Below are positions 1-64,000 of a stretch of 64,000 nucleotides of DNA, piece after piece. Every line of letters starts with the position of its first letter. Within the stretch, counting starts at the first letter, position 1. Source of the DNA: Daejeonella sp. (GTDB lineage: Bacteria > Bacteroidota > Bacteroidia > Sphingobacteriales > Sphingobacteriaceae); the NCBI RefSeq assembly GCF_030695525.1, contig NZ_JAUYSS010000049.1:1-64000 (forward strand), given 5' to 3'. A program made the translations under genes and the position numbers. The notes beneath the pieces were generated by a model that saw nothing but the letters and a program-made list of their open reading frames with translations, searched no databases and had not been told where the DNA came from.

Positions 1-49
1 ACATTCACTGTCTAACTTGTTTTACGCTCGTAATTAGCCAAACTTTAGG

Positions 50-254
50 CCCCGCTTTTAAGCGGGGTATACAAGGGGGATAATCCGGGCTTCAGCCCAA
101 AATAATCCGTTTATACCGGAACACCCCCATCTGGCTTCAGCCCGATTAAATGTTGTCGGCGCTGAAGCACCGGTTTACGTTATTTTCTAACCTGCAATAT
201 GTAGGGCTGAAGCCCGAATTGAATCACGCCGATTACAACCCGCCTAAAGGCGGG
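50..254. repeat. Cluster of short intergenic palindromes (REP-like)
   Basis: This gene-free stretch carries several GC-rich inverted repeats in an AT-rich background. They are CCCCGC/GCGGGG around TTTTAA at 50-67, GGGCTTCAGCCC at 87-98, GGCTTCAGCC at 133-142, its opposite-orientation form GGGCTGAAGCCC at 204-215, and CCCGCC/GGCGGG around TAAA at 239-254. The same core in both orientations resembles REP-type dispersed palindromes. The rest of 1-455 is AT-rich and no gene is seen in it. Confidence 0.6.
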
Positions 255-432
255 CCCTATTGAGTGATAATTCTAAACCTGAGATTAAAATAAACAATCA
301 TTAATAAAATACCCTCTTTCCTAAATATGGCAAGAGTTTCAATTCTACTGCCCTGCTAAACCTTAATAAAAAATTTCCCCGGACACTACTGATTTGCTAA
401 TTATCTAATTTCCTAATTCATAACAACTCTCA

Positions 433-450
433 ACCCGAAAGCAATCGGGT
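433..450 (-). terminator. Weak hairpin downstream of the BNR lipoprotein gene
   Basis: ACCCGA and TCGGGT form a 6-bp stem with a six-base loop just past the stop codon of the BNR gene. No strong T-run follows on the minus strand, so this is a possible transcript end only. Confidence 0.35.
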
Positions 451-455
451 GTCAA

Positions 456-1640
456 CTATTTATTAACTCTCATTTTAAACACCATTTCCGTATTCCCCTT
501 AATAACATCCTCCTCAGTAAACCTGCAATACAAAATATCCTTAGCGCTGGTCCGTTCACGATCGAATACCACATGGATCCTTCCATCAGGTGTTTGATCT
601 GCATCAGGATAGGAAACATTATCTCTGGCATCAAGCAAAAGTTTATGTGGCCAGGTTTTACCACCATCAGTAGAAATGAATGCTGTCATATTATTCCGGG
701 TAGTGCTGCTGTTTGAAATCAGCAATAAATTTCCGGAGGCAAGTTTGCCGAGATAAAAACGACTTGAAGTTGTTGGTCCGGAAGCAGTAAATGGCTCAAC
801 CGGGTTCCAGTTTAATCCATAATCAGAACTTGTTGTAAAATAAATCCCTTTGGTAGTTCTTACCATAGCCATAAGATTACCTTTATCCGAAATTTCAACA
901 ATTTGTGGTTCATCATGGATACGGAGATCCTCTTCAATATTGATTCTTGAATAATTGCTCAATGATGCCAGATCACTTGATTTGGAATAATCCAAACCAC
1001 GGATAAATGCACCATTTTCAGGAAAAACCTTTCCTATACTATCGCCGGGCAAAGGTTTGTCAACATACACAGGAAACAGGGCAAGGTCTTGGGAAGCAAG
1101 ATAAAGCGGCTTGTTGCTCATAACCCCATCACTGATCCTTTTTGGCTGGCTGTGGGTAATTTTTGAACCATCCCAGGCAATCTCAAGGGCATTTACACCA
1201 CCGAATCCATCCCATAAAAGGCTATCCTTTACACTGCCATAAAATAAATGAACCTGTCCATTTTTATCCCTCCAGAAAGCAGGATCAAAAAACCGAAACT
1301 CCGGCGAATTTGGATAAATAGCCAGTTGGTCATTCATCCAGGTCACTCCTTCATCCTGACTTACAGATAAGGTCACAAAATTTCCCGGGCCCGGAGCAGC
1401 TCCACCTGAATACCAGGCTACAAAAATCTGCTTTCCATCAGCAGAAGTGCCTATAGCAGGAACCTGCTCAAAATTTCGCTCATTTAACCTTGGGTCTGTA
1501 TCAGTGATAAACAAGGTTGCTGAATCAGAGGTAAGGGCAGCTGAATCATTAGTAGTTTTACTTGAATTACAGCCCTGAAATAGTGTTCCAAGACTTGCTG
1601 CCATCAGTAAAGATGAAAATAGTATTGTTTTTGTTCTCAA
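456..1640 (-). CDS. Sialidase-like BNR-repeat lipoprotein
   Basis: This 394-residue exported protein has a signal peptide ending in a lipobox (LFQGC, Cys24), so it should be anchored to a membrane as a lipoprotein. At least three Asp-box (BNR) motifs are visible: SQDEGVTW, SSDYGLNW and STDGGKTW. They mark a six-bladed sialidase-type beta-propeller. The family contains exo-sialidases and other glycoside-binding or hydrolysing propellers; I do not see a clear FRIP arginine motif, so true sialidase activity is uncertain. It is the last gene of the minus-strand run that starts with the sigma factor at 19.0 kb, separated by 99 bp from the enolase-family gene. A role in removing or binding a terminal sugar of an imported glycan is inferred. 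Confidence 0.75.
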   Translation of the reverse strand: MRTKTILFSSLLMAASLGTLFQGCNSSKTTNDSAALTSDSATLFITDTDPRLNERNFEQVPAIGTSADGKQIFVAWYSGGAAPGPGNFVTLSVSQDEGVTWMNDQLAIYPNSPEFRFFDPAFWRDKNGQVHLFYGSVKDSLLWDGFGGVNALEIAWDGSKITHSQPKRISDGVMSNKPLYLASQDLALFPVYVDKPLPGDSIGKVFPENGAFIRGLDYSKSSDLASLSNYSRINIEEDLRIHDEPQIVEISDKGNLMAMVRTTKGIYFTTSSDYGLNWNPVEPFTASGPTTSSRFYLGKLASGNLLLISNSSTTRNNMTAFISTDGGKTWPHKLLLDARDNVSYPDADQTPDGRIHVVFDRERTSAKDILYCRFTEEDVIKGNTEMVFKMRVNK

Positions 1641-1739
1641 TTTATTTGGAATTAGCGTGTAAATTATCTTTTATCTTTTTTACAATTTTCTTGAAACAGG
1701 TATGATTCCATCCGGGCTAAATATAATTAATATTGATAA

Positions 1740-2981
1740 TTACCAATTATGTATTGCTCCATCCGGGCTTTTCAAAACCGGATGAGGGAATTTAGTCTTT
1801 TCGATTATTTCCATTACAAAATCTGCTTTCTTTGGATCGAATTTCACCCCAAGCCCCGGTGCAGGATTTAAATATAATTTGCCATTTGAAAAATTAAGGT
1901 AATCCTCATTAAAATAGGCCGGTTTTTCAGGTTCCCCACCTGCTAATTCCATCATCGCCCTGGCAGGACTGCTTGATCCTAAAACATGAACCAAAGCTGC
2001 GGTAGATAAAGGCCCTGTAAAATGAGGGATCATTCCCACATAATGCGTTTCACATAGAGATGCTATCTTTTTAAACTCAACAATACCCCCGGTATTTGGC
2101 AGAGTAACCCTTGAATAATTAATTAATTGCTGCTCGATCATTTCATTGATATCCCAACGATCCCCAAACTGCTCGCCAACTGCCAATGGAACCTTGGTTA
2201 GTTGCCTGAAGTTCCGGTATGCTCCGGCATTCTCAGATCTGATCGCATCTTCAACAAAATATGGACTTAGTTCTTCCAATGCATCACAAATCTTAATTGC
2301 TTCAGGAGTATCAAATCGGGTATGCAGGTCAATTGCCCAATTCCCCTGACCACCTACTGCCTGATCTATTCTTTTACAAAAATCGATAGTTTTGGCAGCA
2401 TTCTGAAAGAAGTCAAAAGGCTGATCTCCATTTCCACCGGTTGGACCTATTCTGTAAGATCTTAAACCAGCTTTCAGACAATCTGTTGCACGTTCTTCCT
2501 CTGTTTTGGCTTTTGAGGCCCTGAATCCGGTAGCATAACATTCCACATAATCACGTGTTGCACCTCCCAGTAATTCATACACCGGAACATTCAATGCTTT
2601 TCCTTTGATGTCCCATAAAGCCATTTCAAGTGCGCCGACTGCATGCAGTTTTTCCCTCCCCGGAGGGTAAAACATACCACGGTACAGGTTTTGCCAGATA
2701 TGCTCAATCCGGAAAGGATCTTCGCCAATCATCATCTGTGCACATTGTTCAATCATATCCTTTGAACCGCCTTCACCGATCCCAATTATTCCGCTGTCTG
2801 TCTCAATTTCTACAATTCCCCGGGCCTGATTAAATAATGGCTTATTATATCCAGGGGCACTGTAGTATCTGATTTTTTTTATTTTCATTCCTGATGATGC
2901 CAGCACATCCATAACAGGAAATCCCAGCATCATCGTTGCTGAACCAATCATAGCAGATTTAAGAAATAGTCTTCTTTCCAT
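1740..2981 (-). CDS. Tat-exported enolase-superfamily (mandelate racemase / muconate-lactonizing) enzyme
   Basis: The 413-residue protein has the MR/MLE two-domain layout: capping domain at about residues 35-150, then the barrel. Metal ligands are visible as Asp218 (IDLH), Glu244 (VEDA) and Glu270 (GEQF), with His220 and His320 (IPHF) as likely acid/base residues. The DLH plus PHF pattern is closest to the galactonate-dehydratase type of sugar-acid dehydratases; the substrate cannot be read from sequence. The N-terminus MERRLFLKSAMIG is a twin-arginine signal, which is unusual because most family members are cytoplasmic. The stop is 5 bp from the upstream sulfatase reading frame, so the two genes are probably co-transcribed. 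Expected chemistry: abstraction of a proton alpha to a carboxylate, with dehydration or epimerisation in the periplasm. Confidence 0.85.
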   Translation of the reverse strand: MERRLFLKSAMIGSATMMLGFPVMDVLASSGMKIKKIRYYSAPGYNKPLFNQARGIVEIETDSGIIGIGEGGSKDMIEQCAQMMIGEDPFRIEHIWQNLYRGMFYPPGREKLHAVGALEMALWDIKGKALNVPVYELLGGATRDYVECYATGFRASKAKTEEERATDCLKAGLRSYRIGPTGGNGDQPFDFFQNAAKTIDFCKRIDQAVGGQGNWAIDLHTRFDTPEAIKICDALEELSPYFVEDAIRSENAGAYRNFRQLTKVPLAVGEQFGDRWDINEMIEQQLINYSRVTLPNTGGIVEFKKIASLCETHYVGMIPHFTGPLSTAALVHVLGSSSPARAMMELAGGEPEKPAYFNEDYLNFSNGKLYLNPAPGLGVKFDPKKADFVMEIIEKTKFPHPVLKSPDGAIHNW

Positions 2982-2986
2982 AAAAC

Positions 2987-4738
2987 TTAATTAATACGTT
3001 CTACATCAACAAACTGAACCCCAGTTGTAATGGGATCAAATTTGAGAAATGCTTCAAATCTACCCGGGCCTGCCGGCAATTCAATATTATCGAAAATTAC
3101 TGAGGTATTTCCTTCTAAAACTGGCACATTCTTTTCAACACCTTTATATTTTATGTAAGCCATACCAGATTTTGGGGCTTTCTGAAAACGAAGCATTATT
3201 CGATATTGCGAAGCAGTACTATAAACCTCCCAGTAACCAAATTTATTCAGTTGATTGCCAAATGCTCCCGGGCCTCCCCAATCGAATCGGGATAATTGTA
3301 CATTTTTCTGAAAAGATGTTCCTAAATAAATACGTTGCGGCCAATCTTGACCCCTGTCTTTAATGGCCTTATCAAACCAGTTTTCATATTTTATGAGCAG
3401 GCTTTTAACTATATCAGGATGTTGTTTGGCAATATTATTAATCTCACTTGAATCTTTTTCTAGGTCATATAATTCCAGATTAGCAATCAATTTCTTTGAG
3501 TCAGCATCTGTAGGACGCCTAATAGTACCATATGGATCATCTGTAGGTGAGATTAGTTTATATCGTTGTCCACGAACAGTAAAATGAAAGTATTTGAATG
3601 GTTCAGATCCAGCATGGCCCTGTATAAAAATTTCACGTTCAGGGAGATTTTTTACTTCCCCGTTTAATAATGGCATCAGCGATATTCCATCAAGTTTCAG
3701 GTTGTTTGGAACAGGCACATTACAAGCTTCCAGTAGTGTTGGCATCACATCAATATGAGCGGCCAGATTGGTGTATTTTACTCCCTGAGCTATCTTTTCC
3801 GACCATTTAATAAAGAATGGGGATCGGATACCATTCTCATACACGCTGGTTTTAGTCCCCCGAAGATTCATACTATAACGGTCGGGATAGAGGTCATTCT
3901 TAGTTCTTTTTGTCCTCGGTCCATTGTCTGACATGAAAATAACGATCGTATTATCTTCAATTCCAAGCTCTTTTAGTTTAGCCAGTAAGCGGCCGATGTT
4001 AGCATCGACATTGGCAATCATACCATAAGTACGTGCATTCAATTCATGAAGGCCCATTTTGCGAAATGGATCGGCCCATTTATCACTAACGGTTAGTGGA
4101 AAATGAGGGAGATTGGTAGCATAGAAAGCAAAGAAAGGTTTGTCCTTGTTCTTATCTATAAAACTGAGGGTCGCATCGGCAAAAATATCATCGCAATAGC
4201 CATCAAATACCTTCCTGACATTATTGTGCTCCAGAATTGGGTTAAAATAGGAGTTTCCGGGAGGATCAGATGCCTGCCCTATTCCTCCTCCTTTGTGAAT
4301 CAGGGTTTCCTGAAACCCCTTATCAGATGGTCTCATAGGATAGCTATCCCCCAGATGCCATTTTCCAAAAATTCCGGTACTATATCCTGCCTCAGATAAC
4401 AGTTTGGCTATGGTAATTTCAGATGCCTTCATCAGGTGAGATGTCTCGGTTACGCCCACTACTCCGGTTCTATAATTATCTCGTCCGGTGAGCATGCTGG
4501 CACGGGTTGGAGAACAATTGAAATTGACAATGAATTGTTTGAATTCAGCGCCTTGTTTAGCAATGGCATCCATGTTCGGGGTTTTGAGAACATCATTATT
4601 GTGGATACCAAGGTCCCCAACACCCTGATCATCGGTCATAATCAATAAAATATTGGGTCTTTTCTGTGCATAATTATTCTGAACTGCAAAGCTTAAGGTC
4701 AGAACTATAAAAAGGAAGTTGAGCTTTAGAAAAGACAT
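2987..4738 (-). CDS. Exported type I sulfatase (Cys-type)
   Basis: This is an alkaline-phosphatase-superfamily sulfatase. Numbered from the ATG at 4738 (583 residues), a Sec signal peptide ending NNYAQ is followed by metal ligands Asp36/Asp37 (MTDDQG), the formylglycine site CSPTRASMLTG with Cys75, GKWHLG, and the SDNG metal motif. A longer frame exists from 4777, but it overlaps the preceding gene and puts 13 residues ahead of a good signal peptide, so 4738 is preferred; this leaves 7 bp after the amidohydrolase stop. The C-terminal 70 residues form a small extra beta region (GPGAFGNQLNKFGYW onward). Cys75 must be converted to formylglycine; the FGE in this window is 53 kb away. It likely desulfates a glycan handled by this locus. 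Confidence 0.9.
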   Translation of the reverse strand: MSFLKLNFLFIVLTLSFAVQNNYAQKRPNILLIMTDDQGVGDLGIHNNDVLKTPNMDAIAKQGAEFKQFIVNFNCSPTRASMLTGRDNYRTGVVGVTETSHLMKASEITIAKLLSEAGYSTGIFGKWHLGDSYPMRPSDKGFQETLIHKGGGIGQASDPPGNSYFNPILEHNNVRKVFDGYCDDIFADATLSFIDKNKDKPFFAFYATNLPHFPLTVSDKWADPFRKMGLHELNARTYGMIANVDANIGRLLAKLKELGIEDNTIVIFMSDNGPRTKRTKNDLYPDRYSMNLRGTKTSVYENGIRSPFFIKWSEKIAQGVKYTNLAAHIDVMPTLLEACNVPVPNNLKLDGISLMPLLNGEVKNLPEREIFIQGHAGSEPFKYFHFTVRGQRYKLISPTDDPYGTIRRPTDADSKKLIANLELYDLEKDSSEINNIAKQHPDIVKSLLIKYENWFDKAIKDRGQDWPQRIYLGTSFQKNVQLSRFDWGGPGAFGNQLNKFGYWEVYSTASQYRIMLRFQKAPKSGMAYIKYKGVEKNVPVLEGNTSVIFDNIELPAGPGRFEAFLKFDPITTGVQFVDVERIN

Positions 4739-4745
4739 AAAATAA

Positions 4746-6053
4746 TTATTGTATATGTTGTTTTGAAGAAATCGCATTCAGATCATAAACAACCCTCCCC
4801 CCTTTTATGGTCAGCTGGCACTCGAATCTACGCTTTCCTTCCTGCCTGTTACCAACAATATCCTTAAAGCCAAAATCTCCCTCACGCATACTGATTACAG
4901 TAATGTCGGCAATAGCACCCTGAGATAAGTTTCCCAAATCAGGCCTCTTTATTGTAAGAGCCGGAGTCCAGGTTGCTGCCTTAATAATTGAAGGAATATC
5001 CATTCCCATCGTTAAAAAAACAGAAAATACATTCATTTGATCTTTCATAGCTCCATTGATACTGGAGGCATGCAGGTCCGTGCCAAGAGTATTGGGGAAA
5101 AACCCTTGTTTCATTGCCGGAATAGCTGTTCTGTAGTCAAAACTACCGCTGCCAAAGCCAATATCAAAAATCAATCCGTTCTTCTGAGCTTTACGCACAA
5201 ACGGTTTGATTAATTTCGTCTCTGTATCAATAATGGGCTCTCTTACTCCGGGAACATAACAAAAAGAGTGAGTATAGATATCACCGGGACGGAGATAATT
5301 GAAAAAGAGTTCTTCCAGGGACTGATTACCACTGCCGAAATCTACCATAACTGGCATGTTGGCAATTCTTCCTGCCTTTGTCAGCCTCTCTACCGGAGTC
5401 CAGTCGGCTTTACCAAAATGGGCAAGCTTAAAACCAACCACATGTTCCTTGTTTTCAAGGGCAGCGGCGGCTGTCTTTTCAGGATCCATATCATCAATGT
5501 TCTGTTCATATTCGCCTCCACGCATTCCTTCACCAACAATATTAAGCATTGAAAGTACCCGGGTATTTGAAAGGTCGATTATATTCCGTTTAAAAGTCTG
5601 AAAGGATTTCCATCCTGCACCACCGGCATCAACTACCGTAGTAACCCCGGTTCTGAATGTATAACTGTCTGGAATGACTGCAATTGAACCATTACTTAGA
5701 TAATCACTTTTTGAATGACCATAAAAAACATGCGTATGGATATCAATAATACCCGGACTAACATACATTCCCTTTGCATTTACAACCTGAAGGGCTAAGG
5801 CGGTATCAATATTTTTTGCTATAAGTGCAATTCTGGTTTCTGCAGCAGGCTGACCATTGATTGAAGGAGAAGTAATTTCTATTGCAATATCCATCACTTC
5901 GTTGATATTATTTTTAGGATCAATGACATGACCACCCTTTATCACAATCCCATAAATTCTTTTTTTAGGTGCTAAACTTTGAGAAAAAACCTCAAATCCG
6001 GAAACAGCTAATACCAAAAAACAAACAAAAACCAATCTTGACATAATGAACAT
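4746..6053 (-). CDS. Exported amidohydrolase/deacetylase-family metallohydrolase, paralogue A
   Basis: The 435-residue protein has a Sec signal peptide (cleavage near EVFSQ) and the layout of the amidohydrolase branch that includes Atu3266/EF0837-type deacetylases. Visible centre residues are the HxH pair His106/His108 (DIHTH), Lys209 (GFKLAHF) as the probable carboxylated bridge, His262 (DIYTH) and Asp326 (GTDLH). Where the family usually has the strand-5 histidine in a VHIG-type motif, this protein has Asp238 (VDFG). A and its neighbour B share an extra loop of about 14 residues (roughly 60-74) before the HxH strand that C, D and E lack. It is the last of four tandem copies. Expected reaction: hydrolysis of an acyl amide or acyl ester of an acid. 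A second ATG at 6044 is an equally possible start. Confidence 0.85.
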   Translation of the reverse strand: MFIMSRLVFVCFLVLAVSGFEVFSQSLAPKKRIYGIVIKGGHVIDPKNNINEVMDIAIEITSPSINGQPAAETRIALIAKNIDTALALQVVNAKGMYVSPGIIDIHTHVFYGHSKSDYLSNGSIAVIPDSYTFRTGVTTVVDAGGAGWKSFQTFKRNIIDLSNTRVLSMLNIVGEGMRGGEYEQNIDDMDPEKTAAAALENKEHVVGFKLAHFGKADWTPVERLTKAGRIANMPVMVDFGSGNQSLEELFFNYLRPGDIYTHSFCYVPGVREPIIDTETKLIKPFVRKAQKNGLIFDIGFGSGSFDYRTAIPAMKQGFFPNTLGTDLHASSINGAMKDQMNVFSVFLTMGMDIPSIIKAATWTPALTIKRPDLGNLSQGAIADITVISMREGDFGFKDIVGNRQEGKRRFECQLTIKGGRVVYDLNAISSKQHIQ

Positions 6054-6079
6054 AGAGAGTAAAATAAATAATTTTTGCC

Positions 6080-7378
6080 TTATTTCTTTGCAACAGGAGA
6101 TGCAATTGCATTCAGATCATACACGATCCTTCCTCCCTTAATAGTCATTTCACATTCGAACTTCCGGCTTCCGGTCTGCTTATTCCCGGCTACATCCCTG
6201 AATCCAAAATCACCTTTACGCATGCTGAGAACAGCAATATCAGCAATCCCTCCTTCTGAAAGATTTCCAAGTTCCTCACGCTGTATTGCCTGAGCCGGAG
6301 CCCAGCTTGCAGCCTTTATAATTGAAGGAATATCCATACCCAGGAACAAGAAGATAGACATTACATTCAACTGATCCTTCATCGCGCGTATAATACTTTC
6401 AGAATGAAGATCTGTACCCATAGTATTCGGGTAAAAGCCTGATTTTATTGCCGGAAAAGCCTGTTTAAAATTAAAACTGCCACTACCAAAACCAACATCA
6501 AAAATAATTCCCTTGTTCTGTGCAGTCTTCACAAATGGTCTGAGTTGTCGTGTTTCAAAATCCACAATAGGATCCTTGCTTCTTGGAGCTTCGATGAAAG
6601 TATGGGTATAAATATCACCTGGACGGAGATACTTAAGTAAAAGATCTTCGAGAGAGAGGTTTCCACTTCCAAAATCGATCATAACCGGCATATTGGCAAT
6701 TTTTCCTGCCTGCACGATTCGTTCAACTGGTGCCCAGTCAGGCTTTCCGAAATGTGCCAGTTTAAAACCGACTACATACTCCTTATTTTTAAGTGCGGAA
6801 GCAGCTGTCTTTTCTGCATCCATGTCTTCAAGATTCTGCTCATAAGCCCCACCTCTCATACCTTCACCCACAATGTTTAGCAAAGACAATACCCTGGTAT
6901 CAGACTGGTCGATGATGTTTTTCTTAAACATATCAAATGATTTCCATCCTGCCCCTCCGGCATCTACTACAGTTGTTACACCCGCTTTAAAAGTATGTCC
7001 GTCGGGGATAACAGAAATAGAGCCATTACTCAGATAATTTGTTCTGGAAGGGCCATAAAACACGTGGGTATGAATATCAATTAGCCCGGGACTTACGTAC
7101 ATTCCCTTTGCATCCACAATTTGAAAAGCCAGTGTGGTATCAATATTCCTTGCTACCCTCGCAATTCTGGCCTCCTGTGCCGGCTGACCATCCCTTGCAG
7201 GACGGGCAGGGTGGATAGCAATATCCATCAGGCCATCAATATTATTCTTTGGGTCGATTACATGACCTCCTTTAATCAGAATACTGTATATCCTATTTGA
7301 GGAGGGCTGATTTTGTGCATTAATTCCTCCAACATAAAAAATTAAGGCAAAAGTCAATGCGAGAAGATTTTTTTTCAT
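6080..7378 (-). CDS. Exported amidohydrolase/deacetylase-family metallohydrolase, paralogue B
   Basis: This is the closest relative of paralogue A, including the extra loop near residues 56-70. I chose the ATG at 7378 (MKKNLLALTF..., signal peptide ending NAQ) rather than the longer frame from 7480, whose first 34 residues would precede a normal signal peptide. The HxH pair is His103/His105, followed by GFKLAHF, MIDFG in place of the usual His-bearing strand, DIYTH and GTDLH. It sits 26 bp upstream of paralogue A, which suggests co-transcription. A 260-bp gap separates it from paralogue C and could hold its own promoter. The paralogues differ most in the loop after DIYTH (IEAPRSKDP here), next to the expected active site, which hints at different substrates. 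Confidence 0.85.
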   Translation of the reverse strand: MKKNLLALTFALIFYVGGINAQNQPSSNRIYSILIKGGHVIDPKNNIDGLMDIAIHPARPARDGQPAQEARIARVARNIDTTLAFQIVDAKGMYVSPGLIDIHTHVFYGPSRTNYLSNGSISVIPDGHTFKAGVTTVVDAGGAGWKSFDMFKKNIIDQSDTRVLSLLNIVGEGMRGGAYEQNLEDMDAEKTAASALKNKEYVVGFKLAHFGKPDWAPVERIVQAGKIANMPVMIDFGSGNLSLEDLLLKYLRPGDIYTHTFIEAPRSKDPIVDFETRQLRPFVKTAQNKGIIFDVGFGSGSFNFKQAFPAIKSGFYPNTMGTDLHSESIIRAMKDQLNVMSIFLFLGMDIPSIIKAASWAPAQAIQREELGNLSEGGIADIAVLSMRKGDFGFRDVAGNKQTGSRKFECEMTIKGGRIVYDLNAIASPVAKK

Positions 7379-7500
7379 AGTGGAACGATGTATAACCTGA
7401 TGTCGATTTTTTTTGTTTTCGAAGACAAGGATTGGAATAGTTTCTGATCTGGCATTATTGATTTTTTGATTAGTAAACAATCCGTTGTGCCCTCTTTAAT

Positions 7501-7570
7501 GCAAGCCCCGCTTTTCGCTCATACTTCACAGGCCTTAATCACAGGCCGGTATCCGCTTCAATCGGGTTTA
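7501..7570. repeat. GC-rich intergenic element inside the amidohydrolase array
   Basis: In the AT-rich spacer between paralogues B and C there is a sharply GC-rich block. It contains CCCCGCTTTTCGCTC, a directly repeated AGGCC around an AATCAC core, and GGTATCCGCTTCAATCGGG. Its base composition contrasts with the flanks. It looks like a dispersed intergenic repeat or a decayed mobile element; a second copy was not found in this window. Confidence 0.35.
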
Positions 7571-7638
7571 TTCACATCAGACAGTGTAATTAATATTGGT
7601 CTGTTCGCAATAAGAAAATGCATTAATGTGAAAAAACA

Positions 7639-8877
7639 CTATTTTTTGACATTCGAAGCAATAGCGTTAAGATCATACATAATCCGGCCACCTTTTATTG
7701 TCATTTCACACTCCAGTTTTTGTGTGCCTTCCTGCCTGTTCATCGCGATGTCTCTGAACCCAAACTTACCCTGACGCATGCTCAGGATCGCAATATCAGC
7801 AACAGCTCCTTCAGAAAGATGACCTAATTCAGTACGTTTAATTGCCTGCGCAGGTTTCCAGGTGCTGCGTTCGATAACAGAGGGAAGATCCATCCCCATA
7901 GCAAGATGTATTGACAGAACATTTAACTGATCTTTCATTGAACCATTCATACTACCTGTATGAAGGTCGGTACCCATCAAATCAGGCAAAAATCCAGCCT
8001 TAATTGCAGGAATAGCCTGATTGAAATTAAAACTTCCTCCGCCAAAACCAACGTCAAAAATAATTCCTCTTTTCTGAGCCGGGATCACAAATGGCCTTAG
8101 TTGTCGGGTCTGAAGATCCACAATCGGATCTCTTCTTTCCAATTCAGTGAATACATGTGTATATATATCACCTGGTCTCAGGTACTTAAAGAACAGATCT
8201 TCAATCGGAAGTTTTCCACCACCAAAATCAATAATAACCGGCATATTAGCTATATTACCTGCAGCAACAATCCGTTCTACCGGAGTCCAGTCTGGATTGG
8301 TGAAATGGGCAAGTTTAAATCCGACAACATGTTCTTTGTTATCCATTGCAGCTTTTGCAGCGCGCTGAACATCCATATCACTAACATCCTGCTCGTAATC
8401 ACCACCCCTCATTCCTTCTCCTACGATATTCATGAAAGCTAAAATTCTGGTTTGAGATTTATCAATGATATTCTTTTTGAAAATATCAAATGATTTATAA
8501 CCGGGTCCTCCGCAATCAACCATTGTGGTAACTCCGGATCGAAAGCTAAAACCATCGGCAGTAACACCTACATCACCATTCATTAAATAACTATTTGGCT
8601 GGGTCCCCCAGAAAACGTGGGCGTGAACATCAATCAGGCCCGGAGTAACGTACATCCCTTTGGCATTTACTACCTGTTCTGCCTGAGCGGCATCGATGTT
8701 CTGTGCCACTTTAGCAATCTTGCCATCTTTAATGGCAACATCCAAAAGGGCATTAATATTATTCTTTGCATCGATCACCCTACCGCCCTTTATCAGGGTA
8801 TTATAAATTTTTCCCTGAGCATTTGTAACTGTTGCCAGGAATAACAGAACTACAACTAATATTGAGAACTTCTTCAT
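7639..8877 (-). CDS. Exported amidohydrolase/deacetylase-family metallohydrolase, paralogue C
   Basis: The 412-residue protein has a clean Sec signal peptide (cleavage after TVTNA or NAQ). HxH is His85/His87 (DVHAH); GFKLAHF, IIDFG, DIYTHVF and GTDLH follow. Unlike A and B it has the short DGKIAKVAQN turn before the HxH strand. It is very close to paralogue D, sharing the stretch from FELERRDPIVDL-type sequence through FDVGFGGGSFNFNQAIP. It lies 57 bp downstream of D in the same direction. Family knowledge says a binuclear or mononuclear metal site hydrolyses acylated acids; the exact substrate is unknown. Confidence 0.85.
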   Translation of the reverse strand: MKKFSILVVVLLFLATVTNAQGKIYNTLIKGGRVIDAKNNINALLDVAIKDGKIAKVAQNIDAAQAEQVVNAKGMYVTPGLIDVHAHVFWGTQPNSYLMNGDVGVTADGFSFRSGVTTMVDCGGPGYKSFDIFKKNIIDKSQTRILAFMNIVGEGMRGGDYEQDVSDMDVQRAAKAAMDNKEHVVGFKLAHFTNPDWTPVERIVAAGNIANMPVIIDFGGGKLPIEDLFFKYLRPGDIYTHVFTELERRDPIVDLQTRQLRPFVIPAQKRGIIFDVGFGGGSFNFNQAIPAIKAGFLPDLMGTDLHTGSMNGSMKDQLNVLSIHLAMGMDLPSVIERSTWKPAQAIKRTELGHLSEGAVADIAILSMRQGKFGFRDIAMNRQEGTQKLECEMTIKGGRIMYDLNAIASNVKK

Positions 8878-8934
8878 TGCTCTATTTCTAAAATCTTTAA
8901 ATGAAAATCAATAAACTGATTACTTATCTGATGT

Positions 8935-10191
8935 TTATTTGATTTGTGCGGATGTGCTCGCTATTGCATTCAGATCATAAACAATCCTTCCGTTGCGAAT
9001 AGTCATTTCACATTCAAATCTTTGCTTACCTTCATTTCTGTTACCTGCGATGTCTTTGAAAGCGAAATTTCCGGTCCGCACAGTCAGGATAGCAACATCC
9101 GCTTCGGTTCCAACTGAAAGATTGCCTAATTCAGGCCGCTTAATAGCCTGTGCAGGTGCCCAGGTACTACGTGAAATCACACCCTGAATGTCCATTCCCA
9201 TAGAAAGGAAAATAGAGAGAACATTTAGTTGATCTTTCATTGCACCGTTCATACTCCCGATATGAAGGTCTGTACCCATTGTATTGGGTAAAAATCCGGC
9301 CTTAATTGATGGAATCGCCTGATTGAAGTTAAAACTTCCACCTCCAAAACCAACGTCAAAAATAATTCCCCTTTTTTGTGCAGGAATTAAAAATGGCCTC
9401 AATTGCCTGGTTTTGAGATCAACAACCGGATCCCTTCTGCTCAGTTCAGTATAAACATGGGTATAGATATCACCCGGGCGAAGATACTGGGTAAACAATT
9501 TTTCGATGGATAAGGGGGCATGGGTATCATCTCCACCAAAATCGATAATTACAGGCATATTGGCCAGTTTGCCGGCTTCTACAACACGCTCTACCGGAAC
9601 CCAACTGGCAGCCGCAAAGTGTGCAAGTTTAAACCCAACTATAATATCCTTATTAGCTAATGCCTTATCTGCAGCTCTCTTAGCATCCATATCACTTATA
9701 TCCTGCTCATAAGGATCGCCTCTCATACCATCCCCAACGATATTTAAAAACGCTAATACTCGGGTTTTTGATCTGTCTATGATGTTTTTCTTAAATCTGT
9801 CAAATGATTGCCAGCCTGCGCCGCCACAATCAACGACAGTGGTTACACCTGAACGAAATGAATAAGGATCCGGTGCAAGGGCAGCAAATCCTCCACTATA
9901 TCCCCGATCATCTGTACCTGCAAAAACATGGGCATGCAGGTCAATCAAGCCTGGTGTAACATACATCCCTTTTGCATCCACAATCTGGGTGGCAAGTGCG
10001 GGATCAATATTTTTGGCAACAGCGGCTATTTTACCGCTCTGGATAGCCACATCCATCAATTCGTTTATATTATTTTTGGCATCAATCACATGGCCTCCTT
10101 TGATCAGGATGCTGTATGTTTTTGTCTGAGCCTGAGTAAATAAACCAAGCAATATAAGGCTGGTCAGGAGCAGAAAGGGTGTTTTTTTCAT
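8935..10191 (-). CDS. Exported amidohydrolase/deacetylase-family metallohydrolase, paralogue D
   Basis: The 418-residue protein is the first gene of the tandem array in transcription order. Its signal peptide is MKKTPFLLLTSLILLGLFTQAQ. HxH is His86/His88; the other centre motifs match paralogue C. A short insertion (DDTHAPLS) after the IIDFG strand lengthens the loop by the active site relative to A-C. Paralogue E at 19.3 kb also has a longer loop here. The 155-bp spacer upstream, towards the DgaE-like gene, holds a low-complexity inverted repeat. Function in detail is unknown; periplasmic deacylation of a small acid is the family-based expectation. Confidence 0.85.
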   Translation of the reverse strand: MKKTPFLLLTSLILLGLFTQAQTKTYSILIKGGHVIDAKNNINELMDVAIQSGKIAAVAKNIDPALATQIVDAKGMYVTPGLIDLHAHVFAGTDDRGYSGGFAALAPDPYSFRSGVTTVVDCGGAGWQSFDRFKKNIIDRSKTRVLAFLNIVGDGMRGDPYEQDISDMDAKRAADKALANKDIIVGFKLAHFAAASWVPVERVVEAGKLANMPVIIDFGGDDTHAPLSIEKLFTQYLRPGDIYTHVYTELSRRDPVVDLKTRQLRPFLIPAQKRGIIFDVGFGGGSFNFNQAIPSIKAGFLPNTMGTDLHIGSMNGAMKDQLNVLSIFLSMGMDIQGVISRSTWAPAQAIKRPELGNLSVGTEADVAILTVRTGNFAFKDIAGNRNEGKQRFECEMTIRNGRIVYDLNAIASTSAQIK

Positions 10192-10249
10192 AATCAGTAT
10201 TGTGTTTATAATAAAAATCGGTAGTATGTTTGGGCCAAAGATAAGATAT

Positions 10250-10346
10250 GAGATATGAGCAAGGGAAACCGGGATGTCAGCAATAAAGTTTGAGTATCGC
10301 TGACCATCTCACATCTCATATCTCACATCTCACATCTCACATCCCA
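10250..10346. repeat. TCTCACA-type tandem repeat with inverted partner
   Basis: Positions 10306-10343 are built from repeated TCTCACATC/TCTCATATC units ending directly against the stop codon of the DgaE-like gene. An inverted copy, GAGATATGAG at 10250-10259, matches CTCATATCTC at 10315-10324, so the RNA could fold into a long-loop hairpin. It may act as a transcript end or processing site. Confidence 0.6.
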
Positions 10347-11567
10347 TTAACTTATAGCTGCCTTCGCCAGCTCTTGCTGAATCCGTTTGGCAACTATTTT
10401 ATCCTCTCCATTCTTCAGCATAAATACTGTGATGTTGATGGAATCCTGACTGGTCATTACTTCAACTGAAGGGCTACCATCCTGAAGATTTTTCAGTAAT
10501 TGCCTTGGAGTAATTTTTACTTTGTTCTGATCCCAGGAAATTTTAATAGCTGGTGTGTGGTTAGCTACCGGAGGAACGAAAACATTCGCGCTCACTCCAT
10601 CTACCTTGGTTGCAGCGTTTACAATTACCGCAACCCGATTTTCCCACATTTTCCATTCAGCTGCATGGTCAGTATTGATATACTTATCCAAAGCAACATA
10701 CATTCCAAGAATTTCTTCCTTGTTCACTTTCATACCACGCCCGATATTACCACCACTTGGTGGTGCATTAAGACGTGCTGCAGCTATCAGATCCTTTTTA
10801 CCCATCAAAATTCCGGCACTCTGGGGACCGCAGATTGCTTTACCTCCAGAAACACAAACCAGATCAAAGCCAAGGTCATTGTACTTCCAAAGATTTTCAA
10901 CAGGCGGTACATCGGCCGCCATATCAATCATGGTTGGAATGTTATGCTTTTTACCGATGGCAACGAATTCTTCATGTTGAATTTTACCCATAGGTCCGCT
11001 GGAATTCAGGAACCACATCATAGCTGTCTTTCCAGTAATGGCTCTTTCCATTTCATCGGCAGTTTCAACCTCAACTACCCTGATGCCTGTATTGGTCAAT
11101 GCATGAACATAACCCACGTTATGTGTTTTTTGAACGATTACTTCCGAACGATCGAATGTTGAAAGATCAGGTAGTAAGGATACTTTCTTTCTATCCATTC
11201 TGGTTAAAATACCGGCAGTACCCAAAACTAGGGCCGACCAGCATCCTGCAGTAACCATTGCCGATTCGGCATGACACATTGCAGCAATTTTCTCCCCTAC
11301 TTTATCCTGCACCTCGTTTATCATTACGAAGTGTTTGGAAGCTGATTCAATGGTATCCACAACTTCACGATGCATCAATGATGCAGTCATGGTAGTGTAA
11401 GTACCGGCAGCATTAATAAAGGTTCGTAAACCCAATTCCTTAATCACATCACGCTTTGCAGCAGCTGCAGCAGGAGCAGCTAATGACTCCAATGGAACAC
11501 CTGTACCTACTGCTGCTCCTGCTATTGGGGCTACAGAAAGATACTTAATAAGATCTCTACGTTTCAT
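10347..11567 (-). CDS. Tat-exported DgaE/SelA-like PLP-dependent enzyme 1
   Basis: This is a 406-residue fold-type I PLP enzyme of the SelA-like branch that includes D-glucosaminate-6-phosphate ammonia-lyase (DgaE). Lys243 in CVSGGKAICGPQSAG is the expected Schiff-base lysine, and Asp215 (MIDMAAD) should pair with the pyridine nitrogen. The N-terminus MKRRDLIKYLSVAPIAG followed by an Ala-rich stretch is a twin-arginine signal; Tat export suits a cofactor-loaded enzyme. Phosphorylated sugars are not expected in the periplasm, so a non-phosphorylated amino acid sugar or similar compound is inferred as substrate. It precedes the four amidohydrolases by 155 bp and follows the SusD terminator, which matches the amidohydrolase plus DgaE pairing known from other bacteria. 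Confidence 0.85.
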   Translation of the reverse strand: MKRRDLIKYLSVAPIAGAAVGTGVPLESLAAPAAAAAKRDVIKELGLRTFINAAGTYTTMTASLMHREVVDTIESASKHFVMINEVQDKVGEKIAAMCHAESAMVTAGCWSALVLGTAGILTRMDRKKVSLLPDLSTFDRSEVIVQKTHNVGYVHALTNTGIRVVEVETADEMERAITGKTAMMWFLNSSGPMGKIQHEEFVAIGKKHNIPTMIDMAADVPPVENLWKYNDLGFDLVCVSGGKAICGPQSAGILMGKKDLIAAARLNAPPSGGNIGRGMKVNKEEILGMYVALDKYINTDHAAEWKMWENRVAVIVNAATKVDGVSANVFVPPVANHTPAIKISWDQNKVKITPRQLLKNLQDGSPSVEVMTSQDSINITVFMLKNGEDKIVAKRIQQELAKAAIS

Positions 11568-11607
11568 AGTATTATTGTTATTATTTATTTTGATTTATTC
11601 TTAAACA

Positions 11608-11639
11608 ATAAAAGGAGATCTACCGATCTCCTTTTATTG
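11608..11639. terminator. Strong bidirectional Rho-independent terminator after SusD 1
   Basis: A perfect 14-bp stem (AATAAAAGGAGATC with its complement) closes a TACC loop and has A/T tails on both sides. It lies between the SusD stop and the DgaE-like gene and should end, or sharply reduce, transcription from the SusC/SusD operon. Confidence 0.85.
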
Positions 11640-11701
11640 ATCTTATAGCTAATATACAAAATGAGTTAGTGTTTTCATATTGCAATCAGCATTATAACGT
11701 A

Positions 11702-13342
11702 TTAATTACTTTGGCCGGTAGCGGGACCAACATCCCACCACATTCTGCCCTGTAAAAGGTCAATCTGCTCCTCAGAGAAGTTTTGTCTTTTGATTGCTTC
11801 AAAGTAATTATCCGGGTTTACATTACGCTCTTCAAGTGGTAAAGAAAATCTTCTCCACATTTTACCGGCTGTTACGTTTCCAGGATAAGGAACTTTATTA
11901 CCACCCACAGTCCAGTTTGCATAATTGAAAACGGGATATTTGGTGCGGCGCCAGTTTGAGTATACTTCATAATCATTGCCCAATAAGGAAACCCATTTTT
12001 GTGTTGAGATTGCTTCAATTTGTTGCGCCAATGTTCCTGCAGCAGGATATGGATTTGCGGCTAAATAAGCATCTACCTGTGCAGTAGTGATAACTCCTGA
12101 ATGCGGGGCAACTGTTGGCCATAATGCCCATTGTGCCATCGCAGCTCGAACAGCATTGTTATATGCTGCCTGAGCAGTTGATCCAACACTCCACCCTCGG
12201 GCAGCAGCTTCAGCAATAATTAAATAGGCCTCCGCAGGTCCCATAGTAATAATAGGAGAACCTCTGTCGATATATAGCAGGGATGGTTCAGAATAGGTAT
12301 CAAAATCAGTTGGTCTGGTATTGATACTTCCATTAACCATTCCACGTTGAGTAGCTGGGGTATTATTGGGAGTATAAGATCCTCCTGAAGGCACCCAAAC
12401 TACAGAGATAACTGGTAAACGTGGATCTGAGGTATTTTTCAGATGATCGATAAATTTACCTGACCATTTACTTCCTTCTACGTTATCACCACCCGGACTT
12501 GTAAAATCACCTACAATGTAAGTGTTTACACGTGGGTTCATCTGACCAGTTACGTTTGCATATTTAATGTAAGCAATATCGGCAAATGCAGTCATCATTC
12601 CACCTGCCACTGCTTTCTCAACCCATAATTTTGCAGTTGCGGGTTCAATATCAGACATACGCATACCCAAACGAGCCATTAATGTATAACCAAACTTTTT
12701 CCATTTGGCTACATCCCCTTTAAAGTAGGGATCAGCATTTCCAAATACATTTGGTTTTGATGCGTCCATTGAAGTTAAAGCTGTTTCAAGCTCTGTCAAC
12801 ATTGCAGTATAGATACTTTTTTGGGTATCATATTTAGGCTTGAGGTTATCAAGACCCTTCATTGCTTCTGAATATGGCATATCACCCATCAAATCAGTTT
12901 GCTGGTGGAAAGCCAAAATTCTGAGTATCTCAACAGCAGCACGCTTATTTACATTTTCAGCACCGGGAATCTCCTTGGTTAATTGCAACAGACGGTTCCA
13001 GCTAACAGGGATCGTATTGTTAACACTATTATTAGTAGGGCCTACACCTCTGTAAATATTAAAATTACCTGCAGTACCATTAAAATTATAAAATTTATCA
13101 CCAGTTGCGGGTACTTCTTTATAGGAAGAAAAGTATTGTAGACCCTGCCCTAATGCACGGTAATTCTCACCAGGTACACTGCCCAGAACCGCAGCAGTAA
13201 AAGAATATTCTGGAATTACATATTCAATGGCATCCGGGTTCCTGTTCAGGTCAGTCAGCTTCTCGGTATTACACGATTGCATCGTTGAAACCACAAGAAC
13301 AGCTCCGGCCGCATATATCAATTTTAAAAATGTCTTTTTCAT
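11702..13342 (-). CDS. SusD/RagB-family nutrient-binding outer-membrane lipoprotein 1
   Basis: The 546-residue lipoprotein has a lipobox MQSC at about residue 24 followed by NTEKLTDLNRNPDAIE, typical of the SusD-like_2 type. TPR-like helices span the first half (for example AAVEILRILAFHQQTDLMGDMPYSEA), and the C-terminal region includes the usual EQIEAISTQKWVSLLGNDYEVYSNWRR stretch. It caps the SusC barrel and delivers oligosaccharide or other nutrient to it. It starts 17 bp after the SusC stop and is followed by a strong terminator. The ligand cannot be told from sequence. Confidence 0.93.
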   Translation of the reverse strand: MKKTFLKLIYAAGAVLVVSTMQSCNTEKLTDLNRNPDAIEYVIPEYSFTAAVLGSVPGENYRALGQGLQYFSSYKEVPATGDKFYNFNGTAGNFNIYRGVGPTNNSVNNTIPVSWNRLLQLTKEIPGAENVNKRAAVEILRILAFHQQTDLMGDMPYSEAMKGLDNLKPKYDTQKSIYTAMLTELETALTSMDASKPNVFGNADPYFKGDVAKWKKFGYTLMARLGMRMSDIEPATAKLWVEKAVAGGMMTAFADIAYIKYANVTGQMNPRVNTYIVGDFTSPGGDNVEGSKWSGKFIDHLKNTSDPRLPVISVVWVPSGGSYTPNNTPATQRGMVNGSINTRPTDFDTYSEPSLLYIDRGSPIITMGPAEAYLIIAEAAARGWSVGSTAQAAYNNAVRAAMAQWALWPTVAPHSGVITTAQVDAYLAANPYPAAGTLAQQIEAISTQKWVSLLGNDYEVYSNWRRTKYPVFNYANWTVGGNKVPYPGNVTAGKMWRRFSLPLEERNVNPDNYFEAIKRQNFSEEQIDLLQGRMWWDVGPATGQSN

Positions 13343-13359
13343 GTTCTTAGATTTTAGTA

Positions 13360-16300
13360 TTAGAATCTTAAATTCAGGTTAAAGCCAATATTTCTGGTTC
13401 TTGGCATAGCCACACCCTGACTTCCCTGAGCGTTACCTACAGTTTCCTGAACCTCAGGATCGATACCGGCTTCCTTGGTTCTCTTATCCTGATACAGGAT
13501 CGCCAGATTCAAACCGGTAATACCGATAGAAGCAGACTGAACCCGCATGAACTTAAGTGCACTTACAGGAAGATTGTATTTGAATACTGCACGACGTAAT
13601 TTGACAAAGTCAGTTTTGTAAACCCACATACCTGCATAAGCATTACCATAGTTATTGTAATAAGTATCCAAATCCACAACAGACCATACTCTGGTGAAAG
13701 GAGCTCCAGCCTGATCAACACCAGTGACTGTTAAACCTCCTTCACGACCCGGAAGTGTCTGTGGAGTATGTCCGAAACGGGTTGCATACTGAATCAGGTT
13801 ACTATAACCTACTGCACCAAATTTAGAATCAATATCCACAGTTAAGCTGAAGCGTTTGTATCGGAAGTTATTTCCAAGTCCCATCAGATATGGCGGGTTA
13901 CCAACACCTATATCAGCAAGCACTCTGTCCTCATAACCGGTTGCCCTGTTATAAACTAAAGTTCCATTGGCATCCCTTCTCATAACCCAGGCACGAACTG
14001 TTGAATACGGTAAACCAACAGCATTGATCATGGTTGGACCACCGATACCTGAACCTAAGGTTAATACATCGATCCCTTCTGCTAATTCAACGATTTTACT
14101 CATGTTATAACCAAAGTTATAATTCACATCCCATGAGAAGTTATCCTTCTTAACAGGAGTGCCTGTTAAACTAATTTCCCAACCTTTGTTAGTCACCAGG
14201 CCAAGATTTCTTCTACCTGCTGCAAATCCTGTAGCTCCTGAAATAGGTGGAGAAAGAATATCATTTCGGGTTCTTCTTGAATAATAATTCACGTCTAATC
14301 CAATACGGCTGTTTAACATTTGAACTTCAAAACCACCTTCAATAGTTGCAACAGTTACCGGACGAATATTTGGATTATTTAATGTATTAGGATTACTTAA
14401 TGTCGGAATTCCGTAAGCATTCACAGTACTTACAGCATAAGTCTGATTGATACTACCTGCATTAACAGTAGCACTACCCACTTCAGCCCATGAAGAACGT
14501 AATTTCGCATAATCCATGAATTTTGGCATTTTCACAACCTCTGAAAGGATAAAACTGGCACCTACAGAAGGATAGAAGATTGAGTTAAATCCGGGATTTA
14601 ATACCGAGAACCAATCCTGACGACCTGTTACAGTTAAGTAGAAGAGGTTATTGTAATCAATATTTGCTTCTCCAAATACTGAATTTGTACCAACAGAACC
14701 TTGGTTGGCATTTACGAGATCTCTGTTAACCAAATTGGTGATACTGTAAAAATCAGGAATAACCCATTGGTTACCATTAGCTAAATTACCTTTATTGAAA
14801 TCCCTTTCACTCTGAACACCACCCAAAATGTTTAATCCTATTTTATCTTTCAGGAATCTTTCATTGTAGTTTACGATGCCCTGGAAGTTAGTTTTATCAT
14901 CCTGAGATGTTGAAGATTGAAAATAGCCAAGCGGAGTAAATGCATTTGTTTTAGGCACGTAGAACTGATCTGTATAATAATTGAAATCACGTGCAACAGT
15001 ACCTTTTACAAATAAGTTAGGTAAAATATTAGCCTGAACACTTGCACGTCCAATTAAACGCTGACGTGTATCCTCATTACCCAATTGGTAAGCAGCATAA
15101 TAAGGATTAACTGCAGCAGGTACCGGGTTCCACTCTAATTCCCTTCCGGTTGCAGCATTGATACCCGGTCTGTTTGGATCGCCACGCATGTTGCGCACAT
15201 CCACTGTATTTGCAGCAAGGTATACTGGCCAGGCAGCGTTAATCTCTGCATATCCTACACCCGGTCTATTGAAACCTTCAACCAAATTGTATTGAACACT
15301 TGATTCGATGGTCAAGAAATCATTCTTACCCATTTTACCTGTAACATTCAGGTTAGCAGTCTTTCTTTTATAATCAGAATTAGGCTGCTGATCCTTTGCA
15401 CGCAGATCACTCACAGACAACCTCATTCTCAATTTTTCACTACCTGCATTGAACGCTACTGTATTAGTAATATTCTGGCTTGTCTCATAAAAATTTTTGA
15501 TATTATCCTTTACATAAAATGGTGAGTATGGACGCATAACTCCATCAAACTGCATTACCATCGAACCATCCATTTTTGCACCATAGGATAAACGACCTGA
15601 ACTTAATGCTGCAGCAGCAGTTGCAGGCTTTACACCATCATTTCCTTGTCCATATTCATATTGGAAGTTTGGAAAAACCGATGGAGAACCAAAGTTTGCA
15701 TCAGAAGTAACTTCAATACCAACACCTTTTTGAGCTGAACCTTTCTTGGTTGTAATCAAAATTACCCCATTCGCAGCCTGACTTCCGTAAAGAGCAGCAG
15801 CGGCACCACCTTTCAACACTGAGATTGTTGCGATATCATCAGGGTTCATACTTGATATACCATCGCCACGGTCAACGTTAAGTCCGCTTGTGCTTGTGCC
15901 AGGTCCACGATTTGAATTATTGATTGGCATCCCATCCACAACATAGAGAGGCTGTTGGTTACCATTCAAAGAAGTATTACCACGAATTACTACACGACTG
16001 GAACCACCTGCTCCTGAATTAGCCTGAGTTGCATCCACACCGGCAATTTTACCGGTAAGTGAATTTGCGATGTTATTCTGACGTGATTCAGTAAAGTCAT
16101 CACCACGCACTTCCTGTACCGCATAGCCCAAACCTCTTTTAGCTTTGGTAACACCAAATGCAGTAACAACTACCTCACTTAATGCCTGACGGTCTTCAAC
16201 CATGGTAACATTCACATTGGTTCTACCGTTTACTGCAACTTCCTGAGTAACATAACCAATATAGGTAAATACCAAAGTAGCATTATCAGGAGCGTTTAAA

Positions 16301-16932
16301 ACAAAATTACCGTTAACATCAGTTGACACACCAGTGTCAGAGCCTTTCACACGAACACTTACACCAATTAAAGCTTCGCCGGTAGCATCAATTACCTTAC
16401 CGCGAATATCTGCACGCTTCTGTTCGATTTTAAAAGCAGAAACCGTTGCGGATGAAGAGGCATTAAACGATTTAGAATCACGATTATCCGGAAATAAAGA
16501 AAATTTAGAGGTCTGCTCCAAAAAGCGTTCATCCCTTCTTTTCAGGATAATTGTATTTTCTGTAATGGTATAGGTTAAGGGTTGGTTTTTGAAAACCTGA
16601 TCCAGCACTTCTTCTAAAGAAGAATTTTTTGCATTCACAGTAACAGGTACTGTATTTCTCAGCAATCTGGTATTATAAAGAAAATCATAACCGGTTTGCT
16701 TTCTGATTTCAGTAAAGACTTTATCCAGGTTAGAATTTTTTTCATTTAACGTAACATTTTGCGAGAAGCCTTTCGCATTTACCTGCAAAAAAGCAACTAA
16801 AACTAAAATGGTGGTTAGCTTCATAATTCGTAACGTTTGATTCGAGACTATCTTTATTAGTCTCCTGCCGGAAGAATTACCGGCATTGTAAATACAGGAA
16901 ATATTGCATTCACTTAGTAAAACATTTTTCAT
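13360..16932 (-). CDS. SusC/RagA-type TonB-dependent transporter 1 with STN domain
   Basis: The 1190-residue outer-membrane transporter has, in order, an N-terminal extension, a signal peptide (about residues 37-58, MKLTTILV to GFSQ), an STN secretin/TonB short domain (about 60-115), a carboxypeptidase-regulatory-like beta domain (about 170-250), the TonB plug (about 255-390, with VVIRGNTSLNGNQQPLYVVDG) and a 22-strand barrel ending in aromatic LNLRF. The STN domain signals that it talks to the FecR anti-sigma factor encoded upstream. It works with SusD as an energy-driven importer of ligand. The extension before the signal peptide is common in SusC proteins of this group, so the upstream start is kept. 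Confidence 0.93.
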   Translation of the reverse strand: MKNVLLSECNISCIYNAGNSSGRRLIKIVSNQTLRIMKLTTILVLVAFLQVNAKGFSQNVTLNEKNSNLDKVFTEIRKQTGYDFLYNTRLLRNTVPVTVNAKNSSLEEVLDQVFKNQPLTYTITENTIILKRRDERFLEQTSKFSLFPDNRDSKSFNASSSATVSAFKIEQKRADIRGKVIDATGEALIGVSVRVKGSDTGVSTDVNGNFVLNAPDNATLVFTYIGYVTQEVAVNGRTNVNVTMVEDRQALSEVVVTAFGVTKAKRGLGYAVQEVRGDDFTESRQNNIANSLTGKIAGVDATQANSGAGGSSRVVIRGNTSLNGNQQPLYVVDGMPINNSNRGPGTSTSGLNVDRGDGISSMNPDDIATISVLKGGAAAALYGSQAANGVILITTKKGSAQKGVGIEVTSDANFGSPSVFPNFQYEYGQGNDGVKPATAAAALSSGRLSYGAKMDGSMVMQFDGVMRPYSPFYVKDNIKNFYETSQNITNTVAFNAGSEKLRMRLSVSDLRAKDQQPNSDYKRKTANLNVTGKMGKNDFLTIESSVQYNLVEGFNRPGVGYAEINAAWPVYLAANTVDVRNMRGDPNRPGINAATGRELEWNPVPAAVNPYYAAYQLGNEDTRQRLIGRASVQANILPNLFVKGTVARDFNYYTDQFYVPKTNAFTPLGYFQSSTSQDDKTNFQGIVNYNERFLKDKIGLNILGGVQSERDFNKGNLANGNQWVIPDFYSITNLVNRDLVNANQGSVGTNSVFGEANIDYNNLFYLTVTGRQDWFSVLNPGFNSIFYPSVGASFILSEVVKMPKFMDYAKLRSSWAEVGSATVNAGSINQTYAVSTVNAYGIPTLSNPNTLNNPNIRPVTVATIEGGFEVQMLNSRIGLDVNYYSRRTRNDILSPPISGATGFAAGRRNLGLVTNKGWEISLTGTPVKKDNFSWDVNYNFGYNMSKIVELAEGIDVLTLGSGIGGPTMINAVGLPYSTVRAWVMRRDANGTLVYNRATGYEDRVLADIGVGNPPYLMGLGNNFRYKRFSLTVDIDSKFGAVGYSNLIQYATRFGHTPQTLPGREGGLTVTGVDQAGAPFTRVWSVVDLDTYYNNYGNAYAGMWVYKTDFVKLRRAVFKYNLPVSALKFMRVQSASIGITGLNLAILYQDKRTKEAGIDPEVQETVGNAQGSQGVAMPRTRNIGFNLNLRF

Positions 16933-17015
16933 ATTTTTACTTTTTAAGTTTTAGGGTTAATAATTAATTTTCGTCCTCACGGAATTTAATACAAGAAATT
17001 AATCTGAAACTAATT

Positions 17016-17046
17016 CCGTCCCGGGGCGCAATCCGGGGCGGTTTTT
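17016..17046 (+). terminator. Antisense-facing hairpin with T-run upstream of SusC 1
   Basis: CCGTCCCGG (17016-17024) pairs with CCGGGGCGG (17033-17041), 9 bp with one G-T pair, followed by TTTTT on the plus strand only. No plus-strand gene is nearby, so it would terminate a transcript running antisense to the start of SusC. Confidence 0.6.
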
Positions 17047-17109
17047 CATTTTAATCCCTTTTGTAAAATTAGCTTGTATCTGTTTTCATCATACTATTTG
17101 GATTTAGGT

Positions 17110-18288
17110 TTATGGCATTGATTTAACTTTTAATTTCTTTCCTTTTACAGTGAATTTCACACCCCCGCTTTCTTCCATTATTTTAAGAACCGCAGAAATT
17201 TTCACGTCATTTGAAATGAAGCCGGTAAATTCATCATTCGGCATTTTACCTTCATAGACCAGTTCAACATCATACCAGCGTTCAATTTCACGCATAATCT
17301 CCATGATTGGAGTATTTTTGAATTTGAAATAGCCATTTTTCCATGCCACAGCCTTTTCTGTATCGGCACTCTTTATCCGAATAGCTGATTGGGTGGATTT
17401 AGTCAGGGACTGCTCCCCGGGTTTAAGCAGCCTGGTATTCGCGACAACATTTGGATTAGAATTTAGAATAACCTTAACACTTCCTTCCAATAGAGTTGTC
17501 TTAACATAATCCTCATCATCGTAAGAATTTATGTTAAAATGTGTACCCAAAACTTCAACCATTTGATTTCCGCTTTGTACACGAAAAGGAATATTTTTAT
17601 TGGGTGAAATCTCAAAATAAGCTTCACCTTTGAGCTGAACCTTACGTTCATTTCCAGCAAAGGTGGTAGGATAGCTTAGTGTTGATGCCGAATTTAACCA
17701 AACCCTGCTCCCATCAGGCAAACGAACCTGAAACTTTCCACCTTTTGGGGTTTGAATGGTATTGATGACAGAACGCGTTGACATGAATTTAGTCCGGTCA
17801 ATAGTGTTATTTTCATAAACAATCTGTCCGTTTTCTGTTTTAGTAATGGCAATATTCCCCTGACTTGCAAGCAAACCATTGGCCGCATCATCCAAACTGA
17901 TTTTTGAACCGTCTGCAAGAGTTAAAATTGCTTTATTATAACCAGGAGCAATATCATTCCTGACATCTATCTCGGCAAAAGATTCAGGTTCTGCTATCTC
18001 TCTGTTTGAGTAAAAATAGAGTCCGGTGGTGATAGCCAGCAAAATCATCGCTGCTATTGAAATGGATTTCAGATAATAAAATCTGTAAGAATACTGATCC
18101 TCTTCAACAGGATGTATTGATTCCTGTATTTTCTCAAAGATATTATCTCCAACATGATCAATTTCCTGATCAATTTCAGATTGATTCTGAAAACTCCCAT
18201 AAAAATTAAGAAGGCGCTGTTCTTCCTCCAAAGAGGCCTCTCCGGCGATATACTTATCCAATAATTTTTGAAAATCTTTCTTATTCAA
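17110..18288 (-). CDS. FecR-family anti-sigma factor 1
   Basis: The 392-residue single-pass inner-membrane protein has an N-terminal cytoplasmic anti-sigma domain (about 1-80), a membrane helix (about 92-111, SISIAAMILLAITTGLYFY) and a periplasmic FecR domain (VINTIQTPKGGKFQVRLPDGSRVWLNSAS, then LKGEAYFEI). DUF4974-like sequence closes the C-terminus (FKFKNTPIMEIMREIERWYDVELVYEG). It holds the neighbouring ECF sigma factor and releases it when SusC's STN domain reports ligand. It lies between the sigma gene (181 bp upstream) and SusC (177 bp downstream). The long spacer to SusC contains the antisense-facing hairpin. Confidence 0.92.
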   Translation of the reverse strand: MNKKDFQKLLDKYIAGEASLEEEQRLLNFYGSFQNQSEIDQEIDHVGDNIFEKIQESIHPVEEDQYSYRFYYLKSISIAAMILLAITTGLYFYSNREIAEPESFAEIDVRNDIAPGYNKAILTLADGSKISLDDAANGLLASQGNIAITKTENGQIVYENNTIDRTKFMSTRSVINTIQTPKGGKFQVRLPDGSRVWLNSASTLSYPTTFAGNERKVQLKGEAYFEISPNKNIPFRVQSGNQMVEVLGTHFNINSYDDEDYVKTTLLEGSVKVILNSNPNVVANTRLLKPGEQSLTKSTQSAIRIKSADTEKAVAWKNGYFKFKNTPIMEIMREIERWYDVELVYEGKMPNDEFTGFISNDVKISAVLKIMEESGGVKFTVKGKKLKVKSMP

Positions 18289-18469
18289 AACAGGGAGCTT
18301 TCTATTGTGAGTAAAAAACAGGCTCTATCCCCTAGATGGATAGAAAAAAAAATAGAGTGGAGAATGGAGAGTTGAAAGTTGATAATCAAGGGAATAATGA
18401 TTCCAGAGAATAAAAATTTCAGTTAATGTTTAAAAAAAGCAGTAAATAGAATTGCTAAAGAGGGATAAA

Positions 18470-19015
18470 TTAAAATAAGCCCAGAGATATTCTCAGTTGA
18501 CGGAGTGCTTTATTCAGGTGATTTTCAACAGTTTTAGTCGAAATATCAAGTTGGGAAGCGATTTCTTTATGGGATAATTGTTCTTCCCGGCTTAATTTAT
18601 AAACCACCTTACATTTTGCAGAAAGCTTATCAACAATTGAATTTATTTGGGAGAGAAGTTCACGATGCTCGATATTACCATATTCTGAAGGAGATTCCAT
18701 ACGCTCAAATATATTCTCGAATAAATCTTCACGCACTGAGCTGAAACGAATCTGTCGGTAAACCTCATAACGGGTTGAAGCGAAAAGATAAGATTTCAGG
18801 GATACTTTAATTTCAATTATTTCCCGTTTATTCCAAAGATTAATAAATATGTCCTGAATGATGTCCTCACATACTTGCTGTTCACGCAAGACTTTGAATG
18901 CTGAAGAAAATAATTGATTCCAGTATTTTTTGTAAATAAGCTGAAGTGCTATATCATCTCCTGACCGTAGCCGATCCATCAATTCTACATCCTCAGTTTT
19001 TAAATGTTCACTCAT
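18470..19015 (-). CDS. ECF RNA polymerase sigma factor 1 (SusC-linked)
   Basis: This 181-residue sigma-70 family ECF factor starts at the ATG at 19015 (MSEHLKTEDVEL). The longer frame from 19126 adds a 37-residue hydrophobic stretch that does not fit a sigma factor. Region 2 (YKKYWNQLFSSAFKVL to DIIQDIFINLWNKRE) and region 4 helix-turn-helix (SHKEIASQLDISTKTVENHLNKALRQLR) are clear. It should direct transcription of the SusC/SusD operon when freed from FecR. It is transcribed away from amidohydrolase E; the 272-bp region between them is AT-rich and probably holds both promoters. Confidence 0.92.
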   Translation of the reverse strand: MSEHLKTEDVELMDRLRSGDDIALQLIYKKYWNQLFSSAFKVLREQQVCEDIIQDIFINLWNKREIIEIKVSLKSYLFASTRYEVYRQIRFSSVREDLFENIFERMESPSEYGNIEHRELLSQINSIVDKLSAKCKVVYKLSREEQLSHKEIASQLDISTKTVENHLNKALRQLRISLGLF

Positions 19016-19287
19016 ACGGATGATAAAACTATTAATTAAAAAGTTAAAATCAAAATTTGCAGGAGAGCCTAAGCCAAATTCTGCGAAGAAATATTTTTTT
19101 AAAATAGAAATTGTTAAAAAACACATCCTTCTGTAACAAAAAAAATATTAATTAACAGACTAGGGGATATATTCATAAATTGACACTTAATATTATTAGT
19201 AAAACCTGGGCCAGAAATATTAAAATCTTGCTAATGGTTTAATATTAAAAAACAATCAATCATAAAAATCAATCTAAAACGAGCAAA

Positions 19288-20589
19288 ATGAATAAAAAAC
19301 ATCTTTTTATTTTCGCCCTGATCTTCTCTGTATTCTTCAGCGTTCAGGCACAATCACCAAAGCCATATAGCATTGTTATCAAAGGTGGACATGTTATTGA
19401 TCCAAAAAATAACATCAATACTGCGATGGATGTAGCCATTAAGGATGGGAAAGTTGCCCTTGTTGCGAAAAACATCAACGCTTCGGATGGAGTGCAGGTT
19501 GTAAATGCTAAAGGAATGTATGTAACGCCGGGATTAATCGACATTCATGTTCATTTTTTCTGGGGACATGATGGGGAGGCCTATATGAATGCTCCTGCAA
19601 GTTTACCTGCTGATGGGTTTACATTCCCAGCGGGCGTCACTACTGTGGTAGATGCCGGTAGTCCGGGATGGAAAACTTTTGAATTATATAAAAAGCAAAC
19701 AATCGAAAAGTCTCAAACCCGTGTACTCGCGTTTTTAAACATTGTTGGCCAGGGTATGGCAGGTGGTAAATATGAAAATGACATCAATGAGATGGATCCT
19801 CAAAAAGCAGCTGAAATGGCAAAAAAATATCCTCAGGATATTGTTGGATTTAAACTTGCCCACTTCAATGGTCGTACCTGGGTTCCAACAGACCGTTTAA
19901 TGGAAGCTGGTCGTCTTGCAAACCTTCCGGTAATTGTTGACTTTGGCGGTGCAACTCCATTCCTGCCATTAGATTCATTATTTAATGTAAAATTCCGCCC
20001 CGGCGATATATATACTCATGCTTTTGGCGGAAACGGCAGTACAAGTCCGAATGGTCGCGAATCAATTGTTGATGTCACAACCAATAAAGTAAAACCATAT
20101 GTAATCAAGGCACAGAACAGAGGTGTTATATTTGACGTTGGTTTTGGCGGTTCAAGCTTTCTTTTCAATCAGGGAACTCCGGCCATTAAAAGTGGCTTTT
20201 ATCCTAACTCAATAAGCACTGACCTTCACACCGGAAGTATGAACAATGCGATGAAGAATATGCCAAACATTATGTCATTATTTATGGCAATGGGTATGGA
20301 TCTTCAAAGCGTAATCAAAGCAAGTACCTGGAATCCTGCCCAACAAATAAAAAGACCTGAACTAGGAAATCTTTCTGTTGGAGCTGATGCTGATGTAGCC
20401 ATCTTCACATTAAGGGAAGGCAACTTCGGTTATTATGCCCGGGATGGTAAAATTGCAGGAAAAAACAGGCTAGAAACTGAAATGACCATCAGAGAAGGTA
20501 GAATTGTGTATAATTTAAATGCAATTGCAGAGCCAAATATACTTCCTAATGTTCCAAGGAACAGACCTGCAAGACCAGCAGCAAATTGA
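19288..20589 (+). CDS. Exported amidohydrolase/deacetylase-family metallohydrolase, paralogue E
   Basis: The 433-residue protein is the fifth copy and the only one on the plus strand, opening the gene set with the GSDH-like oxidoreductase and the LctP permease. Its Sec signal peptide ends SVQAQ. HxH is His87/His89 (DIHVH); GFKLAHF, VDFG, DIYTHAF and STDLH follow. The loop after VDFG is longer than in A-C (GATPFLPLD) and the post-HAF loop (GGNGSTSPNGRES) is unique. It ends in a Pro/Arg-rich tail after NAIAEP. It is about equally distant from all four tandem copies, so it likely diverged before the array expanded. The oxidoreductase gene starts 28 bp downstream. Confidence 0.87.
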   Translation: MNKKHLFIFALIFSVFFSVQAQSPKPYSIVIKGGHVIDPKNNINTAMDVAIKDGKVALVAKNINASDGVQVVNAKGMYVTPGLIDIHVHFFWGHDGEAYMNAPASLPADGFTFPAGVTTVVDAGSPGWKTFELYKKQTIEKSQTRVLAFLNIVGQGMAGGKYENDINEMDPQKAAEMAKKYPQDIVGFKLAHFNGRTWVPTDRLMEAGRLANLPVIVDFGGATPFLPLDSLFNVKFRPGDIYTHAFGGNGSTSPNGRESIVDVTTNKVKPYVIKAQNRGVIFDVGFGGSSFLFNQGTPAIKSGFYPNSISTDLHTGSMNNAMKNMPNIMSLFMAMGMDLQSVIKASTWNPAQQIKRPELGNLSVGADADVAIFTLREGNFGYYARDGKIAGKNRLETEMTIREGRIVYNLNAIAEPNILPNVPRNRPARPAAN

Positions 20590-20617
20590 TAGATTCATTA
20601 ACACTTAACCAATATTT

Positions 20618-22057
20618 ATGGGCACCATTCGATGCACATTAAGAAAAACAGGGCTGCTAACCCTGTTTTTTTCTTGTTCACTTTTCAGTATTGCACAACA
20701 AACCAACCCAAGAACTGTAGCGCCGGTAAAGACTCCAATATCCTTACGGGCCGATATAACTGTAGAAAAGGTAATGGATATTGGGCGACTGGGAGTTAGG
20801 TTAATCCTGAACCAAAAAACCGGTGAATTCTGGTACTCCACATTTGATGGCAATGTATTCAGAATATCGGATTTTGATACACCCAGGGCAAAAGAACATC
20901 AGGAATTCAGTGCTGAAGATCATGGAATCACAAGATTACAGGGTGCTGCATTTTTGGGGAATACCTTATTCTTATGTGGTAATATCAGTGTAAATGAAGG
21001 CAAAGGAACCAAAGGGAGAATGGTAAAATATGAACTCTCAGGAGCAAAACCTCAATTAAAAGAAGTATTCAATACTGTTGAATATGGGACTAATGCGACC
21101 ACATTTGATCACGGCTGGAACGCATTGGTTATCAGTCCGGATAAAAAATTCATTTATGTAAACTCCGGAGCCAGAACTGATCATGGCGAAGTTCAGGACA
21201 ATAAAGGTGCCTACCCAAATGCGCGTGACAATGCCCTTACAGCCAATGTATTCCGCTTTCCTGTAAATGCTGAAAATTTGCTTCTAAGTACTGATGCAGC
21301 AAAGTTAAAAGCTGACGGTTATCTATATGCAGAAGGTATCAGAAATGCCTATGATATGACCTTCGATCGGAAGGGAAATCTTTTTGGGGTTGTAAATTCG
21401 GGCGATTATGATCAATCGGAAGAAATGTTCTGGATCAGGCAGGGCCACCACTATGGGTTCCCCTGGCAAATGGCCGGAGTTGAGAATCCGCAGCAATTTT
21501 CTCCATGGGAGCCGGATCCAGCAAAGGATCCTTTCATTGGACCCGGCTCACATGCCTGGATTGTAAAATATTTCAGAGATGACCCTGATTTTCCAAAAAT
21601 CCCGGAAGGCGTTAAATTTTCGCCCGGAGTTCAGAATCTGGGACCTGATGCTAATGAATACAGGGATATAGCTTCCGGTAAAATTGTTGATGGTGATATA
21701 ACCGGAAGAACTGTTAGCACATTTAATGCCCATAGTGTGCCTCTGGGCTTGGTTTTCGACGTAAAAAATGCACTTTCACCAGAATTTAAAGGGGATGGGT
21801 TTGTTTTCAGGTATGGCGGAGGCTCTGACCGTCCGGGAACTAATTTGTTAAGAAAATCCGGGAAGGACCTGATGCATCTGGATATGTCTTATAATTCCGC
21901 TGCCGATAATTTTTACATGAAGACAACTACTTTGGTTAACAATTTCAATGCACCGGTAGATGCAGTAATGCTTGACAATAAAATTTATGTCATGGAGCAT
22001 GGAACGGCAAATTCTGATGGCGGTAGAATATGGAAAATCACTCTTCCAAAAAAATAA
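20618..22057 (+). CDS. Exported GSDH-type (glucose/sorbosone dehydrogenase-like) beta-propeller oxidoreductase
   Basis: The 479-residue protein has a signal peptide (cleavage near FSIAQQ) and a propeller with the motif set of soluble PQQ-dependent sugar dehydrogenases: TFDHGWNALVISPDKKFIYVNSG, YAEGIRNAYDMTFDRKGNLF, and GHHYGFPW. These blades normally carry the PQQ-contacting His and Arg residues. The likely role is periplasmic oxidation of an aldose or related polyol to a lactone or acid, but several relatives are of unknown activity and may not bind PQQ. It stands between an amidohydrolase and an acid permease, which supports an acid product. Its gene is followed by a terminator-like hairpin before the permease. 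Confidence 0.75.
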   Translation: MGTIRCTLRKTGLLTLFFSCSLFSIAQQTNPRTVAPVKTPISLRADITVEKVMDIGRLGVRLILNQKTGEFWYSTFDGNVFRISDFDTPRAKEHQEFSAEDHGITRLQGAAFLGNTLFLCGNISVNEGKGTKGRMVKYELSGAKPQLKEVFNTVEYGTNATTFDHGWNALVISPDKKFIYVNSGARTDHGEVQDNKGAYPNARDNALTANVFRFPVNAENLLLSTDAAKLKADGYLYAEGIRNAYDMTFDRKGNLFGVVNSGDYDQSEEMFWIRQGHHYGFPWQMAGVENPQQFSPWEPDPAKDPFIGPGSHAWIVKYFRDDPDFPKIPEGVKFSPGVQNLGPDANEYRDIASGKIVDGDITGRTVSTFNAHSVPLGLVFDVKNALSPEFKGDGFVFRYGGGSDRPGTNLLRKSGKDLMHLDMSYNSAADNFYMKTTTLVNNFNAPVDAVMLDNKIYVMEHGTANSDGGRIWKITLPKK

Positions 22058-22076
22058 TTTAAAGTAATTTATTCAT

Positions 22077-22119
22077 ATCCCCGGTATCGATTTCAAATCA
22101 TCAATTCCGGGGATTTTCT
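22077..22119 (+). terminator. Rho-independent terminator after the GSDH-like gene
   Basis: ATCCCCGG (22077-22084) pairs with CCGGGGAT (22107-22114) and is followed by a T-rich tail that continues to 22133. It would limit read-through into the permease gene 55 bp further on. Confidence 0.7.
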
Positions 22120-22173
22120 ATTCAATTTTTTTCTAAATTGTAAGCCGATAATCATAAAACTAAAAACTAAAAA

Positions 22174-23841
22174 ATGGAACAAATCTGGTCTCAAAATTAT
22201 GATCCGCTAAATAATGCCCTTTTATCCACAGTTCTGGCTGCACTTCCGATAATTGTACTTCTGGGATCCATTGCTGTATTCCATATCCGGATTCATCTGG
22301 CTGCTGTTTTTGGTTTAGTTGTAGCTATTGGAGTTGCACTATTTGTATATCAGATGCCTGTTCAAACCGTTGCTGCAACTACCCTTTATGGAAGTGCCTA
22401 TGGTTTGTTTCCCATCGGCTGGATCGTTCTTAATCTTATATTTCTATATCAGTTAACTGTCAACAAAGGTTTGTTCACCTTAATAAGGATGCATTTGTCA
22501 ACAATTGCACCAGATCCGAGAATACAGGTTATTCTGATAGCCTTTGCATTCGGTGCTTTTTTTGAAGGTGCAGCAGGTTTCGGAACTCCGGTAGCCATTA
22601 CAGCAGCCATTCTGATACAGCTTGGTTTCAGGCCCCTTGCGGCCTGCGGACTGTCTTTGATAGCCAACACAGCCCCTGTGGCATTTGGCGCACTGGGAAC
22701 TCCAATTATAGCTTTGGCCGCAGTAACAGATATTGATATTCTGAAGCTATCTGCAATGGTTGGGAGACAACTGCCATTATTCTCATTCATAGTTCCTTTC
22801 TGGGTTATTTGGGCAATGGCAGGTTTCAGAGGCATGATGGGTGTATGGCCTGCTGCATTTACTGCCGGCTTATCTTTTGCTGTGACACAATTTCTGGTAT
22901 CAAATTACCATGGACCATGGTTAGTCGATATATTTGCATCTATTGCTTCCATCGTTTCAATTATTGTTCTGCTAAAGTTCTGGCAGCCAAAAACAATATG
23001 GGAGTTACCAAAGGCTGATGATGTGATTCCAATAGCTGCAGACCCGGTTTCAGTTTCCACAAAAGACATGGTACGTGCCTGGACACCATGGGTAATTCTT
23101 ACGATATTCATCTTTGCCTGGGGTGTTCCGACAGTTAAAAATTCATTAAACTCGATATCAGCGCCGGAGTATCAGGTTTCATATTTGCATAAACTGGTGA
23201 AACGGTCCCCTCCTATTGCACCGGTTCCAAGCATTGATAAACCGGCAAAAACTGAAGAGGCTGTTTTCAAACTTAACTGGATATCGGCAACAGGATCAGG
23301 CATCTTGGTTGCAAGCATAATTGCAGGCTTTGCAATAGGCTATTCTATTCGTGAAATGCTGAAGATATATTTTCAGACCTTGTGGAGGGTCAGGTTCTCG
23401 TTGATAACTATTGCAGCGATGCTCGGATTGGGCTATGTAACCAAATATTCGGGGGCAGATGCCACGCTCGGGCTTGCCCTTGCAAAAACAGGGGTACTTT
23501 ATCCATTTTTCGGAACCATGCTGGGATGGCTTGGAGTGGCGCTAACGGGCTCTGATACTGCCTCCAATGTATTATTCGGGAGTCTTCAAACCATAACGGC
23601 AAAACAAACCGATGTCAGTCCGATTTTGATGGCAGCCGCAAACAGTTCAGGGGGTGTTATGGGAAAAATGGTTGATGCACAAAGTATTGTTGTAGCCAGT
23701 ACCGCAACAAACTGGTACGGACATGAGGGACAGATTCTTCGATATGTTTTCTTCCATAGTATTGCTTTGGCTGCACTGGTGGGGTTATTTGTCTTCCTTC
23801 AGGCATATGTGATACCGTTCTCGGATATGGTGGTGAAGTAA
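22174..23841 (+). CDS. LctP-family (L-lactate/glycolate-type) permease
   Basis: The 555-residue integral membrane protein has about 13-14 hydrophobic segments and the family signatures GFGTPVAITAAILIQLGFRPLAA, NTAPVAFGALGTPI and TGSDTASNVLFGSLQ. It ends with a membrane helix. LctP permeases import small 2-hydroxy acids with protons. Here it follows an exported amidohydrolase and a sugar oxidoreductase, so the physiological cargo may be a 2-hydroxy or 2-keto acid released in the periplasm rather than lactate. The region between about 335 and 370 (SISAPEYQVSYLHKLVKRSPP) is a hydrophilic loop of usual position. It is terminated by a hairpin shared with the converging gene. Confidence 0.9.
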   Translation: MEQIWSQNYDPLNNALLSTVLAALPIIVLLGSIAVFHIRIHLAAVFGLVVAIGVALFVYQMPVQTVAATTLYGSAYGLFPIGWIVLNLIFLYQLTVNKGLFTLIRMHLSTIAPDPRIQVILIAFAFGAFFEGAAGFGTPVAITAAILIQLGFRPLAACGLSLIANTAPVAFGALGTPIIALAAVTDIDILKLSAMVGRQLPLFSFIVPFWVIWAMAGFRGMMGVWPAAFTAGLSFAVTQFLVSNYHGPWLVDIFASIASIVSIIVLLKFWQPKTIWELPKADDVIPIAADPVSVSTKDMVRAWTPWVILTIFIFAWGVPTVKNSLNSISAPEYQVSYLHKLVKRSPPIAPVPSIDKPAKTEEAVFKLNWISATGSGILVASIIAGFAIGYSIREMLKIYFQTLWRVRFSLITIAAMLGLGYVTKYSGADATLGLALAKTGVLYPFFGTMLGWLGVALTGSDTASNVLFGSLQTITAKQTDVSPILMAAANSSGGVMGKMVDAQSIVVASTATNWYGHEGQILRYVFFHSIALAALVGLFVFLQAYVIPFSDMVVK

Positions 23842-23843
23842 AA

Positions 23844-23876
23844 AAGTCAGACAGGGTTTTGAACCCTGTCTGACTT
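23844..23876. terminator. Shared terminator between converging lctP-like and DgaE-like 2 genes
   Basis: A perfect 15-bp stem (AAGTCAGACAGGGTT and its complement) with a TTG loop sits 2 bp after the permease stop and 3 bp from the end of the converging gene. It is placed to end both transcripts. Confidence 0.85.
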
Positions 23877-23879
23877 GGA

Positions 23880-25106
23880 TCAGGCTTTAGATAATTCTTG
23901 TTTTATTCGTGCAGCTACTATTTTTTCTTCACCCGGTACCATGATGAAGGTAACCAGCGAGATGTTATTTTTCCCGGAATTTAATTCAATACCCGGTTCT
24001 CCCTGACTAAGTCTTTCCTGCACCTGCTTACCGGTAAGTGGAAGGACAGCCGGATCCCATGAGATCTCAAGATTGGGAGTTGAGTTAGCAATTTCGGGTA
24101 TAAAAACACGGGTTTTAACACTCTTAATGTTTTTAACGGCATTTTCGATATGGGCAATCTGTTTCAACCAATACTTCCATTCTTCATCACCAGTTCGGAT
24201 AAACTTTTCGATCGCAACGTACAATCCAAGGATTTCTTCCTTATTTACTTTATGACCTCTACCAATGGTACTTCCTCTGGGTGAAGCGCTCAAACGGGCT
24301 GCGGCAATCAGATCTTTTTTGCCCATCAGTACTCCTGAGCTCTGTGGACCACGAATTGCCTTACCACCTGAAAGACATACCAAATCAAAGCCCATATCGT
24401 TGAATTTCCAAAAATTTTCAATTGGAGGGACATCGGCTGCTATATCAATAAGCGTTGGAATATTGCGCCTTTTTGCAACTTCCAGCCATTCCTGATGTTT
24501 GATCTGCCCGGAATTTGTATTGCAATTCATAAAGGCCATCATAGCTGTTTTATCGTTTATTGCACGCTCAAGTTCCTCGCGGGTCTCAACCCAAACCATA
24601 GTTACTCCACAATTTTTCATCGCCTGGTAATAACCAATATTATGGCCTTTCTGTAAAATAACCTCTGTTTTCATACCACTGCCTTCCAAATGAGGAATCA
24701 TTGCAGCTTTCTTGGCATCCATCCCGGATAGTACACCGGCAGTCCCAAGCATAATAGCAGAAAATGCCCCGGAAGTTACTGTTGCAGCTTCAGCATGGCA
24801 CAATTCAGCTATTTTGGCCCCTACTTTATCCTGCAGTTCATCCAGCATGCAATATCTTCTTGATGAATTTTTTATTGCATCAAGCACCTCATCCTGCATC
24901 AACGATCCGGTCATAAACGTTAAGGTAGCTCTGGCATTAATGAATGTCCGCACACCTAATTCCTTGAATAAATCCCTTTTTGCAGCTGTAGCAACTGCTG
25001 TGCTGGCTCCAGAAGGCAAAATTGAACCACTTGCACTTTGTCCTGATAAAATCCCTCCGGCTAATGGAAGAACTGTTAAACCTTTTAGAAGGTCTCTGCG
25101 TTTCAT
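23880..25106 (-). CDS. Tat-exported DgaE/SelA-like PLP-dependent enzyme 2
   Basis: I placed the start at 25106 (408 residues) because the sequence from there, MKRRDLLKGLTVLPLAGG, is a typical twin-arginine signal; the longer frame from 25163 would run through the upstream terminator. Lys249 (LSGGKAIRGPQSSG) is the expected PLP lysine and Asp221 (LIDIAAD) the pyridine partner. It is the closest relative of enzyme 1 at 10.3 kb, matching it over the whole length, but has NCNTNSG where enzyme 1 has NSSGPMG, near the expected substrate pocket. It faces the amidohydrolase E / oxidoreductase / permease set. Expected chemistry is elimination of ammonia or a related PLP reaction on an amino acid sugar in the periplasm. 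Confidence 0.85.
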   Translation of the reverse strand: MKRRDLLKGLTVLPLAGGILSGQSASGSILPSGASTAVATAAKRDLFKELGVRTFINARATLTFMTGSLMQDEVLDAIKNSSRRYCMLDELQDKVGAKIAELCHAEAATVTSGAFSAIMLGTAGVLSGMDAKKAAMIPHLEGSGMKTEVILQKGHNIGYYQAMKNCGVTMVWVETREELERAINDKTAMMAFMNCNTNSGQIKHQEWLEVAKRRNIPTLIDIAADVPPIENFWKFNDMGFDLVCLSGGKAIRGPQSSGVLMGKKDLIAAARLSASPRGSTIGRGHKVNKEEILGLYVAIEKFIRTGDEEWKYWLKQIAHIENAVKNIKSVKTRVFIPEIANSTPNLEISWDPAVLPLTGKQVQERLSQGEPGIELNSGKNNISLVTFIMVPGEEKIVAARIKQELSKA

Positions 25107-25131
25107 ATTATAAGTATTTATATTAAAAAAA

Positions 25132-25163
25132 ATGTCTGATCGGCCCCGGGGCGGATCAGACAT
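25132..25163 (-). terminator. Rho-independent terminator after the ActP-like gene
   Basis: ATGTCTGATC (25132-25141) pairs with GATCAGACAT (25154-25163) around a GC-rich core, with a T-run on the minus strand. It follows the symporter stop by 3 bp and separates it from the DgaE-like gene. Confidence 0.85.
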
Positions 25164-25166
25164 CGA

Positions 25167-26747
25167 TTATTTTTCAGAACCGTGACCGAGATAGGTTCTA
25201 AGTTTTTCACTCTCGAACAAATCGGCTGCTTCTTTTTCTGGTTGTAGCAATGAGACAACAATACCCACCACAAAGGCCAGGGTCATTGATACGATGGTAG
25301 GATTTTTCAAAGGGAAAATAGCCTCTGAATTGCCCATGATATCTACCATTACTGTAGGGCTGAGAACAATCAGAATCAATGCGAGGGATGCGCCGGTTAT
25401 CATGCACCATACAGCACCTTTAGTGGTAAATCCTTTCCATATGATTGACATCAGCAATGCAGGAAAATTAGCACTTGCTGCTATTGAAAATGCAAGTCCA
25501 ACCATGAATGCAACATTCTGACCTTTAAACATCAGGCCTAAAGCTACTGCAAGTACACCTAAAAATATGGTTGCTCTCTTTGCTACTTTCATTTCACCTT
25601 TTTCATCAGAAACACCACGCTTAACCACGTGTACATAAAGGTCGTGTGAAATGGTTGAAGCACCAGAAAGAGTAAGGCCTGCTACCACAGCAAGTATCGT
25701 TGCAAATGCCACCGAAGCAATGAAACCAAGGAATGCACTTCCGCCTGTATTCTCAGCAAGCAGGAGTGCTGCCATATTTCCTCCCTTATCCAGACTTAAG
25801 ATTGCATCTTTACCAACCAATGCAAGGGCAGCAAATCCGATAAAAAAGGTTAAAACATAAAAGTATCCGATGAAGCCGGTCGCAACGAAAACTGATTTTC
25901 TGGCTGCCTTATCATCAGGAACGGTATAGAAGCGCATTAATATATGCGGAAGACCAGCAGTTCCAAGCATCAGTGCAAGACCGAGTGAAAGCGCATCAAA
26001 TGGGTTAGTAATAAAGCCTCCCGGGGCAAGCATATTTTCACCATACTGGGATTTTACAGATTGGAATAATTCACCCGGACTAAAATTAAATTTAGCCATT
26101 GCGAGCAAAACGAGTATTGTAGCGCCTGAAAGTAGTAGAACAGCTTTGATAATTTGCACCCAGGTAGTTGCAAGCATTCCACCAAAAAGTACATAGGAAG
26201 TCATCACTATACCAACTACTATAACTGCTATTTCATAATCAAGGCCGAACAGGGTTTTGATCAAACTTCCGGCTCCAACCATCTGAGCAATAAGATAAAA
26301 CGAAATGGTCATTAATGATCCTGCTGCCGCAGCGATACGGATAGGCCTTTGTTTTAATCGAAAAGCCACCACATCAGCAAAAGTGTACTTCCCTAGATTC
26401 CGGAGTGGTTCAGCAACTAAAAACATGATTAGCGGCCAGCCAACAAGAAAGCCGATAGAATAGATTAATCCATCATAACCCATAGTAGCTACCATCCCTG
26501 CAATACCTAGAAAGGAGGCAGCACTCATGTAATCCCCTGCTAATGCAAGGCCATTTTGAAAACCGGAAATATTCCTTCCGGCGGCATAAAATTCAGACCC
26601 TGTTTTTGTTTTTTTAGCAGCCCAGTAAGTAATGTAAAGTGTGACAGCAACAAAAACGAAAAAGATTGCGATCGATACCGGATTTGCAGTTCCCAATGTA
26701 GACGGGGTGACTTCCGGGCTGATTTGTAGTAATAAGTTCAAAGACAT
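25167..26747 (-). CDS. actP: Sodium:solute symporter, ActP (acetate permease)-like
   Basis: The 526-residue SSS-family transporter has about 13 membrane helices. Early motifs [42 protein letters not shown] and the [16 protein letters not shown] region are those of the acetate/glycolate symporter ActP. The DUF485 gene lies immediately upstream, as in the yjcH-actP operon of other bacteria, which strengthens the call. It would import acetate or a similar short carboxylate with sodium. Acetate is what the neighbouring amidohydrolases would release if they remove acetyl groups, but that link is inference. A terminator follows 3 bp after the stop. Confidence 0.88.
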
Positions 26748-26770
26748 ATATTTTATAGATGTATATAGAT

Positions 26771-27073
26771 TTAAATAAGTTCTTTTTTGATTTCCTTTAC
26801 GGCCTCATCGTAATAATTGTTCGCCCAATAAACATATACCCCTGTAATTAACCAGGAAAACAGAATAATTCCTAAACCAACAACAATTGCTAAATTCAGA
26901 GAGTCACCAATTGGCATTTTAAGGGTTTCTTTATCATAAGCTACGAAAAGTAAAAAACCTATGTAAACAAAAAGCATGATGAAAGTGAAGGATAAAGAAA
27001 CATTCCATCTGTTTTTAACAAGTTTCTTGAATGCCGCACTTTGAAGAATCTCGTGTGTGTTTGTTTTACTCAT
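26771..27073 (-). CDS. DUF485 membrane protein (YjcH-like partner of ActP)
   Basis: The 100-residue protein has two hydrophobic helices (about 28-48 and 62-85) and the DUF485 pattern [32 protein letters not shown], ending in a charged tail. It lies 23 bp upstream of the ActP-like gene and is almost certainly co-transcribed with it. The family is a conserved accessory protein of acetate-type SSS symporters; its precise role is not established. Confidence 0.88.
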
Positions 27074-27340
27074 AATTTTACCTGTATTAGTAAGTCGTTA
27101 AAAATTAATTAAAAAAGGATTTGTATTCAGAAAATGCTTGCCATTGAGACCCCGGAAAATCGGTTTAATATCATGGAAAAAATGCTGCCATAAACGAATC
27201 TATAATTCTATGAAAAAAAATTGAATAAGCTGCCTTATTGCTATTAATCTTTTTAAAGTCATAAAAACGTTACGCTTTTGTTACACTACGGTTTCGCTGC
27301 TTTTGATTTCTCCAGAATTCCAAAACATCCCCTTAAAAAG

Positions 27341-28567
27341 CTAAATTTTAAGTTTTAAACCAATCCGATTAAGGGAACGGGTAATCAATACACATAATAA
27401 CGCAAAACAAAAGGACTTCAATAAACCAAGGCCTCCAGTCAAAAAAAGATCCGGAAGTTTATACCCGACAATTCTGACAAGTGCATAAACAAAATATGGT
27501 ATTAGATAACAAAGCAGGGTATCGGTACCCGCAGGCTTTATAAAATAGAACCAATTATTCTTTTTCCAGACATCCGCTACCCAATAAATCAGGGTAAAGG
27601 CGAGTAATGTAAAGGCAGAGCAAAGAAATAACCATGCCGGAGTAGCACCAAGTTTAGCAAGTCCCCAGTATGGGCGGGTAATTATGGATAAAGCAATTAA
27701 GACCAATGAAGCAATAAGAAATATGATCGTTAGTCGCCATCGATCATTGGTTTTAATATAATACCTGAATACATAAGATGTCAAAACCCCTCCCATTGTG
27801 AGTGCGGGCAATGTACCTCCCAAAATAGCATTTGGAAGATATTCGGCAATACTTCCGGGAATCAGGCCTGCTTTATTTACCATACTCAATACACAAAAAA
27901 AGAACCAGGCAAAAAAGAGTGCATAGAAATTATTCTTTGAGAATACCATAACCAAAGCGCCGGCAAGGTAAGCCCAGCCTATCTGACCAAGAATACCCCA
28001 CCACTGGCTTGCGAAACGAACTTCTCCATTCTCCCCTCCGCGATAGCTATAAGCTAGAAATATCAGGGTAATGACCCCCGAAACCTTCAGGATATTTACC
28101 AATACCTTATTAATTTTGTTAGTATAAGTATTCCAAATCAAAATAAAGCACAAGCAGCTAAGCGGATACCAGAGCCAGACAGGTATACCCATTGCTGCAG
28201 CATTGACAGTCTCCCCATTAACCAGAAACACTCCCATAACTAGCAAGGCAAGTGTCCTGAATAATATATGCTGAACAATTCCGGCTGTACTATCCCCTTT
28301 TCTAATCCTGTTTTCAATTGCATAAGGCAATGAAAGTCCTACAATAAAGAGAAAAGCCGGAAAAATCACATCTGAAAAGCCTATACCATCCACCCCTCTT
28401 TTTACATGTCTTAATCCTTCAGGAATATCCGTCAGCGACCAAAAATCATTAACAAAAATCATGAGTACCATTGTAATGGCTCTTAAAATATCGATGGAAG
28501 ATATACGCTGAATGATATTATCTGACTTTAGTTCTCTTGCCTCATTTCCGGAATTGGTTGATATCAT
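27341..28567 (-). CDS. DUF5009 / heparan-alpha-glucosaminide N-acetyltransferase-like membrane protein
   Basis: The 408-residue polytopic protein has about 11 membrane helices. The N-terminal motif RISSIDILRAITMVLMIFVNDFW and the following GFSDVIFPAFLFIVGLSLPYAI are hallmarks of the HGSNAT/DUF1624-DUF5009 acyltransferase group. Human HGSNAT moves an acetyl group across the membrane onto terminal glucosamine; the bacterial members are thought to act on amino sugars or cell-envelope glycans. The gene stands alone, with a 267-bp AT-rich spacer before the DUF485 gene and a 136-bp divergent spacer to the amidase gene. An amino-sugar role would suit the DgaE-like neighbours but is unproven. Confidence 0.75.
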   Translation of the reverse strand: MISTNSGNEARELKSDNIIQRISSIDILRAITMVLMIFVNDFWSLTDIPEGLRHVKRGVDGIGFSDVIFPAFLFIVGLSLPYAIENRIRKGDSTAGIVQHILFRTLALLVMGVFLVNGETVNAAAMGIPVWLWYPLSCLCFILIWNTYTNKINKVLVNILKVSGVITLIFLAYSYRGGENGEVRFASQWWGILGQIGWAYLAGALVMVFSKNNFYALFFAWFFFCVLSMVNKAGLIPGSIAEYLPNAILGGTLPALTMGGVLTSYVFRYYIKTNDRWRLTIIFLIASLVLIALSIITRPYWGLAKLGATPAWLFLCSAFTLLAFTLIYWVADVWKKNNWFYFIKPAGTDTLLCYLIPYFVYALVRIVGYKLPDLFLTGGLGLLKSFCFALLCVLITRSLNRIGLKLKI

Positions 28568-28703
28568 ATAACAAAATCATTTGGGGTTCAATATAAAACA
28601 AACCGGCTGGAATTTCCTCAAACCTTACACTAAAGTAAAGAAATAGCCTGTTTAAATAAGATCGATAGTGTTACATTTACAAATAAATTAATGTTCATAA
28701 AGC

Positions 28704-29390
28704 ATGAAATTAAATCACAATAAATCAATTCTCCTAATATTGATGCTCTTTTCGTTCAGCATGCCAATTCATAAGGCTTTTGCACAAACCTTCAGAACAT
28801 TTAATAAGCCAGTTGTATTTGATGAGCTTAGAAAAAAACTCTCGGTAGAATACCTTAGAGAACGACATGGAATAATACAGGATTCTGCTACGATTGTTCC
28901 CAAAATGATTGTACTTCATTGGACCGCTATCCCGACTCTTGAACAATCCTTCGATGTAATGAATCCCGCCCTTCTGCCAGGTGCAAGAAGTGGAATTGCA
29001 GGGGCCAGCAGTTTAAATGTGGCCGCACAATTTCTAGTGGATCGTGATGGTGTCATTTTCAGACAATTACCTGAAACCGCCTTTGCCCGTCATACCATTG
29101 GACTTAACTATTGCGCCATTGGTGTAGAAAATGTGGGGGGCAGTAATGCTCCGCTGACGGATCAACAGCTTGAAGCGAATGTGGCACTAATCAGGTACCT
29201 CAAAAAAAAGTATGCTATTGAATATGTGATTGGTCACCATGAATACAAATCCTTTATTGGTCATCCGCTATGGAAAGAAAAAGACCCGAACTATCTCACT
29301 AATAAAACTGATCCGGGCGATGTGTTTATGAGTAAGGTAAGGGCACGGATAAAGGATTTGGATATTAAGGGAGCAATAAAAAAGAAATGA
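28704..29390 (+). CDS. Exported N-acetylmuramoyl-L-alanine amidase (Amidase_2)
   Basis: The 228-residue protein has a signal peptide (cleavage near HKAFAQ) and a single Amidase_2 domain. Zinc ligands are visible as His72 (VLHWT), His130 (FARHTIG) and Asp203 (TDPGD), with IGVENVGG between them. This zinc amidase cleaves the bond between the muramic acid lactyl group and L-alanine of peptidoglycan, in the periplasm. It has its own promoter region, divergent from the DUF5009 gene, and is not evidently part of either glycan locus. Length is normal for a single-domain member. Confidence 0.9.
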   Translation: MKLNHNKSILLILMLFSFSMPIHKAFAQTFRTFNKPVVFDELRKKLSVEYLRERHGIIQDSATIVPKMIVLHWTAIPTLEQSFDVMNPALLPGARSGIAGASSLNVAAQFLVDRDGVIFRQLPETAFARHTIGLNYCAIGVENVGGSNAPLTDQQLEANVALIRYLKKKYAIEYVIGHHEYKSFIGHPLWKEKDPNYLTNKTDPGDVFMSKVRARIKDLDIKGAIKKK

Positions 29391-29560
29391 TGTAAAACTT
29401 TCAGATTAGAGTAAGTTTCTGTTGATGATTTCCAATCCCTGCACTTAAACCAAATAGGAGACTGTAAAAGTATTGATAGCTTGTTAAATTTAAAGACGAT
29501 TTACTTAGCGTACTAGCATACAAAAATGAAAATGAGATATTTTTTTTGTAACTTTATATA

Positions 29561-29947
29561 TTGAAAAAGCTATTATCCATCATACTTATTTCAGCCTATC
29601 TGATATCAACAACTGAACTTTATCAGGTGTTGAAGATACCTTTGCTCGCAGAACACTTCATGGAGCATAAAAACTTAAATCAGGGAACTACCATTTGGGA
29701 CTTCCTGATCATGCATTATACCAATAATGATATCATTTATGCCGACCATGACAAGGACATGCAGTTGCCATTTAAATCTCATGATGGCTCTATCCATAAT
29801 ATTATTTTGACATTCATACACAATCCTGTTATTCAAACACTTACCCGGCCTGTAGTGATTGATTTAAATGAATATAATCTTCTGGAAAATATTAGTTTCA
29901 ATTCCACCTATCTTTCCAATATCTGGCAGCCGCCAAAACAAGTTTAG
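29561..29947 (+). CDS. Small exported protein heading the metal-efflux operon
   Basis: The 128-residue protein of unknown function starts at TTG (29561); an ATG frame just upstream (29525 region) ends early in another frame. The N-terminus is a signal peptide or anchor (KKLLSIILISAYLIS). The stretch STTELYQVLKIPLLAEHFMEHK and IWDFLIMHYT looks like that of small proteins commonly found ahead of CusA-type pumps in Bacteroidota, often with His and acidic residues; here there are seven His (for example HYTNND, YADHDKD, HDGSIHN) that could bind metal. It ends 85 bp before the RND gene. A periplasmic metal-binding or sensing role is only an inference. Confidence 0.7.
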   Translation: MKKLLSIILISAYLISTTELYQVLKIPLLAEHFMEHKNLNQGTTIWDFLIMHYTNNDIIYADHDKDMQLPFKSHDGSIHNIILTFIHNPVIQTLTRPVVIDLNEYNLLENISFNSTYLSNIWQPPKQV

Positions 29948-30032
29948 CAATTTAATTAAGTTCTCTTACCGGTCCAATTTTCAGGATCAGGTAGATTTAT
30001 ATTATTCTAAAAATTGTTAAACAATACAAGAT

Positions 30033-33000
30033 ATGTTAAACGCAATTATAGGGTTTTCCGTAAGGAATAAACTCATTGTTGGACTGTTTGTCATCGGACT
30101 GATTATCTATGGTGGTTTTCAAACTACCAAACTGCCTATTGATGCCGTACCGGATATCACAAATAATCAGGTTCAGGTAATCACAGTTGCTCCTTCTTTT
30201 GGTGCAACTGATATTGAGCGATTAGTAACCTTTCCAATCGAGCAGGCAAATAGTAATATTAAAGGAATAAAAGAGATCAGAAGCTTTTCCAGATTTGGTC
30301 TTTCATTGGTAACCATCGTCTTTAATGATGAAATAGATGTTTACTGGGCCAGGCAACAGGTAGCTGAGCGTCTTCAACAGGTACAAACCATAATTCCTCC
30401 GGGTATAGGAACCCCAGAACTAGGTCCAATCTCTACCGGTCTGGGTGAAATCTACCAATATGTGGTGAGGCCGAAAAAAGGCTATGAATCAAAATATGAT
30501 GAAACAGAACTCAGGACTATTCAGGACTGGATTGTAAGACGTCAACTACTTGGTGTAGAAGGAGTTGCCGAGGTTAGCAGTTTCGGAGGAAAGTTAAAAC
30601 AATTTGAAGTAACTGTTGACCCGTATAAATTACAATCATTTAATATTACCATTCATGATGTATTCAATGCTCTTGAACAAAATAACCAAAATACGGGAGG
30701 AGCTTACATTGAAAAAGGACCCACTGTTCTTTTTATTCGATCTGAAGGTCTTATTGGCTCGATAGAAGATATTGAAAGCATCAGCATAAAAAGCACGGAA
30801 AGTGGCTCGCCCGTATTTATCAGGGATGTGGCTGAAATTAATATAGGGTATGCCACAAGATATGGTGCTATGACTTATAACGATGAAGGTGAAGTCTCGG
30901 GGGCCGTTGTCATGATGCTTAAAGATGCCAATAGCAGTGAGGTTATCAAAAATGTAAAGGAAAGAATAGCCTTAATTCAGAAAACCCTACCAGAAGGGGT
31001 AGTAATTGAACCTTTTCTTGACAGGACAAAAATGGTAAACAATGCCATTTCTACTGTAGAGACAAATTTGCTCGAGGGAGCTTTGATTGTTGTATTTATT
31101 CTGGTGCTTTTTCTTGGAAACTTCCGGGCTGGCTTACTGGTTGCCTCCGTAATTCCATTATCCATGCTTTTTGCAATTATTCTGATGAATACTTTTAAAG
31201 TCAGTGGTAACCTGATGAGTTTAGGAGCATTGGATTTTGGTTTGATTGTGGATGGGGCTGTTATTATTGTGGAAGCAGTTATGCATCAGATATCACATGG
31301 CAACAGGTTTGGACTTCTAAATCGCCTAACCCAGAAGAATATGGATGATGAAGTAAAGAAATCAGCAAGTAAAATGATGAATAGTGCTGTTTTCGGACAA
31401 ATAATTATCCTGATTGTTTATCTGCCTATTCTAACCTTAGAGGGTATTGAAGGTAAGATGTTTAAACCCATGGCACAAACCGTTGCATTCGCACTATTGG
31501 GAGCATTTATTCTCTCTGTGACTTATATTCCGATGATGAGTGCCTGGTTTTTAAGTAAAAAAATTAAACATAAACCCAATATGTCTGATAGGGTTATGAC
31601 CCAAATAGAAGAATTTTACCAGAATTTACTTACCAAAGTCTTACGCTTCCCAAAGATGGTACTTGGAGCTGTTATTGCACTTTTTATCCTGGCGATAGTA
31701 ATACTTACAAGTCTTGGCGGAGAATTCATTCCGGCACTGGAGGAGGGAGATTTTGCAGTTGATACCCGGGTATTAACTGGAAGTAATCTTAACACCACTA
31801 TTGAGAGCACTACAAAAGCAGCGCATATACTCAAAACCCGCTTCCCAGAGGTTTTAAAAGTTGTAACAAAAATTGGAAGCGGAGAAGTGCCTACTGATCC
31901 GATGCCTATGGAAGCAAGTGATATGATGGTCATTCTTAAGGACAAAAAGGAATGGACGTCTGCAAAAACTTTTAATGAACTGGCAGAAAAAATGGGTAAA
32001 GCTCTTGAGGATGTGCCGGGAATTACCACTGGATTTCAATTTCCTGTTCAAATGCGTTTTAATGAATTAATGACTGGTGCGAGACAGGATATAGTATTGA
32101 AGATCTTCGGTGAAGATCTGGATACACTGGCAAGCTATGCAGACAATTTGGGTAAAATTGTAAATACTGTTGAAGGTAGCCAGGATTTATTTATTGAACC
32201 CGTGACAGGAATGCCGCAAATTGTTATTGCATATAACAGAGCTGCAATTGCCCAGTATGGTTTGAAAATATCTGATATCAATAAAGTTATCAATACTGCT
32301 TTTGCCGGACAAAGCACCGGACTTGTTTTTGAAGGTGAAAAGCGTTTTAATCTTGTTGTGAGGCTAAATACCGAACAGAGGAAAAATCTGGAAGATGTGA
32401 GGAGTTTATTAATTCCTACTCCACAAGGAAGCAATATTCCACTCTATCAACTTGCTCAGGTAGAAATAAAGGATGGTCCGAATCAGATACAGCGCGAAGA
32501 TGCAAAACGCAGAATTGTTGTAGGTTTTAATGCAAGAGGGCGCGATGTTCAGAGTATTGTGAATGAGCTGCAGTTGAAAGTTGATGAACAGATAAAACTC
32601 CCTACAGGATACTATATCACTTATGGTGGCGCATTTGAAAACCTCAATGCGGCTAAGCAAAGGCTGATGATTGCAGTCCCGATATCTTTACTCCTGATAT
32701 TTGTACTACTCTATTTTGCATTCCATTCAGTGAAACAAGGCTTACTAATCTACACGGCCATACCCTTATCAGCAATCGGAGGGATTTTCTTTTTGGCACT
32801 TCGCGGGATGCCCTTTAGTATTAGTGCCGGAATTGGTTTCATTGCATTATTTGGAGTTGCAGTTTTAAATGGAATTGTCCTTATTGCGGAATTCAACAGG
32901 CTTAAAGCATCCGGACTAAGAAATCTTAACAGAATCGTACTTATGGGAACAAAAACACGCTTGCGTCCGGTAATGATGACTGCCTTTGTAGCATCATTAG

Positions 33001-34385
33001 GATTTTTACCAATGGCCCTGAGCAGCGGAGCCGGGGCTGAAGTTCAAAAACCATTGGCCACGGTGGTTATTGGGGGCTTGATGCTCGCTACCCTGCTAAC
33101 CTTATTCGTTTTACCTATACTGTATATCATCTTTGAGAAAACAGGAAAAACAAAACTTTCAAAGATACCTGCCGCTTTACTTTTGGTGATAGCATGTTCA
33201 GGTATTTTGGAAGCTAATGGGCAGGAGCAGATAAGTCTTCAGGCTGCTATCGACACCGCATTAAAGAATAACTTAGCTGTTAAAAATGAAAAGCTAAAAG
33301 CAGAATACCAGCAAAAGCTGATTAGCTCATCTGCTAATATTCCGCAGGCGAATTTAAGTACAGAATTTGGACAGATTAACAGTATCTATAATGATAACCG
33401 ACTCGGTTTAAGCCAGTCTATTAGTTTCCCAACTGTCTATTCCAATCAAAAAAAGGTTCTGAATGAAGAATGGAAATCGTCAGTATTAGGTATTTCATTA
33501 AAACAAGCTGAAATCAAAAAGACAGTTTCGCAAATCTATCAAAGCATTGTTATTCTGAATGAGAAGCAAAAACTACTATTACAGGCAGACAGTATCTATT
33601 CAGAATTTGTGAAAAAGGCCAATTTAAGATTTAAAACAGGTGAAAGCAATGTTTTGGAAAAAGCCACTGCACAAAGCCAGCGTGGTGGAATTTTTCTGCA
33701 GTTAAAATCCTTACAGGAAGAGATTCATCTGGCAAAACTACAACTGGCTTTAGTTCTAAACTCTGCGAATAAATTTGAACCAATGGAAAACTCATTAAGA
33801 ATGGATCTTCCGGCAATGATATCTTTTCAGGCATTAGGAGAGCATCCCCTACTGAAAATTTCTGATCAACAAAAGATAATCACAGCCGCAAATACCCGGC
33901 TGGAACGATCCAAAATGCTTCCTGATCTCAGTCTTGGTTATTTCAATACAAGTATTCAGGGTACCGGTGCAGATAATCTATTTTATTCTCCATCAAAACG
34001 CTTTAATACGGGTCATTTCGGAATAGGTATACCCATATTTGCCGGTGCACAGAAAGCAAGGGTAAATGCTTCCAAAGTACGTGAAATGATGGCTGATAAT
34101 GATTACCAGCATCAACTTCAAATAATTGAAAACGAATATCATAGTGCCCTATCACAATATGAAAGCTATTTAGAGGCAGCCAATTATTTTGAACAGAATA
34201 CCCTGCCTGAGGCAAGAACCATCAGTCAGACGGCAGATTTACAATTTATTAATGGTGAGATCAACTATTTGGATTGGGTGATGTTGAATAACCAGGCCAT
34301 AATTATCCGGAATAATTACCTGGATCTCGTAAAAGCTTTGAATGAAAGCATTATTAATTTAAATTATTTAGGCTCAAAACTATAA
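30033..34385 (+). CDS. Heavy-metal efflux RND pump (CzcA/CusA type) fused to a TolC-like outer-membrane factor
   Basis: The 1450-residue fusion begins with a complete HME-RND pump (about 1-1040). Motifs include DAVPDITNNQVQVITVAPS and the proton-relay set Asp401, Asp407 and Glu414 in LDFGLIVDGAVIIVEA, which matches the divalent-cation (CzcA) class rather than the CusA set. After the last RND helix and a hydrophobic segment (about 1046-1062, ALLLVIACSGILEA), the C-terminal 390 residues form an outer-membrane efflux protein (QAAIDTALKNNLAVKNEKLKAEYQQK and later repeat). Such fusions are known in Bacteroidota. With the CzcB-like adaptor encoded 97 bp downstream it should move metal cations from periplasm and cytoplasm to the outside. 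Confidence 0.93.
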   Translation: MLNAIIGFSVRNKLIVGLFVIGLIIYGGFQTTKLPIDAVPDITNNQVQVITVAPSFGATDIERLVTFPIEQANSNIKGIKEIRSFSRFGLSLVTIVFNDEIDVYWARQQVAERLQQVQTIIPPGIGTPELGPISTGLGEIYQYVVRPKKGYESKYDETELRTIQDWIVRRQLLGVEGVAEVSSFGGKLKQFEVTVDPYKLQSFNITIHDVFNALEQNNQNTGGAYIEKGPTVLFIRSEGLIGSIEDIESISIKSTESGSPVFIRDVAEINIGYATRYGAMTYNDEGEVSGAVVMMLKDANSSEVIKNVKERIALIQKTLPEGVVIEPFLDRTKMVNNAISTVETNLLEGALIVVFILVLFLGNFRAGLLVASVIPLSMLFAIILMNTFKVSGNLMSLGALDFGLIVDGAVIIVEAVMHQISHGNRFGLLNRLTQKNMDDEVKKSASKMMNSAVFGQIIILIVYLPILTLEGIEGKMFKPMAQTVAFALLGAFILSVTYIPMMSAWFLSKKIKHKPNMSDRVMTQIEEFYQNLLTKVLRFPKMVLGAVIALFILAIVILTSLGGEFIPALEEGDFAVDTRVLTGSNLNTTIESTTKAAHILKTRFPEVLKVVTKIGSGEVPTDPMPMEASDMMVILKDKKEWTSAKTFNELAEKMGKALEDVPGITTGFQFPVQMRFNELMTGARQDIVLKIFGEDLDTLASYADNLGKIVNTVEGSQDLFIEPVTGMPQIVIAYNRAAIAQYGLKISDINKVINTAFAGQSTGLVFEGEKRFNLVVRLNTEQRKNLEDVRSLLIPTPQGSNIPLYQLAQVEIKDGPNQIQREDAKRRIVVGFNARGRDVQSIVNELQLKVDEQIKLPTGYYITYGGAFENLNAAKQRLMIAVPISLLLIFVLLYFAFHSVKQGLLIYTAIPLSAIGGIFFLALRGMPFSISAGIGFIALFGVAVLNGIVLIAEFNRLKASGLRNLNRIVLMGTKTRLRPVMMTAFVASLGFLPMALSSGAGAEVQKPLATVVIGGLMLATLLTLFVLPILYIIFEKTGKTKLSKIPAALLLVIACSGILEANGQEQISLQAAIDTALKNNLAVKNEKLKAEYQQKLISSSANIPQANLSTEFGQINSIYNDNRLGLSQSISFPTVYSNQKKVLNEEWKSSVLGISLKQAEIKKTVSQIYQSIVILNEKQKLLLQADSIYSEFVKKANLRFKTGESNVLEKATAQSQRGGIFLQLKSLQEEIHLAKLQLALVLNSANKFEPMENSLRMDLPAMISFQALGEHPLLKISDQQKIITAANTRLERSKMLPDLSLGYFNTSIQGTGADNLFYSPSKRFNTGHFGIGIPIFAGAQKARVNASKVREMMADNDYQHQLQIIENEYHSALSQYESYLEAANYFEQNTLPEARTISQTADLQFINGEINYLDWVMLNNQAIIIRNNYLDLVKALNESIINLNYLGSKL

Positions 34386-34399
34386 GATCATATGAACCC

Positions 34400-34447
34400 A
34401 TCATGATTTTGCCTAAACCCGAAGGGGAATAATTATCAAATCATGAT
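34400..34447 (+). other. Intra-operon hairpin between pump and adaptor genes
   Basis: ATCATGATTT (34400-34409) and AAATCATGAT (34438-34447) form a perfect 10-bp stem with a 28-base loop in the 97-bp spacer. It may adjust the relative amount of adaptor message; no T-run follows, so it is not a classical terminator. Confidence 0.45.
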
Positions 34448-34482
34448 AGCTTCATCACCTTTAAAAAACAAAAAATATAAAG

Positions 34483-35613
34483 ATGAAAAAGTATTTAATA
34501 ATAACTGCCATTTTAATCATAGCAGCCTGCGGAACCAAGAATCCAACGGAAGAGCCTAAAGAAGATGCAAATGTAAATTCAAATATAGTGAGTCTGAATG
34601 AGGCTCAATTAAAATCGGCTGGAATTGTACTCGGGAAACCGGAGTATAAAAGTATTGCATCGATATTAAGGGCAAGTGGTACAATAGATGTACCACCCCA
34701 AAACATGATATCAATTTCAATGCCTCTAGGCGGATATTTAAAGTCATCAAAACTTATCCCGGGTATGCAGGTAAGGAAAGGTGAAACTATTGCAATAATG
34801 GAAGATCAGCAATACATACAGCTTCAACAGGAATATCTTACTACCAAATCGAAGCTGGTGTTTAGTAAAGCAGAGCTGGACCGTCAAAGGGAGCTAAATC
34901 AAAGTAAAGCGAGTAGTGATAAGATCTTCCAGCAGGCACAGATGGACTATAGTAATTTAAGCATAAGCTTAAACTCACTTGCCCAAAAACTGCGCATGAT
35001 CAATCTTAATCCAAACAATATTTCGGAGAATAATATCTCAAGAACTGTTCCTATCTATTCGCCTATTGCTGGAACCGTTTCGAAGGTTAATGTTAATATC
35101 GGACGATTTATAAATCCATCAGATATACTTTTTGAAATTATCGACCCCTCAAATATTCATTTAAACCTGAAGATATTTGAAAAGGATCTGGCTAAACTTT
35201 CTAAGGGACAAAAATTAATAGCTTATACCAATAATCAGCCCGATAAGAAGTATCCATGTGAAATCAGCCTGATTACCGGAGATCTTAGTGCAGAAAGAAC
35301 TGCAGAAGTGCATTGTCATTTTGAAAGTTTTGACAAAACCTTAGTACCCGGAATGTATATGAATGCGGAGATTGAAATAAAAAGCCATGAAACCCTTGCT
35401 ATTCCTGAAGATGCCATTGTTCGCTTCGAAGGTTTGGATTATGTATTTGTTAAAAAGGGGGAAAGGGAATTTGAGATGAAGACTGTTGAAACCGGTGTTA
35501 AAGAGAATAAATATGTAGAACTGATCAATAGTGCTGCCTTTTCTGACAAAGAAATAGTGATAAAAGGAGCCTATACCCTGCTGATGTCGCTTAAAAATAA
35601 ATCTGAAGAATAA
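34483..35613 (+). CDS. Efflux RND periplasmic adaptor lipoprotein (CzcB/CusB type)
   Basis: The 376-residue membrane-fusion protein has a lipobox (IIAACG, Cys16) and so is anchored in the inner membrane facing the periplasm. The order is beta-barrel start (SIASILRASGTIDVPPQ), lipoyl half (GGYLKSSKLIPGMQVRKGETIA), a coiled-coil hairpin (about 110-175, rich in Leu/Lys/Glu/Gln), second lipoyl half (RTVPIYSPIAGTVSKVNVNIGRFI), then a barrel and a membrane-proximal domain (LAIPEDAIVRFEGLDYVFVKKG). It links the pump to its outer-membrane channel, which here is fused to the pump. A perfect terminator lies 17 bp after the stop. Confidence 0.92.
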   Translation: MKKYLIITAILIIAACGTKNPTEEPKEDANVNSNIVSLNEAQLKSAGIVLGKPEYKSIASILRASGTIDVPPQNMISISMPLGGYLKSSKLIPGMQVRKGETIAIMEDQQYIQLQQEYLTTKSKLVFSKAELDRQRELNQSKASSDKIFQQAQMDYSNLSISLNSLAQKLRMINLNPNNISENNISRTVPIYSPIAGTVSKVNVNIGRFINPSDILFEIIDPSNIHLNLKIFEKDLAKLSKGQKLIAYTNNQPDKKYPCEISLITGDLSAERTAEVHCHFESFDKTLVPGMYMNAEIEIKSHETLAIPEDAIVRFEGLDYVFVKKGEREFEMKTVETGVKENKYVELINSAAFSDKEIVIKGAYTLLMSLKNKSEE

Positions 35614-35629
35614 TGTCCGGAAAAATAAA

Positions 35630-35660
35630 ATAGGACCTTTGTAAGATACAAAGGTCCTAT
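35630..35660. terminator. Bidirectional terminator of the metal-efflux operon
   Basis: A perfect 14-bp stem (ATAGGACCTTTGTA and its complement) closes an AGA loop. The flank is A-rich on the left and AT-rich on the right, so it could work on both strands. It lies 17 bp past the adaptor stop. Confidence 0.85.
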
Positions 35661-35759
35661 ACCTTATAATATGAGTTCAAAATAAAACCTGGCATAAGTA
35701 CTTTAAAAATTGAAGGTATTCTATTGTTTTAGAAATCAGGGTCTATGCTTCTTCGGTAC

Positions 35760-36110
35760 AGCCAGTCCCGTGTTCTGCCCTAGTTTTTTGCAATAGATTT
35801 AATAGCTATAATGAAAATCAGTAGTGCAAAAAAGCTAGAGCTGCCACCCGGGTTTATTTCAAAAGGCAAATGGTCCTTCTGCCGAGCTGCCCGTCAAGAT
35901 GAAAAATAGCTCCGTGTAAATTAAACCTTGCCGTAGGAAGTAGTTTCCGGCTATCCGCCTGTGGTTGGTGTTATCAACGACCAATGATATGATCGTGCTT
36001 GGTACGGTGAGAACACCGACCAGAGGGGAAAGCGGTTTCTTGCCGGAAATACTCCGGAGGAAAGGGCTGAACTAACGTATAACACACAGGTATTGCTTTC
36101 CAAAATCAAA
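35760..36110 (+). mobile_element. Structured GC-rich remnant, possibly the 5' part of a group II intron
   Basis: This gene-free block differs in composition from its flanks. Clear hairpins are CGGTG-AGAA-CACCG at 36005-36018, CCGGA-AATAC-TCCGG at 36043-36057 and GCCG...CGGC at 35930-35951. The stretch with CCGTGTAAATTAAACC, then CAACGACCAATGATATGATCG and GGTACGGTGAGAACACCGACC resembles, from memory, domain I of Bacteroidota group II introns. No reverse-transcriptase ORF and no domain V follow before the creatininase gene, so at most a dead fragment remains. Ends are approximate. The remainder of 35661-36220 is AT-rich with no gene seen. Confidence 0.4.
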
Positions 36111-36220
36111 TTATTCTGGCTCCAGAGCCTTCTTTGAATAATTATAACCCTATCTTTTATCCTGTCCTATATCAAACTCAGTTTTATAAAAATTCAATAA
36201 ATAAATCAGAACCTTAGCAA

Positions 36221-37000
36221 TCAGGATTTAAGGTATTTTCTTTCCTTCAGTTTATAGACATCCATTACCAGTTGTTTTAAAGCGCTTGTAACACATTCAC
36301 CTATACGAATACCCTTTTCTGCAGAAGCTTTGGTCGGATTTCCGTAAACACCATTGGGTGTCAGCTCCTTCATTGTACGATAAAAAGAAATTTTGGGACC
36401 GGATAACAAATCTCCTTCAACCGAAGAAAAAGCCGATACATTGGCTCCCTGCTTAATCAGCGATTCCTGAACTAAGTGCGGGGCAATAACTTTCATCAAA
36501 GAAGTCTCAAATTCGCAAGCATGGCCGGTACCCCCCGGACCTGTTTCTGTGATTTTTAATAGTTCTTCTTTTGCAACGTTCCACCAGGAAGCACCAAGAA
36601 TATGGGCATTCGGGTTGGCAAAGCCTAGCTGTTCAATAATGACCTGCATAATGCCCTGATTTCCGCCATGGCTGTTCAGTAGAATAATATTATAAAAACC
36701 ATGGTTTAAAACAGATTGAATGACTTCCTTAACAACTGCCGAAAAAGTGGTGTGACTGAGGGTAAGTGTTCCACAGAAACCCATATGATGATCCGAGCAG
36801 CCTACTGCAACGATAGGCAGAATCAATATTTTATCCCCAAGCTCCTTATTCAGCAAGCCTGAAAAATATTCACCGATCATCCTGTCGGTGGCAACAGGCA
36901 AATGAGCTCCATGCTGCTCAATTGCAGCAATGTTCAACAGAACCGGAGTTTGTTTATCCGCTTCAGCAAGCTGAACGGATGTTAGTTGATCCCAAAACAT
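36221..37000 (-). CDS. Creatininase-family hydrolase
   Basis: The 259-residue protein has no signal peptide and should be cytoplasmic. Family metal and active-site residues are present: Glu28 and His30 (IEQHGAHLP), Asp39 (ATDR), His111 (NSHGGN) and Glu165 (GHACEFETSLM). The family includes creatinine amidohydrolase and other amide- or lactam-cleaving enzymes. It is the last gene of the right-hand minus-strand run, 31 bp after the SDR gene, so a step in breakdown of the imported compound (for example opening a lactam or lactone) is a reasonable inference, not a demonstrated one. Confidence 0.85.
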   Translation of the reverse strand: MFWDQLTSVQLAEADKQTPVLLNIAAIEQHGAHLPVATDRMIGEYFSGLLNKELGDKILILPIVAVGCSDHHMGFCGTLTLSHTTFSAVVKEVIQSVLNHGFYNIILLNSHGGNQGIMQVIIEQLGFANPNAHILGASWWNVAKEELLKITETGPGGTGHACEFETSLMKVIAPHLVQESLIKQGANVSAFSSVEGDLLSGPKISFYRTMKELTPNGVYGNPTKASAEKGIRIGECVTSALKQLVMDVYKLKERKYLKS

Positions 37001-37031
37001 AATTATTAATTAATTGTGTTGTTTATTTAAT

Positions 37032-37778
37032 TTAATAAGTCGCCCGGCCTCCTGAAAGATCAAACGTGAATGCAGTAGAAAAACTTGCTTCAGGTGATAC
37101 GATGAAGGCAGCGGTTGACGCAGCTTCTTCCAGAGTACCACAACGCTTCATTGGAATTTTATCAGTCATATATTTCACCTGCTCATCGGGAAGGGCCTCA
37201 ACCATAGCGGTACGAATAACAGCAGGTGCCAGTGCATTGACAGTAACACCTGTTTCAGCATATTCCTTACCCTGAACTTTTGTCATCCCGATAACAGCGG
37301 CCTTGGAGGTAGAATAGGCGAGCATACCTGCATTTCCTTCCTTACCAGAGATGGATGCAATATGAAGCACCCTTCCGTATTTATTTTTTAGCATTACAGG
37401 TATGGCGTATTTGGAAGTATAAAATGAACCCATCAGATTTACATTGAGAACCAACTGCATATTTTCAGCCTCTACTTCATGACTAAGGATATTGGTTTTT
37501 CCTACAATACCGGCGCAGTTGACCAGAATATCAATGCGGCCAAAACGATCATTGACCTTTTTGATTGATTCTGCAACTTCTGCTTCATTCGTAATATCCA
37601 AAACATAAATTTCAGACTCCCCTGCTAAAAGGTTTCTTGTCTTTTGTAAGCCATTGGTATCCCTGTCGAATAATGCAAGTTTCACTCCTTTTTCGGATAA
37701 TTTCAAGGCAATTGCCTGACCTAAACCAGAGGCTGCTCCGGTAATAATTCCCACCTGATCTTTGAATTCAATTTTCAT
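37032..37778 (-). CDS. SDR-family NAD(P)-dependent oxidoreductase
   Basis: The 248-residue classical short-chain dehydrogenase has the cofactor motif TGAASGLG (about 13-20), an acidic residue at the end of strand 2 (LFDRD, Asp38) that favours NAD(H), NCAG at 87-90, and the catalytic Ser142-Tyr155-Lys159 set (ASISG, YSTSK). FabG-like and sugar dehydrogenases share this architecture, and the neighbouring MFS sugar-acid-type transporter and PUL make a sugar or sugar-acid substrate likely. It is 31 bp from the creatininase gene and 104 bp from the MFS gene. Confidence 0.88.
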   Translation of the reverse strand: MKIEFKDQVGIITGAASGLGQAIALKLSEKGVKLALFDRDTNGLQKTRNLLAGESEIYVLDITNEAEVAESIKKVNDRFGRIDILVNCAGIVGKTNILSHEVEAENMQLVLNVNLMGSFYTSKYAIPVMLKNKYGRVLHIASISGKEGNAGMLAYSTSKAAVIGMTKVQGKEYAETGVTVNALAPAVIRTAMVEALPDEQVKYMTDKIPMKRCGTLEEAASTAAFIVSPEASFSTAFTFDLSGGRATY

Positions 37779-37803
37779 TAGTATTTAGTTTATTTTTTAA
37801 TGT

Positions 37804-37818
37804 CCCCGCACCTGCGGG
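37804..37818. other. Short hairpin between MFS and SDR genes
   Basis: CCCGCA and TGCGGG form a 6-bp stem with a 2-base loop, extended by one C. It may be an RNA-processing point; no T-run follows on the minus strand. Confidence 0.35.
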
Positions 37819-37882
37819 ATTGTATTTTATTCTTTTGTCTTATTACCTGCCGCTGCAAACAGATTATACAGGTCTTATATAA

Positions 37883-39208
37883 TTAATTTTTACTAAAATC
37901 ATGTTCAACCAATTCATGTAAACTTACAACATCCGATTTCCGGGTCAATAAATGAATGATTGTCCAGGCAAACAGATAGGTCAATCCGCAAATAATGAAT
38001 AACAGATTGTAGCCGCCGATTAAATTTCCGGCAGATTTATAACTATCCAGAATATAACCAACAAATAATGGGAACAACATCCCTCCTACTGCTCCTGACA
38101 TTGCTCCTATACCTGTTACTGAGCTAACTGCCTGTTTAGGAAAAAGATCAACAACCAAAGTGAATATATTTGTACTCCAGGCCTGATGTATTGCCAGGGT
38201 AAAACTGAGGATTCCAACCACCATCCATGCATTGGTTGCATACTGAGCTGAAAGTACGGTTAATTCCATAATTGCAAAAATTAAAAGCGCAGTTTTTCTA
38301 GCTTTTAAAGTTGGCCAGCCTCTTTTGATAAGCCAGGATGAAAAATACCCCCCTCCAACACTTCCCAAAACAGTCATCGTATAAATAATCATCAATTCAG
38401 GACTCAAATTCGCCATATTCAGCTTAAAGGTTGAAGCAAAATAAGAAGGCAGCCAGAACATAAAAAACCAATAAATCGGGTCTAGCAAGATCTTTCCGGT
38501 GATAAAGGCCCAGGTTTGGCGATAAGTAAAAAGTTTGAACCATTTTATCTTTACAACTTCTTCCTCAGCAGCAGCATCCAGCTTCTGCCCATCATGAATA
38601 TAATTATACTCTTCTTCTGTTAAGCGCTTATGTTTAGAAGGAACATTATACACCCATATCCAGACTATCAGCCACAGGAAACCAATGGAGCCTGTTATGA
38701 GAAACACTTCATGCCAGCCAAAATTGCTCAAAATCAAGGGAACAATAATCAAGGCGATGATAATACCAAAACTGGTACCCGCATTAAATAAACCAGTAGC
38801 TAAGGCTCGCTCCTTGCGTGGAAACCATTCGGCAATCGTTTTCATTCCCGCAGGTACATTCCCCGCTTCTGTTAAGCCTAAACCAATCCTTGCCAGACCA
38901 AAGCCTGTCACACTCCGGGCAGCCGCATGCAGCATGCCCATAATACTCCAGGCTGCTACAGAAATGATGTATCCCGGTTTGGTACCAATCCTATCAATAA
39001 ACCAACCCCAGGAAATCAAACCTACAGCATAAGCACCTGTAAATGCCATCACCAAAAAGGCGAAATCTGTTTCAGTCCATGTGAATTCTATTTCAAGGGT
39101 TGGTTTTAATAAACCGAGTATTTGCCGGTCAAGGTAATTGATAGTAGTGGCAGAAACCAATAAGGTTAATATGAGCCAGCGGTAATTTTTTATTTTTCGG
39201 CCAGACAT
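37883..39208 (-). CDS. MFS transporter of the anion:cation symporter (ExuT-like) group
   Basis: The 441-residue protein has 12 predicted membrane helices. The first helix ends in ATTINYLDRQILGLLKP, the pattern of hexuronate, glucarate and galactonate symporters, and GLARIGLGLTEAGNVPAGMKTIAEWFPRKERALATG is the matching helix-4/5 loop. It likely takes a hexuronate or aldonate-type acid into the cytoplasm with protons, ahead of the SDR and creatininase-like enzymes. It lies 106 bp downstream of the first DUF59-fusion gene; a stem-loop is present in that spacer. Confidence 0.88.
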   Translation of the reverse strand: MSGRKIKNYRWLILTLLVSATTINYLDRQILGLLKPTLEIEFTWTETDFAFLVMAFTGAYAVGLISWGWFIDRIGTKPGYIISVAAWSIMGMLHAAARSVTGFGLARIGLGLTEAGNVPAGMKTIAEWFPRKERALATGLFNAGTSFGIIIALIIVPLILSNFGWHEVFLITGSIGFLWLIVWIWVYNVPSKHKRLTEEEYNYIHDGQKLDAAAEEEVVKIKWFKLFTYRQTWAFITGKILLDPIYWFFMFWLPSYFASTFKLNMANLSPELMIIYTMTVLGSVGGGYFSSWLIKRGWPTLKARKTALLIFAIMELTVLSAQYATNAWMVVGILSFTLAIHQAWSTNIFTLVVDLFPKQAVSSVTGIGAMSGAVGGMLFPLFVGYILDSYKSAGNLIGGYNLLFIICGLTYLFAWTIIHLLTRKSDVVSLHELVEHDFSKN

Positions 39209-39262
39209 GGAACAGGGATTTTAATTGTTGTGAAACTAAATGGACAGGATCATTTTTTAGGA

Positions 39263-39288
39263 TAGCCAGCTCAATGATGAGCCGGCTA
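39263..39288. other. Stem-loop between DUF59-fusion array and MFS gene
   Basis: TAGCCAGCTC pairs with GAGCCGGCTA (10 bp, one mismatch) around AATGAT. It is a possible attenuator or processing site separating the exported enzymes from the cytoplasmic uptake genes. Confidence 0.4.
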
Positions 39289-39314
39289 AACATAAAGGTA
39301 TTTTTATAAAAAGC

Positions 39315-41348
39315 TTAAAGATTCAGTTTCTTTCTTCCTGCATCTGTAAGCAGGTTAACACTCCATAAAGGATACCATGTTTGCTCCATAATTACTTTTT
39401 TGACACCCGGCACCGCATACAGTGCTTCCATCATTGTTTTTGATACAGAAGAATGAACCACATTGGAACTGTGTGTAAAATAGGCTCCGAGTGGGCGCCC
39501 CCTGTGTGGCATGGCCATGGTAACTTTTACTACACTACCCCGTACTGCTATATCATAAACCAATCCCAAATCAACAATACTAATATCTGATTTATACAAT
39601 TGTGGATCTTTTACCAATAATAAAGCTTCCCATAGTAATGCTTTATTAATCGGACTGTCCTGAGCTTCTGAAGCCCGGGCAAGACGACGCGGACTTTCTT
39701 TTGCAACTATTCCCTTTGGTAGTTCAGCACCTGATCTGCTTAATGGATTCAATAGTTCCTGTCTTAGATTTTCAATCTTAGCAGTATCATCCTTCAGGGT
39801 AAATGGTATGGTTACATAGGCATTCTTTTGATGTAAAACAGCTCCTTTTGGGATAGTCTTAATAGTTTTTGGAACCGGATACCGGCTCCAGATCTGTCCA
39901 TGCCATTGATAATGTAAATTAGGTGAACCGTTATGGGCTAATTCGGCCCCTAAACCTTCAGCATGGTGCTCAAGGAAAAATCCGAAAAAGGAGTCTTTGG
40001 TATCTTTATTGAAAAAACCGATTCCCCATAATTGATCACTTAACTCTGCAGGAACATTACCTGTTTTTAATTTTTCATCCGGGCCCATCCATAACATGTC
40101 AGTAAATGATTGACCAGTTATTACCCATTCATCATCCCTTAAAGCTGCAGGAGAGAATTGCTTGACAGCAGTCATATGACCAAACTTATGAAAATAAGGC
40201 AAGCCGGCATAAAAACGATACTCTATATCCATGATCATACGGGCCGGTGAGAATAATGGATGCACAGGTGAATAAGGGAATCCCCAGCGGCGGATAATCG
40301 TACAGATTGGCCCTTTAACTACTTCAAAATCGGGGCACTCATCCCATAAAGAAATACGCATTTTTTGAAATCCCTCATCAGATACATAATCATGAGCCCA
40401 ATCTATTCCGGCTGGTTCGCCATGACCCTGACCTCCAGAATAGATCTCCAGGCCATGCTCACGTTTTAAGATCATGCGCGCAAGTTGTCCGGTTTGTTTG
40501 GATAGAATTGCTGTAAAGAATTCATTTTCTATATCTAAACCGTAGCCTTCTCCGGTCACTTTTAAATCAGACTGATAATCAGGCAATTCAGCATCCGGAT
40601 TACCGTAAAAAACGACATAATGTCTCTTCTCTTTTCCCTGATTATCGGCAAGGAATAACAATTTACATATCTTTTCAGAACCTCTGCGTACCTCAGAGAA
40701 AACCTGAGAAATCACTTCAGTTAATACACCATCCCTAATCTCGGCTACCCGTATTTCGCGTGTAAGGGAAGCTGTCTGAGAAGCCTGGAAACTCAACAAA
40801 ACTTCTACAGGTTCAGCTTTACGAGGAGTTCCTATTTTTTCTTCCAGACTGACCACCTTGTAGTAATTCCATCCTTTTGCCCAGTTTTTCCAGGCTGTGG
40901 GAAGTGAAGCCACTGTTCCAAACTGGCTTGCAGCTACATGGGGTGTTCCAAAGTTCTCTTCTTCCGCCTGCAACTGGATCTCCGATATTCTGATTGAATT
41001 GGTCAGGGATCTGGCTGTTCTGTAATCCTTCTTTGCCAATGCCTCCTGAAGTAATTGAATTTTTTCCTGTATACTATCTGTCTGGCTGGTTGTTTGATCT
41101 GCATAAGGTGCAATAGCTTCCTTTATAAAACTCTCAACGGAATTCTGATTTTCTGCTTTGGAACTTAGGGGCAGAGTCAAACCTGCAAAACCTAAAAGGC
41201 CCATACCCAGAAATTTACGACGCTTCATCGAATCTGAAAATTGAGGTTCTAAACCTGCATTCATTACCTCAGCTTCATCTCCTGTTCTTAATCTGGAGGT
41301 ATCATCATGCATTTTTAATGCCGATTTTGATGGATTAAATTTCTTCAT
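39315..41348 (-). CDS. Tat-exported beta-domain protein with C-terminal DUF59/MIP18-like domain, paralogue 1
   Basis: The start at 41348 (MKKFNPSKSALKMHDD) was chosen over 41375 to match the MKK starts of the sister genes. About 40 hydrophilic residues precede a twin-arginine signal (MKRRKFLGMGLLGFAGL). After an alpha-helical stretch come two beta-rich parts: one with PVEVLLSFQASQTASLTREIRVAE, and one resembling the supersandwich of mutarotase-like or lyase enzymes (GYGLDIENEFFTAILSKQTGQLARM, MDIEYRFYAGLPYFHKFGH). The last 110 residues match DUF59 (SIVDLGLVYDIAVRG). The usual Cys-Pro of DUF59 is Arg-Pro (PHRGRPLG). This copy differs from 2 and 3 mainly in the linker and ends GRKKLNL. Function unknown; carbohydrate processing is inferred from context. 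Confidence 0.75.
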   Translation of the reverse strand: MKKFNPSKSALKMHDDTSRLRTGDEAEVMNAGLEPQFSDSMKRRKFLGMGLLGFAGLTLPLSSKAENQNSVESFIKEAIAPYADQTTSQTDSIQEKIQLLQEALAKKDYRTARSLTNSIRISEIQLQAEEENFGTPHVAASQFGTVASLPTAWKNWAKGWNYYKVVSLEEKIGTPRKAEPVEVLLSFQASQTASLTREIRVAEIRDGVLTEVISQVFSEVRRGSEKICKLLFLADNQGKEKRHYVVFYGNPDAELPDYQSDLKVTGEGYGLDIENEFFTAILSKQTGQLARMILKREHGLEIYSGGQGHGEPAGIDWAHDYVSDEGFQKMRISLWDECPDFEVVKGPICTIIRRWGFPYSPVHPLFSPARMIMDIEYRFYAGLPYFHKFGHMTAVKQFSPAALRDDEWVITGQSFTDMLWMGPDEKLKTGNVPAELSDQLWGIGFFNKDTKDSFFGFFLEHHAEGLGAELAHNGSPNLHYQWHGQIWSRYPVPKTIKTIPKGAVLHQKNAYVTIPFTLKDDTAKIENLRQELLNPLSRSGAELPKGIVAKESPRRLARASEAQDSPINKALLWEALLLVKDPQLYKSDISIVDLGLVYDIAVRGSVVKVTMAMPHRGRPLGAYFTHSSNVVHSSVSKTMMEALYAVPGVKKVIMEQTWYPLWSVNLLTDAGRKKLNL

Positions 41349-41422
41349 ATTCATTCTGTTTTTGTCAATAATCATCAGGAAAACGCGTCTCCATTAGATA
41401 AATTAATTATTCAATTTTAATT

Positions 41423-43423
41423 CTAAATACCCAATTTTTTTCTACCCTCATCCGTAAGCATATTAGAACTCCAACCCGGATACCAGGTCTGTTCCATAAT
41501 CACTTTCTTAACCCCCGGAACCTCATAAACCGCCGTCAGAATATTTTTGGAAGTGGTGGGATGCACGACATTGGATCCGTAAGCAAAATAGGTCCCCAGG
41601 GGCCGGCCCCGATGAGGCATCGCTATTAATACTATTACGACACTACCTTTTACAGTAACATCATATACTAAACCAAGATCCACAATACTGATATCAGACT
41701 TATAGAACTGAGGATCCTTAACATCTCTTAATGCCTTCCATATCAATTCTTTAGGTATCGGGCTATCCTGAGCCTCTCCCATACGTTCTAAACGCCTTGG
41801 ACTCTCAATCGCCTGAACAGTATTATTCAGTACAGATGAAGAGCTTGTTAAAGGATTCATTAGCTCTTTTCTAAGCGATTCAATCTTCGCCTGACCATGT
41901 TCTTTGGTAAATGGGATAGTGACATAGGCATTTTTTTGGTGCAGGATTGTTCCTTCCTTAACGATCTTATCTCGTTCTAGTGGATACCGGGACCAGGTCG
42001 TTCCGTGCCATTGATAATACATATTCGGTCCGCCATCATGAATCAGTTCCGTTTCTCTCCCATCTGCACGATGATCGAGAAACAAGCCCATAAATGAATC
42101 TTTGGTATCCTTATTAAAAAAACCAATACCCCAAAGATTCTTGGCTGATTCGGTTGGAACAGCTCCAAAGTGCAACTTGCCATCAGCACTCATCCACATC
42201 TGATCAGTAAATGATTGCCCGGTAATTACCCATTCATCATCCCGTAGTGCCGCTGATACGAAATCTTTAACAGTGGTCATGTGACCGAATTTAAAAAAAT
42301 ACGGCAGACCTGCATAAAAACGATATTCAATATCCATGTTCATTCTGGCCGGCGCAAACACCGGATGTATTGCTGAATAAGGGAAACCCCAGCGACGAAT
42401 GATCGTACAGATTGGCCCCCTGACGACTTCAAAATCTGGACATTCATCCCATAAGGATATTCTAAGTTTTGAAAAGAAACCCTCTGTTATATAATCATGT
42501 GCCCAATCGATACCAGCCGGCTCACCATGCCCCTGTCCACCTGAATAGATCTCCAACCCATGTTCACGTTTTAGCACCATTCTGGCCAGCTGACCGGTTT
42601 GTTTTGAAAGATAGGCGGTAAAATACTCGTTCTCTATATCTAGTCCGTAACCTTCACCAGTAACCTTCAGATCAGACTGATAATTAGGAAGTTCTGCATC
42701 CGGATTACCATAAAATATGAGGTAAGTCCGCTTTTCTTTACCCTGATTATCTGCAAGAAACAGGAGTTTACAGATCTTTTCAGCTCCTCGTCTAATTTCT
42801 GAAAAGACCTGTGATATTACCTCTGTCAACACACCATCCTTTATTTCTGCAACCCGGATCTCACGTGCAAGTGAAGCAATTTGTGTCGTCTGGAAGCTCA
42901 ACAAAACTTCTACAGGTTCTGCTTTACGCTGAATACCCACTTTCTCTTCCAGGTTCACTACTTTATAATACTTCCAGCCCTTCGCCCAGTTCTTCCAGGC
43001 AGCAGGAAGTGAAGAGACAGCCCCAAATTGATTTGCTCCAATCAATGGGGTCCCCAAATCTTCATGATCAGCCTGAGCCTGAAGTTCTGATATACGAAGA
43101 GAGTTGGTTAATGCCCGCGCCAGACGATAATCTTTTTTATCCCAGGCTTTCTGAAGCATTTTCATCTTATCCTCGAAACTATCTGATTGACTGGATACAG
43201 ACTCTGCAATTGAAACAGATTCATTTACAAAATTCTCTAGGGAAGTCTTTCCTTCAGCTTTAGTGCCAAGAGGTAAACTAAGTCCCGCAACACCGATTAA
43301 GCCCAATCCGAGGAATTTACGGCGTTTTATTGTTTCAGACATTGCAGATTCCAAATGTTCAATTTTACTATTGTCTATCGGATTAAGCTGCGCATCGGAA
43401 GTGTCTCTATTTAATTTTTTCAT
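41423..43423 (-). CDS. Tat-exported beta-domain protein with C-terminal DUF59/MIP18-like domain, paralogue 2
   Basis: This 666-residue member starts MKKLNRDTSDAQ, with KRRKFLGLGLIGVAGLSLPLG as Tat signal about 33 residues in. A helical region (ESVSSQSDSFEDKMKMLQKAWDKKDYRLARAL) is nearly identical to paralogue 3. The DUF59-like region occupies about 557-666 and carries Arg607-Pro608 where the Fe-S assembly relatives have Cys-Pro. Conserved surface-type motifs across the array are GGQGHGEPAGIDWAHDY, WDECPDFEV and RGPICTIIRRWG; the His, Asp, Glu and Cys in these could form an active site. It is separated from paralogue 1 by 74 bp and from paralogue 3 by 52 bp, suggesting one transcript. Confidence 0.75.
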   Translation of the reverse strand: MKKLNRDTSDAQLNPIDNSKIEHLESAMSETIKRRKFLGLGLIGVAGLSLPLGTKAEGKTSLENFVNESVSIAESVSSQSDSFEDKMKMLQKAWDKKDYRLARALTNSLRISELQAQADHEDLGTPLIGANQFGAVSSLPAAWKNWAKGWKYYKVVNLEEKVGIQRKAEPVEVLLSFQTTQIASLAREIRVAEIKDGVLTEVISQVFSEIRRGAEKICKLLFLADNQGKEKRTYLIFYGNPDAELPNYQSDLKVTGEGYGLDIENEYFTAYLSKQTGQLARMVLKREHGLEIYSGGQGHGEPAGIDWAHDYITEGFFSKLRISLWDECPDFEVVRGPICTIIRRWGFPYSAIHPVFAPARMNMDIEYRFYAGLPYFFKFGHMTTVKDFVSAALRDDEWVITGQSFTDQMWMSADGKLHFGAVPTESAKNLWGIGFFNKDTKDSFMGLFLDHRADGRETELIHDGGPNMYYQWHGTTWSRYPLERDKIVKEGTILHQKNAYVTIPFTKEHGQAKIESLRKELMNPLTSSSSVLNNTVQAIESPRRLERMGEAQDSPIPKELIWKALRDVKDPQFYKSDISIVDLGLVYDVTVKGSVVIVLIAMPHRGRPLGTYFAYGSNVVHPTTSKNILTAVYEVPGVKKVIMEQTWYPGWSSNMLTDEGRKKLGI

Positions 43424-43475
43424 TTTAATTAAAACAATTAAATATTAAATCATGCTTTATTTTATTATTCAATAA

Positions 43476-45512
43476 TTAAATACCAAGTTTCTTTCTTCCA
43501 TCATCTGTCAGCATATTAGAACTCCAGCCTGGATACCAGGTTTGTTCCATAATAACTTTTTTAACTCCCGGAATTTCATAAACAGCTGTCAGAATATTTT
43601 TAGAAGTGGTTGGGTGCACGACATTCGATCCGTATGCAAAATAGGATCCAAGAGGTCGGCCTCTGTGAGGCATAGCTATTAATACTTTTACTACACTTCC
43701 CCTTACTGTCACATCATAGACTAAACCAAGATCAACTATGCTGATATCTGATTTATAGAATTGGGGATCTTTCACGTCACGGAGTGCCTTCCATATCAGA
43801 TCTTTGGGTATTGGGCTGTCCTGCGCCTCGGCCAGTCTGGCCAGTCGCCTAGGGCTATCTCTGGAGAGTATATTTTGCTGAATTGAACTGGCTGAAACCG
43901 CCATTGGATTCATCAGCTCCTTTCTCAAACGTTCGATTTTTCCAGATCCATCCTTTGTATCAAAAGGGAGCGTGACATAGGCATTTTTTTGATGGAAAAC
44001 AGCCCCTTCCGGAATAGTTTTTACCCCTTGTGGAACCGGCCAGCGTTGCCAAAACTGACCATGCCATTTGTAATAGAAACTAGGCGAACCGTTATGACGT
44101 AATTCCTGAAATCCATCCGCATGATGTTCGAGAAAGAGCCCGATAAAGGAGTCTTTGGTGTCTTTGTTAAAAAAGCCTACCCCCCATAGATTATCAGCTG
44201 ATGCTTCAGGCACCTCCCCAATCTGAACCTTACCTTCAGCATTTACCCACACAATATCTGTAAATGACTGACCGGTAATGACCCATTCATCATCGCGTAC
44301 ATAGACCATATCAAATGTCTTAAGTGCCGACATATGGCCAAACTTGTGGAAATAAGGTAAGCCGGCATAAAAACGATACTCAATATCCATGTTCAATCTT
44401 GCAGGAGAGAAAACCGGATGTACCGGAGAATATGGCAAGCCCCAGCGACGAATGATAGTACAGATTGGGCCTCTGACAACTTCAAAATCCGGGCATTCAT
44501 CCCATAGGGAGATCCGCACTTTTTGAAAATTATCCTCAGTCACATAATCATGTGCCCAATCTATACCGGCAGGTTCTCCGTGCCCCTGCCCACCGGAATA
44601 GATTTCCAGGCCATGTTCCCTTTTCAGGATCAGCCTTGCCAACTGGCCGGTTTGTTTTGAAAGATAAGCGGTAAAATACTCGTTTTCAATATCAAGCCCG
44701 TATCCTTCGCCCGTCACTTTAAGATCAGATTGATAATTAGGTAGTTCTGCATCCGGATTACCATAAAATATCAGATAATCCCGCTTCTCCTTACCTTCAT
44801 TATCTGCAAGAAACAGAAGTTTACAGATCTTTTCAGCTCCTCGTCTAACTTCTGAAAAGACCTGTGATATCACTTCTGTCAAAACACCGGATTTTATTTC
44901 TGCCACCCGGATTTCACGTGCAAGGGAAGCAGTTTGTGAAGCCTGAAAGCTGAGTAAAACCTCAACAGGTTCCGCCTTACGTTGTATTCCTGCCTTCTCT
45001 TCTAAACTCACAACTTTATAATACATCCAGCCTTTTGCCCAGTTCTTCCAGGCAGTTGGTAGTGAAGAAACAGTACCAAATTGATTGGCAGCAATCAATG
45101 GGGTTCCAAAATCTTCATGATCAGCCTGAGCCTGAATTTCCGAAATACGAAGGGAATTAGTTAATGCCCGCGCCAGACGATAATCTTTTTTATCCCAGGC
45201 TTTTTGAAGCATATCCATCTTATCCTCAAAACTATCCGACTGACTCGAAACTGATTCTGCGACCGAAACTGATTCCTTTACAAAATTCTCAATAGCGGTC
45301 TTTTTTTCAGCTTTAGTACTTAGCGGCAAACCAAGTCCGGCAACACCCAATAAGCCCATACCTAAAAACTTACGACGCTTCATTCCGTCACAATTCGGGG
45401 TTTCGGACTCTTTTACCGGAACTTCTTCCGCGAATAATCTTTCTGAAGCCGGAATTCCTGAGTCTGCTTCCCGAAATTCTGAATCTGGTTTAGATGAAAA
45501 TTTTTTATTCAC
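43476..45512 (-). CDS. Tat-exported beta-domain protein with C-terminal DUF59/MIP18-like domain, paralogue 3
   Basis: This 678-residue member is the closest sister of paralogue 2; the two share long identical runs in the helical region and the DUF59-like tail, which points to a recent duplication. The N-terminal extension (MNKKFSSKPDSEFREADSGIP) is unrelated in sequence to that of its sisters although its length is similar. Tat motif: MKRRKFLGMGLLGVAGLGLPLS. It replaces the VSAALRDDEWV found in sister 2 with DMVYVRDDEWV in the region after the FGHM motif, so substrate-side differences are possible. Gap to paralogue 4 is 61 bp. Confidence 0.75.
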   Translation of the reverse strand: MNKKFSSKPDSEFREADSGIPASERLFAEEVPVKESETPNCDGMKRRKFLGMGLLGVAGLGLPLSTKAEKKTAIENFVKESVSVAESVSSQSDSFEDKMDMLQKAWDKKDYRLARALTNSLRISEIQAQADHEDFGTPLIAANQFGTVSSLPTAWKNWAKGWMYYKVVSLEEKAGIQRKAEPVEVLLSFQASQTASLAREIRVAEIKSGVLTEVISQVFSEVRRGAEKICKLLFLADNEGKEKRDYLIFYGNPDAELPNYQSDLKVTGEGYGLDIENEYFTAYLSKQTGQLARLILKREHGLEIYSGGQGHGEPAGIDWAHDYVTEDNFQKVRISLWDECPDFEVVRGPICTIIRRWGLPYSPVHPVFSPARLNMDIEYRFYAGLPYFHKFGHMSALKTFDMVYVRDDEWVITGQSFTDIVWVNAEGKVQIGEVPEASADNLWGVGFFNKDTKDSFIGLFLEHHADGFQELRHNGSPSFYYKWHGQFWQRWPVPQGVKTIPEGAVFHQKNAYVTLPFDTKDGSGKIERLRKELMNPMAVSASSIQQNILSRDSPRRLARLAEAQDSPIPKDLIWKALRDVKDPQFYKSDISIVDLGLVYDVTVRGSVVKVLIAMPHRGRPLGSYFAYGSNVVHPTTSKNILTAVYEIPGVKKVIMEQTWYPGWSSNMLTDDGRKKLGI

Positions 45513-45573
45513 AGCAAAATTTTAAAAGGTGTTTTATTGTTAAGCCGAAAGCCGGCTTGTTAATTTTTTCAAT

Positions 45574-47613
45574 CTATATCCCTAATTTTTTACGGCCTTC
45601 ATCTGAGATGAGATTGGAATTCCATTCTGGATACCAGGTTTGATTCACTACAACTTTGCGCACTCCGGGTATTTCTGTGAGAGCTCCCACAATTGTTTTT
45701 GACACGGTACGATGAACTACACTCGATCCCCAGATAAAGAAGCTTGACAATGGTCTTCCCCTGTGTGGCATAGTCATTAATACTTTTACCACCCCATCAT
45801 CATCCATTGAAAGATTATAGATATATCCCAGTTCAACAATATTTACATCGGCGATATACAGCTGCTGATCTTTACAATTTCTCAAAGCATCCCATAATAC
45901 TTGTTTCGGAATCTGACCATTTAGTGCTTCACCCTCACGGGCAAGAACCCGCTTATTTTCTTTTGCAGCAAGTCCGGAAGGCAAAGCAGCCTGGAAGGAA
46001 GATAGCGGACTTAATAACTCTTTTCTTAATGCTTCAATTTTTGCCGGACCGTCAGCCTCAGTAAAGCCTACAGTTACATAAGCATTCTTTTGATGCAGGA
46101 CAGCTCCTTCCGGAACGATTTGATTTCTTTCAAGCGGATAACGGGACCAGGTTGTTCCATGCCAGTTATAATACAACATCGAATGGCCGGCATGAAGAAA
46201 TTTTGGTATTTCTTCGGCAGAATGTTCTAAATAAAGCCCAATAAATGAATCCTTAGAGTCTTTATTATAATACCCAAATGCTTTAACACTGTGCTTATTG
46301 GCTTCATCAATTTCCCCAAACTTTAATTTTTCATCGGCACCCATCCAAAGACTTCCGGTAAAGGGCTGACCTGTAAATACCCATTCATCATCCCTAAGTG
46401 CGGTGGAAACAAACTGTTTGATTGCTTTCATCTTGCCAAACTTATGGAAGAAAGGAAGTCCCGCATAAAAGCGGTATTCAATATCAATATTCAAACGGGA
46501 AGGATTGTAAACAGGATGAAGTGCAGAATGCGGAAAACCCCAGCGGCGAACAATGGTACAGATTGGACCCCGTACAATCTCATAATCCGGGCACTCTCCC
46601 CAGTATTGGATTCTGACCTTCATGAAATTATCTTCAGAAACGTAATCATGAGCCCAGTCGATACAAGGAGTTTCTCCGTGTCCGGGACCTCCGGCATATA
46701 ATTCAACCCCATGCTCCCTTTTAATTAACATCCGTTCCAACTGGCCGGTTTGTTTAGAAAGTGAAGCAATGAAGTATTGATTTTCTATTTTCAAATGGTA
46801 ACCTTCTCCGCTTACTTCAAGATCTGAGGTATATTCAGGTAATTCAGCATCCGGATTACCGAAAAAGACCAGATAGTTTCGTTTTTCCCCTCCCTGATTA
46901 TCAGCCAGGAACATCACTTTACACAATCTTTCTGGCCCCCTCCTTACTACCCCATAAACCTGGGAAGTAACTTCCTTTATCTGACCATTACTAATTTCTG
47001 CCACACGAATTTCCCTGGCAAGGGATGTTACCTGTTCTGAACGGAAAGCTAACAAGACCTCTACAGGTTCCGCATTTCTTTTAATTCCAGCTTTCTCCTC
47101 CAAGCCAATAACTTTATAATACTTCCATCCATTTGCCCAGATTCTCCATGCCACTGGAAGCGATGCAACAGTACCAAACTGACCAGATCCTACTAATGGC
47201 TTTCCCGGATCCTCATCTTCGATCTGAGCCTGAATACCTGTATTCCGCAGCGAATCACTTAGGGAACGTACCATTCGGTAATCCTTTTCTGCCCAGGCTT
47301 TCTCAATTAATTTAATCTTAGTTTCGAAACTATCAGACTGTTTTTTGTAAAGTTCAGTTTCAGTAGCTATAATTTCTTTTACAAATTCCTCAACAGAATT
47401 GTTTTCGGCGGCTCTTACCCCAAATGGCAAACTCAAACCGGCCATACCCAACAAACTCATTCCGAGAAATTTTCTACGTTTAATAGGATCAGAAACCTGA
47501 GCCGAGAGCTCATTATCATTGGTTTTGGACTTATGGATACCATTCAAAGAAGTTTCCTGAAAGGAATCAACCGGACTCAATAATTCAGATTGGATTTGCT
47601 TATTTTTTTTCAT
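45574..47613 (-). CDS. Tat-exported beta-domain protein with C-terminal DUF59/MIP18-like domain, paralogue 4
   Basis: This 679-residue member, with paralogue 5, forms a second subgroup. Subgroup marks are GGPGHGETPCIDWAHDY (an extra Cys where 1-3 have AG), QYWGECPDYEIVRGPICTIVRRWGFPHSALHP, and a DUF59-like tail with VELGYIYNLSMDDDGVVKVLMTMPHRGRPLSSFFIWGSSVVHRT. The metal-binding Cys of DUF59 is again Arg. Tat motif: IKRRKFLGMSLLGMAGLSLPFG, after about 45 residues. The 123-bp spacer upstream contains a tandem repeat and separates it from paralogue 5. Function not recognised. Confidence 0.75.
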   Translation of the reverse strand: MKKNKQIQSELLSPVDSFQETSLNGIHKSKTNDNELSAQVSDPIKRRKFLGMSLLGMAGLSLPFGVRAAENNSVEEFVKEIIATETELYKKQSDSFETKIKLIEKAWAEKDYRMVRSLSDSLRNTGIQAQIEDEDPGKPLVGSGQFGTVASLPVAWRIWANGWKYYKVIGLEEKAGIKRNAEPVEVLLAFRSEQVTSLAREIRVAEISNGQIKEVTSQVYGVVRRGPERLCKVMFLADNQGGEKRNYLVFFGNPDAELPEYTSDLEVSGEGYHLKIENQYFIASLSKQTGQLERMLIKREHGVELYAGGPGHGETPCIDWAHDYVSEDNFMKVRIQYWGECPDYEIVRGPICTIVRRWGFPHSALHPVYNPSRLNIDIEYRFYAGLPFFHKFGKMKAIKQFVSTALRDDEWVFTGQPFTGSLWMGADEKLKFGEIDEANKHSVKAFGYYNKDSKDSFIGLYLEHSAEEIPKFLHAGHSMLYYNWHGTTWSRYPLERNQIVPEGAVLHQKNAYVTVGFTEADGPAKIEALRKELLSPLSSFQAALPSGLAAKENKRVLAREGEALNGQIPKQVLWDALRNCKDQQLYIADVNIVELGYIYNLSMDDDGVVKVLMTMPHRGRPLSSFFIWGSSVVHRTVSKTIVGALTEIPGVRKVVVNQTWYPEWNSNLISDEGRKKLGI

Positions 47614-47678
47614 TTTTCAATTGATATATTATTGTCGGCAATAAGGTGTTAAATAATTGTGCTTAGCTTTAATACTTT

Positions 47679-47712
47679 TCTGAAGTCTGACATCTGAAGT
47701 CTGACATCTGAC
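47679..47712. repeat. TCTGAAGTCTGACA tandem repeat
   Basis: The 14-base unit TCTGAAGTCTGACA occurs twice in a row (47679-47692 and 47693-47706) followed by a partial third copy to 47712. Further on, TCTCATATCTCATATC (about 47728) abuts the stop codon of paralogue 5. The style resembles the repeat next to the DgaE-like gene at 10.3 kb. Confidence 0.7.
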
Positions 47713-47736
47713 CTCCGGCATCCTGCTTCTCATATC

Positions 47737-49818
47737 TCATATCCCCAGTTTTTTACGACATTCATCACTCATCAGATTGGAATTCCATTCAGGATACCAG
47801 GTCTGATCAACCACAACTTTCCGGACTCCCGGTATTTCCGTCAGTGCCCCCACAATCGTTTTTGAAACCGTACGATGCACCACACTTGAACCCCATATAA
47901 AGAAACTCGATAATGGCCGGCCTCTATGTGGCATAGTCATAAGAACTTTAACCACCCCATCACCCTCTACAGAAAGATTATAAATGTATCCGAGTTCAAC
48001 AAGGTTGACATTGGAGATGTACATTTGCTGATCTATACAACTTTTCAAAGCCTCCCATAAAACTGCCTTTGAAATCAGGCTATCCCCGGCTTCTCCGGGT
48101 CTTGCCAGGGAGCGTTTACTTTCTTTGGCAGACGTAATTGTAGCTAAGTCCGAGGAAAAACTGTCCATTGGATTTAAGAGTTCTTTCCGCAGTGCCTCAA
48201 TTTTACCCGGCCCATCCTTTTCGGTAAAAGCAATCGTTACATAAGCATTCTTCTGCCGGAGTATGGCACCCTCTGGTATTGTATGGTTTTTTATTCCATC
48301 TATGGTTGGATGACGGACCCATACCGTTCCGTGCCAGTTATAATAAAACAAGGATGAACCTCCATCCAGAAGGTCCGGTATTACTTCCGAAGAATGATCC
48401 AAATAAAGACCCACAAAAGAGTCTTTTGAATCTTTATTATAGTATCCAAAACCCTTCACACTGTGCTTATTGGCTACATCAACCTCGCCGAACTTTACCT
48501 TTTCATCAGCGCCTATCCATATACTTCCGGTAAAAGGCTGTCCTGTGAAAACCCATTCGTCATCCCGCATAGTCTGGATAACGAAGGCTTTTACAGCTTT
48601 CATTTTACTGGATTTAAAGAAGTATGGCAATCCTGAATAAAAGCGATACTCTACATTAATATTTAATCGGGAGGGATTGTAGATGGGATGCAGTGCTGAG
48701 TGTGGAAATCCCCAGCGTCTGACGATCGTACAGATTGGCCCGCGGGTAATCTCGTAATCAGGGCATTCACCCCAATACTGAATCCTGACTTTCATGAAAA
48801 AATCTTCTGCAACATAATCATGTGACCAGTCAATACAAGGAGTTTCGGCATGAGCCGGACCTCCTGCATACAATTCAACACCATGCTCCCTCTTAATCAG
48901 CATCCGCTCCAATTGACCAGTTTGCTTGGAGAGCTTGGCAATAAAATACTGATTTTCAATTTCAAGATCATAGCCTTCACCCCTCACTTCAAGATCTGTT
49001 GTATATTCAGGTAACTCTGCATCCGGGTTTCCATAGAAAACTAAATACTGACGTTTTTCAGAGCCTTTATTATCAGCCAAAAACATGACTTTACACAACC
49101 TCTCAGATCCTCTTCTTACTACGCCATACACCTGTGAAGTAACTTCCTTAAGTAATCCATTATCAATTTCTACAACACGAATTTCGCGTGCCAAAGAGTT
49201 AACCTGATCTGAACGGAAGCCTAATAAAACTTCAACAGGTTCTGCTTGTCTTGGAATTCCGGCTTTTTCCTCCAGAGCAAGAACTTTGTAATATTTCCAG
49301 CCTTTTGCCCAGATTCTCCAGGCTTCCGGAAGGGTAGCAACAATGCCAAATTGATTACCATTAAGCAAGGGTTTACCAGGATCTTCATACTCATTCTGTG
49401 CTTGTATACCCGTATTCCTGATGGAGTCACTTAAAGAGCGAACCATCCTGAAATCTTTTTCATCCCAGGCCTTCTGCATCAATTTCATTTTATCCTCAAA
49501 ACTATCCGAGTGCTTTTTAAACAAATCAGTTTCAGAGGCAACAATATCATTTACAAATTCTTCAACATAATTGTTGTCAAATCCTTTAACCCTATTTGGC
49601 AATCCCATACTCGCAATTCCAAATAAACCCAGTCCAAGGAACTTCCTTCGCTTCAATTGAAGGTTTGCAGAAGCCATATTTTCTTCAAAATGATGATGAG
49701 GATGGGTGGTGATATTTTTTTCAATACTACCATCCGAATTTTCCATAGCAGCTAAGTCAGAAAAGTTCTTATCAGATTCTATCATGCATTTGAGTTTATC
49801 AGAATTATAAGCAATCAA
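47737..49818 (-). CDS. Tat-exported beta-domain protein with C-terminal DUF59/MIP18-like domain, paralogue 5
   Basis: This 693-residue member is first in transcription order. The extension before the Tat motif (LKRRKFLGLGLFGIASMGLP) is the longest, about 55 residues, and includes HPHHHFEEN; starting at the ATG at 49785 would shorten it by 11 residues. It follows subgroup 4 in GGPAHAETPCIDWSHDY and in the DUF59-like tail, with the same Arg instead of Cys. Two hairpins in the 195 bp upstream separate it from SusD 2. Its place right after SusC/SusD is where glycan-degrading surface or periplasmic enzymes usually sit in such loci. Confidence 0.75.
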   Translation of the reverse strand: MIAYNSDKLKCMIESDKNFSDLAAMENSDGSIEKNITTHPHHHFEENMASANLQLKRRKFLGLGLFGIASMGLPNRVKGFDNNYVEEFVNDIVASETDLFKKHSDSFEDKMKLMQKAWDEKDFRMVRSLSDSIRNTGIQAQNEYEDPGKPLLNGNQFGIVATLPEAWRIWAKGWKYYKVLALEEKAGIPRQAEPVEVLLGFRSDQVNSLAREIRVVEIDNGLLKEVTSQVYGVVRRGSERLCKVMFLADNKGSEKRQYLVFYGNPDAELPEYTTDLEVRGEGYDLEIENQYFIAKLSKQTGQLERMLIKREHGVELYAGGPAHAETPCIDWSHDYVAEDFFMKVRIQYWGECPDYEITRGPICTIVRRWGFPHSALHPIYNPSRLNINVEYRFYSGLPYFFKSSKMKAVKAFVIQTMRDDEWVFTGQPFTGSIWIGADEKVKFGEVDVANKHSVKGFGYYNKDSKDSFVGLYLDHSSEVIPDLLDGGSSLFYYNWHGTVWVRHPTIDGIKNHTIPEGAILRQKNAYVTIAFTEKDGPGKIEALRKELLNPMDSFSSDLATITSAKESKRSLARPGEAGDSLISKAVLWEALKSCIDQQMYISNVNLVELGYIYNLSVEGDGVVKVLMTMPHRGRPLSSFFIWGSSVVHRTVSKTIVGALTEIPGVRKVVVDQTWYPEWNSNLMSDECRKKLGI

Positions 49819-49934
49819 ATTTTAAAATGAACAGCCAACAAATTCTAAGGATAGGTCAAAAACCACTATTTAAAATTTGAAAATTAAGGCAAAAAATTTC
49901 AAATCATCATCAATACCAATTGATGGGTAAATTA

Positions 49935-49962
49935 GGGTATACCTGCTTTCGCAGGTATACCC
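49935..49962. other. Perfect hairpin upstream of the DUF59-fusion array
   Basis: GGGTATACCTGC and its complement form a 12-bp stem with a TTTC loop. It sits between the SusD terminator and the first array gene and has no T-run on the minus strand, so it may stabilise the 5' end of the array message or be a dispersed palindrome. Confidence 0.6.
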
Positions 49963-49986
49963 GGGGTATTATGATGATGCATTTTT

Positions 49987-50015
49987 AAAAAAGTACCTTT
50001 CTTGGAAGGGTACTT
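49987..50015 (-). terminator. Rho-independent terminator overlapping the SusD 2 stop
   Basis: AAGTACCTTT and AAGGGTACTT form a 10-bp stem (one G-T pair) with a 5-base loop. On the minus strand a run of T follows. The stem includes the SusD stop codon. It should end most SusC/SusD transcription before the array. Confidence 0.75.
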
Positions 50016-51585
50016 AGTTTGATTTTGATTTATCCCACCACAAACGGGTAGCCACGTTATCAGGACCACCACCAAGCAATGGAACCGCTGCCTTTACTGC
50101 AGCACCATTAGCAATGATTTCCCTGTCGAGGAAGGATATTCTCCGGATCATCTTATCCGGTGTTATATCAGGATTTTGAGAATTTAACAGAGGATAAAAT
50201 TTTGGATACCCAGATCTTCTGATACTTGCCCATGCCTCATGACCTTCCGGGAAAAGAGCAATCCATTTCTGGGTTCCGATTTGTTCACGTTGTCTTTCAG
50301 TATTAGTTTCCCATTTTACCGGAATATCTGTTAAAGGGGGAGTAGGGAACAGATTATCAGGTGCGATAGGTAGACTTGTACCATTAACATAAGCAGAAAT
50401 AACTGCCGCACTGGTAATGCCATGTTCACGCAATGAAGTTTCTATCCCCATCTCATAAAGTTCTTTGGCGGTACCACCCATATTCCAGCCATTCAATGCT
50501 CCTTCGGACCTAAGAAAATAAGCCTCAGAGGCATAAAAAACAACCTGAGGAGTTGTAGTCATCGTGGCAGAAGCATACTTTGGACCAACTGCTGAATTAT
50601 TGTTAATACTATTTGCAGGCAAATTTTGTTGAGCAACGGTCATTCCGTTTCTAACACCACGGAACTTACCATCGGTTAGTGCAGGGCTCCAAAATACAGG
50701 TAGCCTTGGGTCATTATAACCAACTAATAAACTTTCCATGGTAGTACTCATCCGAGAGCCATTTCTACTCATAAAATTGTTCAGTCCATTGTTAAAATCT
50801 GCATTAGTTGCAAAATGGGCTCCATCTGAAGCCTGTGTCATCACCCCGGCAGCAAATGCCTTCTCTGCTTCCAATTTAGCTTTAGCAGGCTCTACATCCG
50901 AAATTCTTAATGCCAAACGCAGGCGCAAGGTATTTCCAAACTTTAACCATTTAGCATTATCTCCATTATAGATACGATCTGCTGTTGCAAATGAAGGTTT
51001 AGTTAAATTATTTTTGAGATCTGTAGTTGCTTCATCCAGTTCTTTGAAGAAATCAAAATAAATACTCTTTTGATCATCGTAACTCACAACTGTAGTATCC
51101 TTACCAATTTTGGAATATGGAATCGGACCCCATTGGTCAGTCACACGCATAAAACAGAAAACTTTCCACATTCTGGCAATTGCATTCATGCTAGGTTCTT
51201 TTCCACCTTTAGTTGCCTCGATAATGTTTACTAATTTAGGCATTGCATTTACATAGGTTCCAGGCCAAATGTCCTGCCATCTTTGAACAATAACATATCT
51301 GTGAGACTCCTGATTGATGTTTGTGCCGGCAAAATGTTGAGAGTATACTCCAGGAAACAAGAGCATACTCGTTTCGTTATAACCTATTCCACCTCCGGCT
51401 ACTAATGCACCGGGGAATAAACTACGTAAATCCGGAGCAGTCAGTTCCAATAAACCATCCGGTCTTCTGTTTATTTCATCGAAATTTTTTGTACAGGCAG
51501 TCAGTATTACGATTGGTGCCAAAAATAGCACCATTCTGATGGCCCACTTTCTATATAATGATTTTTGAGTTTTCATTTTATTCAA
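50014..51585 (-). CDS. SusD/RagB-family nutrient-binding outer-membrane lipoprotein 2
   Basis: The 523-residue lipoprotein has a lipobox LTAC at about residue 31 followed by TKNFDEINRRPDGL, the SusD-like_2 signature shared with SusD 1. The C-terminal part carries REQIGTQKWIALFPEGHEAWASIRRSGYPKF, typical of the family. It partners the SusC encoded 43 bp upstream. A second ATG three codons in is an equally possible start. The extra charged residues before the hydrophobic core (MNKMKTQKSLYRKWAIRM) make a long n-region. Confidence 0.92.
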   Translation of the reverse strand: MNKMKTQKSLYRKWAIRMVLFLAPIVILTACTKNFDEINRRPDGLLELTAPDLRSLFPGALVAGGGIGYNETSMLLFPGVYSQHFAGTNINQESHRYVIVQRWQDIWPGTYVNAMPKLVNIIEATKGGKEPSMNAIARMWKVFCFMRVTDQWGPIPYSKIGKDTTVVSYDDQKSIYFDFFKELDEATTDLKNNLTKPSFATADRIYNGDNAKWLKFGNTLRLRLALRISDVEPAKAKLEAEKAFAAGVMTQASDGAHFATNADFNNGLNNFMSRNGSRMSTTMESLLVGYNDPRLPVFWSPALTDGKFRGVRNGMTVAQQNLPANSINNNSAVGPKYASATMTTTPQVVFYASEAYFLRSEGALNGWNMGGTAKELYEMGIETSLREHGITSAAVISAYVNGTSLPIAPDNLFPTPPLTDIPVKWETNTERQREQIGTQKWIALFPEGHEAWASIRRSGYPKFYPLLNSQNPDITPDKMIRRISFLDREIIANGAAVKAAVPLLGGGPDNVATRLWWDKSKSN

Positions 51586-51628
51586 TTTAATATTGATAAT
51601 AATATTTAATTCAAATAGTTGTTAGCTA

Positions 51629-54600
51629 TCAGAATGTTGCGTTCAGGCTAAGACCAATATTACGGGTTGTAGGTAAAGAAGAATATTCCATACCACCCCT
51701 ATTAGTTACTGCTGTAGCAATCTCAGGATCGTAAGGCGCATATTTCTTTAAGAATAGCAGATTCCTTCCAACCAGAGATAATCTGGCATTTTTAATAAAT
51801 CCTGATTTTTGAACAAACTGATTTGGAATTTTGTACCCAAACACCACTTCTCTCAGCCTAAGGTTAGTCGCAGAAAAAGCATAAAAGTCTTTTGCAGGAG
51901 TTCTGTTACCTAATGATTGCCAGTATCTTTCTGCAGTAATTGATGTTGTGTTTTTTACACCGGCTGTAGTATAACCATCCACAACAATCCCGGTTTCTCT
52001 ATATTGAAGAGAATTTTTCGAGTTACCACTCACATCCATTGCAGCCAAAGTACCGGCTACAACTGTACCGCCATTTCTGTAATCTAATAAGAAACTGAGG
52101 TTAAGATTTTTAAAAGTGAATGAATTGTTGACACCAAGCATATAATTAGGATTATAATTTCCTGCATAAGCTGTTTTCCCGGTAAGAATTGGAACACCTG
52201 CAGGACTAACTAACCTTCTGCCTTGTGCATCTTTACTCCATTCGGCCATATACATTTCTCCAAAGGACTTGCCTTCTTCAACTGTTTCGAGCACCTGTCT
52301 GTCATCACCTAAAACAGCTGTTTTAAGTCTCTCAGACAATCTAACAACTTTATTAACATTTTTAGAGAAGTTAAGCATCATGTCCCATGAAAAACTCTGA
52401 TTTCTAATTGGCGCACCACTTAACATAATTTCTACACCACTATTCCGGATCAATCCGGCATTGATATACTGAGAACTAAAGAGTGTAGCATTTGGAACAG
52501 CCAAAGCAATTAACTGGTTTTCAGTATTAGATCTATAATAAGTAACATCAAGCCCTATCCGGTTGGTAAAGAATCGCCAGTCTAACCCGGCTTCAAATGA
52601 AGTAGTAATTTCCGGTTGATAATTCCCGAGTGATCTAACACTAGGAGTATTTATGGCACCACCAGCCCCTACCGAAAAATAATTATCAGTCAAATATTGT
52701 CGACCTCCGTAACCTGCTTTTGCGTAGGTTGTTCTAAGCTTACCATAAGAAACCCAAGATGGTAAATCAATCATATCTGTGATTATTGCCGTTAAACCTA
52801 CTGAAGGGTAGAAATAAGATTGATTCTCTTTCGGTAGTGCCGAAGACCAATCGTTTCTTGCAGTAACATCAAGATAGAGGTAATCTTTAAAGGATAAGGT
52901 AGAAGTAGCATATAAAGATTGAACTTGAGGCTCTCTACCAATTACGTTTGTAGTTCTTGGATTCTTCGCATTAGACATGAAGAAGAAATCAAGCTTATTC
53001 AAACCATTTGCATTGGTATTGATAGATTCATATTTAGTTTCCTGAATTGAACCTCCAAGATATCCGTTTAAATTAAAATCCTTAGTAATGTTTCTTTTGA
53101 ACGACAATAATGCATCCACATTAGTGAATCTTCTATTTCCGGCATAAAGTTCAAAATAGTTTCCATTTCCTGAAAGTTCATACGAATCATTGTGCATTCT
53201 ATTTTCCGTACTCATATCAGTTCTATCCATACTCCCTCTTACCTGAAAATCCAGCCAGTCATTAAACTTATACTTTGCTTGTATCAGGCCAATCATACGA
53301 CGCTTTTGCTCAAAGAAAACCTGCCTGTTCATCTTCCAATATGGATTCGATAAGTAAATAGAGCCTGGAAGCCAATAGCTTTGTCTAAGGTTACCCAAAA
53401 CATCAGTATATTCGAAATTCTGCATTTCACTTAGTGGAATTGAAGCCGGAGCATGATATATACTACCTGTTGCATCATTTCTTTCGCCAGTAAAGGGCTT
53501 ATTATCAACATCTTCAACGATATAACTTAGCTTGGTGAAAAATGAAAGTTTGTCAGTAATACTGTTATCTATCTTGAAATCAAAATTATGTCTGTCTAAA
53601 ACATGGTTTCTAAGAATACCATTCGCCTTATTATTACCATATGAAAAATAGGTTTGCATTTTCTCACTACCACCACTAATTCCTAAGGTATTTGTCAAAC
53701 TTGATCCATCACGATAAAAATCTTTTATACGATCAGGCTGACCTTGCATAGGCACTTGCTTACCATTCCATAATGTGATTGTTTGTCCTGTAATTTTTGG
53801 ACCCCAGCTGGTTTCAGAGTTTGCATTATAAACACCTCCAGCACCTTGCCCGTACTCTGACTGTACTTCAGGAAGGATAAATGGGCGATCAATAGTTGTA
53901 TTTCCGGTATAATCAACGGTAATTTTACCTGATTTTCCTCTTTTGGTTGTGATAATGATTGCACCATTTTGTCCCAAACTTCCATATAATGCAGCTGCTG
54001 AAGCACCTTTGAGGATAGTCATAGATTCGATATCATCACTATTCAACATACCTATACCATCACCACCATCCCGACTTCCATGTGTACCACCAGTTCCTAC
54101 CTCACGACTAGTATTGTCCATTGGAACACCATCAATAACATATAATGGTTGGTTATTACCGAATACAGAGCGTTGACCACGTAAAACAACATTTGATGAA
54201 CTACCCGGGCCGGTTGCATTCTTGGTAATAGTTACACCGGCAACCTTTCCAGCCAGGGAATTAATCAGATTTGTTTCTTTAGCCTGATTAAGATCAGCTG
54301 TTTTAACAGTCTGAGCAGCATAGTTTAAGGATTTAGAGGATCTTTCGATACCCAGAGCGGTTACCACAACCTCTCCAAGCATTTGAGAATCTTCAATGAG
54401 GGTAACATTAATAATTGTTCTTCCATTCACAGCAACTTCCTGACTTAAATAACCTATATAACTAAAAACCAAAGTCCCGTTATCAGGTGCATTCAGGACA
54501 AAATTTCCCTGAGCATCTGTTGTTGTTCCAACTGCGGTACCTTTTACCCGGACACTAACACCGGGAAGGGTTTCTCCTTTTGAGTCAACAACCTTACCAC

Positions 54601-55096
54601 GGATATCCATTAAAAGGTAACTAGTATTTTTCAATGCTTTCTTTGCTTTTCCAGATAATTTCTCGCTGATTACTATGGTTTTATTTTCAATACTGTAATC
54701 CAATGGCTGATCATTAAAAAGAATAGCTAAAGCCTCCGATAATTCGGTGTCAACAATCTTTAAGGTTACCGGCTTGGCTGTTTTTAACAGATTCAAATCA
54801 TAAAAAAACACATAGCCTGTTTGCTGTTTAATAGTAGAGAAAAACTCTTCAAGAGGGGCATGTTTACCTGTTAAGGTTACTTTTTGTGAATATCCTTTGG
54901 AATAGACATTCATGAGAGCAACCATGATTAAGATGAACGTCAGTTTCATAATCCGTCCGATTTGTTTGTAAAGCGACTTTTTTACCAAATTATCAGCAAT
55001 CTGGTGTTGCTCTGTATGGTCCAAGCAGCCTGATTCAAGGCAAACTTTTGACCGAGTATTGATATTACAATACTCTTTATTAGTTAGAGAATTCAT
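51629..55096 (-). CDS. SusC/RagA-type TonB-dependent transporter 2 with STN domain
   Basis: I place the start at 55096 (MNSLTNKEYCN, 1155 residues); the frame is open to 55138 but that start lies 22 bp from the upstream hairpin. Order of parts: extension, signal peptide (MKLTFILIMVALMN to GYSQ), STN domain, carboxypeptidase-regulatory-like domain (MDIRGKVVDSKGETLPGVSVRVKG), plug (VVLRGQRSVFGNNQPLYVIDG), then the barrel ending LSLNATF. The STN domain ties it to the FecR/sigma pair encoded just upstream. It imports the ligand captured by SusD 2. Confidence 0.93.
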   Translation of the reverse strand: MNSLTNKEYCNINTRSKVCLESGCLDHTEQHQIADNLVKKSLYKQIGRIMKLTFILIMVALMNVYSKGYSQKVTLTGKHAPLEEFFSTIKQQTGYVFFYDLNLLKTAKPVTLKIVDTELSEALAILFNDQPLDYSIENKTIVISEKLSGKAKKALKNTSYLLMDIRGKVVDSKGETLPGVSVRVKGTAVGTTTDAQGNFVLNAPDNGTLVFSYIGYLSQEVAVNGRTIINVTLIEDSQMLGEVVVTALGIERSSKSLNYAAQTVKTADLNQAKETNLINSLAGKVAGVTITKNATGPGSSSNVVLRGQRSVFGNNQPLYVIDGVPMDNTSREVGTGGTHGSRDGGDGIGMLNSDDIESMTILKGASAAALYGSLGQNGAIIITTKRGKSGKITVDYTGNTTIDRPFILPEVQSEYGQGAGGVYNANSETSWGPKITGQTITLWNGKQVPMQGQPDRIKDFYRDGSSLTNTLGISGGSEKMQTYFSYGNNKANGILRNHVLDRHNFDFKIDNSITDKLSFFTKLSYIVEDVDNKPFTGERNDATGSIYHAPASIPLSEMQNFEYTDVLGNLRQSYWLPGSIYLSNPYWKMNRQVFFEQKRRMIGLIQAKYKFNDWLDFQVRGSMDRTDMSTENRMHNDSYELSGNGNYFELYAGNRRFTNVDALLSFKRNITKDFNLNGYLGGSIQETKYESINTNANGLNKLDFFFMSNAKNPRTTNVIGREPQVQSLYATSTLSFKDYLYLDVTARNDWSSALPKENQSYFYPSVGLTAIITDMIDLPSWVSYGKLRTTYAKAGYGGRQYLTDNYFSVGAGGAINTPSVRSLGNYQPEITTSFEAGLDWRFFTNRIGLDVTYYRSNTENQLIALAVPNATLFSSQYINAGLIRNSGVEIMLSGAPIRNQSFSWDMMLNFSKNVNKVVRLSERLKTAVLGDDRQVLETVEEGKSFGEMYMAEWSKDAQGRRLVSPAGVPILTGKTAYAGNYNPNYMLGVNNSFTFKNLNLSFLLDYRNGGTVVAGTLAAMDVSGNSKNSLQYRETGIVVDGYTTAGVKNTTSITAERYWQSLGNRTPAKDFYAFSATNLRLREVVFGYKIPNQFVQKSGFIKNARLSLVGRNLLFLKKYAPYDPEIATAVTNRGGMEYSSLPTTRNIGLSLNATF

Positions 55097-55160
55097 ACAT
55101 TTGTTTGTTTTGTTAATAAATAATCTTTGTGCAATCAATTTTTATTTTAGCTAAACAATG

Positions 55161-55200
55161 ACCAGAGGCGCTCCAACGCTTCTGGTTTGTTTTTTTTCTT
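55161..55200 (+). terminator. Antisense-facing hairpin with T-run upstream of SusC 2
   Basis: ACCAGAGGCG (55161-55170) pairs with CGCTTCTGGT (55177-55186), 10 bp with one G-T pair and a 6-base loop, followed by TTGTTTTTTTTC on the plus strand. There is no plus-strand gene here. The position matches that of the hairpin at SusC 1. Confidence 0.65.
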
Positions 55201-55210
55201 TAGTAAACCT

Positions 55211-56461
55211 TTATCGCATTACTATTACCTCCCTTCCCTCTAAACGAAAATGAACTTTTGTCTTTTCCAATATTTTAAGTACCTGTAAGAGACTTAAATT
55301 CCGTTCAATTTCACCTCCAAACCGATAATTAGGAAGATCGCCTTCATAAACTACCGATACATCATACCAGCGTTCAATCTGTCTCATGACTGTTTTTATA
55401 TCTGCTTCATCAAACTGAAAATAACCTTCTTTCCATGCTACCGCTTCATTTGTATTTTTCAAATTTATTACCTCCATCTGCTCACTTAACTTAGATTGTT
55501 CTCCCGGTTTTAGTAATTGTGAGATATTTGTCCGCAGATCAGAGACTCTTACACTGCCTTCGAGTAAGGTTGTATTTACAGTTGGTTCATCCAGATAGGC
55601 ATTGATATTAAAATGAGTACCAAGTACCTGTACAACCTGATTTCTTGTATTTACCTCAAAGACTTTTGATTGATCAGGCGATACTTCAAAATAAGCTTCA
55701 CCTTTGAGCTCAACCTGCCTCTTGGATCCGTTGAACACTGTTGGGAAACGAAGTGAGGATGCAGCATTTAACCACACCTTGCTCCCATCAGGCAATTTAA
55801 TCTGAAATTTACCTCCTTTTGGTGTTTCTATGGTGTTATAGATTACAGGAGTGTTTTGTTCTTCTATTAGCGGATCCTTAACTTCGTTTAGGAATGAATA
55901 AATTACTTCTCCTTCAGCTGCCTTTAACACACTATTTCCACCTTGATTTGCCAGAATTCCATTTTTAGCATCATCTAAAATAATTTTCGTGCCATCACCA
56001 AGGGTAAGTATTGCCTTATTTTCACCTGCCTCGATATCATTAACAACTACAGTCTGTGTATTTTCACTTTCGGGAACAGAAGAAATTCTTCTTTCAGTTG
56101 GAGTCAATTTGGGTTCTTCAATTATATTCTCAGCAACAGGCAGCAGGATTTGCTTTGTTTCTGAACGAAAAAAAAGTCCGGCAGTTATAACAGCAATTAT
56201 GAGAGCAGCAACGGCAAACCATTTATGAGTATAATAAGACTGAGAAGAAACAGGATCAGAAATATTCTGGTTAATCTCTGCAAAGATTCTCTTTTTTAGC
56301 TCCTGATCACTTTCAGCATAATCATTGGGGATATAAATATCATTATCCTGATCACTATTATACCATTGGAAAAATTCCTCACTTTCCTGTGGACTTATAG
56401 TATGATTGAGCCATTTCTCGGCTAATTCCTGATATCGCTCGTTTGAACTTAAAGGTTTCAT
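55211..56461 (-). CDS. FecR-family anti-sigma factor 2
   Basis: The start at 56461 (MKPLSSNERYQELAEKWLNH) fits the usual N-terminus of these anti-sigma factors; the frame is open to 56500. Parts: cytoplasmic anti-sigma region, one membrane helix (WFAVAALIIAVITAGLFF), then the periplasmic FecR domain (YNTIETPKGGKFQIKLPDGSKVWLNAASSLRFP, LKGEAYFEV) and a DUF4974-like end (IKTVMRQIERWYDVSVVYEG). Compared with FecR 1 it has a longer linker after the helix, rich in Glu and Pro. It lies between the sigma factor gene and SusC 2. Confidence 0.92.
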   Translation of the reverse strand: MKPLSSNERYQELAEKWLNHTISPQESEEFFQWYNSDQDNDIYIPNDYAESDQELKKRIFAEINQNISDPVSSQSYYTHKWFAVAALIIAVITAGLFFRSETKQILLPVAENIIEEPKLTPTERRISSVPESENTQTVVVNDIEAGENKAILTLGDGTKIILDDAKNGILANQGGNSVLKAAEGEVIYSFLNEVKDPLIEEQNTPVIYNTIETPKGGKFQIKLPDGSKVWLNAASSLRFPTVFNGSKRQVELKGEAYFEVSPDQSKVFEVNTRNQVVQVLGTHFNINAYLDEPTVNTTLLEGSVRVSDLRTNISQLLKPGEQSKLSEQMEVINLKNTNEAVAWKEGYFQFDEADIKTVMRQIERWYDVSVVYEGDLPNYRFGGEIERNLSLLQVLKILEKTKVHFRLEGREVIVMR

Positions 56462-56541
56462 CAAAGGGGTCTTTATATACAAGTCCCTCAACCTGTACAT
56501 ATCCCTTAGTGCATTTAAAATTATTTTTTGTTTAAATAAAA

Positions 56542-57105
56542 TTACAGGAAAATCTGACCCAGGCCTGTTCTCAAAGACTTGAGAGCTTTACTGATATGGG
56601 CTTCAACAGTTTTTTCAGAAATACCGAATTCTTCAGCAATTTGCTTTTGAGAATAACCATCTTCGCGGCTTGCTTTATATACCAGACGACATTTTTCAGG
56701 AAGATTAGCAACGAGAATTTCTAATCTTGACCTTAATTCAACAAATTCATACCAATCATCTGTTGAATTAGCCATAAGAGGAATAACATTTTGGCTATGA
56801 ACAGCATATTTATTATATTGATTTCGCTTTGCCAGGATCTTGATGACTCGGTATTTTGCTGATACAGACAAATAAGCATTCAGGCTTGAAGTAATAACAA
56901 TCTCTTCCCTTCTATTCCAAAGGGATATGAAAATATCCTGTACAATTTCCTCGGCCTCTTCGAGTTGTCCAATTTTATTGGAAGCTACAGTAAAAATATT
57001 TTTCCAATACCGGTTATATATTTCAGCAAAGGCAGATCTGTCCCCTGATCTTAATAGATCAAGCAATTCATTATCAGAATAGGTTGAATAGGTAGACATT
57101 TCCAT
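56542..57105 (-). CDS. ECF RNA polymerase sigma factor 2 (SusC-linked)
   Basis: The 187-residue ECF sigma factor has region 2 (AEIYNRYWKNIFTVASNKIG, EIVQDIFISLWNRREEI) and region 4 (YSQKQIAEEFGISEKTVEAHISKALKSLR). The start may be the first or third codon. It should activate the SusC 2 operon once released by FecR 2. Upstream, before the small lipoprotein gene, is a 142-bp AT-rich region containing a perfect 15-bp palindrome. Confidence 0.93.
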   Translation of the reverse strand: MEMSTYSTYSDNELLDLLRSGDRSAFAEIYNRYWKNIFTVASNKIGQLEEAEEIVQDIFISLWNRREEIVITSSLNAYLSVSAKYRVIKILAKRNQYNKYAVHSQNVIPLMANSTDDWYEFVELRSRLEILVANLPEKCRLVYKASREDGYSQKQIAEEFGISEKTVEAHISKALKSLRTGLGQIFL

Positions 57106-57203
57106 TATTAATATTCTAATTTAACAAATAAAAATCCAATGTGAAAAATAAAAAAAATCTGAAAAAAAAATTGACTGGATAATATTTTAGATATTTATAC
57201 TTA

Positions 57204-57218
57204 GTGTCATTATGACAC
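57204..57218. promoter_or_regulatory. Perfect palindrome GTGTCATTATGACAC, candidate operator
   Basis: Seven-base arms around a single central base lie about 100 bp upstream of the sigma factor start and 30 bp past the end of the small lipoprotein gene. A dimeric transcription factor site is plausible; chance or a transcript end are alternatives. Confidence 0.4.
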
Positions 57219-57247
57219 GATTTATAAAATATCAGCAAATAAAATAT

Positions 57248-57457
57248 CTATCTGAGTGCTTGCTTCAACCCTGGTTTTGCAGGAAATCTGGATGGTTTAT
57301 TTGAACAACAGGCAGGAAGTGTTGTCCTCACTTTCAACACTTTTTCAGGTGTTTTTCCCGTCTGATTTTCAAGACTATAATCTGTACATGAAAAGCTTAG
57401 GAAAATAAGCGGTATCAGCATGATTACTCGTTTCCTGAACAAAATATTACTCATCAT
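57248..57457 (-). CDS. Small lipoprotein with Cys-Cys...Pro-Ser-Arg motif following FGE
   Basis: The 69-residue ORF begins 12 bp after the FGE stop, with two adjacent ATG codons, so it is probably the third gene of the sulfatase/FGE operon. Residues 9-24 are a lipoprotein signal with lipobox LSFSC (Cys24). The rest is a short basic chain ending TTLPACCSNKPSRFPAKPG. The PSR step resembles the CxPSR modification site of sulfatases, but the spacing is Cys-x-x-x-Pro-x-Arg rather than Cys-x-Pro-x-Arg, and the residue two before Pro is Asn. I do not recognise a family. It could be an FGE substrate, an FGE partner or a copper-handling peptide; all of these are inference. Confidence 0.65.
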   Translation of the reverse strand: MMSNILFRKRVIMLIPLIFLSFSCTDYSLENQTGKTPEKVLKVRTTLPACCSNKPSRFPAKPGLKQALR

Positions 57458-57469
57458 GATTATAGAAGA

Positions 57470-58618
57470 TTACCTGACACATCTGAAACCCAAATTACTC
57501 ATTCCTGAATCCGGAGAGCTTTTCATTCGGCGGGCAACCCGATACCCTGAACAATAACTTTCATTACACATAAATGAGCCTCCTCTTGACACCTTTTTAG
57601 GGGTATAGGGCTCATCGGGATCAAAACTATCTGCAGGGCCCTGTGGGTTTTTTATACCATCAGGCTTGTTAATACTCTGATAATAATCATTACGGTAATT
57701 ATCCAGACACCATTCCCAAACATTCCCGGCCATATCATACAATCCATATCCATTTGGAGCAAATGATTTAACCGGAGCAATGCCATAAAAAGCATCGAAT
57801 TCAGTATTATTATATGGAAAATTACCCTCCCAGGTATTTGCTTTCGCTTTTCCCTTATTGATATGTTCATTACCCCAGGGATAAATTTTATTGATCAATC
57901 CTCCTCTGGAGGCATATTCCCATTCAGCCTCAGTTGGCAAACGTTTTCCGGCCCACTTACAGTAGGCCATAGCATCGTCCCAGCTAACATGGATTACCGG
58001 ATAATTCCCTTTTCCATCAATATTACTATCCGGTCCATCGGGCTTCTTCCAGCTTGCTCCGGGAACCCATGACCACCATTGTGAAAAGTCATTGAGGTCA
58101 ACCTGCTGCTGTGGGGGTGTAAACACCAGTGAGGCTGCGACCAGCAAAGATTCATCCGGCTTTGGTGTTCCGGGTGGTAATTGTTGTTTTAATTCCTCCC
58201 AATCGGGTTTGCGCTCCGCTGTAGTTACATAACCTGTACTTTGAATAAATTTTGCGAACTGATCATTAGTAACTTCATGCTGATCAATCCAAAATGGGTC
58301 TAATATCACTTTATGTTTGGGATATTCATCCTGATCGGCCTGTTCATTATCAGCACCCATCATGAATACCCCACCCGGAATTGAGATCATTCCTGTTTTT
58401 GAGGTATCCCCATTAAATTTGATCTGTTCTAAGGTAATATAGGCTGAACCATTCCCTGGAGGATTATTTTCAATCGCATCTGTTTTACTGCCCTGATTGC
58501 ATGCCTGGAATGTAAAAAGGCAAAAAAAGCCTAAACAAAAATTTAAATATGCTTTTGATAATTTAAGAAACTGATTCACATGAAATATCTTAAAATACCA
58601 TAGCTTTAAAGTCCCCAT
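57470..58618 (-). CDS. Secreted formylglycine-generating enzyme (SUMF1/FGE type)
   Basis: This 382-residue FGE-sulfatase-domain protein keeps both active-site cysteines: Cys351 and Cys356 in GGSFMCNESYC, matching human FGE Cys336/Cys341, followed by SNLGFRC. Other family marks are IPGGVFMMGAD, FWIDQHEVTNDQFAKFI, VSWDDAMAYCKWAGKRLPTEAEWEYASRGG and GNVWEW. It carries a lipoprotein-type signal (FTFQAC, about residue 40), so it should work outside the cytoplasm. The start overlaps the sulfatase stop by 13 bp, implying translational coupling. Expected reaction: oxygen-dependent oxidation of the sulfatase Cys to formylglycine, with copper as cofactor. The long N-region before the signal is unusual. 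Confidence 0.88.
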   Translation of the reverse strand: MGTLKLWYFKIFHVNQFLKLSKAYLNFCLGFFCLFTFQACNQGSKTDAIENNPPGNGSAYITLEQIKFNGDTSKTGMISIPGGVFMMGADNEQADQDEYPKHKVILDPFWIDQHEVTNDQFAKFIQSTGYVTTAERKPDWEELKQQLPPGTPKPDESLLVAASLVFTPPQQQVDLNDFSQWWSWVPGASWKKPDGPDSNIDGKGNYPVIHVSWDDAMAYCKWAGKRLPTEAEWEYASRGGLINKIYPWGNEHINKGKAKANTWEGNFPYNNTEFDAFYGIAPVKSFAPNGYGLYDMAGNVWEWCLDNYRNDYYQSINKPDGIKNPQGPADSFDPDEPYTPKKVSRGGSFMCNESYCSGYRVARRMKSSPDSGMSNLGFRCVR

Positions 58619-60198
58619 TTCATTTCCTTCAAATCTGCTATTTTAACATATCCATCCTTCTTTACTGTTCCATCTTTGGCAATAGTATAGCCCTTAGGAG
58701 CTGTATCAGGCCATGAAAGCTCCGGAACCCTATCCTTCAATAGATTTCGCTGTTCCTTAATAATCGATTTACTTGACACTTTATAAGCGATATTAGTCCA
58801 CTCATTCGGATCAACCTGATGATCATAAAGTTCTTCGAAATTGATAAAAGGATAATAGATATAACGGTATTTGTTTGTTCTGATGGTGTATCCGTCTCCT
58901 GAATTAGCTCCTCCCTGCTCATTCATAAAGTAAGCCGAAAACGCCGGTTTATGATCAAATCTCTCCAATTTCAGCATCGGAACTAAACTTTCCCCATCAC
59001 AATATTCCGGAATTTTCTCACCTGCGAGTTCAGCAAGTGTAGGAAACATATCCATCATAGAAACCGGAACATGGGTAGTAGAGCCCGGTTTTGTTATCCC
59101 TGGCGCCATAATAAATAACGGGGCTCTGGTAGAACGCTCCCACAAAGTGAATTTCTCCCAATTTTCCTTTTCCCCCATATGCATTCCATGATCTGACCAA
59201 ACTACAATGATAGAATTCTCCAGATGCCCGGTTTTTTCTAAACCATCTAAAAATTTTCCAAGCATTGCATCTGTAAAAGAAATGGTAGCCATATATGACT
59301 GTAAAACTTTCTTAAGCTGATTATTATCAGTAATAAAACGATGAAGAGCCCTTCTTCCATGGATAAATGCATCCTCTAAGTCATCCTCCTTCATTGGTAA
59401 GTCAGGAACATTGACCAAAGGATACATATCAAAATACTTTTGAGGAACTTCCCATGGATCATGAGGTTTGGTCAATCCAACGGCTAAAAATAAAGGCTTA
59501 TCATGCTTTTGAGTAAGTTCATAATTTGCCCATTCTGCAATTTGAAAATCGGCCATATAATCATCTTCCAGTGCAATTGGTCCCCAGGTAAAATAATCTG
59601 GCTGTATACCTTTGAAATTTTTTGGAGAAATAATCTCTTCAGGTGCTCTAACCTGGAATGGAACCGGAATTTTTAAACTTGGATAATAGAAATCCCATCC
59701 TTTTGCTTCAGATTGGTTTATTGTTGAACGGGGAGGTGACAAAGTATGGTATATTTTACCCCCTGCAAGAGTTTTGTAACCCTTTTCCTTAAAAAATTGC
59801 TCCATAGTTAGCAAAGTGCTGAGTGCGGGAACTTTCCGCCAGTCCGGATGCTTCCAGCCGGTTACACCTGATCTTGCCGGACTAACACCGGTCATGATGG
59901 ATACCCTGGAAGGTGCACAAGCGGGTGAAGGAATATGTGCATTGGTAAAAGACATGGACATTTTCCTCAAGCGATCAAAATTCGGAGTTTTCAATCCCGG
60001 TAATCCTCCCAGTCCTTCTGGATTAATCCAGTCATTCAAATCATCTATTGCAAGGAAGATAATATTGGGTTTTGAACCTTGTTTTTGAGGCTGTGCAAAT
60101 CCTGATTTTGCCAGCATAAATAAAGTAACACTTAGAAAAAGTGTTACTTTAAATGTTTTTCGAATACTTTTTACAGAGAAGTTTATCATTATGACCAT
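58606..60198 (-). CDS. Exported type I sulfatase (iduronate-2-sulfatase-like, Cys type)
   Basis: The 530-residue protein has a signal peptide (about residues 15-36, cleaved near GFAQ), metal ligands Asp52/Asp53 (AIDDLNDW), and formylglycine site CAPSRVSIMTG with Cys94. VWSDHGMHMGEKENWEKFTLWE is the second metal-site region and is typical of the iduronate- and related choline-sulfatase-like group. The gene overlaps the FGE gene, making this the obvious FGE client. The first ATG and the one three codons on are both possible starts. Substrate is probably a sulfated sugar acid or uronic-acid-containing glycan, judging by subfamily only. Confidence 0.92.
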   Translation of the reverse strand: MVIMINFSVKSIRKTFKVTLFLSVTLFMLAKSGFAQPQKQGSKPNIIFLAIDDLNDWINPEGLGGLPGLKTPNFDRLRKMSMSFTNAHIPSPACAPSRVSIMTGVSPARSGVTGWKHPDWRKVPALSTLLTMEQFFKEKGYKTLAGGKIYHTLSPPRSTINQSEAKGWDFYYPSLKIPVPFQVRAPEEIISPKNFKGIQPDYFTWGPIALEDDYMADFQIAEWANYELTQKHDKPLFLAVGLTKPHDPWEVPQKYFDMYPLVNVPDLPMKEDDLEDAFIHGRRALHRFITDNNQLKKVLQSYMATISFTDAMLGKFLDGLEKTGHLENSIIVVWSDHGMHMGEKENWEKFTLWERSTRAPLFIMAPGITKPGSTTHVPVSMMDMFPTLAELAGEKIPEYCDGESLVPMLKLERFDHKPAFSAYFMNEQGGANSGDGYTIRTNKYRYIYYPFINFEELYDHQVDPNEWTNIAYKVSSKSIIKEQRNLLKDRVPELSWPDTAPKGYTIAKDGTVKKDGYVKIADLKEMKWGL

Positions 60199-60342
60199 TT
60201 ATATAAATCATTCATTTTCAAAGATGCTCCCACTAAAAATAATTAAATATTTACATTAAGCAAGCTTAATTATTCATAAGGAGTTAATAAATGAAAAATT
60301 CTATATATGGGTCCGGTCGTCCACGGTGAACATCCTCTCTTT

Positions 60343-60387
60343 ATAAATTATAGGATGAGATTTTTTTAGACTCATCCTATAATTTAT
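60343..60387. terminator. Long perfect hairpin overlapping the class V enzyme stop
   Basis: ATAAATTATAGGATGAG (60343-60359) pairs perfectly over 17 bp with 60371-60387, with an 11-base T-rich loop. The stop codon of the upstream gene lies in the stem. It separates the PQQ/aminotransferase pair from the sulfatase operon. No T-run follows on the minus strand, so the mode of termination is uncertain. Confidence 0.6.
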
Positions 60388-61673
60388 GAAAGTACTTCCA
60401 AAATGCGGTCAATATCCTCCTGGTTATTATAGATCGATGGGGAGATTCTCAATTTATTTCCAAATCGCATAGCCACATTGATTTTGGCTGCACGAAGTTT
60501 TTTCATTGCTTCATCCGGGTCCTTTGACTTGAATACAATAATAGGACTTTCATTGCCCTCAGGTGTGATCATAGGATAACCAATCTTTGGCATTTCTATT
60601 GCTAAACGGCTTGTTAGCGTACGAACATGATTACGGATATTTTCAACGCCTAAGGTTTGTATATATTTCATCGAAGTGATAGCACAGGATACGCCTTCAT
60701 AAGATGGATAGCTAACCTCATACATCGCCGGACCTGTGGTAGGTTTGAAATCAAACTCACCCAATGCTGAATCCATATTATCTGTCCAGGGTCCATAATT
60801 GAAATTTAATCCACCATGATGTTGCGTCGGCAAAACCCGGGTATCCTGCAAATCTTTACGGATATACATAAACCCGAACCCTTTACTACCCATTAACCAT
60901 TTGAAGGTAGAACAGGCAGCCATATCAATACCCATGGCTTTAACATCCACAGGTACAGCACCTACACCCTGAATAATATCAACATAAAGCAACGCTCCGT
61001 TGGCATGAGCCAAATCTGCAATTGCCCGAACATCCTTAACCAGAAAACCATTCACATTAGAAACAAGCGTGATAGCCACTAATTTGGTGTTCTTATTAAT
61101 TACGCCTTCAAAATCCTTTATATCAAACTTCCAGTCATTATGCTTAATGATTCTTATATCCAGACCCTCACGTTGCTCACGCATCTTATAACCATATAAA
61201 CTAGGCGCATAATGAAGATCTGTTGTCACTACATTACCTCCTTTTAAATCCATCCCATTCAGAATATTATTCTCGGCTTCGACGGTAGTTCTTGCAAAAG
61301 CTATTTCATCAGAATCTGCATTGATCAGTTTGGCAAAGCTATCCTTACATTCCTGACGGGTCTCTGACCATTTTGGCCACCATGGCTCACCCACATCGTC
61401 CTTAGCCCATTCAGCATAGCGATGTAAAGCTGCAGCCGTATAAATATTAATCGGATGGGTTGATGCATTATCCATATAGACTTCCTCCCTTGTACGGGGG
61501 AAATCTTCCCTGATCTTATTGAAGTCTAATGCAGATCCCGTAAGATGGGCAGGCATCACATCAGGATTAACAGAGGTATCAGAGAGGCTGGTTTTACATG
61601 AACTTAAAGAACTCAGTCCTAAAGTACCCACACCCACTCCAGCCAGGGATTTTAAAAAGGTTGATCTTTCCAT
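60384..61673 (-). CDS. Exported class V aminotransferase-fold PLP lipoprotein
   Basis: The 429-residue protein has an N-terminal signal with lipobox LSSC (Cys26), then a class V fold. Visible marks are VYMDNASTHP, DIIQGVGAVPVD (Asp and Gln that hold the pyridine ring and O3') and the Schiff-base lysine in CSTFKWLMGSKGFGFMYI. The closest general group is isopenicillin N epimerase/cysteine desulfurase-like. No persulfide-forming Cys loop is obvious, so racemase, epimerase, lyase or aminotransferase activity are all possible. A PLP enzyme as a lipoprotein is unusual; it is the third exported PLP enzyme in the window. It lies 63 bp from the PQQ dehydrogenase gene and is probably co-transcribed. 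Confidence 0.8.
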   Translation of the reverse strand: MERSTFLKSLAGVGVGTLGLSSLSSCKTSLSDTSVNPDVMPAHLTGSALDFNKIREDFPRTREEVYMDNASTHPINIYTAAALHRYAEWAKDDVGEPWWPKWSETRQECKDSFAKLINADSDEIAFARTTVEAENNILNGMDLKGGNVVTTDLHYAPSLYGYKMREQREGLDIRIIKHNDWKFDIKDFEGVINKNTKLVAITLVSNVNGFLVKDVRAIADLAHANGALLYVDIIQGVGAVPVDVKAMGIDMAACSTFKWLMGSKGFGFMYIRKDLQDTRVLPTQHHGGLNFNYGPWTDNMDSALGEFDFKPTTGPAMYEVSYPSYEGVSCAITSMKYIQTLGVENIRNHVRTLTSRLAIEMPKIGYPMITPEGNESPIIVFKSKDPDEAMKKLRAAKINVAMRFGNKLRISPSIYNNQEDIDRILEVLS

Positions 61674-61736
61674 TTTTGTTTTATGTTAATAATGCTTAAG
61701 ATTTATTTTTTAAAACAAGATTCATTAGCCCTGATT

Positions 61737-63917
61737 TTATTTATCAGGCAATGAATAGGCAACATAAGTATCCGAGGATTTAGTTCTCATTCTTCCTCCA
61801 CCACAAGCGATTACAACAAATTGTTTACCATTTACGCTATAAACAGAAGGGGTAGCATATCCTCCCGCAGGCAAATTGGTTTCAAATAATAGTTTCCCGG
61901 TAGCTTTATTAAATGCCCTGAATTTTTCATCACGGGTTGCGGCGATAAATACCAATCCGCCAGCAGTGACAACAGATCCTCCCCAATTTTCTGTACCGGC
62001 ATGAATACCCCTGGCCTTCAATTCAGGATAGTCACCCAATGTGTTTTTCCAAACTAAGCGGCCGGTACTGAGATCAATGGCACTTAAAGTACCCCATGGT
62101 GGAGTAATTCCAGGATAACCTTCTTTAGTTAAAAACTGTTTATATCCACCAAAACGATAAGGTGAACGATAGAAAGGATGGGTTACCTTAGCTACCTGAG
62201 TGAAAATTTTCTTCTGTTCTGATTCAATATTTAATAAATAGGATGCAAGAGCAGTTTTGTCCTCTTCACTAAAATGCTTAAAGGCGGGCATCATTCTCTG
62301 ACCGGAGGTTATGATAACCTTAAATTTGGTTTCATTATACTTCTTATGAAGATTGAGCAATGATGGGAAATTGCCTGAGCCCTGGAGATCCGCACCATGA
62401 CAGCCTTTGCAGTTCTTATCATAAATACTTTTTCCGGCCTGCAAATTCGTTTGAGTGGACTCAGGCATCTTTTCTACCAAAGTATCAATCATGGTAACAA
62501 CCCATGGCATTTCAGTAGCGTTAATGTAAAGCAAACCGGTCGAAGGATCAAAAGAAGGACCACCCCACTCTGCACCACCGGTTAGTCCGGGAAGAACGAG
62601 TGTTCCCTGCAGACTCGGAGGAATAAACATTTTACCAGATTTATAGCTTAAAAACCTTTTTTTGAGGTCCTGATAAGATGAATCCGGAACAATATTATTA
62701 AGATCGGATTCTTTAAATTCCTGTCTTACAAATGGAGGAAGAACTGTTGGGAACGGTTGTGTCGGAGAAGTCTGCTCCCCTGCGAGGTCTGATGCAGGGA
62801 CCGGCTTTTCTATAATCGGATATACCGGCTTACCCGTCTCCCTTTCAAGCATATAAATAAACCCTTGTTTACTTACCTGTACTACCGCATCGACATTTTT
62901 ACCCTCCTTTTTTATAGAAACCAAAACCGGGGAAGTGGGAAAGTCATAATCCCATAGATCATGATGAACACCCTGAAAATGCCAGATATATTTTCCGGTT
63001 TCTGCATCAAGTGCAAGAATACTATTTGAAAAAAGATTGTCTCCTTTTCTTTTCCCTCCATAAAAATCAGGAACAGCAGACCCTGTAGAGGCAAAAACCA
63101 TTGCTCTTTTTTCATCTAAACTTAGGCCGCCCCAGGCGTTTGCCCCTCCTACATATTTATAAGCCTCGGGATCTTCCCAGGAATCATATCCAACCTCTCC
63201 TGGTTCAGGAATAGTCCTGAACATCCATTTCAATTTACCCGTAAATACATCATACGCCCTGATATGACCTGGTGCAGATTCCTCTTCCTCAGACAGACTG
63301 GTTCCCATGATAATGAGATCCTTATAAATTACCCCCGGGGAGGTTGCAGTAACCCTTAAATTTGTCAGATCCCTATCTAAATCAAGGCCATCATGTAGCG
63401 GAACGCGCCCCTTGTTTCCAAAACTAAGAACTGGCTTACCGGTGGCACTATTTATACAGAACAGAGAAGATCCTACCGTATAAAAAAGCAGATGTTCTTT
63501 ATTTTTACCTTTGTATAGAGCAATCCCTCTGCAAGCATTCATTCCATAACTTTGTCGGCCCTGAATGTCGACCATCATGGAATCAACCGGATTAAACACC
63601 CATATTTCTTTCCCGCTTAGGGCATCAGCAGCAAATAGTTTCAATTGAGGCGAAACTCCATAAAGTATGCCATCAACTATAAGTGGATTCGCCTGTATCT
63701 GACTACCTGATTGCCCATCTTTTGTATGATAAATCCAGGCCAATTGTAAATCCCTGACATTGGAAGTATCAATTGCATCAAGGGCTGAATATTGAATACG
63801 TTCCTTACTTCCGCCATATACACTCCATTCATTTTTATGATCCTCATTTTGACAGGATAGATAAAAAAGGGTAAGACAACTAATGAAATATAGGGAGAAT
63901 TGTTTCAGTTTCATCAT
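61737..63917 (-). CDS. PQQ-dependent sugar/alcohol dehydrogenase lipoprotein with inserted cytochrome c domain
   Basis: I chose the ATG at 63917 (MMKLKQFSLYFISCLTLFYLSC, 726 residues; lipobox Cys22) over the frame open to 63944. The protein is an eight-bladed quinoprotein: WSVYGGSKERIQYSALDAID, ALDAETGKYIWHFQGVHHDLWDYDFP and GGAEWGGPSFDPSTGLLY. A single-haem cytochrome c domain (Cys503-Lys-Gly-Cys506-His507, then MMPAF) is inserted before the last blade, so electrons can leave within one chain to the respiratory system. It probably oxidises an aldose or alcohol in the periplasm. Most Bacteroidota do not make PQQ and take it up. It heads the class V gene and is the first gene of the right locus. 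Confidence 0.88.
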   Translation of the reverse strand: MMKLKQFSLYFISCLTLFYLSCQNEDHKNEWSVYGGSKERIQYSALDAIDTSNVRDLQLAWIYHTKDGQSGSQIQANPLIVDGILYGVSPQLKLFAADALSGKEIWVFNPVDSMMVDIQGRQSYGMNACRGIALYKGKNKEHLLFYTVGSSLFCINSATGKPVLSFGNKGRVPLHDGLDLDRDLTNLRVTATSPGVIYKDLIIMGTSLSEEEESAPGHIRAYDVFTGKLKWMFRTIPEPGEVGYDSWEDPEAYKYVGGANAWGGLSLDEKRAMVFASTGSAVPDFYGGKRKGDNLFSNSILALDAETGKYIWHFQGVHHDLWDYDFPTSPVLVSIKKEGKNVDAVVQVSKQGFIYMLERETGKPVYPIIEKPVPASDLAGEQTSPTQPFPTVLPPFVRQEFKESDLNNIVPDSSYQDLKKRFLSYKSGKMFIPPSLQGTLVLPGLTGGAEWGGPSFDPSTGLLYINATEMPWVVTMIDTLVEKMPESTQTNLQAGKSIYDKNCKGCHGADLQGSGNFPSLLNLHKKYNETKFKVIITSGQRMMPAFKHFSEEDKTALASYLLNIESEQKKIFTQVAKVTHPFYRSPYRFGGYKQFLTKEGYPGITPPWGTLSAIDLSTGRLVWKNTLGDYPELKARGIHAGTENWGGSVVTAGGLVFIAATRDEKFRAFNKATGKLLFETNLPAGGYATPSVYSVNGKQFVVIACGGGRMRTKSSDTYVAYSLPDK

Positions 63918-64000
63918 TTTGATTTTAGGCATAGGGTAATCCATTCTTTGCAGACTAAAAATTCATTAAATTCTGAACAACAACTAATGTTATTTTACGA

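Follow-up and report, generated by a model that had tools for sequence, protein, structure and literature searches.

Tandem leader-bearing proteins with a cysteine-less DUF59 tail in a SusC/SusD locus of Daejeonella

Two families come close to the proteins described here. The exo-rhamnogalacturonan lyases of family PL26 (PcRGLX; 5xqg, 5xqo and 5xq3) have two N-terminal beta domains followed by a helical C-terminal domain, and the DUF4861/BT_3233 family (PF16153, NF058564), for which a literature search found no mention of DUF4861, is similar in length to our proteins without their tail. The third is the DUF59/SufT/PaaD group (PF01883, TIGR02945, TIGR03406, NF041868). The SufT motif is given, in the part of the source consulted, as DPE-X26-31-T-X2/3-C with a reactive cysteine (PMC9045647). 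The consulted part of a survey of 761 SufT homologues reports this cysteine in every one of them and describes modular structures, and none of the fusion partners named there is like a sugar-enzyme-like front module (PMC4982691). Our literature search, which reached the top matches of large result sets, found no description of the DUF59 fusion.

The fusion array and its surroundings

The window, i.e. the whole stretch of DNA that was analysed, comprises positions 1 to 64,000 of the forward strand of contig NZ_JAUYSS010000049.1 of Daejeonella sp. (GCF_030695525.1). Five tandem ORFs of 666-693 aa each were found on the minus strand at 39315-49818, with a SusC/SusD pair directly upstream (PF12741, TIGR04056), both as in the original prediction. 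In each protein a Tat-type leader is followed by a beta module of two parts and, at the C-terminus, by a DUF59 domain, and a sixth copy is present in the source genome, ~18 kb beyond the five-gene array. The fusion recurs in many other assemblies, which rules out an assembly artefact. The features are given below, with residues numbered as in the W3 copy throughout.

36221..37000, minus strand: creatininase-family hydrolase (PF02633, 1.6e-61; nearest PDB sequence 3lub, 1.9e-13)
37032..37778, minus strand: SDR oxidoreductase (PF13561, 1.5e-54)
37883..39208, minus strand: MFS transporter, anion/sugar-acid type (PF07690; TIGR00893 2.4e-64, below its cut-off)
39315..41375, minus strand: fusion gene 1 (W1), ORF of 686 aa, PF01883 24.5 bits
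39318..39674, minus strand: DUF59 tail of W1 (alignment)
41423..43423, minus strand: fusion gene 2 (W2), ORF of 666 aa, PF01883 26 bits
41426..41782, minus strand: DUF59 tail of W2 (alignment)
43476..45512, minus strand: fusion gene 3 (W3), ORF of 678 aa, PF01883 27.9 bits
43479..43835, minus strand: DUF59 tail of W3, residues 560-678 (PF01883, 3cq2 fold, PDB profile matches)
43653..43670, minus strand: PHRGRP of W3, at the position of SufT Thr-x-x-Cys-Pro
43878..45113, minus strand: beta module of W3, residues 134-545, predicted beta-sandwich and supersandwich (model, PL26 fold match)
45574..47613, minus strand: fusion gene 4 (W4), ORF of 679 aa, PF01883 21.4 bits, just below cut-off
45577..45936, minus strand: DUF59 tail of W4 (alignment)
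47737..49818, minus strand: fusion gene 5 (W5), ORF of 693 aa, PF01883 21.7 bits, just below cut-off
47740..48099, minus strand: DUF59 tail of W5 (alignment)
50014..51585, minus strand: SusD-like lipoprotein, upstream of the array (PF12741, 3.9e-116)
51629..55138, minus strand: SusC/RagA TonB-linked porin (TIGR04056, 3.1e-203)
55211..57105, minus strand: two putative regulator ORFs of 429 and 187 aa

The last two ORFs we take, from their sequence, to be FecR-like and sigma-like regulators; homologues lie upstream of SusC in loci L010 and L015. The usual order of the locus is SusC-SusD-[fusion]n-MFS-SDR-(RidA)-creatininase, in which the genes from MFS to creatininase directly follow the fusions in the window and in all seven contig loci that have a downstream flank (L007-L013), and SusC/SusD homologues precede them in L007, L009, L010, L015, L067, L068 and L069. 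No paper on a combination of creatininase, SusD, dehydrogenase and RidA was found in the literature search.

The fusion was found in one genus, in 10 of 20 genomes, a range that is a lower bound because the search fell short of other phyla and the contigs were scanned a single time with two short patterns. The viral contigs yielded 91 pattern stretches and no relatives, and the front module had one match among plasmids, at E 1. With the whole protein as query 177 plasmid records were obtained at E ≤ 1, the best 20 of which cover residues 537-678 only. A class search gave two further weak matches (E 0.018 and 0.030) that span 35-38 profile positions and contain stops, and these we regard as chance. 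Short profile matches in five genomes (E 0.0015-0.0097, 32-65 profile positions) fell in ORFs of 584-621 aa, perhaps YidC by their size; YidC was also among the fold matches of the front module.

Loss of the SufT motif from a conserved DUF59 tail

The C-terminal ~115 residues are a genuine DUF59 homologue, on which Pfam, PDB sequence matches and predicted fold agree. PF01883 exceeds its curated cut-off of 23.5 bits in three of the five whole proteins (24.5-27.9 bits) and stays just below it in the other two (21.4 and 21.7), and in a genome search all six copies counted as passing this threshold, one of them after merging with its in-frame neighbours. A profile of 14 tails matched the DUF59 proteins TM0487 (2.5e-11), TTHB138 (1.5e-9) and 3lno (1e-7) in the PDB, and the predicted tail fold, taken from a full-protein model with a mean pLDDT of 51, matched 3cq2_A with an E-value of 4.0e-6 and a TM-score, normalised to target length, of 0.82. 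The DUF59 assignment made in the original prediction therefore holds, and no fold unlike DUF59 emerged. The motifs on which it had been based fared unevenly: WYPxW is present in 5/5, while SIVDLGLVYD and PGVKKV are confined to the genes at 39315, 41423 and 43476 and are not common to all five, since the genes at 45574 and 47737 have N[IL]VELGYIYN and PGVRKV instead.

Compared with the DUF59, SufT and PaaD proteins, the tails lack the DPE-T-Cys motif, have ~11 extra residues soon after PHRGRP in the alignments and are joined to a leader-bearing beta module; the NCBIfam equivalog cut-offs for SufT and PaaD are not reached (best 53.1 bits versus 180). The SufT motif DPE-X26-31-T-X2/3-C was absent from all 30 fusion copies and present in 20 of 21 comparison DUF59 loci (the 19 best-scoring stand-alone DUF59 loci plus L059 and L060, which are not a random sample, a locus being scored positive if any of its ORFs holds the motif). 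The predicted change from Cys-Pro to Arg-Pro was seen in all five window proteins (PHRGRPL), and PH[RK]GRP, with Arg in place of the reactive Cys, is kept in 30/30. These 30 copies are the five of the window, L037, 18 of L007-L015 and six of genome G407; five contig-end pieces (L011, L012, L014, L015 and L016) and the copies in eight other genomes of the genus fall outside the count.

Purifying selection acts on the two modules with equal strength, with an omega of ~0.04 in four orthologue pairs between the window and L007 (tail 0.040-0.045, front 0.029-0.053) at a dS of 0.5-1.7, partly near saturation. The lost SufT motif and the low PF01883 scores could be read as signs that the tail is a decaying remnant from the joining of two genes. 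This reading is hardly credible given the full retention of PH[RK]GRP and the equal constraint on tail and front, on the strength of which we rejected decay of the tail. A cysteine-less DUF59 tail on a sugar-enzyme-like front suggests that the domain may have acquired a different function outside the cytoplasm.

The leader RRKFLG is found in 5/5 window proteins and RRxFLG in 29 of the 30 copies, the one exception being truncated where its contig ends; this is a pattern match and not the output of a signal-peptide predictor. TatC was found in the genome (7.2e-64). The Tat signal of the original prediction is thus supported by pattern, and leader and TatC together point to export of the fusion proteins. 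The Tat system carries folded proteins, and the tail could act before export, helping the protein to fold or to load a partner while still in the cytoplasm, so that it leaves via Tat already folded. The near-universal RRxFLG would fit, as would the role of other DUF59 proteins in Fe-S assembly with cytoplasmic partners, as described in the consulted parts of two studies (PMC4982691, PMC9045647). However, the Cys on which SufT depends to contact its partners, according to the part of the latter study consulted (PMC9045647), is gone in 30/30 copies, no known cofactor domain was found in the front module and a relative without DUF59 looks like a lipoprotein, so that we consider action before export decidedly improbable.

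Predicted fold of the front module

By sequence the front module had no significant match in Pfam or the PDB, the fusion proteins had none to a characterised enzyme, and the whole protein matched no characterised family. The first model of the full protein was poor, and because of its mean pLDDT of 51 the matches of its front half were discarded. The front module was modelled separately (W3 134-545, an alignment of 23 close relatives, mean pLDDT 68.6, pTM 0.70), and structure prediction and fold search, which had been suggested as a check, gave a supersandwich for the front in this separate model and a DUF59-like fold for the tail in the full one; the two beta-rich parts noted before correspond to a predicted beta-sandwich and the supersandwich.

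Among the families listed by Foldseek, the predicted fold of the front came closest to the two N-terminal beta domains in PL26 (5xqg_F; Z 17.1, rmsd 5.1, 340 aligned residues, 9% identity), tied (within 1) with a GH38 fold match. The C-terminal part of GH38, GH174 fucanase and galactose mutarotase have the supersandwich core in common with the model (Z 16.7 for 6lz1, 15.2 for 9k1g and 14.2 for 3mwx) and share the fold alone, at 8-9% identity. Unlike PL26, the fusion proteins have no helical C-terminal domain and continue after residue 545 with a linker and DUF59 only. Membership of PL26 by sequence was rejected: PcRGLX_1st (PF19501) had no match in the source genome at E ≤ 0.001, and hhalign against three PcRGLX proteins gave a probability of 0.1%.

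A weak profile link was found with the first domain of DUF4861 (PF16153), a family that lacks DUF59. The hhalign E-value was 0.001 for the fusion family (probability 22%) and 9.5e-5 for the DUF59-less relative (59%), versus 0.023 and 0.015 for the best controls, all E-values being for one target; the link outdid 28 control proteins/families and 40 column shuffles. A direct PF16153 scan gave no match for nine members of the fusion alignment at E ≤ 10, nor for L080 at E ≤ 1, and NF058564 matched L080 at E 0.097. The view of the front half as undescribed stands insofar as no family matches the whole protein, and is softened by the predicted carbohydrate-enzyme fold and this link, which make it less of an orphan. 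In the one DUF59-less relative found, 23% identical, Arg406, Asp408, Glu409, Trp488, Arg490, Lys509 and Tyr512 are kept.

A possible role in glycan processing

We propose, with a probability of roughly four in ten, that the fusion proteins are exported by Tat and process glycans or glycosides in the periplasm as part of a SusCD-type uptake locus, the DUF59 tail having been co-opted for substrate contact or dimer formation. SusC/SusD would carry the substrate into the periplasm, where the supersandwich module may bind it and probably acts on it. The tail, its Fe-S function lost, would occupy the place of the PL26 helical domain and offer a second substrate-contact or dimer module via its new conserved surface, marked by PHRGRP and QTWxPxW. 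The product would enter by the MFS transporter, and the SDR and creatininase-like hydrolase could then process it. This proposal is favoured because the predicted front fold is nearest to PL26 and other carbohydrate-enzyme supersandwiches, because the weak DUF4861 link beats all its controls, and because the order MFS-SDR-(RidA)-creatininase is conserved. It is also supported by the contrast in SufT motif (0/30 versus 20/21), the low omega of both modules, the RRxFLG leader alongside TatC, and the seven residues from Arg406 to Tyr512 kept without DUF59.

Several observations speak against this proposal. No characterised enzyme was matched significantly, and the locus genes scanned with general, not CAZy-specific, libraries yielded no recognisable CAZyme family. 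The supersandwich also occurs in non-catalytic parts such as the C-terminal part of GH38 and YidC P1, and the front model is based on close relatives. Alternatively, the proteins could be binders without catalysis in the periplasm or at the surface, the five paralogues catching different forms of one ligand for SusC with both modules binding, in line with such non-catalytic supersandwiches, the series of paralogues that immediately follows SusC/SusD and the lack of a recognisable catalytic signature. The retention of R406, D408, E409, R490, K509 and Y512 down to 23% identity, as expected of an active or tight binding site, argues against this, weakly, as it fits binding too, and we hold a purely binding role to be rather unlikely.

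The neighbouring genes raise the question of a nitrogenous substrate. A creatininase-family hydrolase is found in the window locus and in eight other loci (L007-L013, L068), and RidA in L010, and the copies in L067 have an M19 dipeptidase and a RidA with a leader at their side; in G407 an M19 dipeptidase in the neighbourhood and a RidA carry Tat-like leaders. The locus might therefore degrade a nitrogen-containing compound (a cyclic amide, lactam or peptide-like substrate), with the front module as its hydrolase or binder. The predicted carbohydrate-enzyme fold of the front, the uptake by SusC/SusD and the sulfatases and quinoprotein dehydrogenase nearby point the other way, and creatininase relatives also act on keto-inositols, making this quite improbable. 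The creatininase-family protein of the locus is not IolN, since its 75 bits with the IolN model fall short of the cut-off of 245.

A further-reaching form of the glycan-processing proposal is that DUF59 became an extracytoplasmic carbohydrate-contact or catalytic module, taking the place of the helical domain in a PL26/DUF4861-like enzyme, with a new Arg/His/Trp surface for the Cys, and founded a new carbohydrate-active family; this is conceivable but on balance doubtful. If a DUF59 domain that is fused, placed behind an export-type leader and deprived of its Cys is indeed still selected, the DUF59 fold would have a use independent of Fe-S chemistry. The fusion array is a concrete candidate for an unassigned glycan-degrading or glycan-binding family in the Bacteroidota.

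Array, neighbourhood and phylogeny of the fusion genes

The original prediction of five tandem genes following a SusC/SusD pair proved correct, and we found five minus-strand ORFs with the pair immediately upstream. The copies are numbered W1-W5 by coordinate, and the remaining four show 54-78% identity to the third (W3). A sixth copy (W6) is found on the same contig past the window (front and tail match at contig 67530-69452), in a second locus that has a SusC/SusD pair of its own.

Window 39315-49818, minus strand: five tandem ORFs encoding fusion proteins of 686, 666, 678, 679 and 693 aa
L037:7525-9585 (contig ~67.5-69.6 kb): ORF of W6
Window 61737-63944: quinoprotein-like gene of the W6 locus (PQQ propeller and cytochrome c by scan)

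The W6 locus also holds two similar 363-aa proteins (the one scanned has a PKD domain), two similar quinoprotein-like genes and what we take to be an FG-GAP-type protein. A sulfatase and an adjoining FGE-sulfatase-domain protein (57470-60198; homologues in L015) share the strand of the array and lie upstream of it. Elsewhere in the window, a set of five amidohydrolase-like genes that resemble one another, four of them consecutive (4746-10191 and 19288-20589; one scanned, Amidohydro_1), has signal-like starts and adjoins SelA-like PLP enzymes and a further SusC/SusD-like pair; this region looks like a second catabolic locus. A single 1450-aa ORF (30033-34385, equal in length in L010 and L012) presumably encodes an RND metal-efflux pump fused to a TolC-like outer-membrane part.

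Thirty copies were read: the six of this genome, 18 from contig loci L007-L015 and six from genome G407 (L067-L069). In each protein a variable N-terminal stretch bearing the leader precedes the conserved front module (~455 residues), which a linker joins to the tail (~115 residues). The Tat signal noticed earlier recurs as an RRxFLG pattern in 29 copies, the sole miss (L008:1-1752) being truncated by a contig end. SusC and SusD also lie immediately upstream in L007, L009, L010, L015, L067 and L069; other genes intervene in L068 and L037. The downstream order MFS-SDR-creatininase (with RidA before creatininase in L010) is shared by the window and all seven contig loci having that flank (L007-L013). 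Neighbours vary among the three G407 loci: L069 has MFS and SDR without adjacent creatininase, L068 a quinoprotein, SDR and creatininase, and L067 an M19 dipeptidase (12028-13341) and a RidA-family protein (13582-14046), both with Tat-like leaders, beside two divergent fusion copies. Because creatininase, RidA and M19 genes adjoin, a nitrogenous substrate for the locus is retained as an alternative, albeit an improbable one.

In a midpoint-rooted tree of the 30 copies, in which the long-branched W6 and L067 copies are uncertainly placed, W4/W5 (100/100) and W1-W3 (93/96) fall into separate groups. Each group holds copies from several genomes including G407, and the split therefore predates the sampled genomes.

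A DUF59 tail without the SufT motif

The tail is a DUF59 domain, as had been proposed. PF01883 scored over the curated threshold in three of the five whole window proteins and slightly under it in two, and in a genome search all six own-genome copies exceeded the cut-off, in one case only after neighbours were joined. The best NCBIfam model of the DUF59 Fe-S assembly proteins SufT/PaaD gave E 3.8e-10 to 3.2e-14 per window protein, but all five fell far short of the equivalog cut-offs (best 53.1 vs 180 bits). A tail profile (14 sequences) matched the DUF59 proteins TM0487, TTHB138, 3lno and 5ird in the PDB (2.5e-11 to 2e-5). Foldseek on a full-length model, poor overall (mean pLDDT 51), likewise put DUF59 structures on top (3cq2_A, E 4.0e-6, TM-score 0.82 by target length).

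The DUF59 motif is given as DPE-X26-31-T-X2/3-C, with the Cys required for Suf partner contacts, in PMC9045647, and the Cys was conserved in every SufT homologue identified (n=761) according to PMC4982691. The motif was found in none of the 30 fusion copies, all of which have PH[RK]GRP at the corresponding place, which extends the Cys-Pro to Arg-Pro change noted for the window five. Among the DUF59 loci compared with them, 21 in all (the 19 top-ranking ones from a phylum search plus two from the own genome), 20 have it. The exception, a 382-aa ORF in L059, is presumably of the Mrp/ApbC type. H616, R619, Q657, W659 and W663 (W3 numbering) are invariant in 14 sequences and form part of a new conserved surface; in one copy, from L010, Lys replaces R617.

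Omega (Nei-Gojobori) in four window-L007 orthologue pairs (dS 0.5-1.7) was 0.040-0.045 for the tail, which contradicts tail decay. The front module gave 0.029-0.053 and the leader region 0.19-0.39. In four remoter pairs the front module was saturated; the two from L010 gave tail values of 0.042 and 0.038 (dS 1.6-1.7), and those from L068 and L069 yield no omega.

Range and predicted fold of the front module

The front module showed no significant match to Pfam, NCBIfam or PDB sequences; the best PDB match (0.061, a La-related protein) was regarded as chance. In the family, its profile matched 10 of 301 genomes, every one of them from the window's genus (10 of 20); in the phylum the own genome was the single match among 395. 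The full-length profile matched 111 of 296 phylum genomes; among the matches listed outside the own genome all begin at query residue 512 or later, hence mainly in the tail. A pattern scan of contig collections reduced 134 stretches to 12 relatives in 10 loci, titled Daejeonella, Sphingobacteriaceae, Sphingobacteriales, Sphingobacterium thalpophilum or Bacteroidetes.

In a class search (395 genomes) with a wider profile, a single distant relative turned up in another family (genome G158, L080:5251-6438; E 4.5e-5 for one genome), which scores 45.5 bits (best of 3000 shuffles 5.6) and retains R406, D408, E409, W488, R490, K509 and Y512. This lipoprotein-like protein of 396 aa has no DUF59, and the front module thus occurs without the tail. 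No genome but G158 matched among 100 of its family. Genes nearby encode an Nramp transporter and a protein with a weak likeness to DHDPS.

The relative gave 0.097 against NF058564 (BT_3233 family). Of ten loci matching NF058564, six were over the family cut-off, and all three scanned were DUF4861 in Pfam. In hhalign, fusion family and relative aligned with DUF4861, in the first domain only, with E 0.001 (probability 22%) and 9.5e-5 (59%), respectively. The corresponding controls gave 0.023 and 0.015 (best of 28 window proteins, with homologues where found), 0.046 and 0.034 (best of 40 column shuffles) and 0.24 and 0.44 (reversed alignment). Judged from these alignments, homology of the front module to DUF4861 is probable but unproven.

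A model of W3 residues 134-545 (23 relatives; mean pLDDT 68.6, pTM 0.70) aligned best with the PL26 exo-rhamnogalacturonan lyase 5xqg_F (Z 17.1; 340 residues aligned at rmsd 5.1, model 28-410). Ams1, a GH38 enzyme, comes within 1 of this score and so counts as a tie (Z 16.7, 274 aligned); a GH174 fucanase (15.2) and galactose mutarotase (14.2) follow. From these matches the front module is predicted to be a beta-sandwich plus supersandwich, known from many carbohydrate enzymes. The likeness to PL26 is one of predicted fold; PL26 membership was tested by sequence and not found.

Proposed role and novelty

Our leading but tentative reading (roughly two in five) is that the fusion would be a Tat-exported protein of the SusCD locus that processes a substrate, and that DUF59 would have been exapted to serve, where PL26 has its helical domain, as a second module for contact or dimerisation. 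Next in likelihood, though doubtful, is that the proteins are purely binding forms.

SufT fusion partners named in PMC4982691 are a U-type scaffold, Rieske ferredoxin, CysE, PaaJ/acetyltransferase, P-loop NTPase, DUF1858, PqqD and one undefined N-terminal motif, none of them like the present front module. Among the best matches listed in the literature searched, no description of this DUF59 fusion was found. The novelty lies in the architecture, in which a domain already known is joined to a front module of a predicted, known fold class.
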